Notes under the pieces: generated by a model
What the model was told of the DNA's origin: nothing
The model's database searches: none
Seen by the model: the letters and a program-made list of their open reading frames with translations, nothing else
Shown: in pieces, positions 1 to 64,000 of the stretch
Layout: the number at the start of each line of letters is the position of its first letter
How positions within the stretch are numbered: position 1 is the stretch's first letter
Program-made: the position numbers and the translations under genes
Source of the DNA: Modestobacter versicolor
Lineage (GTDB): Bacteria > Actinomycetota > Actinomycetes > Mycobacteriales > Geodermatophilaceae
DNA: 64,000 nucleotides
NCBI RefSeq assembly: GCF_014195485.1
Contig: NZ_JACIBU010000001.1
Span: forward strand, 1,116,001-1,180,000
Reading direction: 5' to 3'

Positions 1-637
1 GCCCGCCGGCGGAGAACGCGTAGGCGGTGGACCCGGTGGGGGTGGCGCAGAGGATGCCGTCGCAGCCGAAGCTGGTCAGCGGGTGCCCGTCGACCTCGAG
101 CACGACGTCGAGCACCCGGGAGCGCTCGACCTTCTCCACCGAGACCTCGTTGAGCGCCCAGGTGCCCTCGCCGGTGGGCCGGCCGTCGGCGTCGAGGACG
201 GTGGCGTCCAGGGTCAGCCGCTCCTCGACCTCGTACTCGCACTTCTCCACCGCGGTGAGCATCTCCTCGACCGCCTCGGGCTCGGTCTCGGCGAGGAACC
301 CGACCCGCCCGAGGTTCACCCCGGTGATCGCGGCGTCGGTGTTGCGGGCCAGCTCGGCGGCGCGCAGGAACGTGCCGTCGCCGCCGAAGACCAGGACGAT
401 CTCCACCCCGTCGGCCGCGCCGGGCCCGAAGGCGCAGACCTCGGCGCCGGGGACGGCCATCGCCTCCGCCTCGTCCTCCAGCAGCCGGACGACGATCCCG
501 GCGTCGGTGAGCCGGGCGGCGGCGGAGCGGGCGAGCTCGACGATGTCGGCCCGGCCGGTGTGCACCGCCAGCAGGACCCGGCGGGTCCGCTCCCCGGACT
601 CGCAGGCAGCGGTGCCCTCGGTCGCACGGTCGCTCAC
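1..637 (-). CDS. nadK: NAD kinase (3' end cut by window edge)
   Basis: ATP-NAD kinase, which phosphorylates NAD+ to NADP+ in the cytoplasm. Translation on the minus strand shows the nucleotide-binding GGDGT motif (residues FGGDGTFLR) and, just before the window edge, the family signature ATPTGSTAYAFSAGG with an NEVSVEK stretch upstream of it. The C-terminal part lies outside the window. The start is GTG at 637-635, preceded by a good ribosome binding site (AGGA), and it overlaps the tlyA stop as GTGA, so it is translationally coupled to tlyA. The order tlyA-nadK (with recN usually next) is conserved in actinobacteria. Confidence 0.95.
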   Translation of the reverse strand, partial: MSDRATEGTAACESGERTRRVLLAVHTGRADIVELARSAAARLTDAGIVVRLLEDEAEAMAVPGAEVCAFGPGAADGVEIVLVFGGDGTFLRAAELARNTDAAITGVNLGRVGFLAETEPEAVEEMLTAVEKCEYEVEERLTLDATVLDADGRPTGEGTWALNEVSVEKVERSRVLDVVLEVDGHPLTSFGCDGILCATPTGSTAYAFSAGG

Positions 638-1431
638 TGTGGTCCTTCCTGAACTGCTCGGTCGATGGCGTCGCGGTCGGGTGGTGGTGCGTCCCGGCGC
701 AACCAGAGGAAGAACTCCACGTTCCCGGCCGGGCCGGGCAGCGGGCTGGCCACCACACCGGCGGTGCCCCAGCCGAGGTCGGCGGCGGCCCGGGCGACGG
801 TGGCCACGGCGTCGGCCCGGTGCGCCAGGTCGCGAACGACGCCACCGGTGCCCAGCCGCTCCCGGCCCACCTCGAACTGCGGTTTCACCATCGGCAGCAG
901 GTCGGCGGCCGGGTCGGCGCACGCGGTGAGCGCGGGCAGCACCAGCCGCAGCGAGATGAAGGACAGGTCGGCGACGACCAGCTCGACCGGGCCGCCGATC
1001 GCGTCGGGGGTGAGCTCGCGGACGTTGGTGCGCTCGTGGACGACCACCCGGTCGTCGGTGCGCAGCGACCAGGCCAGCTCGCCGTAGCCGACGTCGACCG
1101 CCACGACCTCGCGGGCGCCGCGGCTGAGCAGCACCTCGGTGAACCCGCCGGTCGAGGCGCCGGCGTCCAGGGCCCGGCGGCCCTCGACGGCGACCGGGAA
1201 GGCCGCCAGGGCGCCGACCAGCTTGTGCGCGCCGCGGGACACCCAGCTGGGGGTGTCCGGGTCGGTGCGCACCACCACCGGGGCGCCGGCCTCCACGCCG
1301 GTGGCCGGCTTGGTGGCCGCCTGCCCGCCGATGGTGACCCGCCCCTCGGAGATCAGGCTGACGGCGTGCTCGCGGGAACGGGCGAGCCCGCGGCGCACGA
1401 GCTCGGCGTCGAGCCGGCTGCGTCGGACCAT
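634..1431 (-). CDS. tlyA: TlyA family rRNA 2'-O-methyltransferase / hemolysin-like protein
   Basis: A 265-aa protein of the usual TlyA length. It has an N-terminal S4 RNA-binding domain (about residues 3-60, beginning VRRSRLDAELVRRGLA) followed by an FtsJ-like methyltransferase domain with the SAM-binding motif LDAGASTGGFTEVLL. TlyA methylates the 2'-O of cytidines in 16S and 23S rRNA in mycobacteria and affects capreomycin sensitivity. The ATG shares one base with the stop of the small upstream gene (TGATG), and its own stop overlaps nadK (GTGA). The three genes are therefore one coupled transcription unit. In-frame extensions further upstream would run through the preceding gene and were discarded. 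Confidence 0.95.
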   Translation of the reverse strand: MVRRSRLDAELVRRGLARSREHAVSLISEGRVTIGGQAATKPATGVEAGAPVVVRTDPDTPSWVSRGAHKLVGALAAFPVAVEGRRALDAGASTGGFTEVLLSRGAREVVAVDVGYGELAWSLRTDDRVVVHERTNVRELTPDAIGGPVELVVADLSFISLRLVLPALTACADPAADLLPMVKPQFEVGRERLGTGGVVRDLAHRADAVATVARAAADLGWGTAGVVASPLPGPAGNVEFFLWLRRDAPPPDRDAIDRAVQEGPQ

Positions 1432-1700
1432 CAGAGCTGGTCGATGGTGGACAGTTCGCGCTGCAGCCGGTCGTGCTCGGCCTCGAACACCGCGACGTGC
1501 TCGGCCACCGGGCGGTCGGCGAGGTCGGCGAAGCGCGGGGCGGCACCCGGGGCAGCAGGGCTGGGTGCCGCGCCGGGGGCAGGGCTGGTGGCGGTGCCCG
1601 CGGCGGCGCCGGGCGGGCCGGGCCGGGCGCCGGCCGCCACCGGACCCGGGGCCGGCCGCGGAGGGCCGGGGACCGGTCGCGGCGCTGCTGGTTCGGTCAC
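1431..1700 (-). CDS. Small Pro/Ala-rich conserved hypothetical protein upstream of tlyA
   Basis: An 89-aa protein with a Pro/Ala/Gly-rich, probably disordered N-terminal half and a conserved-looking amphipathic C-terminal tail (HVAVFEAEHDRLQRELSTI) that could form a short coiled coil. The start chosen is GTG at 1700 because it is preceded by a strong GGAGGAGGAG ribosome binding site. An ATG at 1745 is the alternative. A small gene at this place, between the HAD phosphatase and tlyA, is also found in mycobacteria. It ends TGATG into tlyA, suggesting coupled translation. No function can be assigned from sequence. Confidence 0.75.
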   Translation of the reverse strand: MTEPAAPRPVPGPPRPAPGPVAAGARPGPPGAAAGTATSPAPGAAPSPAAPGAAPRFADLADRPVAEHVAVFEAEHDRLQRELSTIDQL

Positions 1701-1928
1701 GGTCTCCTCCTCCGTCCGGTCGGGCAGGTGCTGGTCGGCGTCCATCTCGCAGGTTACCGGCCGGCACCGACCGGCGAGGGCGTGCAGCGGGAGCCGGTGG
1801 ACGGAGCCGGCTGCACCCCCACCTCGGCCGGGGCGGCGGTGCGGCGGCTCCCGGTGCGCCGGTAGCCTCCCGCTGCGGACCGCCCGGCCGGGACGAGCCC
1901 GGTCCCTGGCTGATGGAGGCACCCGCAC

Positions 1929-2267
1929 GTGGCGACGCTGGAAGAGTGCATGACCGCCCTGGACGGCTTCGTGGGCAAGCTGGCCGCCGCGGACGCCGCC
2001 CGGGACCTGGACCGCAGCGTCTCCTGCCGGCTGCCCGACCTCGGGCAGGTCGTCGCCGGGCGCATCGCCCGCGGCGCCGTGCACGACCTGGCCGCCGAGC
2101 CCGACGGCCCCTCGCTGCCCAAGGCCGACATCCGGCTGACGATGAGCAGCGACGACCTGCTGGCGCTCACCTCTGGCCGGCTGGCGTTCACGCCGGCCTG
2201 GGCCAGCGGACGGGTGAAGCTCGAGGCCGGCCTGCGGGACATGCTCCGGCTGCGCTCGCTGCTCTGA
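1929..2267 (+). CDS. SCP2 sterol-binding domain-like protein
   Basis: A 112-aa protein that looks like a stand-alone SCP-2 (sterol carrier/alkyl-sulfatase C-terminal type) fold. The pattern is an amphipathic N-terminal helix, alternating strands, a segment ADIRLTMSSDDLLAL, and a final hydrophobic segment typical of the family. Such proteins bind lipids or hydrophobic ligands in the cytoplasm. The start is GTG at 1929 with GGAGG about 9 nt upstream; an ATG at 1950 is the alternative. It is transcribed divergently from the tlyA unit and convergently with the HAD gene. The family call rests on pattern recognition and no catalytic residue is expected. Confidence 0.6.
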   Translation: MATLEECMTALDGFVGKLAAADAARDLDRSVSCRLPDLGQVVAGRIARGAVHDLAAEPDGPSLPKADIRLTMSSDDLLALTSGRLAFTPAWASGRVKLEAGLRDMLRLRSLL

Positions 2268-2295
2268 GCCGCCGCCCGCGCGCTCCGCGGGCCGC

Positions 2296-3375
2296 TCATC
2301 CGGCGTCCAGCCCCCAGCCGCTCAGCGCCGCCGCGGCGTCGTCGTCGCCGGCGGTGACGGTCGGCGCCGCCCCCTGCTCCGGGTGCCGGGCCCAGTGCGC
2401 CACGGCGAGCGCCCGCAGCCCGTCGAGCCCGTCGCCGTCCCGGTGCGCGCCGACCGACCGCAGGGTCAGCCGCTCCCCGGTGGCCTCGGCCTGCCAGCCG
2501 GCGCACCGCCAGGCGCCCTCGACGGCGGTGACCTCCGGGTGCGGCACCAGCACGCCCGCGGCGTCCGGGGCCAGCAGGTCGGGGCGGTGGTCGGGCCGGG
2601 CGGCCAGCAGGTCGGCCGGGGTGGCGACGCCGGTGAGGACGAGCAGGCTCGCGGCGCCGGCGCGGCGCGCGCCCTCGATGTCGGTGTCCAGCCGGTCGCC
2701 GACCACCAGCGGCCGGCGGGCGCCGGTGCGCCGGACGCACTCGGCGTGCATCGCCGGGTCGGGCTTCCCGGTGACCAGCGGCTGCTGGCCGGTGACCGTG
2801 CTGACCACCCCGACCAGTGCGCCGTTGCCGGGCAGGACGCCACGCGGCGAGGGGATGGTGGCGTCGGTGTTGGTGGCCACGTGGCGGGCCCCGCCGCGGA
2901 CGGCGACCACCGCCTCGGCGAGCTGGGCCCAGCCGACCCCGGGGCCGTAGCCCTGCACGACGGCGGCCGGGGAGTCCTCGGCCCGCTCGACCACGGTCAG
3001 CCCTGCGGCCGTCAGCGCCGCCGCGACGCCGGGGCCGCCGACCGCCAGGACCCGCCCGCCGGGGCCGACGAGGTCGGCGACGACCGAGGCCGCGGCCTGC
3101 GAGCTGGTGATGACGTCGTCGGGCTCGGCGGCGACGCCCAGCTCGGTGAGGTGGGCGGCCACCTGCTCGGGGGTGCGGGCCGCGTTGTTGGTGACGAAGC
3201 CCAGGCGCATGCCCTGCGCGGCGGCCCGGTCCAGCGCCTCGGGTACGCCGGGCACCGCGGCCGGCCCCACGTAGACGACGCCGTCGAGGTCGAGCAGGGC
3301 GACGTCGTAGGTGCGGGCGGGCGGCTCGGGCGCCCCGGCGCTCAGCGGCACCGGCTCGCGGGCGGCGCCGGTCAT
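2296..3375 (-). CDS. HAD-IIA superfamily sugar/glycolate phosphatase (NagD-like)
   Basis: A 359-aa cytoplasmic phosphatase of the NagD/PGP type. Visible motifs are motif I LLDLDGVVY (nucleophile DxD near residue 26), motif II TNNAAR, the lysine motif in TGKPDP, and the acid motif VGDRLDTDIEGA. A C-terminal extension of roughly 90 residues follows the catalytic part. The start is ATG at 3375, which has no obvious ribosome binding site of its own. It overlaps (ATGA) the stop of an 11-codon mini-ORF beginning at 3407, so translation is probably coupled. It lies downstream of a small TPR gene, as the orthologous region does in mycobacteria. The true substrate is unknown. Confidence 0.9.
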   Translation of the reverse strand: MTGAAREPVPLSAGAPEPPARTYDVALLDLDGVVYVGPAAVPGVPEALDRAAAQGMRLGFVTNNAARTPEQVAAHLTELGVAAEPDDVITSSQAAASVVADLVGPGGRVLAVGGPGVAAALTAAGLTVVERAEDSPAAVVQGYGPGVGWAQLAEAVVAVRGGARHVATNTDATIPSPRGVLPGNGALVGVVSTVTGQQPLVTGKPDPAMHAECVRRTGARRPLVVGDRLDTDIEGARRAGAASLLVLTGVATPADLLAARPDHRPDLLAPDAAGVLVPHPEVTAVEGAWRCAGWQAEATGERLTLRSVGAHRDGDGLDGLRALAVAHWARHPEQGAAPTVTAGDDDAAAALSGWGLDAG

Positions 3376-3407
3376 GCCGCGGCCGCTGACGGGTGGGCGG
3401 TGCTCAT
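3372..3407 (-). CDS. 11-codon mini-ORF bridging the TPR and HAD genes
   Basis: This reads MSTAHPSAAAA and then TGA. It begins at an ATG that overlaps the TPR stop (ATGA) behind GAGGAGCTGCC, a good ribosome binding site. Its stop overlaps the HAD start codon, again as ATGA. It could be a coupling leader peptide. Alternatively it is the remains of the original HAD N-terminus after a one-base frame change, since the HAD start itself lacks a ribosome binding site. Confidence 0.35.
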   Translation of the reverse strand: MSTAHPSAAAA

Positions 3408-3805
3408 GGCAGCTCCTCTGCGAGGCCACGCCGGGCGCGGACGCCGCGCAGCGCTCGTGCGTAGTGGCCCAGGTCGGGGCGCATGGCCACGGCCAGGGCG
3501 AGGTGCTCGGCGGCGAGCTCGAGGTCCCCTGCCCTGCTCGCGGCCAGGCCGAGGCCGAACTGGGCGTAGTCGTCGGTCGGGTTGTCGGTGGTGAGCCGGG
3601 TGAAGCTGTCCATCGCGTCCCGGTAGCGACCCGCGTCGTACTGGGCCCGGGCGAGCGCCTCCAGGACGCTACGGGAGCCCGGCTCGGCCGCCAGCGCACG
3701 CTCCAGCAGGGTCGCCGCCGCATCGGGGTTGCCGTCGCCGAGCAGCTGCAGCCCGCGCTGGTACCACTCGTAGACCCCGCCGTCCGGCTGTCCCGGCTCC
3801 AGCAC
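3404..3805 (-). CDS. Small tetratricopeptide repeat protein
   Basis: A 133-aa all-helical protein with about three TPR-like repeats. Examples are YEWYQRGLQLLGDGNPDAA, EALARAQYDAGRYRDAMDSF and AQFGLGLAASRAGDLELAAE, with the small-large-acidic spacing of the family. TPRs are protein-protein interaction scaffolds and the partner is unknown. The start is GTG at 3805 with a GGGGAGGAG ribosome binding site. The gene is coupled downstream to the mini-ORF and HAD gene. No signal peptide or membrane segment is seen, so it is probably cytoplasmic. Confidence 0.85.
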   Translation of the reverse strand: MLEPGQPDGGVYEWYQRGLQLLGDGNPDAAATLLERALAAEPGSRSVLEALARAQYDAGRYRDAMDSFTRLTTDNPTDDYAQFGLGLAASRAGDLELAAEHLALAVAMRPDLGHYARALRGVRARRGLAEELP

Positions 3806-3912
3806 CGCAGCTCCTCCCCTGGCGCGCCGCCTGCAACCGCGGGGACCGGGCGGACCGCACCCGGCGGACGCCGCCCCCGGCTCGCCGCCGGCGCGCTCCT
3901 ACGATCGACCTC

Positions 3913-5244
3913 GTGCCCTCGACGTCGGCGGACGCCCCGCCTCCTGACGCGACGGGTCTCGACGTCCGACCGTTCCGTGCCCTGACCTACCGCGACCACA
4001 CCCCGGAGCACCTGGCGCGGGTGAGCTCGCCGGCGTACGACCTGGTGACCGCAGCGGGCCGCGACCGCCTGGCCGCGGCCGATCCGCACAACATCGTCCG
4101 CCTGATCCTGCCGCACGTCGACCCGGCGCCCGGTGAGCCGGGCGGCCGGTCGGCCCGCGACCGCCGGTCGGCCGAGGCGGCCGCGGGGACGCTGCACAGC
4201 TGGCTGGACCAGGGCGTGCTCGTCCGCGACGACGTGCCGGCGCTGTGGCGCTACGAGATGGCGGCGCCGGGCACGGAGCCCACGACCGGCTGGCTCGGCG
4301 CGGTGACGCTGCCGCCGGCGGGGTCGTCCGCCGTGCTGCCGCACGAGGACACCTTCGCGCCGGCCGTGGCCGGCCGCACGGCGCTGCTGGCCGCCACGCA
4401 CACCGACCTCGAGCCGATCGTGCTCGCCCACGACCCGGACCCCGCCGTCGCCGAGCTGACCCGCCAGGCCGGGCTCGGCCCGCCCGCACCCGAGGTCGCC
4501 GACCCCGACGGGGTGGTGCACCGGCTCTGGCGGGTGACCGACCCGGCCACCCTGCACCGGCTGACCCGTGCGCTGGCCGGCACGCGTGCGGTGATCGCCG
4601 ACGGGCACCACCGGTTCGCGGCGGCCCGGGAGCACGTCGCCGCCGGTCACCTGGACGCCCCCGGTGAGGACAGCGGCCACGGCCGGGTGCTCGCGCTGCT
4701 GACGCCGATGGGGCCGGGCGGGCTGCAGGTGCGGGCGATCCACCGGGTCGTGCCGGACCTGCCGCTGACCGACGCCCTGAGCCTGGCCGGCGCCGGTTTC
4801 CGGGTCACCGAGGTGGAGCCGGTCCACGGGGACGTCCGGGCGACGGCCATGGCCTGGACCACCCGGCCGGGCGGGCCGGCGTTCCTGGTCACCGACGGGG
4901 TGCGGGTGGCCGAGCTGGCCGAGCCGTCGCCGCAGCTGCAGGCCGCCGTCCCGGCCGAGGCGCCGGCCGCCTGGCGGGGGCTGGACGTGGTGCTCGCGCA
5001 CGCCGCGCTGATCACCGGGCTGTGGGGGCGCGATGACGACCCGGCGTCGGTCCTCGTCGCGCACGACGTCGACGAGGCGTTGCGGCTGGCCGAGGAGCGG
5101 GCGGGCGTGGCGCTGCTGCTGCGTTCCCCGTCGCCGTCGGACGTGGCCGCCGTGGCGCGGGCCGGCGCGCGCATGCCGCGCAAGTCGACGCTGTTCGTGC
5201 CGAAGCCGCGCACCGGTCTGGTGCTGCGACCGCACGGCGACTGA
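3913..5244 (+). CDS. DUF1015 family protein
   Basis: A 443-aa cytoplasmic protein of the DUF1015 family. Family features visible are the N-terminal segment VRPFRALTYRDHTPEHLARVSSPAYDLV, the PHNIVRLILP motif, and the highly conserved ADGHHRFAAA motif in the middle. Some relatives are described as SerK-like, ParB/sulfiredoxin-fold kinases that phosphorylate free serine, but activity here is not shown. The GTG start at 3913 was taken because the reading frame opens just before the conserved block. The gene is divergent from the TPR gene, with about 100 bp for both promoters. Confidence 0.85.
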   Translation: MPSTSADAPPPDATGLDVRPFRALTYRDHTPEHLARVSSPAYDLVTAAGRDRLAAADPHNIVRLILPHVDPAPGEPGGRSARDRRSAEAAAGTLHSWLDQGVLVRDDVPALWRYEMAAPGTEPTTGWLGAVTLPPAGSSAVLPHEDTFAPAVAGRTALLAATHTDLEPIVLAHDPDPAVAELTRQAGLGPPAPEVADPDGVVHRLWRVTDPATLHRLTRALAGTRAVIADGHHRFAAAREHVAAGHLDAPGEDSGHGRVLALLTPMGPGGLQVRAIHRVVPDLPLTDALSLAGAGFRVTEVEPVHGDVRATAMAWTTRPGGPAFLVTDGVRVAELAEPSPQLQAAVPAEAPAAWRGLDVVLAHAALITGLWGRDDDPASVLVAHDVDEALRLAEERAGVALLLRSPSPSDVAAVARAGARMPRKSTLFVPKPRTGLVLRPHGD

Positions 5245-5256
5245 CCGGCGCACGGC

Positions 5257-5616
5257 TCAGGCCGACCGTGGCGCGGCGCGGTGCGTGCCGCGGGCGACCT
5301 TGCGCCCGCGGCGGCAGTTGACCTCGTAGGCGACCGCCGTCCCCGTCGGGGTGCGCCAGAACCGGCGCTGCAGCGCGCCCTCGACCTCGACCACGTCCTC
5401 GGTGGTCCAGGCCGTGGCGTAGCGCTGCAGCGCCGGCACCAGGCTCACGCAGGTGATCACGTCCGACTTGGGACCGCGCGGGCGCGGGTTCTCCCGTCGT
5501 ACGACGAGCTTGAACAGCAGCAGCGTGTCGCCGCTGGGCAGCGGGCGCAGCTCCGGTGGCGCGGACAACCGCCCGCGCAGGACGACGTCGTTCCGGTCGA
5601 TGACAGCAAGGCTCAT
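5257..5616 (-). CDS. ssb: Short single-stranded DNA-binding protein (OB fold)
   Basis: A 119-aa protein with an SSB-type OB fold. Features are the strand VVLRGRLSAPPELRPLPSGDTLLLFKLVVRR, the segment DVITCVSLVPALQRYATAWTTEDVVEVEG, and a second half WRTPTGTAVAYEVNCRR. It lacks the long acidic C-terminal tail of canonical housekeeping SSB, so it is probably an accessory SSB paralogue. The ATG at 5616 has a GAGG ribosome binding site. It lies 84 bp downstream of the large TPR gene, separated from it by a terminator-like hairpin. It is convergent with the DUF1015 gene. Confidence 0.85.
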   Translation of the reverse strand: MSLAVIDRNDVVLRGRLSAPPELRPLPSGDTLLLFKLVVRRENPRPRGPKSDVITCVSLVPALQRYATAWTTEDVVEVEGALQRRFWRTPTGTAVAYEVNCRRGRKVARGTHRAAPRSA

Positions 5617-5649
5617 GCAGCGAGCCTCGCTGTCACCCCGTCCCCCGGA

Positions 5650-5680
5650 CAGGGCCGTCGACGGTCTGTGGACGGCCCTG
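5650..5680 (-). terminator. Terminator-like hairpin between repeat/TPR gene and ssb
   Basis: A perfect 10-bp stem (CAGGGCCGTC at 5650-5659 pairing with GACGGCCCTG at 5671-5680) closes an 11-nt loop. It lies just downstream of the repeat/TPR gene stop on the minus strand. No long T-run follows, so it may terminate weakly or stabilise the 3' end. Confidence 0.5.
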
Positions 5681-5700
5681 CCCGTTGTGGACGCCGGTGC

Positions 5701-8226
5701 TCAGACCGTCGGGGGCTGCTGCTCCTCGTCGGACGCCGGCTCCTGGAACAGCCGGGTGTGGTCCCGCTCGACCGGCGGTGGGACCTCCCCGAGCAGCTCG
5801 GCGACCTCGGCCTCGATGTCGTCTTCGGTGACCTCGCCGCCGACCTCGTCGGACAGCTCGCGCCCGAGGTCGTCGTCGTCGACGGTCTCCTCGGCCCCCT
5901 CGTCCCCGTCGGTGTCGCCGTCGGCGTCGGTGCCCGGCGCGAGGTCGGTGAGGTCCTCGTCGTCCTGGTCGTCGTCCTCGTCGTCGTCCGTGGAGAAGTA
6001 CTCCGAGACGCCGGTCAGGTCGTCGGGGTCTGCCGCGGCGATCGCCGAGTACCACTCGTGGGCGAGCTCCGCCTCGCCGCGGGCGGAGAGCAGGTCGGCG
6101 TAGGCGGTGGCCAGCCGCAGGTGCCCGAGGTCGGGCTGCCCGAGGCCGGCCGGGGTGGGCCGGCCGCCGAGCGCCCCCTCGAGGACGAGCGCGGCAGCGG
6201 CGCCCTCGCCCAGGTCCTGGCGGGCACCGGCCTCGACCAGGCGGAGCTCGACCAGCTCCTCCTCGTCCGGGTGCGCCGCGAGCGCCTCCTGCACCAGCCG
6301 GAGGGCGTTCTCCGGCCGCCCGAGGGCGCGCTCGCAGTCGGCCAGGACGGCCCGGTAGCTCTCGTCGCCGCTCATCCGCGCGTAGGCGCGGAGCTCGCGG
6401 GCGGCCTCGGCGAAGTCGCCGGCGTGGTACGCGGCGACACCGACGGCCTCGCGGACGGGGGCGAGCCGGGAGGCGCGGTCACGGGCGGCCCGGGCGTGCT
6501 CGAGCGCGAGCTCCGGGTCCTCCTCGATCAGGCCGCCGGCCGCGACGAGGTGCCTGCCCACGGCGTCGGCGTTGCGCGGGTCGAGACCGCGCAGCGCGGA
6601 GCGCACCGAGACGTCGAGCTCGCGGGCGTCCGCCCAGTCCGGCAGGGCCGGTCCGGGTGCCCGGCGCGGGGCCGAGTCCTCCCGGTCGGCAGGTCGGCCT
6701 GCCGGACGGCGGTCCTGCCAGGCGGGGCGGTCGGCGTCGGAGCCGGCGGGGCCACCGGCGCGCTGCGGACGGCGGTCCTGCCAGGCCGGACGGTCCGCAC
6801 CGGACCGGTCACCCTGCGGGCGGTCGCGCTGGGGGCGGTCGCCGCCGGGGCTGCGGTCCTGCCACTCACGACGGGGCCCACCCGAGGACTGCGGGCGGTC
6901 CCCACCGGGACGACGGTCCTGCCAGGCCGGACGGTCCGCTCCGGCGCGGTCACCCTGCTGCGCCCGCTGCCCACCGGGGGCGCGGTCCTGCCAGGCCGGA
7001 CGATCGCCCTGCTGGCGGCCACCCGAGGACTGCGGACGGCCGGCACCGGGGCTGCGGTCCTGCCACTCACGGCGCGGGCCACCCGAGGACTGGGGACGGT
7101 CCCCACCCGGGCGACGGTCCTGCCATGCCGGACGGTCACCCTGCGGGCGGCCACCGGAGGACTGCGGCCGGCCACCACCGGGGCTGCGGTCCTGCCACTC
7201 ACGACGGGGCCCACCCGAGGACTGCGGACGCCCACCACCGGGGCTGCGGTCCGGCCACTCACGACGGGGCCCACCCGAGGAAGGCGGACGGTCGCCGCCG
7301 GGGCGACGGTCCTGCCAGGCCGGCCGGTCACCCTGCGGGCGGCCACCGGAGGACTGCGGCCGGCCACCACCGGGGCTGCGGTCCTGCCACTCACGGCGCG
7401 GGCCACCCGAGGACTGCGGACGGTCCCCACCGGGCCGGCGGTCCTGCCAGGCCGGCCGGTCACCCTGCGGGCGGCCACCGGAGGACTGCGGACGCCCACC
7501 ACCGGGGCTGCGGTCCTGCCACTCACGGCGCGGGCCACCCGAGGACTGCGGACGGTCCCCACCGGGCCGGCGGTCCTGCCAGGCCGGCCGGTCACCCTGC
7601 GGGCGGCCACCGGAGGACTGCGGACGCCCACCACCGGGGCTGCGGTCCTGCCACTCACGGCGCGGGCCACCCGAGGACTGCGGACGGTCCCCACCGGGCC
7701 GGCGGTCCTGCCAGGCGGGACGGTCACCCTGCGGGCGGCCACCGGAGGACTGCGGACGCCCACCACCGGGGCTGCGGTCCTGCCACTCACGGCGCGGGCC
7801 ACCCGAGGACTGCGGACGGTCCCCGCCGGGCCGGCGGTCCTGCCAGGCCGGACGATCCCCCTGCGGGCGGCCACCCGACGACTGCGGTCGGCCACCCTGC
7901 GCACGCTCGCCGCCCTGCGGACGGCCACGCTGCGGACGGTCGCCACCCTGCGGTCGGTCACGCTGCGGGCGCTCGCCAGCCGGGCGGCGCCCCCACTCAC
8001 CGCCGGCGGCACCACCACGGGCGCGGTAAGCATCGTCACGTGACGACCCGCCACGGGAGGGTGCGCCCTCGTTCCCCTCCACCGGGCGGGATCCGCGGTG
8101 GCCGGCCGGGCGCTGCGGACGGCCGCCGGCACCCTGGCGGGAACCGCCGCCGCTCGTGCCACGGGGACCGCCGCCGCTGCCGCGGCCTCCGGCTGAGCCA
8201 CCCGGCCCACGTCGAGGAGAAGTCAT
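5701..8226 (-). CDS. Large repeat-rich TPR protein with basic disordered N-terminus and acidic tail
   Basis: An 841-aa protein in three parts. Residues 1 to about 520 are a Gly/Arg/Pro/Gln-rich, highly basic, disordered region. It contains at least five near-perfect 44-aa tandem repeats with core elements RPQSSGG, GDRPAWQDRRPGG and RREWQDRSPGG, plus partial copies. About residues 530-740 form an alpha-helical TPR domain (from LPDWADARELDVSVRSALRG on). The last ~100 residues are strongly acidic (DDDEDDDQDDED and following). A TPR protein at this place near tyrS is conserved in actinobacteria; the repeat extension is the variable part. The start is ATG at 8226, and an in-frame GTG at 8208+36 is a weak alternative. 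Function is unknown; the charge layout suggests nucleic-acid or assembly scaffolding (inference). Confidence 0.85.
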   Translation of the reverse strand: MTSPRRGPGGSAGGRGSGGGPRGTSGGGSRQGAGGRPQRPAGHRGSRPVEGNEGAPSRGGSSRDDAYRARGGAAGGEWGRRPAGERPQRDRPQGGDRPQRGRPQGGERAQGGRPQSSGGRPQGDRPAWQDRRPGGDRPQSSGGPRREWQDRSPGGGRPQSSGGRPQGDRPAWQDRRPGGDRPQSSGGPRREWQDRSPGGGRPQSSGGRPQGDRPAWQDRRPGGDRPQSSGGPRREWQDRSPGGGRPQSSGGRPQGDRPAWQDRRPGGDRPQSSGGPRREWQDRSPGGGRPQSSGGRPQGDRPAWQDRRPGGDRPPSSGGPRREWPDRSPGGGRPQSSGGPRREWQDRSPGGGRPQSSGGRPQGDRPAWQDRRPGGDRPQSSGGPRREWQDRSPGAGRPQSSGGRQQGDRPAWQDRAPGGQRAQQGDRAGADRPAWQDRRPGGDRPQSSGGPRREWQDRSPGGDRPQRDRPQGDRSGADRPAWQDRRPQRAGGPAGSDADRPAWQDRRPAGRPADREDSAPRRAPGPALPDWADARELDVSVRSALRGLDPRNADAVGRHLVAAGGLIEEDPELALEHARAARDRASRLAPVREAVGVAAYHAGDFAEAARELRAYARMSGDESYRAVLADCERALGRPENALRLVQEALAAHPDEEELVELRLVEAGARQDLGEGAAAALVLEGALGGRPTPAGLGQPDLGHLRLATAYADLLSARGEAELAHEWYSAIAAADPDDLTGVSEYFSTDDDEDDDQDDEDLTDLAPGTDADGDTDGDEGAEETVDDDDLGRELSDEVGGEVTEDDIEAEVAELLGEVPPPVERDHTRLFQEPASDEEQQPPTV
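6690..7900 (-). repeat. 132-bp tandem repeats inside the TPR gene
   Basis: Coding tandem repeats have a 132-bp period (44 codons). The boundaries recur at about 7482, 7614 and 7746. Several units are almost identical at DNA level, followed by shorter 60-bp and degenerate units toward 6700. All copies keep the reading frame. The opposite strand is also open throughout, which creates long spurious antisense reading frames. Confidence 0.9.
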
Positions 8227-8349
8227 GATCTGTTGGTACCTCACTGGTGAACGGCGCACGCCCGGTGGGGGCACCTGAACGGCATCGCATCCACCCTGCC
8301 GAGCTGCGGAGCAGCACGGCACGGTCGGTCGACGAAAGCGGACAAACGC

Positions 8350-8392
8350 ACGAAACGGGAGCCGGAGCGCGATGCTCCGACCCCCGTTTCGT
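8350..8392 (-). terminator. rrn operon terminator
   Basis: On the minus strand downstream of 5S, ACGAAACGGG pairs with CCCGTTTCGT, and an inner CGGAGC/GCTCCG pair closes a short loop. A T-containing tract (GCGTTTGTCC) follows. The position right after the 5S gene fits termination of the rrn operon. Confidence 0.75.
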
Positions 8393-8400
8393 TGAGTTAT

Positions 8401-8519
8401 GTCCGGCGGCGTCCTACTCTCCCACCCAGTCCCCCGGGCAGTACCATCGGCGCTGAAAGGCTTAGCTTCCGGGTTCGGAATGAGACCGGGCGTTTCCCTT
8501 TCGCCATGACCGCCGTAAC
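8401..8519 (-). rRNA. rrf: 5S ribosomal RNA
   Basis: The minus strand begins GTTACGGCGGTCATGGCGAA and ends with GTAGGACGCCGCCGGAC. It contains the conserved internal CCGAACCCGGAAGCTAAGCC. Length is about 119 nt, as expected. Ends are placed by homology and may be off by 1-3 nt. Confidence 0.95.
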
Positions 8520-8657
8520 ACTGTGAACTTGTCCCCCACCCCACACCCGACCCACGCGACCAGAACACAAAGCTCTGGTGGTGAATCAGGGGGGTGGGTT
8601 CCGTACGTTCAGAACCACACAGTGGACGCGAGACAAACACATAGCTGGATGATGTGT
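8520..8657 (-). other. 23S-5S spacer carrying the downstream arm of the 23S processing stem
   Basis: A spacer of 138 bp with no tRNA. It contains, at 8618-8632, the 15-nt arm that is fully complementary to 11913-11927 in the 16S-23S spacer. Beyond it GTACGG (at about 8602-8607 in complement) pairs again with CCGTAC upstream of 23S. These arms would form the RNase III-type processing stem that brackets pre-23S rRNA. Confidence 0.7.
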
Positions 8658-13845
<5,188 letters not shown>

Positions 13846-14086
13846 TGATTTGATCACAGGCTGAGACCGAGAGTTGGCACTCTCGTTCAATCAACCAAAG
13901 GAACCCAACGACATCCAAAGGACGCCGAATGGGGATTTGTTACTTGGCACTGACTTTCGGCACGCTGTTGAGTTCTCAAGGAGCGGACGCGCGAGGAACC
14001 AGACCCTCTCAGGCCTTCGTCCACGGCTTGTGTTGTCCTGCTCGGCGCCCGGTCCCGGCCTCGCGGTCGTTCCCGGCGCAGAGAGA
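13846..14086 (-). other. rrn leader region
   Basis: This is the transcribed leader between the rrn promoter and 16S, without any gene I can support. It holds a boxA-like element, TTGAGAACTCAACAGCGTGC on the minus strand (about 13960-13980), whose core is shared with the 16S-23S spacer. No tRNA is seen. Confidence 0.6.
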
Positions 14087-14115
14087 AAGTTACGTGGCTG
14101 TCGGAGCCGTGTCAA
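14087..14115 (-). promoter_or_regulatory. rrn promoter
   Basis: On the minus strand a consensus -35 TTGACA (14115-14110) is separated by exactly 17 bp from a -10-like TAACTT (14092-14087). It lies about 240 nt upstream of the 16S 5' end and about 77 bp downstream of the tyrS stop. This is the best sigma-70/HrdB-type promoter in the window. Confidence 0.75.
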
Positions 14116-14191
14116 ACCCGGGGGTCGGTGACGCGCGCCACCTGGACGGAACGTCCCCGTCACCTGGCGTTCACACGCGACGAGGCCCTGC

Positions 14192-15490
14192 TCAGGCGGC
14201 CGGTCCGGCCCCCGGCCGGTGCACGCCGGCGACCGAGCGCTTGCCCCGGCGGAGCGCCAACCACCCACCGGGCAGCCAGTCCGACTCCGCCGGCACGGCC
14301 TCGGGGTCGGTGACCCGCTCGTTGTTCAGGTAGGCGCCGCCCTCCTTCACCGTGCGCCGCGCCTCGGACAGGCTGGACACGAGCCCGGTCCGCTGCAGCA
14401 GCACCGCCACGGTGGGGGTCTCCTCCCCCGCTGCCAGCTCGGTGCCACCGGCCTCGCCCAGCGCGGCGGTGAGCGTCCGCGGCCCGAGCGTGGAGAGCTC
14501 CTCCCGACCGAACAGGGCCCGCCCGGCCGCCTCGGCCTGGGCCAGCTCCTCGGCGCCGTGCACCAGCCGGGTGAGCTCCTCGGCGAGCGCCCGCTGCGGT
14601 GCCCGGGACGCCGGCCGCTCGAGGGACTCCGCGATCAGCGCCTCGACCTCCTCGGCCGGCCGCTCGGAGAACAGCGGCAGCCAGGCCCGTGCGTCGACGT
14701 CGTCGATGGTGAGCCAGTACTGGAAGAAGGCGTAGGGGCTCGTCAGCTCCGGGTCCAGCCAGACCGTCGCCCCCTCGGTCTTGCCGATCTTCTTGCCGTC
14801 CGCGGTGGTGATCAGCGGGGTGGACAGCGCGTGGGTGCCCGCGCCCTCGGTGCGGCGGACCAGGTCGACGCCGGCGGTGATGTTCCCCCACTGGTCGGAG
14901 CCACCGCTCTGCAGCGTGCAGCCGTGCCGGCGGAAGAGCTCGAGGAAGTCGTTGGCCTGCAGGATCTGGTAGCTGAACTCGGTGTAGCTGATCCCGGCGT
15001 CGCTGTTGAGCCGCGCGGACACCGCCTCCTTGGCCAGCATCCGGTTGACCCGGAAGTGCTTGCCGAGGTCGCGCAGGAAGTCCAACGCGGACAGCTGCCC
15101 GGTCCAGTCGAGGTTGTCCACGTAGACCGGGGCGCGCAGCCCCTCCTCGGCGGCCGGCCGGTCCAGGAAGGGGGCCACCCGCTGGCGGATCCGGTCCACC
15201 CAGGTCGCCACCGTGGCCGGGTCGTTGAGCACCCGCTCGGAGCTCATCCGCGGGTCGCCGATCAGCCCGGTCGCCCCGCCCACGAGCACGATCGGCTGGT
15301 GACCGGCCCGCTGCAGCGCCCGGAGCACCATGAACTGGATCAGGTGGCCGACGTGCAGGCTCTGCGCCGTCGGGTCGAAGCCGCAGTAGTAGGTCACCGG
15401 CCCCTCGGCGAGGTGGGCCCGCAGCGCCTCCTCGTCGGTGCTCTGGGCGATCAGCCCACGGCGGTGCAGCTCGTCGATCACGTCAGTCAC
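14192..15490 (-). CDS. tyrS: Tyrosyl-tRNA synthetase
   Basis: A 432-aa class I aminoacyl-tRNA synthetase that charges tRNA-Tyr. The Rossmann ATP-binding HIGH-type motif is HVGH at residues 46-49. The tyrosine site includes YCGFDPTAQSLHVGH and YQILQANDF. The KMSKS-type loop is KIGKT near residue 232, and an S4-like RNA-binding domain ends the protein. The GTG start at 15490 overlaps the mpg stop by 8 bp, and no strong ribosome binding site is seen, suggesting coupled translation. tyrS following mpg is conserved in mycobacteria. Confidence 0.97.
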   Translation of the reverse strand: MTDVIDELHRRGLIAQSTDEEALRAHLAEGPVTYYCGFDPTAQSLHVGHLIQFMVLRALQRAGHQPIVLVGGATGLIGDPRMSSERVLNDPATVATWVDRIRQRVAPFLDRPAAEEGLRAPVYVDNLDWTGQLSALDFLRDLGKHFRVNRMLAKEAVSARLNSDAGISYTEFSYQILQANDFLELFRRHGCTLQSGGSDQWGNITAGVDLVRRTEGAGTHALSTPLITTADGKKIGKTEGATVWLDPELTSPYAFFQYWLTIDDVDARAWLPLFSERPAEEVEALIAESLERPASRAPQRALAEELTRLVHGAEELAQAEAAGRALFGREELSTLGPRTLTAALGEAGGTELAAGEETPTVAVLLQRTGLVSSLSEARRTVKEGGAYLNNERVTDPEAVPAESDWLPGGWLALRRGKRSVAGVHRPGAGPAA

Positions 15491-16136
15491 GGCGTTGATC
15501 CTGCCTGGCGGCCCCGCGGCGGGGCTTCCCGCCCGCCCGGAACACGCTCACCGACGGCGCACCGGTCTCCCAGAATCGCCAGGGCAGCTCGGTCGCGACG
15601 CTGATCCCGACCCGCGGGCCGGCGGAGACCGCAGCCGGCGCCGGGCCCCGGTGCAGCCGCACGGCGGACGCCGGGTCGAGCAGGTCCGCGCCGCGGTCGT
15701 CCGGGCCGATGGCCAGCGCCTGGGTGAGCCGGGCCGGCCCGCGGGCCAGGTCGCGGGCCACCCGGGCGGCGGGCCGCCGCGACCGGGCCAGCGGCTCCCC
15801 CACCACCACCTCGCCGGCCCGCATCAGCACGGCCGACCCGCGACCGGCCGGGCCGACCACCACGTTGGCGCACCAGTGCACGCCGTAGCTGAAGTAGACG
15901 TAGAGCAGCCCGGGCGGGCCGAACATGATCTCCGCCCGCGGGGTGGGACCGCGGTGGGCGTGCGACGCCGGGTCCTCCCCCTGGCCCGAGTAGGCCTCGA
16001 CCTCGGTCAGCCGCAGCGCGACCCGCCCCTCGGGCCGGTCGGTGACCACCCAGCAGCCCAGCAGCCGGGCGGCCACCTCGGCGACCGGCCCGAGCAGGTC
16101 CTCGGCCCGCAGCAGCGGACCGGGCTCGCCGGTCAC
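15483..16136 (-). CDS. mpg: 3-methyladenine DNA glycosylase (Mpg/AAG family)
   Basis: A 217-aa base-excision repair enzyme that removes alkylated purines. Family features are LLGCWVV near the N-terminus, LTEVEAYSGQGEDPASHAHRG with the catalytic glutamate region, and YFSYGVHWCANVV. The start is GTG at 16136, 5 bp after the argH stop. The gene thus trails the arginine operon and overlaps tyrS by 8 bp. Its length fits the bacterial family. Confidence 0.95.
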   Translation of the reverse strand: MTGEPGPLLRAEDLLGPVAEVAARLLGCWVVTDRPEGRVALRLTEVEAYSGQGEDPASHAHRGPTPRAEIMFGPPGLLYVYFSYGVHWCANVVVGPAGRGSAVLMRAGEVVVGEPLARSRRPAARVARDLARGPARLTQALAIGPDDRGADLLDPASAVRLHRGPAPAAVSAGPRVGISVATELPWRFWETGAPSVSVFRAGGKPRRGAARQDQRRD

Positions 16137-16141
16137 CGAGC

Positions 16142-23485
<7,344 letters not shown>

Positions 23486-23983
23486 TCACCCGGGCCCGGG
23501 CGCCGGCGTCCGGGCCGGCACGGGGGTGGCGACCACGAACGACGACGTCGTCTGGCCGTGCACCAGGAACCGGTCCAGCACGGCCTCCAGCGCCTCGATC
23601 GAGGCCACGTGCACCCGCAGCAGGAAGCAGTCCTCGCCGGAGATGCGGTGGCACTCGGCCACCTCCGGCACCCGGGCGGCGAGGTCGGCGATGCGGGTCA
23701 GCTGCCCGGGTCCGGGGCGCACCCGGACCCACGCCGTGACGGGCAGGCCCAGCGCCGCCGGGTCGACGTCGAGCCGGTAGCCGCGGATCACGCCGGCCTC
23801 CTCGAGCCGGGTGACCCGTTCCCGCACGGCCGGGGCGGACATGCCGACCCGGCGGGCGAGCTCGGCGGCGGTGCGCCGCGGGTCCTCGGCGAGCAGCTCC
23901 AGCAGCCGGGCGTTGACGTCGTCCAGCAGCGACCTTCCCGCGGGAACGTCGAGCGCGATGCGGGGGGCTCGTCTCGTCGGCAC
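23486..23983 (-). CDS. Lrp/AsnC family transcriptional regulator
   Basis: A 165-aa regulator. The N-terminal helix-turn-helix is LLELLAEDPRRTAAELARRVGMSAPAVRERVTRLEE-like (about residues 25-65). It is followed by the RAM ligand-binding domain ending with a beta-rich segment (TTSSFVVATPVPAR). The GTG at 23983 is the longest start in frame. It is divergent from an EamA exporter gene 62 bp away, the classic arrangement in which Lrp-type regulators control an amino-acid exporter. The ligand is unknown. Confidence 0.9.
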   Translation of the reverse strand: MPTRRAPRIALDVPAGRSLLDDVNARLLELLAEDPRRTAAELARRVGMSAPAVRERVTRLEEAGVIRGYRLDVDPAALGLPVTAWVRVRPGPGQLTRIADLAARVPEVAECHRISGEDCFLLRVHVASIEALEAVLDRFLVHGQTTSSFVVATPVPARTPAPGPG

Positions 23984-24045
23984 GGCGGCACCTCGGCCTT
24001 CGATCGCTGCTGTCCCCCGCGTTCTACACCGCGCAGGCTCGTCCC

Positions 24046-24915
24046 ATGACCACTCCGGCGCGCGCGACGACGATCAGCCGGGTCCCGCCGCACGCCTGGT
24101 TCGCGGTCAGCGCCGTCTTCCACTACCTCGGCCCGGCGTTCGCGGTGCTGCTCTTCGCCCGGGTCGACGCCCTGGGGGTGGCCTGGCTGCGGATCGCCTC
24201 CGCCGGGCTGGTGTTCGCCCTCTGGCGCCGTCCCTGGCGGGTGCTCGGCCGGCTGGACCGGTCGGCCCGGCAGCTGCTGCTCGCCTGGGGCGCGGTGCTC
24301 GCCGCGATGAACGCCTGCTTCTACCTGGCCATCGACCGGCTGCCGCTGGGCACCGTGGCGGCGATCGAGTTCCTCCCGGTGATCGCCCTCGCCGCGCTGG
24401 GGGCGCGCACCGGCCGCAACCTGGGAGCGCTGGCCGCCGCCGTCGCCGGGGTGTACCTGCTCACCGACGTGCACCTGGTCGTCGAGCCCGCCGGGTTCGC
24501 GTTCGCCGCCGCCAACGCCGTCCTGTTCGCCGGGTACGTCGTGCTGGGGCACCGGGTCGCGCAGAGCGAGCTGCCCGGGATCGACGGGCTCGCGCTGTCG
24601 ATGCTGGTGGCGACCGTCGTGGCCCTGCCGATCGGCGTCGGGTCCGCGGCGGCCGCCTTCACCGACCCGGTGGCCCTCGCCGCGGCGATCGGGGTGGGCA
24701 TCGCCTCCTCGGTGGTGCCCTACGTCTGCGACCAGCTGGCCATGGCCCGGCTCACCCGGGGCGCCTACGCCCTGCTGGTCTCGCTGCTGCCGGCGACGGC
24801 CACCGTCATCGGGATCGTGGTGCTCACCCAGGTGCCCGGCGTCCTGGAGCTGCTCGGCGTGGCGCTGGTGGTGGCCGGCGTGGCGGTGCACCGGGAGCCC
24901 GGCGACCCGCCCTGA
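24046..24915 (+). CDS. EamA/RhtA-like transporter
   Basis: A 289-aa integral membrane protein with about ten hydrophobic helices in two EamA repeats. Typical segments are YLAIDRLPLGTVAAIEFLPV and the second-repeat counterpart RLTRGAYALLVSLLPATATVIG. RhtA-type members export threonine, homoserine or other small metabolites. Divergence from an Lrp/AsnC regulator supports amino-acid export, but the substrate cannot be read from sequence. The ATG at 24046 starts just before the first membrane helix. Confidence 0.9.
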   Translation: MTTPARATTISRVPPHAWFAVSAVFHYLGPAFAVLLFARVDALGVAWLRIASAGLVFALWRRPWRVLGRLDRSARQLLLAWGAVLAAMNACFYLAIDRLPLGTVAAIEFLPVIALAALGARTGRNLGALAAAVAGVYLLTDVHLVVEPAGFAFAAANAVLFAGYVVLGHRVAQSELPGIDGLALSMLVATVVALPIGVGSAAAAFTDPVALAAAIGVGIASSVVPYVCDQLAMARLTRGAYALLVSLLPATATVIGIVVLTQVPGVLELLGVALVVAGVAVHREPGDPP

Positions 24916-24979
24916 GCCGGGGCAGACTGCGGGCGCCGGGCACGCCGACCCGCACCCGTGCCCCGAGGAGCCCGCCGCC

Positions 24980-25861
24980 GTGAGCCCGTTCGACCGGATC
25001 GTCCTGGTCTTCAACCCGCACAGCACCGGCGACGCCGCGGCCTCGGCGGAGGAGCTGCGGGCCGAGCTGGCCCGGCGGCTGCCCGACGTGCCGCTGGAGC
25101 TGCGCCCCACCGAGCACGCCGGCCACGCCCGGGAGATCGCCCGCGAGGTCGCCGCGACCGGCCGGCCGCTGCTGGTCTCGGTGAGCGGCGACGGCGGCTA
25201 CAACGAGGTCGTCGACGGCGTCGTGCAGGCCGGCAACGACGACGCCGTCTGCGCGGTGCGGGCCGCCGGCAACGCCAACGACCACCGTCGGACGACGCGC
25301 GAGCACCACCTGGCCGACGCGATCGTGGCCGGCGACGTCCGGCGGATCGACCTGCTCCGGCTCACCCTCGGCACCGGCGCCGAGGCGCAGACCCGCTACG
25401 CGCACTCCTACATCGGCGTCGGGCTCACCCCGGTGGTCGCGGTGGACCTGGAGGAGGGCGGCAAGGGCTCGTGGCGGGAGATCGTCGCGGTGGTGCGCGG
25501 CTTCGCGCGCTTCCGCCCGTTCCCGATCCGGCTGGAGGACGGGCAGCGCCGCACCATCGACAGCCTGGTCTTCGCCAACATCGGCGAGATGGCCAAGTAC
25601 GCCCGGCTCAGCGAGGGCGGCCGCCCCGACGACGGGGTGTTCGAGGTGGTCACCCAGCGGCGCACCGGCAGGCTGCGGGTGCTCGCGACCGCGCTGCGCG
25701 CGGCGACCCGCGGGCTGGGCCCGCAGCCCAGCGCCACCCACTTCGCGTTCACCGCGCTGGCACCCATGCCGTTGCAGCTGGACGGCGAACTGGTCGAGCT
25801 GGCGGCCGGCACCCTCGTCTCGGTGGACATCGCCCCGCGGGCGCTGGCCACGGTCGTGTGA
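24980..25861 (+). CDS. Diacylglycerol kinase catalytic domain protein
   Basis: A 293-aa lipid kinase-like protein. The N-terminal strand VLVFNPHSTGDAA and the nucleotide-binding SVSGDGGYNEVVDGV match the DAGK catalytic domain. AAGNANDHRRT replaces the usual GTGND segment, which is a divergence. The rest is the beta-sandwich C-terminal half, ending with a self-substrate-like LDGELVELAAG. It probably phosphorylates a lipid or sphingosine-like substrate at the membrane. The GTG start at 24980 has a GAGGAG ribosome binding site. Confidence 0.85.
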   Translation: MSPFDRIVLVFNPHSTGDAAASAEELRAELARRLPDVPLELRPTEHAGHAREIAREVAATGRPLLVSVSGDGGYNEVVDGVVQAGNDDAVCAVRAAGNANDHRRTTREHHLADAIVAGDVRRIDLLRLTLGTGAEAQTRYAHSYIGVGLTPVVAVDLEEGGKGSWREIVAVVRGFARFRPFPIRLEDGQRRTIDSLVFANIGEMAKYARLSEGGRPDDGVFEVVTQRRTGRLRVLATALRAATRGLGPQPSATHFAFTALAPMPLQLDGELVELAAGTLVSVDIAPRALATVV

Positions 25862-25907
25862 CCCGCTCCCCCCGATGAGTTCGGGCCGGAGCACCGGTCG
25901 TACCGAC

Positions 25908-26309
25908 ATGACGCAGACCCAGCACACCACCCTGACCCAGCTGGCCGTGGCCATGTTCAGCGTCTCCGACCAGGACGCGGCCCGTGACTTCTACACCGGC
26001 GTCCTCGGCTTCGAGGTGCGCGGCGACGAGCGATTCGGCGCGGACGGCGAGGCCCGCTGGCTCGAGGTCGCGCCGCCCGGCTCGACGGCGCGGCTGGCAC
26101 TCAACCCCCCGATGGGCGGCACGCCCGGCGGCGGCGCGATCGGGGTCGAGTCCACCGACGTGCTGGCCGAGCACGCCCGGCTGGCTGCCCACGTGGGCGT
26201 CGACGTCGACCCGGAGCCGATGCGGGCACCGGGAGCGCCGCTGATGTTCGCCGTGCGCGACCCCGACGGGAACTCGATCTGGGTGGTCGAGGCCCCGTCG
26301 GCCGGCTGA
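25908..26309 (+). CDS. VOC/glyoxalase superfamily protein
   Basis: A 133-aa single-domain VOC protein with paired beta-alpha-beta-beta-beta modules. Typical segments are VSDQDAARDFYTGVLGFEVR and the C-terminal FAVRDPDGNSIWVVE. It is probably a metal-dependent lyase, dioxygenase or resistance-type protein; the substrate is unknown. The start was set at ATG 25908; an in-frame ATG at 25875 would add eleven residues without better ribosome binding. Confidence 0.85.
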   Translation: MTQTQHTTLTQLAVAMFSVSDQDAARDFYTGVLGFEVRGDERFGADGEARWLEVAPPGSTARLALNPPMGGTPGGGAIGVESTDVLAEHARLAAHVGVDVDPEPMRAPGAPLMFAVRDPDGNSIWVVEAPSAG

Positions 26310-26410
26310 GCTCCCAGCAGGTCCGCAGCCGACGGCGGCCGTTCTGTCAGACCCCCTCGGCACAGTGGGCGGCGTCCCGGCATCCGGTGCCGGGCAGAGG
26401 GAGGAACGCC

Positions 26411-26731
26411 GTGCTGAGGGACGTCGAGCAGCTGCCGGACGGGATCGACCTGGTCGTGGAGGACGGCGTGGTCGTGCTCCGGCTGCGCGGGGAGGTCGAC
26501 GGCCTGGTGGTCGACGCCTGGGATGCCGCTCGGTCGGACACCTCCGGCGCGGCGGCCGTCGACCTCTCCGCGGCCACCTTCCTCGACGGCCGCGCGCTGC
26601 GGATGCTGGTCCGGGAGACCGAGCAGTCGCGGCGGACGGGACGGGTGCCCGAGCTCCGCGGGCCCTCCCGCACCGTCCGGCGGATGCTGGAGATCACCGG
26701 CGCCGCACCGCTGTTCGCGGCGGTCTGCTGA
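26411..26731 (+). CDS. STAS domain protein (anti-sigma factor antagonist-like)
   Basis: A 106-aa STAS-fold protein with the strand LVVEDGVVVLRLRGEVDGLVVDAW and the conserved loop VDLSAATFLDGRALRMLV. In that loop the usual phosphorylatable serine (D-S-x-G) is replaced by D-G (FLDGRAL), so regulation by a serine kinase is doubtful. GTG 26411 was chosen for its GGGAGGAA ribosome binding site. It is convergent with the SDR gene. Confidence 0.75.
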   Translation: MLRDVEQLPDGIDLVVEDGVVVLRLRGEVDGLVVDAWDAARSDTSGAAAVDLSAATFLDGRALRMLVRETEQSRRTGRVPELRGPSRTVRRMLEITGAAPLFAAVC

Positions 26732-26735
26732 GCGG

Positions 26736-27542
26736 TCAGCCGATCGGGTCGGTGTCGCCGTAGGGCCGCAGCCGCAGCTGCCGGGCGGTGCCGGTGGGCG
26801 TGGTGGCGCGCAGGGTGTCCAGGTCGTCGGCGCCGGCCCGCAGGAACCGGCCGGACCACTGGTCCAGCTCACCGGCGGCGATGGCCACGGCGAGCGCGAC
26901 GACGTCCTCCGGGCGGGTCCACTCTGTGCGCCCGGCGTGCATCGGCATCGCCCGGGTCATCTCGGTGTCGATCACCCCGGGCGCCAGGTCGAAGGCCCGC
27001 ACCCCGTGCGCGGCGCCGGCCAGGTCGATGCCCTCGGTGATCCGCATCTGCGCGCTCTTGCCGGCGGAGTAGGCGCTGTAGACGTCGCTCCCCCGGGTGC
27101 CCAGCCCGCTGCCCAGCCCGATCACCCGGCCGCCCCCGGCGGCGATCATCCCGGGGACGACCGCCCGGGAGACCAGGAACGGACCGCGCACCTGGCTCTC
27201 GACCACCTGCCACCACTGGTCCGGGTCGGCCTCCCACAGCGGCACCTCGGCGGCGTCGATCAGCCCGGCGTTGTTGACCAGCAGCGTCACCGGACCCAGC
27301 TCGGCGACCACCTGGGTGACCGCGGTCTGCACGGCGTCGGGGTCGGTGACGTCGGCCGCGACCGCCAGCGTGCGGGCGCCGGTGGCCCCGGCGACGTCGT
27401 CCATCGCCGCCATCAGCCGGTCGGCGGAGCGGGCCAGGCCGGCGACGGTCGCGCCGCGCTCGGCCAGCCCCTGCGCGAGGTACCGGCCGATGCCCGCCGA
27501 CGCACCGGTGACCAGCGCGACGGTGCCGCTCAGGTCAGGCAC
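26736..27542 (-). CDS. Short-chain dehydrogenase/reductase
   Basis: A 268-aa classical SDR. It has the cofactor motif TGASAGIGR near residues 13-21, NNAG at about residue 91, a serine region SGLGTRGSD, and the catalytic YSAGK (Tyr-x-x-x-Lys). The arginine-rich loop after the first strands suggests NADP(H), but this is inference. The GTG start overlaps the pheT stop by 8 bp, so it may be cotranscribed with pheST without functional relation. The substrate is unknown. Confidence 0.9.
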   Translation of the reverse strand: MPDLSGTVALVTGASAGIGRYLAQGLAERGATVAGLARSADRLMAAMDDVAGATGARTLAVAADVTDPDAVQTAVTQVVAELGPVTLLVNNAGLIDAAEVPLWEADPDQWWQVVESQVRGPFLVSRAVVPGMIAAGGGRVIGLGSGLGTRGSDVYSAYSAGKSAQMRITEGIDLAGAAHGVRAFDLAPGVIDTEMTRAMPMHAGRTEWTRPEDVVALAVAIAAGELDQWSGRFLRAGADDLDTLRATTPTGTARQLRLRPYGDTDPIG

Positions 27543-29996
27543 GGAGGGCCGCCCCGGTGCGCTCGACCGCCAGCGCGACCGCGGCGTCGCGGGCGGCGTT
27601 GGCCTCCTCGCCGGTCAGCGTGCGGTCGGGCGCGCGCAGGGTGAGCGCGTAGGCCAGCGAGCGAGACCCGGCCGGCACCGGGGCGCCGGTGTAGACGTCG
27701 AAGAGCCGCAGCGCCTCGAGCAGCTCGCCGGCGCCCTCGCGGAGCGCGGACTCGACGGTGGCCGCCGGGACGTCGTCCGGCACGACCAGCGCGAGGTCGA
27801 CCAGCACCGGCGGGAAGGTGGAGACGTGCGGCCCCACCGGGATCGGGGCGGCGGGCAGCGCGTCGACGTCGAGCTCCATCGCGCAGGTGCGCGGCGGCAG
27901 GTCCAGCGCCGCGACCACGCGCGGGTGCAGCTCGCCGGCGTGCCCGACGACGACGTCGCCGACCAGCAGCTCGGCGCAGCGGCCGGGGTGCCAGGGCGCC
28001 AGGGCGCCAGCGCGCACGGTCAGCTGCACGCCGGCGGTCGCGGCGACGACCCGGGCGGCCTGGACGGCGTCGGCCCAGTCGACCGGGCGGCCGGGCCCCC
28101 ACCAGCCGCGCGGCTCGCGGTTGCCGGTCAGCGCGACGGCGACGTGCCACGGCTGCGGCGGCACCGCACCGAGCAGCGCGGCGAGGGTCTCGTCGTCGGG
28201 ACGGCGGTCGACGCCGGGCACCGGGGCGGGCGTGCGGCGGTCGCCGGGGAACACCGAGCCGTGCTCGAAGACGGCGACGTCGCGCTGGCCGCGGGAGAGG
28301 TTGCGGGCCAGGGTGGCCAGCAGCCCGGGCAGCAGCGTGGTGCGCAGCGCCGGCTCCTCCTCCGACAGCGGGTTGCGCACCACCACGACCTGCCGGCGGA
28401 CGTCGTCCGCGGGCAGGCCCAGCGCGTCCAGCGCCGCGGTGCCGACGAACGGGTAGGCCGGCGCCTCGACGTAGCCGGCCTCGGCGAGAGCGCGGCCGAT
28501 GCTGCGCCGGCGGCGCTGCCGCTCGGTCAGGCCGCGGCCGGGCGGCACGCTGGGCAGCACGGAGGGGATGTCGTCGTAGCCGGCCAGCCGGACGACCTCC
28601 TCCACCAGGTCGGCCGGGTCGGTGAGGTCGGGCCGCCAGGACGGCGGGGTGACCTGCAGCATCGCCCCGTCGGCGTCGACGGAGGCGCCGACCGCGGTGA
28701 GCGACTCGATGACCTGCGAGGTGGGGTACTCGACCCCGGAGATGCGGGACGGCCGGCCGGCGTCCAGCGCGATGACCGGGCGCGGGCCGCGGGTGTCCGG
28801 GTCGACGGGGGCGCCGACGACGCGGGCGCCGCCGTACTCGCCGAGCAGCGCGGCCGCCCGGGCCAGCGCCACCACGGTGACCTCGGGGTCGGTGCCGCGT
28901 TCGAAGCGCTTGGCCGCCTCGCTGGGCAGCTTGTGCCGGCGCACCGTGCGGGCGATGCCGGTGGGCTCCCAGTGGGCCGCCTCCAGCAGCACGTTCGAGG
29001 TGCCGTCGCCGATCTCGGTGGACGCGCCGCCCATCACCCCGGCGAGGCCGATCGGGCCCGAGTCGTCGGTGATCAGCACGTCGTCGGGGTCCAGCGCCCG
29101 GTCGACGCCGTCCAGCGTGGTGAGCCGCTCCCCCGCCGTCGCCCGGCGGACGACGATCGGCCCGCGCACGGTGTCCCGGTCGAAGGCGTGCATCGGCTGG
29201 CCCAGCTCGAGCATCACGTAGTTGGTGACGTCGACGGCCAGCGAGATGCTGCGGATCCCCGACTGGGCCAGCCGGCGGCGCATCCACCAGGGGCTCGCCG
29301 CGGTCGGGTCCAGCCCCTCCAGGGCGATCATCGAGAACCGGTCGCAGCGATCGGCGTCGGCGACCTCGACCTGCCAGGCCGGCTCGCCGGACCAGGCCGG
29401 CGGGGTGACCGCACCGGGGTCGCGCCAGTCGACGGCCAGCCCGGTGCCCATCTCCCGGGCGATGCCGCGCATCGCGAGGCAGTAGCCCCGGTCGGGGGTC
29501 ACGTTCAGCTCGATGACGACGTCGTCCAGCCCGAGGACGCCGGCGGCCGGGGTGCCCGGCTCGTAGCCGTCCCGCCCCAGCACCAGGATCCCGGCGTGGT
29601 CCTCGCCGATGCCCAGCTCCCGGACCGAGCAGATCATCCCGTCGGAGACGTGGTCGTAGGTCGTCCGGGCCGCGATCGCGAAGCCACCGGGCAGCACCGC
29701 ACCCGGGAGCGCGACGACGACCAGGTCGCCGACGGCGAAGTTGCGGGCACCGCAGACGATGCCGCGGGGTGCGGCCTCGCCGACCTCCACCTGGCAGTAC
29801 CGGATCGGCTTCTTGAAGCCGGTCAGCTCCTCGATCTCCAGCACCCGGCCGACGACCAGCGGGCCGGTGGTCTCCGGCGTGCGGTGGACCTCCTCGACCT
29901 CCAGGCCGAGCCGGACGAAGGCGGTGTCGAGGTCCTCGACCGTCGTGCCCGCGGGCAGGTCGACGTGCTCGGCCAGCCAGCCGATGGGGACGCGCA

Positions 29997-29997
<1 letters not shown>
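27535..29997 (-). CDS. pheT: Phenylalanyl-tRNA synthetase beta subunit
   Basis: An 820-aa beta subunit of the alpha2-beta2 PheRS. Domains in order are N-terminal MRVPIGWLAEHVDLP, a tRNA-binding OB domain (about residues 40-150), B3/B4 editing domain, B5 domain, a catalytic-like core, and a C-terminal ferredoxin-fold anticodon-binding domain (SLAYALTLRAPDRTLT). The GTG start shares one base with the pheS TAG stop. Length is standard. Confidence 0.97.
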
Positions 29998-33441
<3,444 letters not shown>

Positions 33442-33453
33442 CCGGCCGCCGGC

Positions 33454-33768
33454 TCAGTGGCCGGTGGCGTCCAGCAGCTCCACCGGGAAGGGCGGGCGGT
33501 CCAGCCCGCGGACCCGGGTGTTGCCCCAGACGTCGTGCTCGGTGGTCTCGGCCCGCCCCTCGCCGTTCGGGGTGCGGACCACGACGACGGTGCGCACCGG
33601 CAGCCGGCGGTCGACCCGGCCGACCCACACCGTGGTGCCGGCGAGCGGGTCGAACCGGGCGACCAGGTGCGCCCGGGCGGCCTGCTCGGCGCCGTCGGGC
33701 AGCACCAGCACCACCGGGCCCTGGTGGCCCTCCGGCTCGTCGGGCCCGGCCGTCGTCGGCTCGCTCAT
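33454..33768 (-). CDS. DUF4873-like protein
   Basis: A 104-aa beta-rich protein. It matches my recollection of DUF4873: a GHQGPVVLVLPDG opening, FDPLAGTTVWVGRVDRRLP in the middle, and a closing block DVWGNTRVRGLDRPPFPVE. The function is not known. The ATG at 33768 overlaps the TetR stop (ATGA). It belongs to a small cassette with a TetR regulator and an AurF-type oxygenase, an association also seen in mycobacteria. Confidence 0.65.
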   Translation of the reverse strand: MSEPTTAGPDEPEGHQGPVVLVLPDGAEQAARAHLVARFDPLAGTTVWVGRVDRRLPVRTVVVVRTPNGEGRAETTEHDVWGNTRVRGLDRPPFPVELLDATGH

Positions 33769-34421
33769 CGGGGGCTCCCGTAGGGCAGCAGGGTGGACAA
33801 CCCGCCCCAGGCCAGCGCGGTGAGCTGGTCGACCAGCGCGGCGGCCGGGACGGTGCGCGCGCCGGACCACCAGTGCGCGGCGAGCTGGACCATGCCGACG
33901 ACCCCGTACGCCCAGGTGGCGGCGCCCTCGGTGGGCCGGCCGACGGCGGCCAGCCGGTCGCGCATCAGCCCGGCGAGCGCCTCGGCCACGGCGAGCTCGG
34001 TGCCGGCCACCGCGTCGGGCCGGCCGGAGCGCCCGGCGTGGGCGTAGGCGAAGCCGTAGAGCGCCGGCTCGTCCTCCACGAACTGGACGAACGCGCCGAT
34101 GACCGAGCGCAGCCGCTCCAGGTCGTCGGCCCGCTCGATCGCGAGCTCGCCGAGCAGCCGGGGCAGCAGGACGGCGGTGGCCACCTGCTCCAGGACGGCG
34201 TCGACCAGCTCCTCCTTGTCGGCGAAGTACCGGTAGATGACCGTCTTCGACACCCCGGCGGACCGGGCGACGTCCTCGACGGCGAACTCCGGCCCGGCCA
34301 GCCGCACGGCCTCGACCCCTGCCGCGACGAACTCCTCGCGCCGGGCGCGCCGGTGCTCGGTCCAGCGGGAGCTGCGGCCGTCACCCGGTGGGCGCGGTGG
34401 CGTGCTGACGGCCTCCTGCAT
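33765..34421 (-). CDS. TetR family transcriptional regulator
   Basis: A 218-aa TetR-type repressor. The helix-turn-helix is readable as FAVEDVARSAGVSKTVIYRYFADKEEL (about residues 47-73), followed by an all-helical ligand domain. The start was set at ATG 34421; a second ATG at 34448 adds nine residues and would lie inside the putative operator. It is divergent from the AurF-type oxygenase gene, and a symmetrical operator candidate (34449-34479) lies between. The ligand is unknown. Confidence 0.92.
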   Translation of the reverse strand: MQEAVSTPPRPPGDGRSSRWTEHRRARREEFVAAGVEAVRLAGPEFAVEDVARSAGVSKTVIYRYFADKEELVDAVLEQVATAVLLPRLLGELAIERADDLERLRSVIGAFVQFVEDEPALYGFAYAHAGRSGRPDAVAGTELAVAEALAGLMRDRLAAVGRPTEGAATWAYGVVGMVQLAAHWWSGARTVPAAALVDQLTALAWGGLSTLLPYGSPR

Positions 34422-34448
34422 GCGCCGAAGATAGCCGACCTCTTGCAT

Positions 34449-34479
34449 GTGTCGGACGATAACAGTTACTTTTCGACAC
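34449..34479. promoter_or_regulatory. Candidate TetR operator
   Basis: Two inverted repeats share the same centre at 34464: outer arms GTGTCG (34449-34454) and CGACAC (34474-34479), and inner TAACAGTTA (34460-34468). The site is in the divergent TetR/AurF intergenic region, in a locally AT-richer stretch that also fits a promoter. Confidence 0.6.
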
Positions 34480-34536
34480 GCCTACTGCACCGCCGTCCAG
34501 CAGGCACCACCGACCTCCGACGAGGGAGACCCACCG

Positions 34537-35466
34537 ATGGCCGCGACGCTCACCGACGAGACCGCCAGCCGCCCGCCGTCCAAGGCCCCGGTCGACCGGC
34601 AGGAGATGTCCACCCGGCTGCTGCGGTCCGCGGCGAAGCGGTCCTACGACCCGGTGGTCGACATCGACTGGGCCGCCGACGTCCCGGCCGACCTCTACGG
34701 GCTGTCGCCGGAGTGGTCCTCGCTGTACGGCACGCCGCTGTGGGAGGAGATGACCCACGAGCAGCGGGTCACCCTGACGGTGCACGAGTACTGCTCGATC
34801 TCCGGCGTCGGCATCTGGTTCGAGGTGCTGCTCATGCAGCTGGTGCTCCGCGACGTCTACGGCGACGACCCGGCCCAGCCGCACTTCCAGTGGGCGCTGA
34901 CCGAGATCGCCGACGAGTGCCGGCACTCGGTGATGTTCGCCCGGACGGCGGAGAAGTTCGGGGCGCCGTCCTACCAGCCGTCGGCGAAGGTGCTGGCGCT
35001 GGGCCGGGCGTTCGCCGCCAAGGGCAACGGGCCGGCCGCGTACGCCGCGATCCTGGTGGCCGAGGAGATCCTGGACATCTTCCAGCGTGACCTGATGAAG
35101 GACGAGCGGGTGCAGCCGCTGACCCGGGCGACCAGCCAGATCCACGTCGTCGAGGAGGCGCGGCACATGCGCTTCGCCCGCGAGGAGATCACCCGGCGCA
35201 CCCCGCAGCTGTCCCGCTGGCAGCTGCGCAAGCAGCGCACGGTCGTGGCGGTGGTCGCCTCGATCATCGCCGACAACCTGGTGCAGCCCTCGGTCTACGC
35301 GGCCGCCGGGCTGGACGTCGACCGGGCGGTCGCCGCGGCTGAGGCCAACGACCACCACGCGGCCAAGCTCCGGGAGTCCGCGAGCGGCCTGGTCGGCTAC
35401 CTGCGCGGCGTCGGCCTGATCGGCGGCCCGTCCGAGAAGCTCTGGCACCGCGCCCGCCTCCTCTGA
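34537..35466 (+). CDS. AurF-like diiron oxygenase
   Basis: A 309-aa ferritin-like diiron protein of the AurF (p-aminobenzoate N-oxygenase) family. Iron ligand motifs are TVHEYCSISG (about residue 82), EIADECRHSVMF (E-x-x-x-H type, about 125), AEEILDIF, and HVVEEARHMRFA (about 206). Family members N-oxygenate amines or hydroxylate lipids; the substrate here is unknown. The ATG at 34537 was chosen for its GAGGGAGA ribosome binding site. It is divergent from TetR, which probably controls it. Confidence 0.85.
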   Translation: MAATLTDETASRPPSKAPVDRQEMSTRLLRSAAKRSYDPVVDIDWAADVPADLYGLSPEWSSLYGTPLWEEMTHEQRVTLTVHEYCSISGVGIWFEVLLMQLVLRDVYGDDPAQPHFQWALTEIADECRHSVMFARTAEKFGAPSYQPSAKVLALGRAFAAKGNGPAAYAAILVAEEILDIFQRDLMKDERVQPLTRATSQIHVVEEARHMRFAREEITRRTPQLSRWQLRKQRTVVAVVASIIADNLVQPSVYAAAGLDVDRAVAAAEANDHHAAKLRESASGLVGYLRGVGLIGGPSEKLWHRARLL

Positions 35467-35476
35467 CGCCCCCCTG

Positions 35477-35500
35477 CCCCGAAGACGGCCATCTTCGGGG
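35477..35500. repeat. Palindromic repeat, copy 1
   Basis: A 24-bp palindrome, CCCCGAAGA-CGGCCA-TCTTCGGGG, with perfect 9-bp arms. It lies between two convergent genes and can act as a terminator on both strands. Another perfect copy is at 54270-54293. Confidence 0.75.
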
Positions 35501-35509
35501 TCCACACGG

Positions 35510-35533
35510 CCCCGAAGACGGCCATCTCCGGGT
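35510..35533. repeat. Palindromic repeat, copy 2 (one arm degenerate)
   Basis: This is the same element as at 35477-35500, in direct orientation 33 bp later. The right arm is altered to TCTCCGGGT. Together the two copies fill the gap between the AurF-type oxygenase and rRNA methyltransferase genes. Confidence 0.7.
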
Positions 35534-35542
35534 GGGGCGGGG

Positions 35543-36349
35543 TCAGCGCTGGGCGAGCTGGGTGGCGTAGAGGCAGATCGAGGCGGCGACCGACAGGTTG
35601 AGGCTCTCCGCCCGGCCGCGCATCGGGATCCGCACCCGGGCGTCGGCCAGCGCGCCCAGCGCCGGGTCCAGCCCGCGCGCCTCGTTGCCGAACAGCCAGA
35701 GGACGGGTGCCGCGAGCAGCCCCTCGTCGGCGGCCTCGTCCAGGGCCACCTCTCCCCCGCCGTCGGCGGCGAGCACGGTCGTCCCGGCCGCCTGCACCCG
35801 CGGCACCAGCTCGGCCAGCGGTGCGCTGCGGACGACGTCGACGTGGAACAGGCTGCCGGCGCTGCTGCGCACGACCTTGCCGTTGTAGGGGTCGGTGGAG
35901 CCGGCGCCGAACACGACGGTGCTCGCACCGCACGCGTCGGCGGTGCGCAGGACGGTGCCGGCGTTGCCCGGGTCGGCGAGCTCGGCCAGCGCAACGGCCA
36001 GCCGCGGCGGGTCGCTGACCAGGGTGTCCGGGGCGACGTCGCGCAGCGCGCAGACCGCCACCAGGCCCTGCGGGGTCACCGTCTCCGACAGCGACGCGGC
36101 GGCCCGGTCGGTGAGCAGGTGCACCGGCACCCGGGTGGCGGCCAGCAGCTCGCGGTGGGTCGTCGCGGCCGCCTCGGTCGCGAACACCTCCAGGACGGCG
36201 CCCGGGTCGGTCTCCGCCTCGGCCAGCGCCTCGGACACCGCCTGCCGACCCTCGGCGAGGAAGGCACCGGCGTCGTCCCGGCCGCTGCGGCGGGTGAGCT
36301 TGCGGGCGGCGGCGACCCGAGCCGAGCGCTCGGTCAGCATCTCGGGCAC
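35543..36349 (-). CDS. TrmH/SpoU family rRNA methyltransferase
   Basis: A 268-aa SPOUT methyltransferase with 2'-O-ribose specificity. An N-terminal substrate-binding domain (FLAEGRQAVSEAL) precedes the knotted catalytic domain. Its SAM-binding segments are ELADPGNAGTVLRTADACG, LWLFGNEARGLD and MRGRAESLNLSVAASICLY. TsnR-like and RlmB-like relatives methylate 23S rRNA, and a TsnR-type gene after rplT is conserved in actinobacteria. The GTG at 36349 was chosen for its AGAGGAG ribosome binding site. Confidence 0.93.
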   Translation of the reverse strand: MPEMLTERSARVAAARKLTRRSGRDDAGAFLAEGRQAVSEALAEAETDPGAVLEVFATEAAATTHRELLAATRVPVHLLTDRAAASLSETVTPQGLVAVCALRDVAPDTLVSDPPRLAVALAELADPGNAGTVLRTADACGASTVVFGAGSTDPYNGKVVRSSAGSLFHVDVVRSAPLAELVPRVQAAGTTVLAADGGGEVALDEAADEGLLAAPVLWLFGNEARGLDPALGALADARVRIPMRGRAESLNLSVAASICLYATQLAQR

Positions 36350-36377
36350 GGGGCTCCTCTCGTGGGTGCGGACAGAC

Positions 36378-36422
36378 GACGACGCCGTCGCGGGGAGGCG
36401 GGCTCCCCGCGACGGCGTCGTC
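36378..36422 (-). terminator. Perfect 20-bp hairpin downstream of rplT
   Basis: Arms 36378-36397 and 36403-36422 are perfectly complementary with a 5-nt loop GCGGG. It lies 27 bp past the rplT stop and just before the methyltransferase gene. No T-run follows, so it may terminate partly or protect the ribosomal mRNA 3' end. The strand follows the infC-rpmI-rplT operon. Confidence 0.7.
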
Positions 36423-36449
36423 GGGTGGTGTGCGGGTGTGCTGCCTGGA

Positions 36450-36839
36450 TCAGGCGGCAGCGGCGCCGGTCGCCTCGGGGTTCGCGGCCAGGGCGGCGCG
36501 AGCCGACTCGACCAGCGAGGCGAAGGCGGCGGGCTCGTTGACGGCGAGCTCGGCCAGGACGCGGCGGTCCAGCTCGATGCCGGCCAGCTTGAGGCCCTGC
36601 ATGAACCGGTTGTAGGTCATGTCGTTCTGCCGCGCCGCGGCGTTGATCCGGGTGATCCACAGCTTGCGGAAGTCACCCTTGCGGACCTTGCGGTCGCGGT
36701 AGTTGTAGGTGGCCGAGTGGAGGATCTGCTCCTTGGCCTTGCGGTACAGCCGCGAGCGCTGGCCGCGGTAACCGCTGGCCGCCTCGAGGGTGCTGCGACG
36801 CTTCTTCTGGGCGTTGACCGCCCGCTTCACGCGTGCCAC
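36450..36839 (-). CDS. rplT: 50S ribosomal protein L20
   Basis: A 129-aa ribosomal protein needed for early 50S assembly. Its basic N-terminus begins [19 protein letters not shown], and the family blocks RLYRKAKEQ and [14 protein letters not shown] are present. The GTG start at 36839 fits the family N-terminus. It is the last gene of infC-rpmI-rplT. In several bacteria L20 or IF3 feeds back on this operon; here the leader before infC shows a terminator-like element. Confidence 0.97.
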
Positions 36840-36875
36840 GTGGAAGCTCCGTTCTGCTCGTGTGGAAAGGGGCGG

Positions 36876-37070
36876 TCAGAGACCGAGGAGCTTCTTCATC
36901 CGCGGCGTGTCGGCCTTGGAGAGGACTCCGGTGCCACTGATGCGGCGCTTCCGGGAGGAGGACTTCGCCTCGAACTTGTGCTGGTTGTTCTGGTGCTCAC
37001 CCACCAGCTTCCCGGTGCCCGTGACGCGGATGCGCTTGGCAGCGCCCTTGTGGGTCTTGTTCTTCGGCAT
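36876..37070 (-). CDS. rpmI: 50S ribosomal protein L35
   Basis: A 64-aa, strongly basic ribosomal protein with the family start MPKNKTHKGAAKRIRVTGTG and an internal GEHQNNQHKFEAKSSSRKRR-like block. It lies between infC and rplT in the universal order. A palindromic hairpin (37096-37122) separates it from infC. Confidence 0.97.
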   Translation of the reverse strand: MPKNKTHKGAAKRIRVTGTGKLVGEHQNNQHKFEAKSSSRKRRISGTGVLSKADTPRMKKLLGL

Positions 37071-37095
37071 CTGTGGTCCTGTTCGTGTCAGCCCG

Positions 37096-37122
37096 GCGCC
37101 GCGCAGCAGTGCTGCGCGGCGC
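37096..37122 (-). promoter_or_regulatory. infC-rpmI intercistronic hairpin
   Basis: A near-perfect palindrome with 13-bp arms (37096-37108 and 37110-37122) lies around one base in the 76-bp gap between infC and rpmI. In RNA it would close a small loop. It lacks a T-run, so a role in mRNA processing or translation of rpmI is more likely than termination. Confidence 0.55.
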
Positions 37123-37146
37123 GGGTGCGTCGGGGGTGGTGCCGGC

Positions 37147-37749
37147 CTAGGCCGGGGGCGCCTGCTCGGCCGTCGCGGGCTCGTCGTGCGCAGCCTGCTT
37201 CTCCTGCTTGGCAGTTCGCCGCGCCGCGTCCGTCGCCGCCTGGTTCCGGTGCGGGGCGATCACCATGACCATGTTCCGGCCGTCCTGCTTGGGGTTGGAC
37301 TCCACCACCCCGAGGTCGGCGACGTCGCCGGCCAGCCGCTGCAGCAGCTTGTAGCCCATCTCGGGGCGGGACTGCTCGCGACCGCGGAACATCACGGTGA
37401 TCTTGACCTTGTCGCCGCCCTTGAGGAAGCGCTCGACGTGGCCCTTCTTGGTCTCGTAGTCGTGCGGGTCGATCTTCAGGCGCAGCCGCATCTCCTTGAT
37501 GACGGTGAGCGCCTGGTTCCGCCGGGCCTCGCGGGCCTTCTGGGCGGCCTCGTACTTGAACTTGCCGTAGTCCATGAGCTTGACGACGGGCGGCCGGGCC
37601 ATGGGCGCGACCTCGACCAGGTCGAGTTCGCTGTCCTGGGCCAGGCGCAGCGCCTCGCCGATCGACACGACGCCGACCTGCTCGCCCTCGGGTCCGACGA
37701 GACGGACCTCGGGGACGCGGATGCGGTCGTTGATGCGGGGCTCGGTGAT
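37147..37749 (-). CDS. infC: Translation initiation factor IF-3, AUC start
   Basis: A 200-aa IF-3, which binds the 30S subunit and proofreads start-codon selection. N-terminal domain: [20 protein letters not shown] onward, then the linker and C-terminal domain with [20 protein letters not shown] and [13 protein letters not shown]. There is no ATG, GTG or TTG before this conserved N-terminus. The only plausible start is ATC at 37749-37747, placed right after GAGGAGAGGCC, an excellent ribosome binding site. A first ordinary start codon (GTG at 37668) would delete 27 conserved residues. A non-AUG start fits IF-3 autoregulation, known for AUU in E. coli. The C-terminus has a short Ala/Gln-rich tail. 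Confidence 0.92.
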
Positions 37750-37806
37750 GGCCTCTCCTCTGCTGCTGCGGTGAGGAGCCGGTGTCCCACCCGGGTCGCC
37801 GACGGG

Positions 37807-37838
37807 AAAAGGCCCCGTGAGCTCGTGCTCACGGGGCC
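37807..37838 (-). terminator. Attenuator-type terminator in the infC leader
   Basis: On the minus strand, GGCCCCGTGAGC pairs perfectly over 12 bp with GCTCACGGGGCC around an ACGA loop and is followed by TTTT. It is a canonical intrinsic terminator, but it stands 57 nt upstream of the infC start within what should be its leader. This is consistent with control of infC-rpmI-rplT by attenuation. Confidence 0.75.
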
Positions 37839-38030
37839 CACTCGCCGGACGCCGACGGGCACCCCGGGGCGGGGGTGCTCGTGCGGGCCACGCACGCCGG
37901 AGAACCGGCCTGCGCGATCCGGGGACCTGGGTGCCTGCACGGCGCCAGGTGGGAGCGGGCTCCTCTTTGGTAGGCGGCCCGGGGGCCGCCGTGGTTCACG
38001 CGCCTCGATGTAGCGGGGGGAGGCGCGCTC

Positions 38031-38059
38031 AGAGTACAGCGTCCGCCCCCCTCCCGTCA
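38031..38059 (-). promoter_or_regulatory. Candidate infC operon promoter
   Basis: A -35-like TGACGG and -10-like TACTCT are separated by 17 bp on the minus strand. They overlap the stop codon of the PH-domain gene and would give a leader of about 275 nt carrying the terminator at 37807-37838. The match is moderate. Confidence 0.4.
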
Positions 38060-38566
38060 TTCCCGGGGGTACAGCAGGTCCTCGCGCGGGACGGCGTGCC
38101 GGGCCTGGTGGTCGGCCAGCAGCGCGCGCAGGCCCCGGACGGCGAGCAGCGCGCGCTCGCCGTCGGCCGCCTGCACCGCGGAGACGGCCAGCTCGTCGTC
38201 GTTGGTGAGCAGCAGCGTGGCCCACGGCGAGTGCCGGTCGAACCGCACCGAGCGCACCGCCGACCACGGCACGTCGTGGTTCATCACCACGTTGCGCACC
38301 CGGATGCCGTCGGCGTCCGCGTCGACCCGGGACCGGCCCACCATCAGCACGCCGGCGCCCATGGCCAGGCCCAGCCCGACCATCGCGACCTGGTCGGCGG
38401 TGTGGAAGGCGACCACGCCGGTGGTCGAGGACTTCAGCAGCACGGCGACGACGGTCATCACCGCGACCAGCCCGCCCGCGGCCAGCGCGGTGATCAGCCG
38501 CAGCCGCCGCGGGACGGCGGACACCGGGGAGGGCGAGGAGTCGGCGGGCACGCTCCCATGGTGCAC
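38057..38566 (-). CDS. PH domain-containing membrane protein
   Basis: A protein of about 169 aa with two hydrophobic helices in the first ~80 residues (LITALAAGGLVAVMTVVAVLL and VAMVGLGLAMGAGVLMVG). A bacterial PH-like beta domain follows (VDADADGIRVRNVVMNHDVPW, SVRFDRHSPWATLLL). It is probably anchored in the cytoplasmic membrane; function is unknown. The start is uncertain between GTG 38566 and GTG 38551. It is divergent from the NnaR-like gene, and its stop overlaps the likely infC promoter. Confidence 0.75.
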   Translation of the reverse strand: MHHGSVPADSSPSPVSAVPRRLRLITALAAGGLVAVMTVVAVLLKSSTTGVVAFHTADQVAMVGLGLAMGAGVLMVGRSRVDADADGIRVRNVVMNHDVPWSAVRSVRFDRHSPWATLLLTNDDELAVSAVQAADGERALLAVRGLRALLADHQARHAVPREDLLYPRE

Positions 38567-38589
38567 TGCCGGTGCCGGCGGGGGTGTGC

Positions 38590-38605
38590 GTCACACGGTT
38601 GGAAC
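38590..38605 (+). promoter_or_regulatory. GlnR-box-like element upstream of the NnaR-like gene
   Basis: GTCAC-ACGGTT-GGAAC matches the GlnR half-site layout GTnAC-N6-GaAAC with one mismatch. It ends 22 bp before the GTG at 38628. Near-identical elements precede narK and nas. Confidence 0.5.
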
Positions 38606-38627
38606 ACCGAGGCCGCACCATGGAGGG

Positions 38628-39827
38628 GTGACCGACCGCGCGCTCGACCGTCCCGTGGGCGGCCGTGCCGACGGCGCGGCCGCGCAGCCCGCCGCCGAGC
38701 CCGCGGCCGGCGTGCCCCCGGAGGGGACCACCGAGGAGCTGCTGCCGCTGCGCGGTTACACGGTGGCGGTGACCGCCGCCCGCCGGCGCGAGGAGCTCGG
38801 CGCCCTGCTCGACCGCCGCGGCGCCCGGGTCGTCTACGCCCCGGCCATCCGGATCGTCCCGCTCTCCGACGACGCCGACCTGGTCGCCGCGACCCGGGAG
38901 GTGCTGGCCGCCCCGGTCGACCTGGTGGTCGCGACGACGGGGGTCGGGTTCCGCGGCTGGCTCGAGGCCGCCGAGGCCTGGGACCTCCCGCTGCGCGAGC
39001 ACCTGCAGACCTCCCGGGTGCTCGCCCGCGGCCCCAAGGCGCGCGGCGCGATCCGCGGCGCCGGGCTGGTCGACGCGTGGTCGCCGGGGTCGGAGAGCTC
39101 CGCGGAGGTGCTGCAGCACCTGCTGTCCGGCGCGGAGGGGCCGATCGAGGGCCGGCGGGTCGCCGTCCAGCTGCACGGCGACCCGCTGCCGGACCTGGTG
39201 TCCGGGCTCCGCCAGGCCGGGGCCGACGTGCTCACCGTGCCGGTCTACCGGTGGGTGCTGCCGGAGGACACCGCCCCGCTGCGCCGGCTGGTGACCGCGA
39301 TCGCCGCCCGCGGCGTGGACGCCGTCACCTTCACCAGCGCCCCGGCCGCGGCCAGCCTGCTGCAGGTCGCCGCCGACGAGGGGGTGCGCTCCGCGGTCCT
39401 CGCCGCCTTCGCCGACGCCGTCCTGCCGGTGGCCGTCGGCCCGGTGACAGCCGGGCCGCTGGAGGCCGTGGGCATCCGCACCGTCCAGCCGGAGCGGGCC
39501 CGCCTCGGCGCGCTGGCCCGCTCGGTCGTCGCCGAGCTCCCCGCCCGGCACCCGGTGCTCACCTCCGGTCCGCACACGCTGCAGGTGCGCGGGCACGCCG
39601 CGGTGCTCGACGGCCGCCTGGTCGAGCTGCCGCCGGGGCCGATGGCGGTGCTGCGGGCGCTGGCCCGCCGGCCGGGCGTCGTCGTCTCCCGGCCCGACCT
39701 GCTCGCCGAGCTGTCCGGCGGCGGCGACGCGCACGCCGTGGAGATGGCTGTCACCCGGCTGCGCGCCGCGCTGGGCGCCCCGGTGGTCGAGACGGTGGTC
39801 AAGCGCGGTTACCGGCTGGCGGTCTAG
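38628..39827 (+). CDS. nnaR: HemD-like/winged-helix regulator (NnaR type)
   Basis: A 399-aa protein. Residues ~45-290 have the two-lobed uroporphyrinogen-III synthase (HemD) fold (TVAVTAARRREELGALLDRRGARVVYAP, FTSAPAAASLLQVA). Residues ~300-399 form an OmpR-type winged helix (LPPGPMAVLRALARRPGVVVSRPDLL, HAVEMAVTRLRAALG, VVKRGYRLAV). This architecture is known from NnaR, an activator of nitrate assimilation in mycobacteria and Streptomyces. narK is close by and nas/nirBD are 10 kb away. Whether it also makes uroporphyrinogen III is doubtful. The GTG 38628 start has a close GGAGG, so the N-terminus is moderately certain. Confidence 0.8.
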   Translation: MTDRALDRPVGGRADGAAAQPAAEPAAGVPPEGTTEELLPLRGYTVAVTAARRREELGALLDRRGARVVYAPAIRIVPLSDDADLVAATREVLAAPVDLVVATTGVGFRGWLEAAEAWDLPLREHLQTSRVLARGPKARGAIRGAGLVDAWSPGSESSAEVLQHLLSGAEGPIEGRRVAVQLHGDPLPDLVSGLRQAGADVLTVPVYRWVLPEDTAPLRRLVTAIAARGVDAVTFTSAPAAASLLQVAADEGVRSAVLAAFADAVLPVAVGPVTAGPLEAVGIRTVQPERARLGALARSVVAELPARHPVLTSGPHTLQVRGHAAVLDGRLVELPPGPMAVLRALARRPGVVVSRPDLLAELSGGGDAHAVEMAVTRLRAALGAPVVETVVKRGYRLAV

Positions 39828-39867
39828 ACCGGGAGCGCACTGCCGTCCGGGAGGGGAGACTCGACCC

Positions 39868-40191
39868 ATGGAACCGCCCGTGATGGACCTGGTCGGTTTC
39901 CTCCTGGCCCGGATGGCCGAGGACGCGCGCACCGCCGCCGACCTCGCCGCCGCGCAGGGCGAGGAGGGCACCGCCGAGCGACTCCGCGCCGACTGCGCGG
40001 CCAAGCGGAAGGTCGTGCTGGCCTGCCAGGCGGCCGCACCGGACCTCAGCTTCCTCGGCTCCCGGCCGCAGGGGCTGGCCGACTTCCCGATGCCGCCCAA
40101 GGACGCCCACCAGCTGGCCGCGGTCACCCTTGCTCTGCTGGCGACCCCGTACGCCGACCACCCCGACTACCAGCAGGTCTGGCGCCCATGA
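39868..40191 (+). CDS. DUF6221 family small protein
   Basis: A 107-aa cytoplasmic protein resembling DUF6221: MDLVGFLLARMAEDARTA at the start, a central AAKRKVVLACQ, and the C-terminal YADHPDYQQVWRP. Function is unknown; such genes are frequent in actinobacteria. The ATG at 39868 has a GGGAGGGGAGA ribosome binding site. It follows the regulator gene in the same direction and ends at a bidirectional terminator shared with narK. Confidence 0.75.
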   Translation: MEPPVMDLVGFLLARMAEDARTAADLAAAQGEEGTAERLRADCAAKRKVVLACQAAAPDLSFLGSRPQGLADFPMPPKDAHQLAAVTLALLATPYADHPDYQQVWRP

Positions 40192-40195
40192 GGGA

Positions 40196-40246
40196 CCCCT
40201 CTGCCCCCCACCGCTCGCAGGCTCGCGGCGGGCCCCTGCAGAGGGG
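40196..40246. terminator. Bidirectional terminator between DUF6221 gene and narK
   Basis: CCCCTCTGC (40196-40204) pairs with GCAGAGGGG (40238-40246) and additional pairs lie inside (CCGC/GCGG around the loop). It fills the 58-bp gap between two convergent genes. Confidence 0.6.
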
Positions 40247-40249
40247 CCG

Positions 40250-41632
40250 TCAGACGCCGGCGAGCTCGTTGCCGGGGCGCAGGTAGACGACCCAGGTGAC
40301 CACGACGCAGACGGCGTAGAAGGCGATGAACGCGACGTACGCGCCGTCCCCGCTGCCGGTGGAGAGGAACGACTGGCGGAAGGCCAGGTTCACCAGCACC
40401 CCGCCGAAGGCGCCGATCGCGCCGGCGATGCCGATCAGCGCCCCGGACATCCGCAGCGCGTGCTTGTCCGCGACCGCGGAGTCGGTGCCGGCGGCGACCG
40501 CGTCCATCGCCCGGGCCCGGAAGATCGCCGGGATCATCTTGTAGGTCGAGCCGTTGCCGATGCCGCTGAGGACGAACAGCAGCACGAAGCCCACCAGGAA
40601 CAGCGGCAGCGACTCCACCTGGCTGGCGGTGAGGACGACGCCCGCGCCGACCGCCATCGCGACGAAGTTCCAGAAGGTGATCCGGGCACCGCCGTACCGG
40701 TCGGCCAGCGAGCCACCGAGCGGCCGGATCAGCGAGCCCAGAAGCGGCCCCAGCCAGGTCAGCTGGGCGGCCGCCAGCGGCGTGGCGAAGTCGTCGGCGA
40801 ACTGGTTCTGCAGCACCTGGCCGAAGGCGAACCCGAAGCCGATGAACGAGCCGAAGGTGCCGATGTAGAGGAAGGACATGATCCAGGTGTGGCCCTCGCG
40901 GGTGGCCTCCCGCATGGCCCGCGGCTGGTTGCGCGCCGTCGTCAGGTTGTCCATCACCAGCGCAGCCCCGACCGCGGCGACCACGATGAACGGCAGGTAG
41001 ACGAAGAGCACGATCCGCGGGTGCTCGGCCCCGGCGGTCGCCAGCACCAGCAGTCCGATCAGCTGGATCACCGGGACGCCCAGGTTGCCGCCGCCGGCGT
41101 TGAGGCCGAGCGCCCAGCCCTTGAGCCGGGTCGGGTAGAAGGCGTTGATGTTGGTCATCGAGCTGGCGAAGTTGCCGCCACCGACGCCGGCCAGGCAGGA
41201 GACGACCAGCAGCGTCGTGTACGAGACGCCCGGCTCGAGCACGACCGCGGTGGCGATCGTGGGCACCAGCAGCGCCGCGGCGCTGATGATCGTCCAGTTC
41301 CGGCCGCCGAACTTGGCCACCGCGAAGGTGTAGGGCAGCCGGACGACGGCACCCAGCGCCGTGGGCAGCGTGGTGAGCAGGAACTTCCCGGCCGGGTCGA
41401 TGCCGAAGACGGGCTCGGGCAGGAAGAGCACCATCACCGACCACAGGCTCCAGATGGAGAACCCGATGTGCTCGGAGAAGACCGAGAAGAACAGGTTCCG
41501 GCGGGCCACGCCCTTGCCGGTGGACTCCCAGAACTCGGGGTCCTCGGGTCGCCAGTCGTCGATCCACCGGCCGCCGAGCCGGCCGGGGGCGTGCTGCTGG
41601 AGGGGGGCGCCGGTCTGGGTGGCTGTGGCCAT
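40250..41632 (-). CDS. narK: Nitrate/nitrite transporter, NarK family
   Basis: A 460-aa major facilitator protein with about twelve membrane helices. The nitrate signature segments GGGNFASSMTNINAFYP and, nearby, GLNAGGGNLGVPVIQL are present, and the second signature lies in FVLSGIGNGSTYKMIP. It probably imports nitrate for assimilation and may exchange nitrite. An N-terminal ~60-residue cytoplasmic stretch precedes the first helix. The start is ATG 41632, 56 bp downstream of a GlnR-box-like element identical in layout to that of nas. Confidence 0.93.
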   Translation of the reverse strand: MATATQTGAPLQQHAPGRLGGRWIDDWRPEDPEFWESTGKGVARRNLFFSVFSEHIGFSIWSLWSVMVLFLPEPVFGIDPAGKFLLTTLPTALGAVVRLPYTFAVAKFGGRNWTIISAAALLVPTIATAVVLEPGVSYTTLLVVSCLAGVGGGNFASSMTNINAFYPTRLKGWALGLNAGGGNLGVPVIQLIGLLVLATAGAEHPRIVLFVYLPFIVVAAVGAALVMDNLTTARNQPRAMREATREGHTWIMSFLYIGTFGSFIGFGFAFGQVLQNQFADDFATPLAAAQLTWLGPLLGSLIRPLGGSLADRYGGARITFWNFVAMAVGAGVVLTASQVESLPLFLVGFVLLFVLSGIGNGSTYKMIPAIFRARAMDAVAAGTDSAVADKHALRMSGALIGIAGAIGAFGGVLVNLAFRQSFLSTGSGDGAYVAFIAFYAVCVVVTWVVYLRPGNELAGV

Positions 41633-41687
41633 GCCGGAACGGTGGCGGCCCGGCGTTCCCCCGCCGTTGCCGTGGCGGTGAACTCGT

Positions 41688-41703
41688 GTTCCGTTGTGCT
41701 CAC
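41688..41703 (-). promoter_or_regulatory. GlnR-box-like element upstream of narK
   Basis: The minus strand reads GTGAG-CACAAC-GGAAC, close to the GlnR half-site layout GTnAC-N6-GaAAC. The proximal edge lies 56 bp upstream of the narK ATG, the same distance as the nas copy. Confidence 0.55.
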
Positions 41704-41777
41704 GCCCCCTGCCCCGCTGTGGTGAGGGGGCCCGCCCGCCAGGTGCGTTCCGCTCTCGCGCGCGCCATGATCGCGGC

Positions 41778-42572
41778 GTGAGGGACTCCATCGGCGACGA
41801 GCGCGCGCCCGGCCGGGACCTGGTGGAGACCGGGGAGCTGGTCGCCGGGTCGATGAGCCGTGCGGTCGCCGGCCTGCTGTTCGCGCCGGAGTCGAGCCCG
41901 CTGCGGCTCGACGACCGGCTCGCCTCCTGCCTGCGCGACGCCGCGACCACCGCCGCCGAGCTGCCGCTGACCTGGGAGCGCGCCCGGGCTGGTGCGGTGC
42001 TGGCCTTCGCCGCGGAGCTGTCGGTCACCCGCGCCCACCAGGGCCGCGCCGTGCGCACCGACGGGTTCTTCAGCGTCAGCACCGCCGCCCGGTCGGCGGC
42101 CGAGCGGCTGGTCGAGGACGTCGTCCAGGCCGCCCGGCAGACCACCGAGGAACGACGGGTGCGGCACCTGGGCTACCTGCTGGCCGAGGTCGTCGTCTCC
42201 CCCGACATCGACGTGGCGCTGGCCTCCCGCGCGCTGCAGCTCGCCGAGTCCTGCAGCTGGCGCCAGCTGGTCTACCTGGCCGCGGTCGGCCGGCGGGACC
42301 GTTCCCCGCTGCCGATGGGCTCGCTGGAGGAGGAGGCGCGGGGCTGGCGGGCCTGGGGCGCCCGCGAGGACGTCGCCGACCTGCAGCGCGCCGACCTGCT
42401 CGACCCGCCGCTGGCACCGGCCCGCCCGGGGCTGCGGCCCGAGCTGCGCCCGGCCGACCTGCGGCTCACCCGCCGCGGGGTGCTGGTGCACCGGCTGCTG
42501 GCGCTGGACTTCGTCCGCGAGGACGACGTCCAGGCCGCGCTGACCGACCTGGACCTCCCGCCCGCCTCGTGA
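41778..42572 (+). CDS. Uncharacterised protein
   Basis: A 264-aa protein that I do not recognise. It is mostly predicted helical, Ala/Leu/Arg-rich, without signal peptide or membrane helices. A conserved-looking central part is VRHLGYLLAEVVVSPDIDVALASRALQLAESCSWRQLVYLAAVGRR-like. The GTG at 41778 is the first in-frame start, and an ATG at 41853 is an alternative. It is divergent from narK and followed by the membrane protein of the sigma cluster. Confidence 0.6.
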   Translation: MRDSIGDERAPGRDLVETGELVAGSMSRAVAGLLFAPESSPLRLDDRLASCLRDAATTAAELPLTWERARAGAVLAFAAELSVTRAHQGRAVRTDGFFSVSTAARSAAERLVEDVVQAARQTTEERRVRHLGYLLAEVVVSPDIDVALASRALQLAESCSWRQLVYLAAVGRRDRSPLPMGSLEEEARGWRAWGAREDVADLQRADLLDPPLAPARPGLRPELRPADLRLTRRGVLVHRLLALDFVREDDVQAALTDLDLPPAS

Positions 42573-42621
42573 AGGACCCGCTCGCCCCGCATGACCTGCG
42601 GCGGCAGCGGAGGATCAGGGC

Positions 42622-44439
42622 ATGAGCCGCGACGACGAGCCGGGTCCCGACCCGGCGGTCGACGCCGTCACCGGGCTGCTCCCCCGGCTCGGGCCGCTCG
42701 CCGTGCTGCTCACCGACGACCGGGCCGACGCCGTCCGGCTGCTGTCCGCGGCGCTGGCCACCCCCAGCGCGCTGGACGACGCGGCGACGGCCCGCCGGGC
42801 GCTGACCGCTCCCCGGGACCGGCCCCGCTGGGCCGCCGAGCAGGTGGTCGGGACGCTCGCGCCGGTCGTCCCGGCCGACGAGGACCCGGTGCTGGCCGCG
42901 GCGCTGCGGTCGCTGCCCGCCGGCGTCCGGGCGGCCGCCGTGCTGCGGCTGGTGGACGGCCCGCCCGCCGGGGACGACGACGCCGTCGCCGCGCTCGCCG
43001 CGGCCGTGGCCCGCGGCGACGACGAGCAGCGCCGCGAGCGCGACCGGGCGACGGCGGCGTTCCGGGCCCCGGGGGCGGCAGCCGGTCCCGCGGCGCCGGC
43101 CGTGCCGCTCGCCGACCGGCTCGCCCGGCTGGCCGCCGGCCGTCCCCTCCCGCCGACCGCCGCCGCGGAGGTCGCCGCGGCGGTCGCTGCCGCCCGGCGG
43201 GGCCGGCGCCGCCGCCGGTACCGGCTGGTGGGTGCCGCCGCGCTGGTCGCCGTCCTGCTCGCCCTGGTCCCGCTGCTGCCGCAGCCCGGACCGCCGGCCC
43301 CGGTCACCGACGTCTACGCCGGGAGCCCGCGCGGCTCGTTGGCCGGCGACGAGGAGTTCCTGCGGGAGATGCGCGCGCAGAGCTGGTCGGGCACCGACCT
43401 GGCCACCACCTCGCCGCCGGCCACCCGCCGGGTGGTGTTCGCCGGCGACGTGCCCGGCGGCCGGTGGGCGCTCGTGGTGACCGGGGAGGGGGCCAACCGG
43501 GCGGCCGCCTGGTTCTCCGGCCCGGAGGGGGCCCAGGCCGGGCGGCTCCGGCTGCGGTCGGTGGCCCTGGACCCGGACCCGGCGCTCCCGGTGTCGCTGG
43601 CCGACCCGTCGACCGGGGCGCTGGTCGTGGTCGGCGCCCCGGGCGACACCGTGGCGGTGTCCGAGCGGCCGGAGGTGACGGCCGACGGTTCCCTGGCGCG
43701 GGAGACCACCGACGTCCCCGCCCCCGACGGGGTGGCCGTCGCCGCGCTCACGCCGCTCCCGGGTGCCCCGCAGAGCGCCGTCCGGGTCGAGGTGGAGCGG
43801 GACGGTCGCCGGGTCGACGTCGCCCCGCCGGTGTTGCTCACCCCCGACGGTGCCGACCGCGCGGTGCTGCCCGAGGGCACCCGGCTGCGGCCGGCACCGC
43901 GACCGGCGGTCGGCGACTCCGCCGTGGCCGTCCGGCTCGCCACGGTGCTCGGCCAGCTGGGGCAGTCCCCGGCCACCGCGCAGGTCACCACCCTGTGGGC
44001 CGGCGACCTCCCCGGCCCCAACGACCAGCCGACCCGGCTCACCGTCGTCGCCCTCCCCCAGCCCTCGGGCGCCGTCGTGGTCACCGCTCCCTACGGCTAC
44101 GCCGCCGACCTGTCCGGCCGGTCGGGCAGCTCGTGGTGCGGCACCGGGGTGCTGCCCGCCGGCGAGCCGCTGGACCAGCGGGTCGTCGCGGTGCAGTGCG
44201 ACCTCAGCGACGGCCGGGTGACCCGGGAGATCAGCCGGTTCCTCGTCGTCCTCGCCCCGCCGACGGCGACCTCGGTGCAGCTGCTCGACGCCGGCGGGGT
44301 GCTGCTGAGCGCGCACCCGATGGCCGACGGCGTCGCGGTCGTCCGGTCACCGGGCGAGGTCGCGATGGTGACGGTCACCGGTGCCGACGGCGGGACGGCG
44401 ATGGCGGCCCCGCTGGTGGACACCCCGCTGGACGGCTGA
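42622..44439 (+). CDS. Chimeric membrane protein: decayed SigE-like N-terminus plus ectodomain
   Basis: A 605-aa protein. Residues ~20-115 align by eye with the SigE-family factor encoded downstream (PLAVLLTDDR against RLAVLLTGDR; EQVV; AALRSLPAGVRAAAVLR against AALRSLPPRMRTAVVLR). The DNA-binding region 4 helix is missing. A basic stretch ([11 protein letters not shown]) and a single membrane helix (about residues 200-220) follow. The remaining ~380 residues form an outside domain paralogous to the protein at 45044 (AGDVPGGRWALV, TGALVVVGAPGDTVAVS, SWCGTGVLPAGEPL). It is probably a sensor or anti-sigma-like regulator, but its function is unproven. The ATG at 42622 follows AGGATCAGGGC. Confidence 0.8.
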   Translation: MSRDDEPGPDPAVDAVTGLLPRLGPLAVLLTDDRADAVRLLSAALATPSALDDAATARRALTAPRDRPRWAAEQVVGTLAPVVPADEDPVLAAALRSLPAGVRAAAVLRLVDGPPAGDDDAVAALAAAVARGDDEQRRERDRATAAFRAPGAAAGPAAPAVPLADRLARLAAGRPLPPTAAAEVAAAVAAARRGRRRRRYRLVGAAALVAVLLALVPLLPQPGPPAPVTDVYAGSPRGSLAGDEEFLREMRAQSWSGTDLATTSPPATRRVVFAGDVPGGRWALVVTGEGANRAAAWFSGPEGAQAGRLRLRSVALDPDPALPVSLADPSTGALVVVGAPGDTVAVSERPEVTADGSLARETTDVPAPDGVAVAALTPLPGAPQSAVRVEVERDGRRVDVAPPVLLTPDGADRAVLPEGTRLRPAPRPAVGDSAVAVRLATVLGQLGQSPATAQVTTLWAGDLPGPNDQPTRLTVVALPQPSGAVVVTAPYGYAADLSGRSGSSWCGTGVLPAGEPLDQRVVAVQCDLSDGRVTREISRFLVVLAPPTATSVQLLDAGGVLLSAHPMADGVAVVRSPGEVAMVTVTGADGGTAMAAPLVDTPLDG

Positions 44440-44537
44440 GCCGGGTGATCGTGACCGGTTCGTGACCGGGGCTGTGGGTCTGCTGGGCGTCCCACCTCGT
44501 GTAAGAGGTGACGGACGGCGAGAGGGGACCCGCGGGC

Positions 44538-45044
44538 GTGGGCACTGGGGACGGCAGCAGCTTCGAGGACTTCGTGTCCCGGGAGCAGCCTGCCCTGCTG
44601 CGCCTGGCGGTCCTGCTCACCGGCGACCGCGGACATGCGGAGGACCTGGTGCAGACGGCCCTGCTGAAGACCTACCGGCACTGGGGGCGGATCGCCCGCA
44701 CCGGAGAACCGACCGGCTACGTGCGCCGGGTGCTGGTCACCACGCACACCAGCTGGCGACGGCGGCTCTGGACGACCGAGCAGGTGGTGGACGCCCTGCC
44801 CGACCGGGTGGACCCCACCGTCGTGCCGGACGGCGACGAGGAGCTGCGCGCCGCGCTCCGGTCGCTGCCGCCGCGGATGCGCACCGCGGTCGTGCTGCGC
44901 TTCTACGCCGACCTCTCGCAGCTGCAGACCGCCCAGCTGATGGGCTGCTCGGAGAGCACCGTGAACACCCAGACCGCCCGCGGGCTGACCCGGCTGCGCA
45001 CGCTGCTCGCCGCCCCGGTGTTCGCCGCGGAGGAGGGATCGTGA
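44538..45044 (+). CDS. SigE-family ECF RNA polymerase sigma factor
   Basis: An extracytoplasmic-function sigma factor of about 168 aa, SigE family. Region 2 is FEDFVSREQPALLRLAVLLTGDRGHAEDLVQTAL-like with YVRRVLVTTHTSWRRR. Region 4 is LRSLPPRMRTAVVLRFYADLSQLQTAQLMGCSESTVNTQTARGLTRL-like with an intact helix-turn-helix. The start was set at GTG 44538 behind GAGAGGGG; GTG 44508 is an upstream alternative without a ribosome binding site. Its TGA shares bases with the ATG of the downstream membrane protein (TGATG), the normal sigma/anti-sigma arrangement. Confidence 0.93.
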   Translation: MGTGDGSSFEDFVSREQPALLRLAVLLTGDRGHAEDLVQTALLKTYRHWGRIARTGEPTGYVRRVLVTTHTSWRRRLWTTEQVVDALPDRVDPTVVPDGDEELRAALRSLPPRMRTAVVLRFYADLSQLQTAQLMGCSESTVNTQTARGLTRLRTLLAAPVFAAEEGS

Positions 45045-46483
45045 TGGACGAGACCGAGCTGCAGCACCGGCTCACCCGGCTGGCCGAGCGGACCGCTCCC
45101 CCGCCGCGCGAGTCGCTCGCCGAGGTCGTCGTCGCCCGGCACCGCAGCCAGGGCCGGCAGGTCGCCGGCATCACCGCGCTGGTGGCCGCCGTGGCCGCCG
45201 TCGTGGTCGCCGTGCCGTCGCTCACCGGCGGGCCGGCCCAGCCGACGGCCGCGACGTCGGCCGACGGGCTGCCCGCACCCGTCGACGACTGGGCCGGCGG
45301 CCTGCTCACCACCCCCACCCGCGGCTCGCTCGCCGCCGACACCGCCTTCGTCGAAGGTGTCCGCCAGCTGTCCTGGCAGAACCCGATGGCCGGGCCCCAC
45401 GACGACGACCCGGACGCGCCGCTGGACACCCGGGTCGTCGTCTACGCCGGCGACGTCGCCGGGGCCCGGTTCGCCCTGGTCGCCGGGGAGAACACCGCCC
45501 AGGTCGATGACGACCCCGCGCTGCAGACCGACGCGGGCGTGCTGAGCGACGTCGCCATCGCCTGGTACCTCGGCCCGGCGGGCGCCGCAGCCGGCGACAT
45601 GACCCTGCAGAGCGTGCCCCGCGGCGTCGACTCCTACGGCGGGCCGGCCGGCTTCTTCGACGGCGCCACCGGGGCGCTGGTCGTGGTCGGCGAGCCGGGT
45701 GACGCGATGACGGTCTCGCCGCGCCCGGTGGTGGCCGCCGACGGCTCGGTGGTGCGCGAGCAGGTGCCGGTCGAGGCGCCGGACGGGATCGGCACGGCGG
45801 TCTTCCCGGCCGGCTCGGTCTCGGGGACGTCCCTCCGCTACACGGTCGTCCGGGGCACCGAGTCCTGGACGTCCAGCCCCAGCTGGACCGGTTCCGACTC
45901 GTCGGCGCCCCAGGTCCCCGTCACCTGGCTGCGCCCCGCGCCGGCACCAGGACCGGTCGACTCGCTGGCCGAGTGGGAGCCGCAGCAGCTGCTCGAGCGC
46001 CTCGGCCTGCTGGCCGAGGAGGTGCAGTTCTCGATGGTCTGGGCCGGGGACGTCCCCTCACCGGTGGAACGCACGTCCCGCGTCAGCCTGCTCGCGGCGA
46101 CCCTCCCGTCCGGAGCGGTGTACCTGCAGTGCTCGCTCGGGCTCGACCTCGGCAACGGCAGCGCCGGCGGGACCTGGTGCGGGAGCGGGATCCGGCCCGC
46201 TGGGACGCCGCTGGCCGAGCAGACCGTCGTCGTCCGCTCCGACGCCACGGACATGTCCAGGAACTCCGACGTCGTCAGCAGCCTGATCGTCGTCGCACCG
46301 CCCACCGCGGTGGCGGCCCGGGCCGTCGACCTCGACGGTGCGGTGCTGGCCGGGTTCCCGCTGGTCGACGGGGTGGCCGTGGTGCCGTTCCCCGAGCGCG
46401 CGGCGACCGTCGAGACGCTGGCCGCGGACGGCACGGTGCTGGAGAGCACCCGCCCGCTGACGATGGCCGACCTCGGTGACTGA
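45044..46483 (+). CDS. Membrane protein paired with the sigma factor (putative anti-sigma)
   Basis: A 479-aa protein. A ~38-residue cytoplasmic N-terminus (LQHRLTRLAERTAPPPRESLAEVV) and one membrane helix (about residues 40-60) lead into a large outside domain. That domain has two conserved cysteines in YLQCSLGLD and GTWCGSGIRP. The arrangement directly after a SigE-family gene, with a TGATG overlap, suggests it controls sigma activity in response to an envelope signal. No zinc-binding HxxxCxxC anti-sigma motif is visible, so the role is inferred from context. Its ectodomain is paralogous to that of the 42622 gene. Confidence 0.75.
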   Translation: MDETELQHRLTRLAERTAPPPRESLAEVVVARHRSQGRQVAGITALVAAVAAVVVAVPSLTGGPAQPTAATSADGLPAPVDDWAGGLLTTPTRGSLAADTAFVEGVRQLSWQNPMAGPHDDDPDAPLDTRVVVYAGDVAGARFALVAGENTAQVDDDPALQTDAGVLSDVAIAWYLGPAGAAAGDMTLQSVPRGVDSYGGPAGFFDGATGALVVVGEPGDAMTVSPRPVVAADGSVVREQVPVEAPDGIGTAVFPAGSVSGTSLRYTVVRGTESWTSSPSWTGSDSSAPQVPVTWLRPAPAPGPVDSLAEWEPQQLLERLGLLAEEVQFSMVWAGDVPSPVERTSRVSLLAATLPSGAVYLQCSLGLDLGNGSAGGTWCGSGIRPAGTPLAEQTVVVRSDATDMSRNSDVVSSLIVVAPPTAVAARAVDLDGAVLAGFPLVDGVAVVPFPERAATVETLAADGTVLESTRPLTMADLGD

Positions 46484-46601
46484 GCTCCCGGCCGAGCCCG
46501 CCTCGGTGATCGCCGCCCGGCAGCTGGCCGAGGAGGCACGGGTCCGGCGCACCGCCGTGCGCCGGTCACCGCTGCGCCCGGCCCCGCACCCCGTGCCGTG
46601 A
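46476..46601 (+). CDS. 41-aa microprotein in the sigma cluster
   Basis: A very short gene overlapping the upstream membrane protein by 8 bp (GTG 46476) and the next gene by GTGA (46598-46601). The product starts VTELPAEPASVIAARQLAEE and continues as an Arg-rich, Pro-rich tail (RVRRTAVRRSPLRPAPHPVP). The tight overlap on both sides suggests it is translated. Function is unknown. Confidence 0.5.
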   Translation: MTELPAEPASVIAARQLAEEARVRRTAVRRSPLRPAPHPVP

Positions 46602-47014
46602 AGGGCCTCCTCGCCTTCGGGGCGGCTCTGGCCGCCGTGCTGGTCGTCCTCACCTGGGGCCACGGCGACGTCGCCTGCCCGGCGATCGGCTGGGGCTCGA
46701 CGGTCCGGGTCGAGCTGGCCGGGGACTGGTCGGGCCAGCCGCTGGGGGTGGTCGAGCTGACGTGCACGCCCGGGTGCGAGCCCCTCACCGTGCTCGACGA
46801 GGTCACCGGCGAGCCGGTGCAGCTCGGGACCGCGCCGGACCCGCTCGTCCGGCCGGTGTTCGGGGAGCAGCCCAGGTCAGCGGTCGCGACGGTGCGCGCG
46901 GCCGACGGGACCGTGCTGGCCCGGGTGGAGTCCGCGCTGCGGTTCGAGCGGGTCGGCGGCACCGAGGAGTGCGGTGGGCCGACGGAGGCGGTCGTGGCGG
47001 TGCCCGCGCCGTGA
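46598..47014 (+). CDS. Small secreted or membrane-anchored Cys-containing protein
   Basis: A 138-aa protein with an N-terminal hydrophobic segment (LLAFGAALAAVLVVLTW), a likely signal anchor or signal peptide, and a beta-rich outside part. Cysteines are found in DVACP, LTCTPGCEP and EECGGP. It is clearly related to the following lipoprotein (shared RVGGTEECGGP block against RVGGSEECGGP). The GTG start overlaps the microprotein stop, and its own stop overlaps the next GTG (GTGA). Confidence 0.75.
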   Translation: MKGLLAFGAALAAVLVVLTWGHGDVACPAIGWGSTVRVELAGDWSGQPLGVVELTCTPGCEPLTVLDEVTGEPVQLGTAPDPLVRPVFGEQPRSAVATVRAADGTVLARVESALRFERVGGTEECGGPTEAVVAVPAP

Positions 47015-47400
47015 GGGTGGTCGTGGCGGTCGCCGTCCTCCTGGCGCTGGCCGGCTGCGAGGACGAGGCGACGGTCTGCCCGGCGTCCGCGGCGGTCGTG
47101 CTGCCGAACGTGGTGGTGCAGCTCGAGCGCTGGCCGGCCGCCGACTCCGCCGTCCTGCAGTGCGCGCCGGCCTGCGTGCCGGGCCTGGCCGGCGACGACC
47201 GCACCGAGCTGACCGTGCCGGTGGTGGACGGCGTCGCCGGGTTCGACGTGTTCGCCAGCCCGGCCACGGTGGCGGTCACCGTGCTCGCTGCCGACGGCAC
47301 GGAGCTGACCCGGCTGGAGACCGAGCTGGACTGGGCGCGGGTCGGCGGCAGCGAGGAGTGCGGCGGTCCGGTGGTGGCGACCGTCGACGTCCCCGGCTGA
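47011..47400 (+). CDS. Small lipoprotein, paralogue of the preceding gene
   Basis: A 129-aa lipoprotein. The signal peptide VRVVVAVAVLLALAGC ends in a lipobox with the modified cysteine in LAGC. The mature part carries TVCPAS, LQCAPACVPG and EECGGP, the same cysteine layout as the upstream protein, implying tandem duplication. It is probably anchored on the outside of the membrane and may work with the ectodomain proteins of this cluster (inference from operon context). It ends 6 bp from the convergent AraC gene. Confidence 0.75.
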   Translation: MRVVVAVAVLLALAGCEDEATVCPASAAVVLPNVVVQLERWPAADSAVLQCAPACVPGLAGDDRTELTVPVVDGVAGFDVFASPATVAVTVLAADGTELTRLETELDWARVGGSEECGGPVVATVDVPG

Positions 47401-47406
47401 GCGGCG

Positions 47407-48195
47407 TCAGGCCGCCGAGCGCGCGTAGGCGGCCGGCGTCGTGGCGAGCATCCGGCGGAAGTGCCGGGTCAGGTGCGGTTGGTCGGCGAAGCCGGCGACG
47501 GCCGCGACCTGCGCGACCGGCATGCCGTCCAGCAGCAGCCGGCGGGCCAGGTCGATCCGGCGGCCGGTGAGGTACCGGTGCGGCGGCAGCCCGTGCCGCC
47601 GGGTGAACGCCCGGACGACGTGGGTGGGGTGCACCCCGAAGAGCGCGGCCGCCTCGGCCAACGGGAGCCCCTCCGCGACCCGGGCGTCGATCAGCTCCCG
47701 CACCCGGTCGGCCAGCGCGTCGTCCCGCACGTCCGGTGCCGCGACGACGGCGCGGTCCAGGTGCTGGCCGAGCCGCTCGAGCACGAAGCCGAGCCGGCTC
47801 TCCGCCTCCAGGGCGTCCCCGCCCGCGCGCAGCACCCCGTGCAGCACCGACAACCGCTCGCGCAGCGCGGCGTCGTCGAAGGCCGGCTGGTCGACGCACC
47901 GGCCGGCCCGCTCGGCGCCGAGCGTGGCCGGCGCCAGGTAGAGCACCCGCTTGCGGAACCCGGCCGGTGACTGCGACCGGCCGTCGTGCGGGACGTCTGG
48001 CGGCAGCAGGGTGACCAGCCCGCGGGTGGCGCCGTGCGCGTGCCGGTCCAGGTCGTAGCGGACGGCGCCGTCGTCGACCAGCAGCAGCGTCCACGCCCCG
48101 TGGGTGTGCGAGGGGTAGACGTGGTCGGTGAAGTGGGCGTGCAGCACCTCGGTCAGGCCGGGGACCTCCGGCCGCCAGGCGACCACCTCGCTCAC
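47407..48195 (-). CDS. AraC family transcriptional regulator
   Basis: A 262-aa regulator. The N-terminal cupin (AraC-binding) domain contains SHTHGAWTLLLVDDGAVRYDL and LLPPDVPHDG. The C-terminal domain has two helix-turn-helix motifs (LPLAEAAALFGVHPTHVVRAFTRRHG and VAQVAAVAGFADQPHLTRHFRR). The GTG at 48195 starts at SEVVAWRP. It is divergent from a DUF2000 gene. The 50-bp gap holds the direct repeat GAACG at 48202 and 48212 (10-bp period), a possible binding site. Confidence 0.92.
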   Translation of the reverse strand: MSEVVAWRPEVPGLTEVLHAHFTDHVYPSHTHGAWTLLLVDDGAVRYDLDRHAHGATRGLVTLLPPDVPHDGRSQSPAGFRKRVLYLAPATLGAERAGRCVDQPAFDDAALRERLSVLHGVLRAGGDALEAESRLGFVLERLGQHLDRAVVAAPDVRDDALADRVRELIDARVAEGLPLAEAAALFGVHPTHVVRAFTRRHGLPPHRYLTGRRIDLARRLLLDGMPVAQVAAVAGFADQPHLTRHFRRMLATTPAAYARSAA

Positions 48196-48245
48196 GGTCA
48201 GGAACGTACAAGAACGCCGCGGCGCCGGGCTCCAGGCTGAGCAGC

Positions 48246-48677
48246 ATGGACACCCCCGACGAGGCACCCCGCTGGGCCACCAAGATCGCCGTCCTGCTGC
48301 GCGAGGACCTCGCACCGTGGCAGGCCCTCAACGTCACGTCGTTCCTGGTCAGCGGGATCGTCGCGACCGGGCCCGAGCTGGTCGGCGAGCCCTACGAGGA
48401 CGCCGACGGCACCGGTTACCTGCCGATGATCCGCCAGCCGGTGCTCGTGCTGGCCGGGCCGGGCGAGCTGCTGCGCACCGCGCGCACCCGGGCGCTGGAG
48501 CGCAGCCTGACCCCCGCCGTCTTCACCGCCGAGCTGTTCAGCACCCCCGGCGACGTGCAGAACCGGGCCGCGGTCAAGGCGGTCGCCGGCGCCGACCTGG
48601 ACCTGGTGGGCCTCGCCGTCCACGGCCCGAAGAACGCGGTCGACAAGGTCGTGAAGGGCGCCCGCATGCACCCCTGA
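48246..48677 (+). CDS. DUF2000 family protein
   Basis: A 143-aa protein of the DUF2000 family, related to peptidyl-tRNA hydrolase-like folds. Typical segments are WATKIAVLLREDLAPWQALNVTSFL, GEPYEDADGTGYLPMIRQPVLV and DLVGLAVHGPKNAVDKVVKGA. Its function is not established. Pairing with a divergent AraC regulator is a common arrangement and suggests it is the target. The ATG at 48246 precedes the conserved block. Confidence 0.85.
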   Translation: MDTPDEAPRWATKIAVLLREDLAPWQALNVTSFLVSGIVATGPELVGEPYEDADGTGYLPMIRQPVLVLAGPGELLRTARTRALERSLTPAVFTAELFSTPGDVQNRAAVKAVAGADLDLVGLAVHGPKNAVDKVVKGARMHP

Positions 48678-48722
48678 GCAGGTTTCGGCGCCGAACCCGA
48701 GCAGGTCTCGGCGCCGAGACCC
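48676..48722. repeat. Tandem palindromic units between DUF2000 gene and nirD
   Basis: Two near-identical 23-24-bp units, GAGCAGGTTTCGGCGCCGAA and GAGCAGGTCTCGGCGCCGAG, each contain a palindromic core (TTCGGCGCCGAA; TCTCGGCGCCGAGA). They fill the gap between convergent genes, the first overlapping the stop codon, and can fold as terminators. Confidence 0.65.
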
Positions 48723-48726
48723 GGGC

Positions 48727-49050
48727 TCACAGCTGGACGACGAGGTGGCCGTCCTCCTCGTGGACCGGGTAGACCTGCACCGGGGCGTTGCCGCTGGTCG
48801 AGGAGCCGTCGCGCCACCGGTAGGCGTACAGGTGCAGCGGGCAGACCAGCACGTCGGCGTCGGTCTGCCCGTCGGCCAGCGGCCCACCCGCGTGCGGGCA
48901 GGCGGCCTGGGTGGCGTGCAGCGAGCCGTCGCGCAGCCGGAACACCGCCACCTGGACGTCGCCGGCCACGAACGCCCGCCCCTCCCCCGGCGGCACGTCC
49001 TCGACTCGGCCGACCACGTGCCCGGACGTCGTCTGCGCGGTGACGCTCAT
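48727..49050 (-). CDS. nirD: Nitrite reductase small subunit (Rieske protein)
   Basis: A 107-aa Rieske [2Fe-2S] protein, small subunit of NADH-dependent assimilatory nitrite reductase. Cluster ligands are in CPHAGG and CPLHLY. The NirD-type opening is VGRVEDVPPGEGRAF. The ATG overlaps the nirB stop (ATGA), so it is made together with the large subunit. Confidence 0.92.
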   Translation of the reverse strand: MSVTAQTTSGHVVGRVEDVPPGEGRAFVAGDVQVAVFRLRDGSLHATQAACPHAGGPLADGQTDADVLVCPLHLYAYRWRDGSSTSGNAPVQVYPVHEEDGHLVVQL

Positions 49051-51587
49051 CGGACCGGCACCTCCGGCAGCGCGACCAGCGGCAGCGCGGGGCGGAACTG
49101 GCCCGGGGTGGCCGGCGTCCGGCCGTCCTGCCCCCAGGGGTCGGTGTAGGCGTCGATCGAGCGCTGCATGCCCTCGTCGAGGTCGGCGCAGATGCCCTCG
49201 GAGTCCTCCAGCAGCACCTGCTTGATCGTCGCCAGCCCGACCCTGGGCACGAAGTCGTAGGTGCGCTCGAGCCAGTTGGCGTTCTCCCGGTAGTACTGCA
49301 TGAAGCGGCCGGTCAGCTCGATGACCGCCTCCGGGGAGTCGACGGTGGCGAGCAGGTCGCCCTTGCGGACGCTGGCCCCGGCGGCGCCGCCGACGTAGAC
49401 CTCCCACCGGCCACCGCCGACCGCGACGACGCCGACGTCCTTCACGTAGGCCTCGGCGCAGTTGCGCGGGCAGCCGACGACGGCGAGCTTCATCTTCGCC
49501 GGGCTCTCGATGCCCTGGAAGCGGGTCTCCAGGTCGATGCCCAGCTGGGTGGAGTCGCCGAGCCCGAACCGGCAGAAGTCGCTGCCCACGCAGGTCTTCA
49601 CGGTGCGGAAGCTCTTGCCGTAGGCGTAGCCGGAGGGCATGCCCAGGTCGGCCCACACGGCGGGCAGGTCCTCCTTGCGGATGCCGAGCAGGTCGATCCG
49701 CTGGCCACCGGTGACCTTGACCATCGGCACCTCGTACTTCTCCGCGACGTCGGCGATCTTCCGCAGCTGCGCCGGGGTGGTCACCCCGCCCTTCATCTGC
49801 GGGACGACGGAGAAGGTGCCGTCGCGCTGGATGTTGGCGTGCACCCGGTCGTTGATGAACTTCGCGTCGTTCTCCTGGACGAAGTCCGCGCCCCAGATCA
49901 TCCGCAGCAGCGACGTCAGCGCCATCTTCGACTTCGCGTCCTCCTGCCCACCGGGGGCGAGCGCGGCGAACACCGCCGAGACGCTGAGCAGGCCCTGCTC
50001 GCGGATCGCCGTCATCAGCGCCGGCTTGGCCATCGGGATGCCCGGCACGTACCAGCCGGCGGTCGGGTCCTCGACGACGTCGCCGTCGGCGGCCCACTCG
50101 ACGATCTGCTTGACCAGGCCCTTGCACGACCCGCAGCCCTTGCCGGCCCGGGTGGAGTCCATGACCGCGCCGACGGTGCCGCAGCCGCCGGCGACCGCGT
50201 CGCAGATGGCCTGCTTGGAGACGCCGTTGCAGTTGCAGACCTGCGAGTCGGCGGGCAGCTCGGCGACGCCCACCTCCTCCGCGCCGTCGGAGAGGTCGAC
50301 CAGCAGCTTGATCCGCTCCTGCGGGAGCGGGGCGCCGCGGTCGAAGGCCTGGGTCAGGAACGCGACCTTGCGGGTGTCGCCGAGCAGCGTCGCGCCGATC
50401 AGCCTGTCGTCGCGGACGACGACGCTCAGGTGCACCCCGCGCCGCGGCTCGGAGATGACCAGGAACTCGTCGGTGTCCCGCTCGGGCCGGTTGACGCCCA
50501 TGGTCGCGACGTCGACGCCGGCCACCTTGAGCTTCGTCGCCGTCCGGGAGCCGTGGTACTCCGCGTCCGGGTCGGCGCCGGTGAGCAGGTCGGCGAGCAC
50601 CCGGGCCTGCTCCCACACCGGGGCGACCAGGCCGTAGAGCTCGCCGCGGTGCTGGGCGCACTCGCCCACCGCGTAGACGTCGGGGTCGTCGGTGCGCAGC
50701 TGGTCGTCGACGACGATGCCGCGCTCGACCTCCAGCCCGCTCATCAGCGCGACCTCGGTGACCGGGCGGATGCCGGCGGCGATGACGAGCACGTCGGCGT
50801 CCAGGGCGCGGCCGTCGGCCAGCACGACGCCGCGCACCCGGTCGGGCCCGATGACCTCGGTGGTGCGGGTGGCCAGGTGGACGACGATGCCCAGCGACTC
50901 GACCGACTGCCGGAGGATGGCGCCGCCGTCGGGGTCCAGCTGCTGGTTCATCAGGTGCGTGCCGGCGTGGACGACCTCGACGGCCAGCCCGTGGCCCTGC
51001 AGCGCGCGGGCCGCCTCCAGCCCGAGCAGCCCGCCACCGACGACGACCGCCTTCTCGTGCTCGGCGGCGGCCGCGAGCAGCGCCCGGGTGTCGTCGATGG
51101 TGCGGAAGCCGAAGACGCCGGGCAGCAGCTGCTCGTCGTCGCGGTGCAGCCCGGCCATCGGCGGGATGAACGAGCGGCTGCCGGTGGCGAGGACCAGCTG
51201 GTCGTAGGGGGCCGTCGTCCCGTCGGAGGCGTGCACGACCTTGGCGTGGGTGTCGACCCGGTCGACCCGGACGCCGGCGCGCAGCACGACGCCGTTGTCG
51301 GCGTACCAGTCGTGGCTGTTGAGGACGATGTCGTCCTCGTGCTCCTCGCCGGCCAGCACGTGGCTGAGCATGATCCGGTTGTAGTTGCCGTGCGGCTCCT
51401 CGCCGAAGACGGTGATCGCGAACTGCTCGCCGCCGCCCCGCTCGAGCACCTCCTCGACCACCCGGGCGCCGGCCATCCCGTTGCCGACGACGACCAGCTT
51501 CTGCCGGGTGTCGATGCCGTCGGCCTCGTCCATCGCGAAGTGCAGCGTGCTCACGCCCTCGGGGCGCCCGCCCAGGACGGCCGTCAT
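49047..51587 (-). CDS. nirB: Nitrite reductase (NADH) large subunit
   Basis: An 846-aa enzyme reducing nitrite to ammonium in the cytoplasm. Order: FAD/NAD(P)H-binding domain (about residues 28-400; KLVVVGNGMAGARVVEEVLE, AVGECAQHRGELYG), BFD-like [2Fe-2S] domain (about residue 450; VCNCNGVSKQAICDAV, GKGCGSCKGLV), then the siroheme/[4Fe-4S] domain with CVGSDFC (about 666) and CPRNC (about 705). Length and domains fit the family. The ATG at 51587 is preceded by TGGAGG and shares one base with the nas stop, placing nirBD in one operon with nas. Confidence 0.96.
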   Translation of the reverse strand: MTAVLGGRPEGVSTLHFAMDEADGIDTRQKLVVVGNGMAGARVVEEVLERGGGEQFAITVFGEEPHGNYNRIMLSHVLAGEEHEDDIVLNSHDWYADNGVVLRAGVRVDRVDTHAKVVHASDGTTAPYDQLVLATGSRSFIPPMAGLHRDDEQLLPGVFGFRTIDDTRALLAAAAEHEKAVVVGGGLLGLEAARALQGHGLAVEVVHAGTHLMNQQLDPDGGAILRQSVESLGIVVHLATRTTEVIGPDRVRGVVLADGRALDADVLVIAAGIRPVTEVALMSGLEVERGIVVDDQLRTDDPDVYAVGECAQHRGELYGLVAPVWEQARVLADLLTGADPDAEYHGSRTATKLKVAGVDVATMGVNRPERDTDEFLVISEPRRGVHLSVVVRDDRLIGATLLGDTRKVAFLTQAFDRGAPLPQERIKLLVDLSDGAEEVGVAELPADSQVCNCNGVSKQAICDAVAGGCGTVGAVMDSTRAGKGCGSCKGLVKQIVEWAADGDVVEDPTAGWYVPGIPMAKPALMTAIREQGLLSVSAVFAALAPGGQEDAKSKMALTSLLRMIWGADFVQENDAKFINDRVHANIQRDGTFSVVPQMKGGVTTPAQLRKIADVAEKYEVPMVKVTGGQRIDLLGIRKEDLPAVWADLGMPSGYAYGKSFRTVKTCVGSDFCRFGLGDSTQLGIDLETRFQGIESPAKMKLAVVGCPRNCAEAYVKDVGVVAVGGGRWEVYVGGAAGASVRKGDLLATVDSPEAVIELTGRFMQYYRENANWLERTYDFVPRVGLATIKQVLLEDSEGICADLDEGMQRSIDAYTDPWGQDGRTPATPGQFRPALPLVALPEVPVR

Positions 51588-54163
51588 CAGACCTCCACCA
51601 GACCCAGGTCGACCACGACCTCGCCGGTGACGCCCAGCGGCGCCGCGGCGTGCAGCTCGACGACGGTGCCGCCGTCGAGGTCCTCCACCACCCGCAGCGG
51701 CACGTGGCAGTCGCCCTTCGCGCCGATCGGGAACCAGCGCATCGGCTCGCCGTCGCGCACCAGCAGCAGGTAGACCAGCTCGCCGGTGGAGTTGCCGCCG
51801 CGGAAGTACAGCGCCTGGGCGGTGCGGCCCTCGGGCACCTGGTAGCGCAGCGCGGGGTCGAGCGGGCCGGGTCTGCCCAGCCCCTCGCCGGTGATCGGGT
51901 AGACGCCGTGCAGGAAGCGCGGGGTGCTCTTCACGCGGGTGGTCCTCCTCCGTGCCGGGGTGTGCGGGGTGTGGGCCGTGGGTGCCTGGTGCGGCCGGGG
52001 CTGCGGCTGCAGCGCCGGCTCGGGGGGCGGGATGCGCTCCTCGGGCCCGCCGACCCGCCGGACGGCGACCGCGCAGACCTTGAAGGCCGGCATCCGGCTG
52101 GTCGGGTCGAGCGCGGGGTCGGTGAGCGCGTTGGCGCTGGAGCCGCCGCCCCAGTGGAAGGGGGCGAAGACGACGTCGGGGCGCACGGCGTCGGTGACCA
52201 GGGCGTGGAAGCGGGCCCGGCCGCGGCGGGTGGCCAGCTCGACCACGTCGTCCGGCCCGATGCCGAGCGTGCGGGCCAGGTCGGGGTGCAGCTCCGCCCG
52301 CGGGGTGGGGGCGACCAGCTGGAGGCTGCGCGAGCGGCGGGTCTGGGTGCCCGACTGGTACTGGCCGAGCACCCGGCCGGTGGTGAGCACGTAGGGGTAC
52401 TCGGCGTCGGGCACCTCGTGGGCGTCGACGTGCTCCACCCGCCAGAACCGGGCGCGGCCGTCGGGGGTGGCGAACCGGTCGGTGAACAGCCGCGGCGTGC
52501 CGGGGTGGTCGAGCGAGGGCACCGGCCAGAAGAGGCCCTGCTCGGCGTCGATGCGCTGGTAGGTGATGCCGGAGTAGTCGGCGGCCCCGCCGGCGCTGGC
52601 CCGGCCGAGCTCGGTGAACACCGTCTCGGCGTCGCCGCTGAACTTGTCGCCGGCGCCGAGCCGGCCGGCCAGCTCGGCGAGCAGCTGCAGGTCGTCGCGG
52701 ACGCCCGCGGGCGGGTCCATCGCCCGGCGCCGGCGGATCACCCGGCCCTCGAGGTTGGTCATCGTCCCCTCCTCCTCCGCCCACATGGCGCTGGGCAGCA
52801 CCACGTCGGCGAGCTCGGCGGTCTCGGAGAGGAAGAAGTCGCTGACGGCGAGGAAGTCCAGGTCGCCGAGCCGGCTGATCACCCGGCGGGCGTCCGGCGC
52901 GGACACGGCGACGTTGGAAGCCATCACCAGCAGCGCGCGCACCCCGCCGTCGGTGCCGAGCCGGTCCAGCAGCTCGAAGGCGCTGCGCCCGGGCCCGGGT
53001 ATGTCGTCGGGGTCGACGCCCCAGACCGCGGCGACGTGCGCGCGGGCGGCCGGGTCGGTGATCTTCCGGTAGCCGGGGAGCTGGTCGGCCTTCTGCCCGT
53101 GCTCGCGGCCGCCCTGGCCGTTGCCCTGCCCGGTGACGGTGGCCCAGCCGCTGCCCTCGCGGCCGGGCAGCCCGAGGGCGAGCGCGAGGTTGATCCACGC
53201 CTGGGCGGTGTCGGTGCCGCTGCGGTGCTGCTCGGCGCCGCGGGCGGTGAGGATGATCGAGCGCTCGCCGCGGGCCAGCGCGAACACGATCCGGCGCTGC
53301 TGCTCCACCGGCACCCCGGTGAGCCGCTCGACCCGGTCGGGCCAGTAGCCGGCGACCCCGGCCCGGACGTCGGCGAAGCCGGTGGTGCGCGCCGCGACGT
53401 ACCCGGCGTCGACGAGCCCCTCGGCGACCGCGATGTGCAGCAGCCCGTTGGCCAGCGCCAGGTCGGTGCCGGGCAGCGGCTGGACGTGCAGGGAGGCGTG
53501 CCTGGCGGTGTTGGTGCGCCGCGGGTCGATGACGACGTGCTCGGCGCCGCGCTCCCGGCCGGCGTCGAAGTACTGCATCGCCGGGGGCATGGTGTCGGCC
53601 GGGTTGCTGCCGACCAGCACGACGACGTCGGCCGCGCCGATGTCGGCCAGCGGGAACGGCATGCCCCGGTCGATGCCGAAGGCCCGGACCGCCGCGCCGG
53701 CCGCCGAGGACATGCAGAACCGGCCGTTGTAGTCGATGGCGCTGGTGCGCAGCGCGACCCGGGCGAACTTGCCGAACTGGTAGGCCTGCTCGTTGGTCAG
53801 CCCGCCACCGCCGAAGCAGCCGACCGCGTCGTGGCCGTGGCGGGCCTGGGTGGCGCGGACGGCGGTGACGATGCGGTCCAGGGCGTCGTCCCAGGTGCTC
53901 TCCACCAGCGGGCTGGAGCGGTCGCCCGGGTCGGCGCGCACCAGCGGGCGGGTCAGCCGCTCGGGGTGGTCCAGCAGCTCCGGCGCCGACCAGCCCTTGG
54001 AGCACAGGCCGCCGCGGTTGGTCGGGAAGTCGGCCGGCACCAGGGTGGCCGGGCGGTCGCCGGCGGTCATCGTCACCCCGCACTGCAGCGAGCAGTACGG
54101 GCAGTGGGTCTCGGTGGTGCGCGTGCTGGTGCCCGGGTCCGGGAGCGACACGGCAGCGGGCAC
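51587..54163 (-). CDS. nas: Assimilatory nitrate reductase with extra C-terminal domain
   Basis: An 858-aa molybdopterin oxidoreductase that reduces nitrate to nitrite. The [4Fe-4S] ligands are Cys21, 24, 28 and 54 (CPYCSLQCG, GGLCSKG). Mo-bis-MGD segments such as FGGGGLTNEQAYQFGKFAR and NPADTMPPAM follow. The catalytic part ends around residue 700 with FKVCAVAVRRVG. After a Pro-rich linker (about 705-742) comes a ~115-aa domain (from VKSTPRFLHGVYPITGEG to the end) not typical of the family. An in-frame GTG at 51934 with GGAGGAGG upstream could start this domain as a separate protein. The GTG 54163 start is supported by its position 56 bp from a GlnR-box-like element. Confidence 0.92.
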   Translation of the reverse strand: MPAAVSLPDPGTSTRTTETHCPYCSLQCGVTMTAGDRPATLVPADFPTNRGGLCSKGWSAPELLDHPERLTRPLVRADPGDRSSPLVESTWDDALDRIVTAVRATQARHGHDAVGCFGGGGLTNEQAYQFGKFARVALRTSAIDYNGRFCMSSAAGAAVRAFGIDRGMPFPLADIGAADVVVLVGSNPADTMPPAMQYFDAGRERGAEHVVIDPRRTNTARHASLHVQPLPGTDLALANGLLHIAVAEGLVDAGYVAARTTGFADVRAGVAGYWPDRVERLTGVPVEQQRRIVFALARGERSIILTARGAEQHRSGTDTAQAWINLALALGLPGREGSGWATVTGQGNGQGGREHGQKADQLPGYRKITDPAARAHVAAVWGVDPDDIPGPGRSAFELLDRLGTDGGVRALLVMASNVAVSAPDARRVISRLGDLDFLAVSDFFLSETAELADVVLPSAMWAEEEGTMTNLEGRVIRRRRAMDPPAGVRDDLQLLAELAGRLGAGDKFSGDAETVFTELGRASAGGAADYSGITYQRIDAEQGLFWPVPSLDHPGTPRLFTDRFATPDGRARFWRVEHVDAHEVPDAEYPYVLTTGRVLGQYQSGTQTRRSRSLQLVAPTPRAELHPDLARTLGIGPDDVVELATRRGRARFHALVTDAVRPDVVFAPFHWGGGSSANALTDPALDPTSRMPAFKVCAVAVRRVGGPEERIPPPEPALQPQPRPHQAPTAHTPHTPARRRTTRVKSTPRFLHGVYPITGEGLGRPGPLDPALRYQVPEGRTAQALYFRGGNSTGELVYLLLVRDGEPMRWFPIGAKGDCHVPLRVVEDLDGGTVVELHAAAPLGVTGEVVVDLGLVEV

Positions 54164-54218
54164 AGGCTGAGGTTCCGGGGGCGCGGTTTCCCGGCCGCAT
54201 CGGTCAGGTCAAGGTCGC

Positions 54219-54234
54219 GTTCCGTCGACCTCAC
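54219..54234 (-). promoter_or_regulatory. GlnR-box-like element upstream of nas
   Basis: The minus strand reads GTGAG-GTCGAC-GGAAC, with a following TTGAC at the next 6-bp step (GTnAC-like). Its edge is 56 bp upstream of the nas GTG, exactly as for narK. Confidence 0.55.
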
Positions 54235-54269
54235 ACCCGCCGTCCGCCGTCCGTGCGGTGCCCGGCGTT

Positions 54270-54293
54270 CCCCGAAGACGGCCATCTTCGGGG
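54270..54293. repeat. Palindromic repeat, copy 3
   Basis: This is identical to the copy at 35477-35500 (arms CCCCGAAGA / TCTTCGGGG, 6-nt loop). It lies just past the MmcQ/YjbR stop and can act as its terminator. Confidence 0.75.
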
Positions 54294-54300
54294 TCGGGGG

Positions 54301-54624
54301 TCACGGCTCCGGACGGCGGAGGGCGGCGGGGGCGCGGCGGGCCCAGGCGTCCTGCAGCAGCTCGTCCAGCAGCGCCGCGTCGACCAGCGCCAGCTCCACC
54401 CGGACGCCGGACAGCTTCTGCCCCCACCACAGCAGCTCGACGCCGGGCTGGGCGCTCACCGCGTGCGCGAGGTCCTCCCCGACCAGCACGTTGAGCACCC
54501 CGTCCGCGGGCACCGTGGCCAGCACCTTGCCGCCGCCGACCCGGAACGAGCGGCGGCCGTGGTGGTCGGCCTCGGTCACGCCGGGCAGGGCGAGGGCCGC
54601 GGCGGCCGCGGCGTCGACGTCCAC
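54301..54624 (-). CDS. MmcQ/YjbR family protein
   Basis: A 107-aa protein with the CyaY-like YjbR fold: AAALALPGVTEADHHGRRSFRVGGGKVLATV at the N-terminus and VELLWWGQKLSGVRVELALV later. The usual tail LDELLQDAWARRAP matches. DNA binding is assumed for the family but not demonstrated here. The GTG start is 2 bp after the VOC gene stop, so the two form an operon. Confidence 0.85.
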   Translation of the reverse strand: MDVDAAAAAALALPGVTEADHHGRRSFRVGGGKVLATVPADGVLNVLVGEDLAHAVSAQPGVELLWWGQKLSGVRVELALVDAALLDELLQDAWARRAPAALRRPEP

Positions 54625-54626
54625 GG

Positions 54627-55004
54627 TCAGTAGACCGAGATCTCGACCAGGTTGGCGTCCGGGTCGCGGACGTACACGCTGCGCATCGCCCCGAGCGCGC
54701 CGTGCTTGGTCACCGGGCCGACCTCGACCGGCACGCCGTGCGCGGCGAGCTCGTTCCTGACCTCGTCCAGCGGGGTCTCGGTGACCAGGCAGAAGTCCGC
54801 GGTGCCGGTGCCCGCAGCGGCGGCCCGCGGCTCGAACTCGGCGCCCCGCACGTGCAGGTTGATCTTCTGCCGGCCGAAGTGCAGCGCCGTCCGCCCGTCG
54901 CCGAACGTCTCCGCGGTCATGCCGAGCACGGCCGTGTAGAAGCCGACGGTCCGGTCGAGGTCGGCGACGGTGAGCACCAGGTGGTCGATCCGGTCGATGT
55001 GCAC
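54627..55004 (-). CDS. VOC family protein (glyoxalase/virulence-type)
   Basis: A 125-aa single VOC domain. It begins IDRIDHLVLTVADLDRTVGFY, has a metal-site-like LHFGRQKINLHV, and ends SVYVRDPDANLVEISVY. Relatives include fosfomycin-resistance-type and lyase enzymes; the substrate is unknown. The GTG start at 55004 directly precedes the first strand. It is probably cotranscribed with the MmcQ/YjbR gene. Confidence 0.9.
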   Translation of the reverse strand: MHIDRIDHLVLTVADLDRTVGFYTAVLGMTAETFGDGRTALHFGRQKINLHVRGAEFEPRAAAAGTGTADFCLVTETPLDEVRNELAAHGVPVEVGPVTKHGALGAMRSVYVRDPDANLVEISVY

Positions 55005-55032
55005 CCGCCCGTCCTACACCCCCGGCGACCGC

Positions 55033-55470
55033 TCAGTCCCAGCTGCGGCGCAGCCGCTTGGTCTCGCCGCGCTCCTTCTTGGCCTTGATCCGCCGCTCCT
55101 GCGACCCGCGCGAGGGCTTGGTCGTCCGGCGCTTCGGCGGCGGCGCGGCGACCGCGGCGCGCAGCACGGCGGCCAGCCGGGCCCGGGCCGCCTCCCGGTT
55201 GCGCAGCTGCTGGCGGTGCTCGCTGGCGGCGATGGTGAGCACCCCGTCGACCAGCCGGTCACCCAGCCGCTCGACGAGCCGCTGCCGCTGCACGTCGCTG
55301 AGCCCGGGCAGCGCCAGCGGCGACACCGACAGCTCGACCCGCGAGTCGGCGGTGTTCACGCCCTGCCCGCCGGGCCCCGACGACCGGGAGAAGCGCCACG
55401 TCAGCGCACCGGCCGGGACGACCAGGCGGTCGCTCACCGGCAGGTCGGCGTAGGCGTCGTCCCCGGGCAC
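55033..55470 (-). CDS. arfB: Peptidyl-tRNA hydrolase ArfB-type ribosome rescue factor
   Basis: A 145-aa class I release-factor-like protein. The catalytic GGQ motif is in SSGPGGQGVNTADSRVEL. The C-terminal tail is very basic (PPPKRRTTKPSRGSQERRIKAKKERGE-like) and should enter the mRNA channel of stalled ribosomes. It hydrolyses peptidyl-tRNA on non-stop complexes. The GTG at 55470 was chosen for the GGGAG upstream. It is divergent from sixA. Confidence 0.93.
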   Translation of the reverse strand: MPGDDAYADLPVSDRLVVPAGALTWRFSRSSGPGGQGVNTADSRVELSVSPLALPGLSDVQRQRLVERLGDRLVDGVLTIAASEHRQQLRNREAARARLAAVLRAAVAAPPPKRRTTKPSRGSQERRIKAKKERGETKRLRRSWD

Positions 55471-55536
55471 GCCGCACAGTCTCCCGGACGGCGGCCGCCC
55501 GGACGACCGGGTTCCCGGCGGTGCCAGACTCGGCCG

Positions 55537-56031
55537 GTGCCCCCTCGCCGCCTCGTGCTCGTCCGCCACGCCCAGGCCGCCGACGCCGCGGTCGACGCCG
55601 ACCGGCCGCTGACCGGGCACGGCGCCCGCCGCGCCGCCGCGATCGGCACCTGGCTCGAGCAGCAGGGACTGACCCCGGACCGGGTGGTCGTCTCCCCCGC
55701 CGTCCGGGCCGTGCAGACCTGGGAGCGCGCCGGCGGGGCGGCTCCGGTCGTCGAGCCGCGGGTGTACGACAACACGGTCGAGGCGCTGCTCGAGGTGATC
55801 GCGGAGGTCCCGGACGAGGTGCACCAGCTGGTCGTGGTGGGCCACAACCCGTCGATGAGCGAGCTCGCCGCCGTCCTGGACGACGGCGACGGCGACGACG
55901 CCGCCCGCCGCGGGACGGCCGGGGGCTTCCCGACCGGCGCGGTGGCGGTGTTCGACGTCGGGACGCCGTTCGCCCAACTGGCGCCCGGCACTGCCCGGCT
56001 CGCGCTGTTCGCGGTGCCGGGCAGCGGTTGA
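55537..56031 (+). CDS. SixA-type phosphohistidine phosphatase
   Basis: A 164-aa histidine phosphatase of the phosphoglycerate mutase superfamily. The catalytic motif is LVLVRHAQAADAA (RHG-like), with a second histidine in VVVGHNPSMSELA. Small SixA-like members remove phosphate from phosphohistidine proteins; the partner is unknown here. The GTG at 55537 directly precedes the first strand. It is divergent from arfB. Confidence 0.9.
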   Translation: MPPRRLVLVRHAQAADAAVDADRPLTGHGARRAAAIGTWLEQQGLTPDRVVVSPAVRAVQTWERAGGAAPVVEPRVYDNTVEALLEVIAEVPDEVHQLVVVGHNPSMSELAAVLDDGDGDDAARRGTAGGFPTGAVAVFDVGTPFAQLAPGTARLALFAVPGSG

Positions 56032-56177
56032 CCGGGGCGGCCCGCCGTCCACGGTCGGGTGAACGGCGCCCCCCGGAGGGCGTGTCGGACCGCGGCACGC
56101 CGTCCGGCTGTCGCCCGGACCGGTGATGCGCACCGGTTCACCTGGCCGCACCCGTGACTCGGTGTGACGCTCAGGGG

Positions 56178-56960
56178 GTGACGCAGGAAGCCTCCCCCCG
56201 GCTCCACCTGGTGACCGGCAACCACGTCGACCGCCTGCCGGACGACGGCCAGCCGGACGACGGTCGTGCGGCCGCGCCGGTGGTCGCCGAGGGCTCCGTG
56301 CTGGCCGACCTGCTGCGCCGCGCCGAGGCCCTCGACGCGCAGGTGGCCGCCGCCTCCACTCCCCGGCTGCCGCGCGGCAGCGGGGTGGTCCTGGCCGGCG
56401 CGGCGCTGACCGTGGTCCTGGCGCTGCTCGGTCGGCAGGCCTGGCAGCTGCCGCAGCGGGGCCCCGGCGGTGTCGCCGACGTCACGCAGTCGCTGGTCAC
56501 CTTCCTGCTGCTGTGCGCCGCGCTCTGCGTCTGGTCCGCCGGCCGGCTGGTCCGGCCCGCCGAGCTGCTGCCCTCCCGCGGTGCCGCCCCGCTGTGGTGG
56601 GCGCTCGTCGCCGGGTCGGCGCTCGTCTCGCTGGCCGCCGCCCTCTCCCTCGCGTCGTACGCGGGCACCGGCGAGCGCCCGGCGGACCTGCTGCTGCGCT
56701 GCGCCGTGCCGCTGGTCCCCGCGGTGCTCGCCGGGGTGCTCGCGGCGGACGCCGGCCGGCCCGCCCGGGTGCGCGCGGCACTGGGCACCGGGCTGGTCAC
56801 CGTGCCGATGGTCGCGGTCGGCTGGGCGCTGCTGTCCTCCGCCGCCGGGTCGGCCGACCTGGGCGACGTGCTGGGCATGACCCTGCTGTCCGGCGTCGCC
56901 CCGTTCGGCGTGGCGGTGGCGTTCGTCGCCGCCGACCGCCGGCACCGCCGCGCCGGCTGA
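56178..56960 (+). CDS. Uncharacterised integral membrane protein
   Basis: A 260-aa protein with a ~70-residue soluble N-terminus and about six hydrophobic helices from residue ~75 to the end (GVVLAGAALTVVLALLG, LVTFLLLCAALCVW, LWWALVAGSALVSLAAALSL, and three more). I do not recognise a family. The GTG at 56178 is the first in-frame start. It ends 16 bp before mmuM, so the two are likely cotranscribed. Confidence 0.75.
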   Translation: MTQEASPRLHLVTGNHVDRLPDDGQPDDGRAAAPVVAEGSVLADLLRRAEALDAQVAAASTPRLPRGSGVVLAGAALTVVLALLGRQAWQLPQRGPGGVADVTQSLVTFLLLCAALCVWSAGRLVRPAELLPSRGAAPLWWALVAGSALVSLAAALSLASYAGTGERPADLLLRCAVPLVPAVLAGVLAADAGRPARVRAALGTGLVTVPMVAVGWALLSSAAGSADLGDVLGMTLLSGVAPFGVAVAFVAADRRHRRAG

Positions 56961-56976
56961 GGGCATCATCGCGGGG

Positions 56977-57942
56977 GTGACCACCCTCGCCGAGGCGCTC
57001 GCCGCCAGACCCGTCGTGCTGGACGGCGGGCTGTCGACCGAGCTGGAGTCGCGCGGGCACGACGTGACGTCGGCGCTGTGGTCCGCGCGGCTGCTGCGCG
57101 ACGACCCGGGCGCGATCGCCGCCGCGCACGCCGCCTTCGCCGCGGCCGGCGCCCAGGTGGCGACGACCGCCAGCTACCAGGCGACCTTCCCCGGGTTCGC
57201 CGCCGCCGGGATCGACGCCGCGCAGGCCCGCACCCTGATGACCCGCTCGGTGCAGCTGGCCCGCGAGGGCGCCCCGGAGGGCTGGGTCGCCGCCTCGGTC
57301 GGCCCGTACGGCGCCTACCTGGCCGACGGCTCGGAGTACACCGGCGGCTACGCGGACGACGTGACCGTGCACCAGCTGCGGGAGTTCCACCGGCCGCGGC
57401 TGCAGGTGCTCGCCGACGCCGGGCCCGACGTGCTGGCCTGCGAGACGCTGCCCGCCGCCGCCGAGGTCGAGGCCCTGCTGGCCGAGCTCGACGACCTCGG
57501 CGTCCCGGCCTGGCTCTCGCTGACCGCCGTCGTCGACCCGGCCGGCGTCCCGCGCACCCGCCGGGGGGAGCTGCTGGCCGACGTCCTGGCGATGACCCGG
57601 GACGTCGACGCGGTGATCGCCGTGGGGGTCAACTGCACCGACCCGGCCGGTGTGCCCGCCGCGGTGCGGGTCGCCGCGGCCGCCAGCGGCACGCCGGTGG
57701 TCGCCTACCCCAACAGCGGCGAGGCCTGGGACGCCGTCGCCCGCCGGTGGACCGGCCAGGCCGGGGTCGGTGACGTGACGGGCTGGCTGACCGCCGGCGC
57801 GCGGCTGATCGGCGGCTGCTGCCGGGTGCGGCCGGACGACGTCCGCGCGGTGGCGGACGCCGTCCGGCAGCTCAGCAGGCGGGGACCGGGTCCGCGCCCC
57901 GCCGACCGCCCGGCCGGCAGCGGACCAGCCGCCGCACGGTGA
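56977..57942 (+). CDS. mmuM: Homocysteine S-methyltransferase
   Basis: A 321-aa zinc-dependent enzyme that methylates homocysteine, typically from S-methylmethionine, giving methionine. Features: [14 protein letters not shown] at the N-terminus, SYQATFPGF, and zinc ligands in GVNCTDP (Cys about 217) and [11 protein letters not shown] (the Cys-Cys pair). The GTG start at 56977 fits the family. Its 3' end overlaps yidD on the other strand by 71 bp. Confidence 0.95.
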
Positions 57943-58342
57943 GCCAGCTGCCCCGCAGCGCACCGTGCCGCTCGATCGCCGCCACGGCGTAGGCCGAGCA
58001 GCTCGGGGTGAAGTGGCAGCACGGTGGGCGGCGCGGGCTGACCTCCCGCTGGTAGAGCCGGACGGCGGCGACCAGCCGGTCGGCGACCCGTCCACCTGGG
58101 CTGTCCGCCCGCACCCGGCGCACCGTCGAGGGTGCGACGAGCAGCATCTCCATGCCGCAGCCGAGGGCCTGGGCCAGGCAGCAGCCGGTGTTGAGGAACA
58201 GCAGGTCGCGGAAGCACGAGTCGTTGCGCCGGTAGCCGTACCCCGGCCCGTAGCCGTAGCCCGGCGGTGGGCCGTAGCCGCGCCGCCCCCAGCCTCGCCG
58301 ACGTCGCGGCCCGCCGCCGCCCCAGCCCCAGACGAAGACCAC
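57872..58342 (-). CDS. yidD: YidD-type membrane insertion factor with long N-terminal extension
   Basis: A 156-aa protein. The C-terminal ~70 residues are a clear YidD domain ([42 protein letters not shown]), which assists YidC-dependent membrane insertion. The first ~85 residues are unusual for this ~80-120-aa family: a Gly/Tyr/Arg/Pro-rich low-complexity stretch ([20 protein letters not shown]) and a Cys-containing hydrophobic segment ([15 protein letters not shown]). The GTG at 58342 is the longest start, and a downstream start cannot be excluded. The 3' end overlaps mmuM. Confidence 0.85.
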
Positions 58343-58346
58343 CGGG

Positions 58347-59204
58347 TTACAGGATCGGGTTGCCGCCGGTGACCGCCACCCGCGCTCCGGAGACGTAGCT
58401 GGCCTCGTCGCTGGCGAGCAGCACGTAGACCGGCGCGAGCTCGGCGGGCTGCGCGGCCCGGCCCAGCGGCACCTGCGACCCGAAGCTGGCGACGTCCTCG
58501 GCGGGCATGGTCGCCGGGATCAGCGGCGTCCAGACCGGACCGGGGGCGACGCTGTTGGCCCGGATGCCCTTGTCGCCGTACATCTGGGCGAGGCTCGCGG
58601 TGAAGTTCGCGATGCCGGCCTTGGTCATGGCGTACGGCGCCAGCGTGGGCTTGGGCATGTCGGAGTTGACCGACGAGGAGTTGACGATCGCCGAGCCCGG
58701 GCCCATGTGCGGGATGGCGTCCTTGCACAGGGTGAACATCGCCGAGAGGTTCACCGCCACGGTGTGGTCCCACTCCTCGTCGCTGATCTCGTCGAGGGTC
58801 TGGTGGGTCATCTGGAACGCGGCGTTGTTGACCAGGATGTCGATCCCGCCGAGCTCCTCGACGGCCTTGGGGATGATCGTCTTGACGTGCGCGCGGTCCG
58901 CCAGGTCACCGGCGACCAGCACGCACTTCCGGCCGGCCTCCTCGACGTACCTGGCGGTGTCCTTCGCGTCGTCGTGCTCGTTGAGGTAGGAGATGAGGAC
59001 GTCGGCGCCCTCGCGGGCGAAGGCGATGGCGACGGCTCGGCCGATGCCGCTGTCGCCGCCGGTGATGACCGCGCGCTTGCCGGTGAGCTTCCCGGAGCCG
59101 CGGTAGCTCTCCTCGCCGTGGTCGGGCTTCGGCGTCATCTCACCGAGCACGCCGGGCGGGGTCTGGGTCTGCTCGGGCTGGGACTCGGGGCGGGGTGAGG
59201 TCAT
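58347..59204 (-). CDS. SDR family oxidoreductase (YghA/YdaD-like)
   Basis: A 285-aa dehydrogenase of the general-stress SDR group. A ~35-residue N-terminal extension ([33 protein letters not shown]) is typical of the group. It is followed by the cofactor motif [28 protein letters not shown], and the catalytic SSSVN plus YAMTKAG. The ATG at 59204 has a strong GGAGG ribosome binding site. Substrate is unknown; relatives are stress-induced. Confidence 0.93.
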
Positions 59205-59473
59205 GGTGGTTCCTCCTGCGTGGCTCGGGCGGCGGCACCCCTGCGCTCTGCTCGCGCGGCCGGCTCGTCGTGCGCACCGGCCCGGTGCCGCGTCGTCCAC
59301 CGCCTACCCCGGGACGCCGCGCGGCGAACCGTCCCGCCCGGACAGCCCGCGACCCGGGAGGTGCCGAGGGCGCTCTGCGGTGAGCTCCTCGACACCACCC
59401 GGGTCGCGGGTGTCCTGCCTCCTGCAGCGTCCCGCCACGAGCTCACGAGTGGTGGGGGGCAGGAGGTCCTTCG

Positions 59474-59623
59474 TCAGGCGGCGTGGGCCGCCACGGACGA
59501 GCGGTCGCGGGTGGACAGGGCCGTCACGGTGCCCGGCCGGGTCCACTGCATCTCGAGCCGACGGCGTCCCGAGCCGTCGACGACGGCGACCCACCGGCAC
59601 TGGGGGCAGTTCTGTTCGCGCAT
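59474..59623 (-). CDS. 49-aa CPxC microprotein
   Basis: A short gene, MREQNCPQCRWVAVVDGSG and on to a closing RSSVAAHAA. A CPQC pair near the N-terminus could bind zinc. The ATG at 59621-59623 sits behind GAGAGGTGG, a reasonable ribosome binding site. Three imperfect 11-bp repeats (AGGTGAAC core) lie just upstream at 59631-59658. The family was not recognised. Confidence 0.55.
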   Translation of the reverse strand: MREQNCPQCRWVAVVDGSGRRRLEMQWTRPGTVTALSTRDRSSVAAHAA

Positions 59624-59630
59624 CTCTGTT

Positions 59631-59658
59631 CCACCTCTCGTTCACCTGTTGTTCACCT
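59631..59658 (-). repeat. Iterated 11-bp direct repeats upstream of the CPxC microprotein
   Basis: The minus strand reads AGGTGAACAAC, AGGTGAACGAG, AGGTGG in direct succession, the last forming the ribosome binding site of the microprotein gene. They could be a regulator-binding array or a coincidence of a purine-rich leader. Confidence 0.45.
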
Positions 59659-59778
59659 TGTGTCCAGGAAGCGGCAACCTTACGCCCCGAGACGCGGACC
59701 GTTGCCGATTCGTGACCGCGTGTCCCCCGGAGGAGTCGGTGCGAGGACCCACCGGTCATCGGGCACCCTGGGGGCACG

Positions 59779-62385
59779 ATGACGCTCTCCCCCGCCGGCA
59801 CCCACACGACCCCGGCCGACTCCCCCGCTGCCGCGCTGCCCTCCCCCGACGTGCGGTCGCTGATCGGCGACCCGTCCGACCTCACCGAGCTGCAGTCGCG
59901 CGCCGGTGACCCCGACGCGCTGTTCACCCACTTCGCGGAGTGGGCCGAGGCCGCCGGCACGGTGCTCTACCCGGCGCAGGAGGAGGCGCTGATCGAGCTG
60001 GTCAGCGGCGCGAACGTCGTCCTGGCCACCCCGACCGGCTCGGGCAAGTCGCTGGTCGCCACCGGCGCGCAGTACGCCGCGCTCGCCGGAGACCGGGTCA
60101 GCTTCTACACCGCGCCGATCAAGGCGCTGGTGAGCGAGAAGTTCTTCGCGCTGTGCGGGGTGTTCGGCGCGGAGAACGTCGGGATGCTGACCGGCGACGC
60201 CAGCGTCAACGCCGACGCACCGATCATCGCCTGCACCGCGGAGGTGCTGGCCAACATCGCGCTGCGCGAGGGTCCGGACGCCGACATCGGGCTGGTCGTG
60301 ATGGACGAGTTCCACTTCTACGGCGACCCGGACCGCGGCTGGGCCTGGCAGGTGCCGCTCATCGAGCTGCCCAAGGCCCAGTTCCTGCTGATGTCGGCCA
60401 CCCTCGGCGACGTCACCGCGCTGCGGGAGGACCTCACCCGGCGCACCGGGCGGCCCACGGCGCTGGTGGCCCACGCCGAGCGCCCGGTGCCGCTGCACCA
60501 CTACTACGCGACGACGCCGATGCACGAGACGATCGACGAGCTGCTGTCGACCAAGCAGGCGCCGGTCTACGTCGTCCACTTCACCCAGGCCTCGGCGCTG
60601 GAGCGGGCCCAGGCGCTGATGAGCGTCAACGTGTCGACCAAGGAGGAGAAGCAGGCGATCGCCGACCAGATCGGCGGCTTCCGGTTCTCCTCCGCCTTCG
60701 GGACGACCCTGTCCCGGCTGGTGCGGCACGGCATCGGCGTGCACCACGCCGGGATGCTGCCCAAGTACCGGCGGCTGGTCGAGCAGCTGGCGCAGGCCGG
60801 GCTGCTCAAGGTCATCTGCGGCACCGACACCCTGGGCGTGGGCATCAACGTGCCGATCCGCACGGTCGTGTTCTCCGCGCTGAGCAAGTACGACGGCACC
60901 CGCACCCGGCTGCTCAACGCCCGTGAGTTCCACCAGATCGCCGGGCGGGCCGGCCGGGCGGGCTACGACACCGCGGGCACCGTCGTCGTCCAGGCCCCCG
61001 AGCACGAGGTCGAGAACCTCAAGCAGTTCGCCAAGGTCGCCGACGACCCGAAGAAGCGCCGCAAGCTGGTCCGCCGCAAGGCGCCCGAGGGCATGGTGCC
61101 CTGGAGCGAGGCGACCCAGCAGCGGCTCATCGCCGCCGACCCCGAGCCGCTGAGCAGCCACTTCCGGGTCTTCACCGGGATGCTGCTGAACGTGCTGGCC
61201 CGGCCCGGCGACCCGGTCGCGGCGATGCGCGAGCTGCTCACCGACAACCACGAGCCGCGCAAGCGGCAGCTGCGGCACATCCGCGAGGCGATCGGCATCG
61301 CCCGGTCGCTGATCACCGCCGGGGTCATCGAGCGGCTCGACGAGCCCGAGCCCGACGGACGGCGCTTCCGGCTGACCGTCGACCTCCCGCCGGACTTCCA
61401 GCTCAACCAGCCGCTGTCGACCTTCGCGCTGGCCGCGATCGGGCTGCTGGACGCCGAGAGCGACACCTACGCCCTGGACGTCGTCTCGGTGATCGAGGCG
61501 ACCCTCGACGACCCCCGGCAGATCCTGGCCGCCCAGCTGAACAAGGCCAAGGGCGCGGCGGTGGCGCAGATGAAGGCCGAGGGCATCGAGTACGACGAGC
61601 GGATGGAGCTGCTCGAGGAGATCACCTACCCCAAGCCGCTGGAGGAGCTGCTCGGGCACGCCTTCGAGATCTACGTGGCCGGCAACCCGTGGGCGGCCGA
61701 CGCGCAGCTGTCACCGAAGTCCGTGGTGCGGGACATGTGGGAGCAGGCGATGACCTTCCGGGAGCTGGTGAACACCTACCAGCTCACCCGCTCCGAGGGC
61801 GCGGTGCTGCGCTACCTGTCCGACGCGTTCAAGGCGCTGCGCTCGGGGGTGCCGGCCGACGCCCGCACCGAGGAGGTCACCGACCTGGTCGAGTGGCTCG
61901 GCGAGCTGGTCCGGCAGGTCGACTCCTCGCTGCTGGACGAGTGGGAGCAGCTGACCAGCCCGGACCAGCCGCTGGACGCCCCGGTCGCCGTCCCGGCCCG
62001 GCCGCGGCCGCTGACCGGCAACGAGCGGGCGTTCACCGCGATGGTGCGCAACGCGCTGTTCCGCCGGGTCGAGCTGTTCGCGCTGCGCCGCTGGTACGAC
62101 CTGGGCCAGCTCGACCAGGGTTCGGGCTGGGACGCCGACCGCTGGGGCGAGGTCGTGCAGGCGTACTTCGCCGAGCACGGCGAGCTGAACACCGGCGGCG
62201 ACGCCCGGGGGCCGGCGCTGCTCATCGTCGACAAGTCGGAGCCGCGGGTCTGGCGGGTGCGGCAGATCCTCGACGACCCGGCCGGCGACCACGACTGGGG
62301 CTTCGACGTCGAGGTCGACCTGGACGCCTCGGACGAGGAGGGCGTCGTCGTCATGCAGCTGGTGGCGGCCGGCCGCAAGGACTAG
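59779..62385 (+). CDS. Ski2-like DEAD/DEAH helicase with DUF3516 C-terminus
   Basis: An 868-aa superfamily 2 RNA/DNA helicase. Walker A is ATPTGSGKS (about residues 84-92), motif II is MDEFH (about 175-179, DEVH-type), motif III is MSATLGD, and motif VI is QIAGRAGRAG (about 387-396). The C-terminal half matches the DUF3516 region of actinobacterial helicases (for example KSVVRDMWEQAMTFRELVNTYQLTRSEG-like). A role in RNA processing is inferred. The ATG at 59779 was chosen as the first start in frame. Its stop shares CTAG with that of the convergent SRPBCC gene. Confidence 0.93.
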   Translation: MTLSPAGTHTTPADSPAAALPSPDVRSLIGDPSDLTELQSRAGDPDALFTHFAEWAEAAGTVLYPAQEEALIELVSGANVVLATPTGSGKSLVATGAQYAALAGDRVSFYTAPIKALVSEKFFALCGVFGAENVGMLTGDASVNADAPIIACTAEVLANIALREGPDADIGLVVMDEFHFYGDPDRGWAWQVPLIELPKAQFLLMSATLGDVTALREDLTRRTGRPTALVAHAERPVPLHHYYATTPMHETIDELLSTKQAPVYVVHFTQASALERAQALMSVNVSTKEEKQAIADQIGGFRFSSAFGTTLSRLVRHGIGVHHAGMLPKYRRLVEQLAQAGLLKVICGTDTLGVGINVPIRTVVFSALSKYDGTRTRLLNAREFHQIAGRAGRAGYDTAGTVVVQAPEHEVENLKQFAKVADDPKKRRKLVRRKAPEGMVPWSEATQQRLIAADPEPLSSHFRVFTGMLLNVLARPGDPVAAMRELLTDNHEPRKRQLRHIREAIGIARSLITAGVIERLDEPEPDGRRFRLTVDLPPDFQLNQPLSTFALAAIGLLDAESDTYALDVVSVIEATLDDPRQILAAQLNKAKGAAVAQMKAEGIEYDERMELLEEITYPKPLEELLGHAFEIYVAGNPWAADAQLSPKSVVRDMWEQAMTFRELVNTYQLTRSEGAVLRYLSDAFKALRSGVPADARTEEVTDLVEWLGELVRQVDSSLLDEWEQLTSPDQPLDAPVAVPARPRPLTGNERAFTAMVRNALFRRVELFALRRWYDLGQLDQGSGWDADRWGEVVQAYFAEHGELNTGGDARGPALLIVDKSEPRVWRVRQILDDPAGDHDWGFDVEVDLDASDEEGVVVMQLVAAGRKD

Positions 62386-62924
62386 CGGCGGAAGGTGGGG
62401 CCCGGCGGGGGCGGGACGACGGCGGCCGGGTCGCGGCGGCGGCGCAGCTCCAGCGCCAGGCTCTGCTCGCCGCGGGCCATCGCCCAGCGGTGGTTGGCCT
62501 CGAACACCGGGCGGAGCAGCCAGCTCAGCCGAGCCAGCAGCGGCTTGGTCGCCGCGACCCGCCAGTCGTAGCTGATCACCACCTCCGGCCCGTCCTGGGC
62601 GAAGGTCCAGCGCCCGGTGCCGGCCAGGTCACCGCTCGCGGCGAGCGCGAAGCCGGCGTCGGTCATCGTCTCGGTGATCCGCAGCGTCCAGCGCAGCGTG
62701 TACGGCAGCCAGCCCTTGGTGAACACCTCGACCGTGCGGCCCACGCCGTCCGGGTCGCCGTCCGCGACCGGTACGACGTCGAGGTACACCGCCGGCCACC
62801 ACCGCGGCAGCGCCGCGCTGTCGCTGAGCACCGCGCGGACCTCGGCGATCGTGCCCGGCACCCGCCAGACGGTCAGGAAGCAGTAGGACGGCGCGGGGCG
62901 GGGCACACCCGGCACTCTGCCCAC
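62382..62924 (-). CDS. SRPBCC family protein (polyketide cyclase/START-like)
   Basis: A protein of about 180 aa with a START/SRPBCC lipid-binding fold. Segments include CFLTVWRVPGTIAEVRAVLSD, LPRWWPAVYLDVVPV, and RWTFAQDGPEVVISYDWRV, with a C-terminal long helix (LRPVFEANHRWAMARGEQSLALELRRRR-like). The ligand is unknown. The start is uncertain among GTG codons at 62924, 62915 and 62906; longer frames upstream look non-coding. Confidence 0.8.
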   Translation of the reverse strand: MGRVPGVPRPAPSYCFLTVWRVPGTIAEVRAVLSDSAALPRWWPAVYLDVVPVADGDPDGVGRTVEVFTKGWLPYTLRWTLRITETMTDAGFALAASGDLAGTGRWTFAQDGPEVVISYDWRVAATKPLLARLSWLLRPVFEANHRWAMARGEQSLALELRRRRDPAAVVPPPPGPTFRR

Positions 62925-63072
62925 CCGCGCGGGGGCTGTCCACGCCGACCGCAGGAGCAGCGGGACCGAGCGGGAGTTGCCCCGGACGGGTGATCCAGGT
63001 CTCAGCGCCGGACGCCGATGACCTCGGTGGACGCACCGGCGGGCAGTGCCGGGGCCACGGACGAGGAACGAC

Positions 63073-64000
63073 ATGCCCTCACCCCCGGCGACGCGGCCGG
63101 CCACCCGCCGGTCGCCCTTCCGCCGCCCCACCGACCTGGTCGAACGCACCCGGTGGCTGTTCGGCGTCTGCGCCGTGGTCTCCCTCGTCCTCACCTCCTC
63201 CGGAGCGGCGGCCGAGGCGGGCACCGGGCGGCTGACCGCCATCGCGCTGTCCGGCGCGGCGCTGATCGCCTCCTGGCTGCACCGCTACCAGGCCCGCCGC
63301 GGCACGGTCCCCCTCGACCTCCTCGACGCCGTGGCCGTGTGCGTCCTCGCCCTCGCCTCGCCGGTGCCGGCGGTCGCCCTGGGCGTCACCTTCTCCGCGC
63401 TGTGGTTCCGCGCCGTCTACGGCCGCACCTGGGAGATCTGGTTCTACGCCACCGCCCAGTGCGCCGGCCTGGTCGCCGCGCTCGCGCTGTGGCAGGTGGT
63501 GCCCGGTCACGCCGCCGCGGCCCCGGCAGCCCCGCTGCTCGGCGCCCTGCCGATCGCCCCGCTGCTCGCCGTCGTCGCGCGCCACCTCGCGGCGGTGCTG
63601 CAGGAGCACCAGCTCGCGCAGGCCTGGGACGCCACGCTCGCCCGGCTGGTCACCCAGCTGCTCGGTGTCACCGACGTCGGGCAGATCCGGCAGCGCGGCT
63701 GGGAGGCCGCCGACCAGATCTGCCGGCTCACCCCCGGGCTGGTCGTGGTCGTCGTCGAGGACGACGGCGAGCGGCTGCTCGTGCAGGGAACCGTCGGCCC
63801 GGTGCAGCACCTGCCCGCCACCCTGGACCGGGCACCGGTCGGCACGGACCTGGCCTCCGCCGCGGCGAGCCAGCGACCCGGGCGGATCACCGCCCCGGAC
63901 GAGCTGGTGGCGTCGGCGGGCGGCGTGACCAGCTGGGTGGCGATCCCGCTGCCGGACGAGCCGGGCAGGTTCCTGCTGCTCGGGGGCAAGGTGCTGCACC
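63073..64000 (+). CDS. Membrane sensor protein, cut by right edge
   Basis: At least 309 aa, running off the window. After ~25 residues there are about five membrane helices (residues ~28-180; LFGVCAVVSLVLTSSG, LLDAVAVCVLALASPVPAVALGVTFSALWF and others), then a helical linker (VLQEHQLAQAWDATLARLVTQL). A GAF-like cytoplasmic domain follows (VGQIRQRGWEAADQICRLTPGLVVVVVEDDGERLL-like). Such architecture usually precedes a GGDEF/EAL or kinase output domain, which lies outside the window. The ATG at 63073 follows GACGAGGAACGAC. Confidence 0.75.
   Translation, partial: MPSPPATRPATRRSPFRRPTDLVERTRWLFGVCAVVSLVLTSSGAAAEAGTGRLTAIALSGAALIASWLHRYQARRGTVPLDLLDAVAVCVLALASPVPAVALGVTFSALWFRAVYGRTWEIWFYATAQCAGLVAALALWQVVPGHAAAAPAAPLLGALPIAPLLAVVARHLAAVLQEHQLAQAWDATLARLVTQLLGVTDVGQIRQRGWEAADQICRLTPGLVVVVVEDDGERLLVQGTVGPVQHLPATLDRAPVGTDLASAAASQRPGRITAPDELVASAGGVTSWVAIPLPDEPGRFLLLGGKVLH

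What the first reader, a model, noticed from the sequence alone, without database searches (positions are those of the whole stretch)
42622..46483. Membrane protein that seems to carry a decayed SigE-like domain fused to the paired anti-sigma-like ectodomain
The 605-aa protein matches the neighbouring SigE-family factor along ~95 residues (AVLLT-DR, EQVV, ALRSLP, AVLR) but lacks the region-4 DNA-binding helix. Its outside domain is paralogous to that of the membrane protein paired with the sigma factor. This looks like duplication of the sigma/anti-sigma pair followed by fusion and loss of DNA binding. The result could be a decoy that binds anti-sigma or polymerase, or a sensor whose inner domain talks to the active sigma factor.
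Basis: partly seen in the sequence, partly recalled or inferred. Interest (0 to 1): 0.75.

Follow-up and report, generated by a model that had tools for sequence, protein, structure and literature searches.

The report
Sigma-factor relic fused to membrane anti-sigma
In soil bacteria of the Modestobacter group, a gene switch protein (sigma factor) has merged more than once with the membrane protein that normally holds it back, has lost its DNA-reading parts, and yet keeps one small piece under natural selection, which suggests that a transcription switch has been rebuilt into a membrane sensor.

Summary
The 605-aa protein (42622-44439) is a SigE-family sigma relic fused in frame to a whole membrane anti-sigma factor: short anti-sigma-like segment, one apparent transmembrane helix, paralogous ectodomain. 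The homology is no Ala/Leu artefact: profile-profile score 61.2, at most 17.9 in 200 shuffles. The same genome holds a second, less decayed fusion (L003). In a tree of 77 family loci that I chose, 51 are fused, with at least 4 changes of state; one fused clade is rejected. Ten fused proteins scanned all miss the SigE-family cut-off. Promoter-reading regions are lost, but the sigma 2.1/2.2 hairpin is kept and, in the target's clade, has the lowest dN of the segments measured. At this locus, same-genus genomes carry the sigma/anti-sigma pair, the fusion, neither, or (only here) both. In two genomes only fusions and no unfused relative of the anti-sigma were found, so the neighbouring sigma factor cannot be the general partner. 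Most likely (about 0.5): a membrane sensor whose sigma relic caps its own anti-sigma segment.

The parts
42622..44439 (+). 605-aa fused protein: sigma relic + anti-sigma-like segment + TM + ectodomain
42685..42759 (+). sigma 2.1/2.2-like hairpin (residues 22-46); lowest dN of the segments measured in clade A (0.027; ectodomain 0.125)
42760..42891 (+). shrunken region 2.3/2.4 and linker (residues 47-90); EQVV motif still visible
42892..42957 (+). sigma 4.1-like helix (residues 91-112)
   Evidence: helix inferred from homology
42958..43101 (+). place of the former region 4.2 (residues 113-160); recognition helix not recognisable
43102..43221 (+). anti-sigma-like cytoplasmic segment (residues 161-200), aligned with the N-terminus of the 45044 product
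   Evidence: helices inferred by eye
43222..43287 (+). apparent single transmembrane helix (residues 201-222) after an Arg-rich stretch
   Evidence: sequence, judged by eye, no predictor run
43303..44436 (+). ectodomain, paralogous to that of the 45044 product
44508..45044 (+). canonical SigE-family ECF sigma factor (start may be 44538)
45044..46483 (+). membrane anti-sigma factor paired with it (479 aa), named so from position, segment order and family context
   Evidence: no Pfam or NCBIfam match
41778..42572 (+). 264-aa protein without Pfam match; upstream neighbour in the 11 same-genus loci with an intact fusion or pair; its stop overlaps the called start of the fusion by 1 nt in L038 and L040, 49 nt away here
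46598..47400 (+). two tandem small lipoprotein-like genes (c22a, c22b); relatives follow the pair in 4 same-genus loci and L133, none beside the 6 lone fusions
   Evidence: lipoprotein by inspection, no Pfam match

Best explanation
The protein is a fusion of a SigE-family ECF sigma factor with its own membrane anti-sigma factor, in which the sigma part is no longer a sigma factor. Shown by sequence: common descent, fusion, loss of promoter-reading regions, purifying selection on the remaining hairpin, and existence without the original pair. Inferred: the sigma relic (2.1/2.2 hairpin plus 4.1 helix) packs in cis against the anti-sigma segment next to the membrane, as the two once did in trans, so that the cytoplasmic end is a self-capped module coupled to the ectodomain through one transmembrane helix. 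The protein would then be a membrane sensor whose signal is read as a change, uncapping or proteolysis of that module, not as release of an active sigma factor. The downstream reader is not identified. Confidence in the evolutionary part is about 0.95; the figure below is for the cis-cap mechanism.
For: Homology. Known contact surfaces: a coevolution study (PMC7406223, passages read) finds that the first anti-sigma helix binds sigma 4 and the last one sigma 2.1/2.2; clade A keeps a 4.1-like helix, the hairpin and the anti-sigma-like segment. In the g4 group (13 loci with hairpin) sigma 4 and the first anti-sigma helix look absent while hairpin and juxtamembrane helix stay (by eye). Hairpin constraint: clade A dN 0.027 (95% 0-0.062), omega 0.16 (upper limit 0.42), against ectodomain dN 0.125, bootstrap P below 0.001 for dN and 0.028 for omega; g4 dN 0.049 against 0.093, P 0.03. 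No trans partner of this family needed: fusion without pair at the locus in 6 genomes; in G001 and G009 the 45044 product finds only the two fused proteins. Not a sigma: no NCBIfam match, 20 bits in the local model against 127-278 for 17 held-out sigma factors.
Against: No structure was predicted (tool switched off), so cis packing is untested. Sigma 4 and the first anti-sigma helix are neighbours in the fused chain, so their joint loss may be one deletion; L112 keeps part of sigma 4 without that helix. In omega the g4 hairpin is not clearly below the ectodomain (P 0.20), and in clade B neither dN nor omega differs (0.070 and 0.068; 0.34 and 0.34). Synonymous divergence is also low in the clade A hairpin (dS 0.167, ectodomain 0.297), unexplained. 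L117 has lost the hairpin altogether. The anti-sigma segment of clade A evolves about as fast as the ectodomain (dN 0.127). Only 6 close pairs, in two triplets, underlie the clade A estimate.
Confidence: 0.5

Rival explanations
1. PhyR-like mimic in trans: when the ectodomain senses its signal, the sigma relic is freed and titrates a membrane anti-sigma factor, switching on a real sigma factor elsewhere.
For: PhyR has such a degenerate sigma-like domain (PMC8103513, passages). In clade B and g4 the sigma 2.2 Glu and Gln are invariant, 16 of 16 and 13 of 13. Besides the neighbouring pair, three sigma or sigma-like genes with an anti-sigma relative of this ectodomain lie in the window genome (L004, L005, L006).
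Against: In the target clade Gln is lost in 9 of 9 and Glu kept in 3 of 9. In G001 and G009 no unfused anti-sigma of this family was found. No receiver domain.
Confidence: 0.2
2. Inert relic: only the ectodomain works, as an envelope protein; the cytoplasmic part is a slowly eroding remnant kept because it carries the start codon.
For: Graded erosion, 120 down to 4 bits in the local sigma model; L117 has lost the hairpin; L138 and L141 hold ectodomain proteins in which neither sigma relic nor anti-sigma segment was seen.
Against: The hairpin is under purifying selection (upper 95% limit of omega 0.42 in clade A, 0.66 in clade B, 0.50 in g4) and in clade A and g4 has a lower dN than the ectodomain.
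Confidence: 0.2
3. RNA polymerase decoy at the membrane: the hairpin docks on the beta' clamp and competes with sigma factors.
For: Sigma 2.1/2.2 is the clamp-binding surface (PMC7406223, passages); its Glu and Gln are preserved in clade B and g4.
Against: Target clade lost the Gln in 9 of 9; EcfP, which lacks the acidic motif, is described as intrinsically inactive (PMC8999054, passages).
Confidence: 0.06
4. Active one-component sigma factor like IutY, freed by proteolysis.
For: Same order of parts as IutY: cytosolic sigma domain, membrane helix, periplasmic anti-sigma domain (PMC5411451, passages).
Against: The region 2.3 aromatic residue is in 0 of 51 aligned stretches from 50 fused proteins, and all 50 score below the 17 held-out sigma factors (4-120 against 127-278 bits).
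Confidence: 0.03

Closest known systems
IutY of Pseudomonas putida (ECF243) and the actinobacterial fused groups ECF48, ECF52, ECF53
   Same: Sigma factor and membrane anti-sigma module in one chain, sigma first (PMC8999054 and PMC5411451, passages)
   Different: IutY keeps a working sigma domain that is released, and the same is expected of the other groups in the review; here promoter-reading regions are gone. Ectodomains were not compared by any tool
PhyR (alphaproteobacterial anti-anti-sigma factor)
   Same: Sigma-like domain with degenerate promoter and core contacts that serves protein contact only (PMC8103513, passages)
   Different: PhyR has a receiver domain and a NepR partner; here the relic is fused to its own anti-sigma factor in the membrane
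SigE-family sigma factor / anti-sigma pair at window 44508-46483
   Same: Paralogs of both halves: 38% over residues 14-111, 38-41% over the membrane half
   Different: Two separate genes and an intact sigma factor
Clade B fusion of the same genome (L003)
   Same: Same architecture, ectodomain 36% identical
   Different: Sigma part nearly full length (84.6 bits in TIGR02983), keeps the 2.2 contact residues, lies beside ole-like genes; one clade with clade A is rejected

Membership tests
SigE-family ECF sigma factor (TIGR02983) | Score at or above the curated cut-off of 141.55 bits | tested here: not met
   No match for the target at E up to 10; nine fused relatives: eight at 15.8-91.2 bits, L035 none at E up to 0.01; four canonical sigma factors 165.8-169.3
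SigE-family ECF sigma factor (TIGR02983) | Region 4.2 DNA-recognition helix and region 2.3/2.4 | tested here: not met
   Region 4.2 Ser in 17 of 17 held-out sigma factors and 1 of 51 aligned stretches from 50 fused proteins; region 2.3 aromatic 16 of 17 and 0 of 51
One-component sigma/anti-sigma fusion (IutY, ECF52-like) | Sigma-derived domain and membrane anti-sigma module in one chain | tested here: met
One-component sigma/anti-sigma fusion (IutY, ECF52-like) | Sigma domain able to direct transcription | tested here: not met
   By sequence only: promoter-reading regions absent; no assay
PhyR-type sigma mimic | Sigma-like domain with degenerate promoter and core contacts | tested here: met
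PhyR-type sigma mimic | Response-regulator receiver domain | tested here: not met
   No Pfam match at E up to 10
PhyR-type sigma mimic | Binds an anti-sigma factor and frees its sigma factor | not testable with these tools
   Structure prediction off
Membrane anti-sigma factor of the 45044 type | Anti-sigma-like segment, one TM, this ectodomain | tested here: met
   TM by eye
Membrane anti-sigma factor of the 45044 type | Cognate sigma factor encoded next to it | tested here: not met
   Absent beside the fusion in 6 of 7 same-genus genomes with an intact ortholog and in the two Blastococcus loci; present only in the window genome

The most novel reading that the evidence does not exclude
A family of membrane-tethered pseudo-sigma factors, formed several times independently: after fusion the sigma factor gives up DNA and survives as a clamp- or anti-sigma-docking hairpin on a receptor. 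In clade B and g4 it would act from the membrane on RNA polymerase or on other anti-sigma factors, and in the target clade it would have lost even that and become a structural cap.
Probability: 0.25. Interest if true: 0.8.

Novelty: new variant of a known kind. Interest (0 to 1): 0.6.

Why it matters
Sigma/anti-sigma fusions are known, but in the passages read here they keep, or are expected to keep, a working sigma factor. This family shows another outcome, reached more than once by the tree: the DNA-reading function is dropped and a protein-contact surface is kept. It gives a natural series for asking which parts of a sigma factor are held by anti-sigma binding alone, and how a transcription switch turns into something else. 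It also warns that family scans can miss such a relic, as Pfam and NCBIfam do for the target.

Tried and rejected
Chance similarity of Ala/Leu-rich sequence: rejected by 200 column shuffles. Pseudogene: of 10 clade A genes found, 9 are open throughout, the tenth (M. excelsi, G003) is split over two contigs, and the extra tandem copy in G010 is broken; the hairpin is under selection. Active sigma factor: rejected by scores and motifs. One single fusion event: rejected for all fused rows (AU p 7.7e-5) and for clade A plus clade B (p 0.0014). RNA element behind the low synonymous divergence of the hairpin: no Rfam match at gathering threshold in window 38000-50000; an overlapping antisense gene was not tested. 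Solved relatives of the fused protein: PDB profile search, best E 0.11, an unconvincing tailspike; a weak SigF hit (E 0.2) covers the 4.1 part. Literature: search listings 41, 42, 46, 54, 71, 72 and 85 showed no title or abstract start on sigma relics fused to anti-sigma factors or on such proteins in Geodermatophilaceae; three papers looked up (the ECF reclassification, an ECF evolution study, the PhyR structure) were not held, so absence from print is not established. First collection scan with the single protein found nothing; the alignment found 8 loci.

Limits: the family loci in the tree were chosen by me from the match list, where only 11 candidates per genome were scored; counts such as 51 of 77 describe that choice, not the family. 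Gene starts in fetched loci come from a simple positional-GC caller of my own; some were wrong (L097, L117, L137) and were judged by hand. Tree rows: 86 ectodomain hits, 8 with under 250 model positions and one contig-edge fragment dropped, 77 kept; 'fused' means that the ectodomain starts beyond residue 125, with L117 set to fused by hand. In the joint alignment a few rows, the target among them, were cut short by my own pattern; no count was taken from it. The windows were anchored on the window's sigma sequence, which favours rows like it, and the E. coli numbering rests on one MAFFT alignment. Anti-sigma helices, membrane helix and topology were judged by eye. The M. excelsi halves were left out of the alignments behind.
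Full report
WHAT IS THERE. The window lies in a 4.59-Mb genome. Three genes follow one another: the 605-aa fused protein (42622-44439), a canonical SigE-family sigma factor (44508-45044; 168.5 bits, cut-off 141.55) and its membrane anti-sigma partner (45044-46483).

IS THE SIGMA SIMILARITY REAL? Yes. Pfam and NCBIfam list nothing for the 605-aa protein. BLASTP matches residues 14-111 to the sigma neighbour at 38%. The profile of 7 orthologous N-terminal parts against 10 canonical sigma factors scores 61.2 (probability 96.3); 200 column-shuffled versions reach at most 17.9. Against 14 clade B fusions it scores 82.2 (shuffle maximum 19.2), and clade B against canonical sigma factors scores 224. 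The order of parts follows the sigma factor: 2.1/2.2 hairpin, EQVV linker motif, 4.1 helix; the 4.2 helix is not recognisable. Then come the parts of the anti-sigma factor: the 45044 product aligns from its residue 6 on with the fused protein from about residue 163 on.

INTERMEDIATES. The same genome holds a second fusion (L003, clade B; 668-aa open frame, 628 aa by my caller) whose sigma part is nearly complete but scores 84.6 bits, an unfused degenerate sigma gene overlapping an anti-sigma gene (L005, 64.3 bits), and two canonical pairs (L004, L006). In the family 83 of 112 genomes have a match to the fused profile at E up to 1e-20, sigma-only and anti-sigma-only matches among them, with 11 candidates per genome scored. 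From that list I fetched chosen loci. Fused proteins occur in genus codes g1, g3, g4, g5 and g9. In 13 loci of g4 the sigma part is cut down to the 2.1/2.2 hairpin and a linker (with a piece of sigma 4 in L112), in a 14th (L117) the hairpin is gone too, and G072 of the same genus code has a nearly full-length form (L111). TIGR02983 scores of ten fused proteins: 91.2, 84.6, 73.9, 61.7, 52.1, 51.9, 28.1, 15.8, and none for the target (E up to 10) and L035 (E up to 0.01); four canonical sigma factors score 165.8-169.3.

LOSS OF PROMOTER READING. With a local sigma model, 17 held-out canonical sigma factors score 127-278 bits (the lowest is probably a truncated call of 106 aa) and 50 fused proteins score 4-120. 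The region 2.3 aromatic residue is present in 16 of 17 canonical and 0 of 51 aligned stretches from the 50 fused proteins; the region 4.2 Ser in 17 of 17 and 1 of 51 (32 of 51 are gaps there). The region 2.2 Glu survives in 33 of 51 and the Gln in 29 of 51. Split by group: clade B 16 of 16 and g4 13 of 13 keep both; of 9 clade A sequences, the target's group, 3 keep the Glu and none the Gln, while the frame AVLLTD---A--L---AL is kept.

SELECTION. In 6 close pairs, clade A hairpin dN is 0.027, against 0.192 in the linker, 0.150 in the 4.1 helix, 0.179 after it, 0.127 in the anti-sigma segment and 0.125 in the ectodomain (bootstrap P 0.004 or less for each), and 0.065 in the membrane helix (no bootstrap); omega is 0.16 with an upper limit of 0.42, below the ectodomain at P 0.028. 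In g4 (36 pairs) hairpin dN is 0.049 against 0.093 in the ectodomain (P 0.03), but omega does not differ clearly (P 0.20). In clade B (14 pairs) neither differs (dN 0.070 and 0.068). Omega of the hairpin is below 1 in all three (upper limits: clade A 0.42, g4 0.50, clade B 0.66). So the relic is not simply decaying. Pairs within a clade share branches and are not independent.

HISTORY. An ectodomain tree of 77 chosen rows (51 fused, 26 unfused) needs at least 4 changes between the states; a single fused clade is rejected (AU p 7.7e-5), and clade A with clade B as one clade is rejected (p 0.0014). Clade A falls beside the anti-sigma factors of the neighbouring pair, with weak support (80/46). 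The locus speaks more clearly. The order narK-like - 264-aa gene - X - araC - nirD - nirB - nas is widely shared, with gaps in single genomes. In the 23 same-genus genomes X is the pair in 4 (G008, G015, G020, G022), the fusion in 6 (G001, G004, G007, G009, G010, G016), the fusion broken over contigs in G003, both only in the window genome, and neither in 9 (G002, G005, G006, G011, G012, G017, G018, G019, G021); G013 and G014 were not examined. In other genera the same place, or the side of nirD/nirB, holds the pair (L130, L132, L133, L134, L139) or the fusion (L109/L122, L110/L124). Tandem duplication, fusion of one copy and differing loss explains this; replacement by exchange between species is not excluded.

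PARTNERS. The fusion lives without the pair in 6 of 7 same-genus genomes with an intact ortholog. In G001 and G009 (99% complete, in 160 and 30 contigs) the 45044 product finds, at E up to 1e-3, only the two fused proteins, clade A and clade B; apart from the clade B fusion (45-47%), their sigma genes found with the window's sigma factor are at most 41% identical to it. A dedicated decoy for this pair is therefore not the general function.

MECHANISM. A coevolution study (PMC7406223, passages read) describes a dual interface: first anti-sigma helix on sigma 4, last one on sigma 2.1/2.2, the surface that otherwise meets the RNA polymerase clamp. The clade A proteins keep remnants of these surfaces beside their own anti-sigma segment, and in g4 sigma 4 and the first anti-sigma helix look absent together. 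I infer that the relic caps the anti-sigma segment in cis and that the protein is a membrane sensor without a sigma output. For clade B and g4, with intact 2.2 residues, trans action on polymerase or other anti-sigma factors is more plausible than for the target.

KNOWN RELATIVES. IutY is a fused sigma/anti-sigma protein with a working sigma part, and ECF48/52/53 are expected to work alike (PMC8999054 and PMC5411451, passages). PhyR has a degenerate sigma-like domain used for binding (PMC8103513, passages). The present family combines the two features. Outside the family, the listed matches among 249 genomes of the order cover the sigma part and end by position 249 of 620, so neither ectodomain nor full fusion was seen there; only 5 candidates per genome were scored and the list was cut.

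VERDICT. A real structure that recurs in the family, new variant of a known kind, with a well-supported history and an untested mechanism.

Noticed in passing
L003 1462-3468 (own genome C1:810 kb) and L048-L061: Clade B fusion lies near ole-like genes (ketosynthase III, alpha/beta hydrolase-AMP ligase, NAD epimerase; Pfam, the name ole is recalled). The gap to the epimerase gene is 7-9 nt in 4 of 14 loci, 19-99 nt in 5, 884-3280 nt in 4 and the gene is not called in one. Six loci also have a second nirB-like gene beside it.
   Followed up: partly
L005 1270-2828: Unfused degenerate sigma gene (64.3 bits in TIGR02983) overlapping an anti-sigma gene in the window genome.
   Followed up: partly
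L149 2619-7627 (similar: G007:C25:107-110 kb, G010:C1:464-468 kb): A degenerate 250-aa sigma gene (75.8 bits) followed by four tandem anti-sigma-like membrane proteins.
   Followed up: partly
L036/L037 (M. excelsi, L128/L129): The clade A gene is split over two contigs; its N-terminal half runs in frame into what looks, by inspection, like an AAA ATPase gene. Rearrangement or assembly chimera.
   Followed up: no
L041 about 7965-9733 (G010): Tandem second copy of the fused gene, in two frames.
   Followed up: no
G004:C1:2185673-2187536: The clade B gene of this genome lies in two frames.
   Followed up: no
L117 2085-3461: A g4 member in which the sigma hairpin is gone and only the linker relic remains before the membrane helix.
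   Followed up: partly
L138 2923-5819, L141 2686-4053: Ectodomain proteins in which neither sigma relic nor anti-sigma segment was seen, two of them in tandem.
   Followed up: partly
window 46598-47400: Two tandem small lipoprotein-like genes; relatives accompany the pair at this locus, and one remains in G005 without pair or fusion.
   Followed up: partly
L150 2963-7209 (G002): At this locus 4.2 kb hold few called genes and no match to the fusion, sigma factor or anti-sigma at E up to 1e-3; contents not identified.
   Followed up: partly

What the first reader, a model, noticed from the sequence alone, without database searches (positions are those of the whole stretch)
42622..46483. Membrane protein that seems to carry a decayed SigE-like domain fused to the paired anti-sigma-like ectodomain
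The 605-aa protein matches the neighbouring SigE-family factor along ~95 residues (AVLLT-DR, EQVV, ALRSLP, AVLR) but lacks the region-4 DNA-binding helix. Its outside domain is paralogous to that of the membrane protein paired with the sigma factor. This looks like duplication of the sigma/anti-sigma pair followed by fusion and loss of DNA binding. The result could be a decoy that binds anti-sigma or polymerase, or a sensor whose inner domain talks to the active sigma factor.
Basis: partly seen in the sequence, partly recalled or inferred. Interest (0 to 1): 0.75.

Follow-up and report, generated by a model that had tools for sequence, protein, structure and literature searches.

The report
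DNA-blind sigma factor fused to anti-sigma
In some soil actinobacteria a gene switch (a sigma factor) has become fused to its own membrane sensor and has lost the parts that touch DNA, and at this chromosomal site most of the species examined carry either the fused protein or the ordinary switch-sensor pair.

Summary
Residues 14-109 of the 605-aa protein (A) match the neighbouring SigE-family sigma factor (S) beyond chance (score 113; best of 5000 shuffles 72). AlphaFold gives a confident all-helical inner part (pLDDT 90.7); its best, statistically weak PDB matches are ECF sigma factors. The outer domain is paralogous to that of the paired membrane protein B (37%). A has lost regions 2.3-2.4, the region-4 HTH and the DLVQ motif. 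It keeps the sigma core, a B-like anti-sigma helix and one membrane helix.

Of 26 genomes compared at one nitrate locus, 9 hold A alone, 10 S+B alone, 1 both (this one), 6 neither. S has a conserved promoter-like element that was not found before A and has no exact copy in the 9 A-only genomes. So A is not, as a rule, a decoy or partner for S or B.

Best reading: a sigma/anti-sigma pair turned into a single-chain membrane protein with a locked, DNA-blind sigma core; its output is unknown. Related fusions occur elsewhere in the family. New variant of a known kind (fused ECF-anti-sigma proteins).

The parts
42622..44439 (+). A: 605-aa membrane protein, decayed sigma-like domain + anti-sigma-like helix + one membrane helix + beta-rich ectodomain
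   Evidence: ORF; AF2 of the full protein pLDDT 90.8, pTM 0.67
42643..43056 (+). sigma-like domain of A, residues 8-145 (sigma2-like helices 11-31, 34-45, 54-62; sigma4.1-like helices 89-97, 100-112; helix 119-145 in place of the HTH)
43108..43137 (+). anti-sigma-like cytoplasmic helix of A, residues 163-172 (LxxRLxRLA); R166, L167, A171 invariant in the 47 A-family rows aligned
43159..43275 (+). long helix of A, residues 180-218, whose second half is the membrane helix
   Evidence: AF2 helix; membrane part read from the sequence (inference)
43288..44436 (+). ectodomain of A, residues 223-605, paralogous to that of B; C506 and C526 invariant in 65 aligned rows
44473..44503 (+). conserved promoter-like element of S, TGTGGGTC-N17-CGTGTA, ending 4 nt before the S start codon
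44508..45044 (+). S: SigE-family ECF sigma factor, regions 2 and 4 recognised by Pfam
45044..46483 (+). B: paired membrane protein with short anti-sigma-like N-terminus (LQHRLTRLAER), one membrane helix and ectodomain (layout by homology to A and from the sequence)
46598..47014 (+). small secreted-looking protein after S-B; relatives found at 5 of the 10 S+B-only loci and at G004, at none of the 9 A-only loci
   Evidence: no Pfam hit at E<=0.01

Best explanation
A is a single-chain descendant of the S-B sigma/anti-sigma pair of this locus. S and B were fused, and the sigma part lost what touches promoter DNA (region 2.3-2.4, region-4 HTH) and the core-binding motif DLVQ (role of these parts recalled). 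It kept the fold and the B-type anti-sigma helix on the same chain. Mechanism (inferred): the sigma-like domain stays folded on its own anti-sigma helix, as in sigma/anti-sigma complexes, and serves as the inner domain of a membrane receptor that no longer acts as a sigma factor. A seems to be expressed with the upstream gene and not from an S-type promoter, so it lies outside S autoregulation (inferred). Shown: homology, predicted fold, loss of the DNA parts, absence of the S-type element, and persistence without S and B. The output is not known.
Confidence: 0.55

Rival explanations
1. Sigma mimic (PhyR-like): the ectodomain signal opens A, and its sigma-like domain captures an anti-sigma factor (B or another B-like protein) and frees a sigma factor.
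Against: B is absent at 9 of 10 A loci. A carries its own anti-sigma-like helix, which would compete. No receiver domain was found.
Confidence: 0.15
2. Decoy or modulator acting only in the window genome: A titrates B or forms hetero-oligomers with it through the paralogous ectodomains and so tunes S.
For: A, S and B are consecutive on one strand here; the ectodomains are 37% identical.
Against: A is kept at loci without S and B and no S orthologue was found in 7 of those 9 genomes (the other 2 not searched), so this cannot be its general role.
Confidence: 0.1
3. A still works as a membrane-tethered sigma factor released by proteolysis, like fused ECF proteins (IutY; ECF48/52/53).
For: Same layout: sigma-like part, anti-sigma-like part, membrane helix, outer domain. 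IutY is described as activated by proteolysis of such a fusion (PMC8999054 section 3.5, first part).
Against: Regions 2.3-2.4 and the HTH are lost in the A family: W83 gapped in 47 of 47 rows, HTH positions 144-148 gapped in 44 of 47; DLVQ mostly replaced. The partly intact fused class C2 is a better candidate.
Confidence: 0.05
4. The inner domain is a passive remnant; only the ectodomain has a function (for example in the cell wall).
For: The ectodomain is somewhat more constrained (dN/dS 0.32-0.51 against 0.50-0.60 in six close pairs) and most invariant residues lie there.
Against: The inner domain stays in frame in the 47 rows aligned, is predicted to fold, and has invariant residues of its own.
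Confidence: 0.15

Closest known systems
Fused ECF sigma factors with membrane anti-sigma extensions (IutY/ECF243; ECF48, ECF52, ECF53)
   Same: sigma-type domain N-terminal, anti-sigma-like segment, membrane helix, outer domain on one chain (PMC8999054 section 3.5, first part)
   Different: A has lost the DNA-contacting regions and DLVQ; Pfam finds no zinc finger or any other family in A at E<=1
SigE-family ECF sigma factors (TIGR02983) with an adjacent membrane anti-sigma protein
   Same: sequence, predicted fold and locus of origin
   Different: two separate proteins with their own promoter-like element; regions 2 and 4 intact
PhyR, sigma mimic of the alphaproteobacterial general stress response
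   Same: ECF-like domain that does not act as sigma; comparable fold
   Different: PhyR has a receiver domain (PMC4598750); A is membrane-bound and carries an anti-sigma-like helix in cis
Class C2 fused proteins of the same genus (e.g. P0092, G000 at C1:810389-812191)
   Same: SigE-like domain fused to the same kind of ectodomain
   Different: separate ectodomain clade (100/100), so probably an independent fusion; region 4 still recognisable (P0092 34.7 bits, cut-off 25.7)

Membership tests
SigE-family ECF sigma factor (TIGR02983) | full-length match above the family cut-off | tested here: not met
   window A: no NCBIfam hit at E<=1; 15 of 47 family members hit at E<=0.01, best E 7.9e-8, their bit scores against the cut-off not shown
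SigE-family ECF sigma factor (TIGR02983) | promoter -10 region (2.3-2.4) and region-4 HTH present | tested here: not met
   2.3-2.4 36% gapped and 16% identical, 4.2 35% gapped and 15% identical in 47 rows
SigE-family ECF sigma factor (TIGR02983) | common descent with the family | tested here: met
Fused ECF-anti-sigma membrane protein | sigma-like, anti-sigma-like and membrane parts on one chain | tested here: met
Fused ECF-anti-sigma membrane protein | sigma activity after proteolytic release | not testable with these tools
   needs biochemistry
PhyR-type sigma mimic | receiver domain | tested here: not met
   no receiver domain found by Pfam or NCBIfam at E<=1
PhyR-type sigma mimic | binding of an anti-sigma factor in trans | not testable with these tools
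   needs binding tests
ECF48/52/53 | assignment to the ECF group | not tested
   no ECF-group models at hand; the reclassification paper is not held

The most novel reading that the evidence does not exclude
A founds a class of membrane-anchored pseudo-sigma receptors in Geodermatophilaceae: fusion of an ECF sigma factor to its anti-sigma factor, followed by loss of DNA contact, has turned a transcription switch into a receptor with a protein-only output. It replaces the original pair at the same chromosomal locus, much like an alternative allele.
Probability: 0.3. Interest if true: 0.75.

Novelty: new variant of a known kind. Interest (0 to 1): 0.55.

Why it matters
ECF sigma factors fused to anti-sigma parts are known (PMC8999054). 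Among the papers listed by my searches I saw no report of a family in which the sigma half has lost its DNA-contacting parts while the fused protein is kept and takes the place of the original pair. The same genus offers several stages side by side: separate pair, fused with recognisable region 4, and fused and DNA-blind. That makes it testable what remains useful in a sigma/anti-sigma module once transcription is removed. Database proteins called 'hypothetical' here, and some called 'sigma factor-like', may need re-reading.

Full report
What is there. A (42622-44439), S (44508-45044) and B (45044-46483) lie on one strand in a genome of about 4.59 Mb in 2 contigs. S is a SigE-family ECF sigma factor with regions 2 and 4. 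B has a short inner segment, one membrane helix (read from the sequence) and an outer part. A has an outer part paralogous to B (234 bits, 37%) and, at its N-terminus, a stretch similar to S (47 bits).

More than chance. The A-S score of 113 was not reached in 5000 whole shuffles (max 72) or 5000 block shuffles (max 92); the best of the other ORFs taken from window 28-60 kb scores 58. Profile comparison gives 98.1%. The A-family profile ranks the 11 sigma factors of this same locus above the 17 other sigma rows given to it (49.2-58.3 against 21.8-38.7 bits). 15 of 47 A-family members match TIGR02983 at E<=0.01, although the window's A does not.

Selection. In six close pairs dN/dS is 0.50-0.60 for the sigma-like part and 0.32-0.51 for the ectodomain; in two distant pairs 0.92 and 0.91 against 0.72 and 0.81, and 0.76 and 1.08 for the anti-sigma-helix-plus-membrane part. 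The very high G+C content makes these values rough. The inner domain looks constrained among close relatives, though less than the outer one.

The locus. Between the uroporphyrinogen-III-synthase-like and NarK-like genes and the nitrite-reductase-like genes (names recalled from sequence features; Pfam was run only for the MFS transporter and the AraC regulator), 26 genomes were compared. A alone: 9 (G006, G007, G008, G010, G011, G013, G020, G082, G094). S+B alone: 10 (G002, G016, G017, G018, G023, G087, G093, G102, G111, G135). Both: 1 (the window). Neither: 6 (G001, G004, G005, G009, G014, G021). Cautions: in G094, A lies on the far side of the AraC gene; in G111 several kilobases without hits lie upstream of S-B; in some loci the AraC gene was not found; in G011, A is split between two contigs; G020 has a second, frameshifted A copy; G004 keeps the small gene that follows S-B. 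In the 7 A-only Modestobacter genomes the best S match is 45-58% identical, against 78-83% for locus orthologues, and the best B match is A itself in 7 of 7. S was not searched genome-wide in G082 and G094.

History. In the ectodomain tree (midpoint root) A is one clade (100/100) and lies with the 11 locus B proteins and some ungrouped rows in a 98/96 group; the B proteins as one group are weakly supported (60/54); the fused class C2 is a separate clade (100/100). Further fused proteins (P0077, P0083/P0086, P0090) sit elsewhere in both trees. Fusion therefore seems to have happened more than once; how often is not resolved. Of those compared, A shows the deepest loss of sigma features (eight other fused rows keep more). 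The sigma-domain tree does not place A in the locus clade; the branches are long. A occurs in two genera (g1 and g11), and the locus tree mixes A and S+B states: either an ancestral A+S+B array was pruned repeatedly, or the two forms were exchanged at the locus.

Regulation. Upstream of S in the 10 loci viewed lies TGTGGGTC-N17-CGTGTA or a near form: 7 of 10 exact, G023, G135 and G087 near. In the window it ends 4 nt before the start codon. It is the only exact match in the whole window genome. Exact matches occur in 29 of the 160 loci then held, from 9 genomes, each a locus with an S gene. None of the 9 A-only genomes has an exact match (24 sites with one mismatch against 30 for the reversed control). 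Before A the best site has 4 mismatches (ten stretches; in G020 the one before the second copy), and in G007 and G008 the A start codon overlaps the stop of the upstream gene. In the window 49 nt separate that gene from A. So A seems to have left the autoregulatory circuit that S-B appears to have; no promoter was tested.

Reading. A is best explained as a sigma/anti-sigma pair turned into one membrane protein whose sigma half is folded but DNA-blind. That the sigma-like half is held by its own anti-sigma helix is inferred. What it contacts is unknown. A PhyR-like mimic (PMC4598750, passages) and a decoy in this one genome remain possible. Fused ECF proteins are known (PMC8999054, section 3.5, first part of two read), so this is a new variant of a known kind.

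Noticed in passing
G000:C1:810389-812191 (L031:2354-4417): Class C2: SigE-like domain with recognisable features fused to the same kind of ectodomain, found in many genomes of the genus; candidates for membrane-tethered sigma factors.
   Followed up: partly
P0090 and P0077: Other sigma-ectodomain fusions in different parts of the trees; in P0090 what looks like the former start of the membrane protein (MTGEDELR) is still readable inside the chain.
   Followed up: partly
G010:C9:539849-543886, G020:C1:464992-467901, G013:C25:107180-110035: Runs of three or four adjacent hits to part of the ectodomain, with a SigE-like hit next to them: possible tandem arrays of anti-sigma-like proteins.
   Followed up: no
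G011:C92, L077:7642-8127: The A N-terminus up to the anti-sigma-like helix runs in frame into an AAA-ATPase-like sequence (recalled resemblance); either a contig error or a rearrangement.
   Followed up: no
window 46598-47014 and within 46762-47400: Two small similar secreted-looking proteins with GG(T/S)EECGGP near the end after S-B; the second has a lipoprotein-like LAGC signal (read from the sequence). G004 keeps only a relative of the first at the locus.
   Followed up: partly
window 41853-42572: Conserved gene without a Pfam family upstream of A; present in loci with A, with S-B and with neither.
   Followed up: no
window 8001-16000: G+C falls to 60% and 67% against 73-78% elsewhere in the window: possibly a foreign segment.
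   Followed up: no
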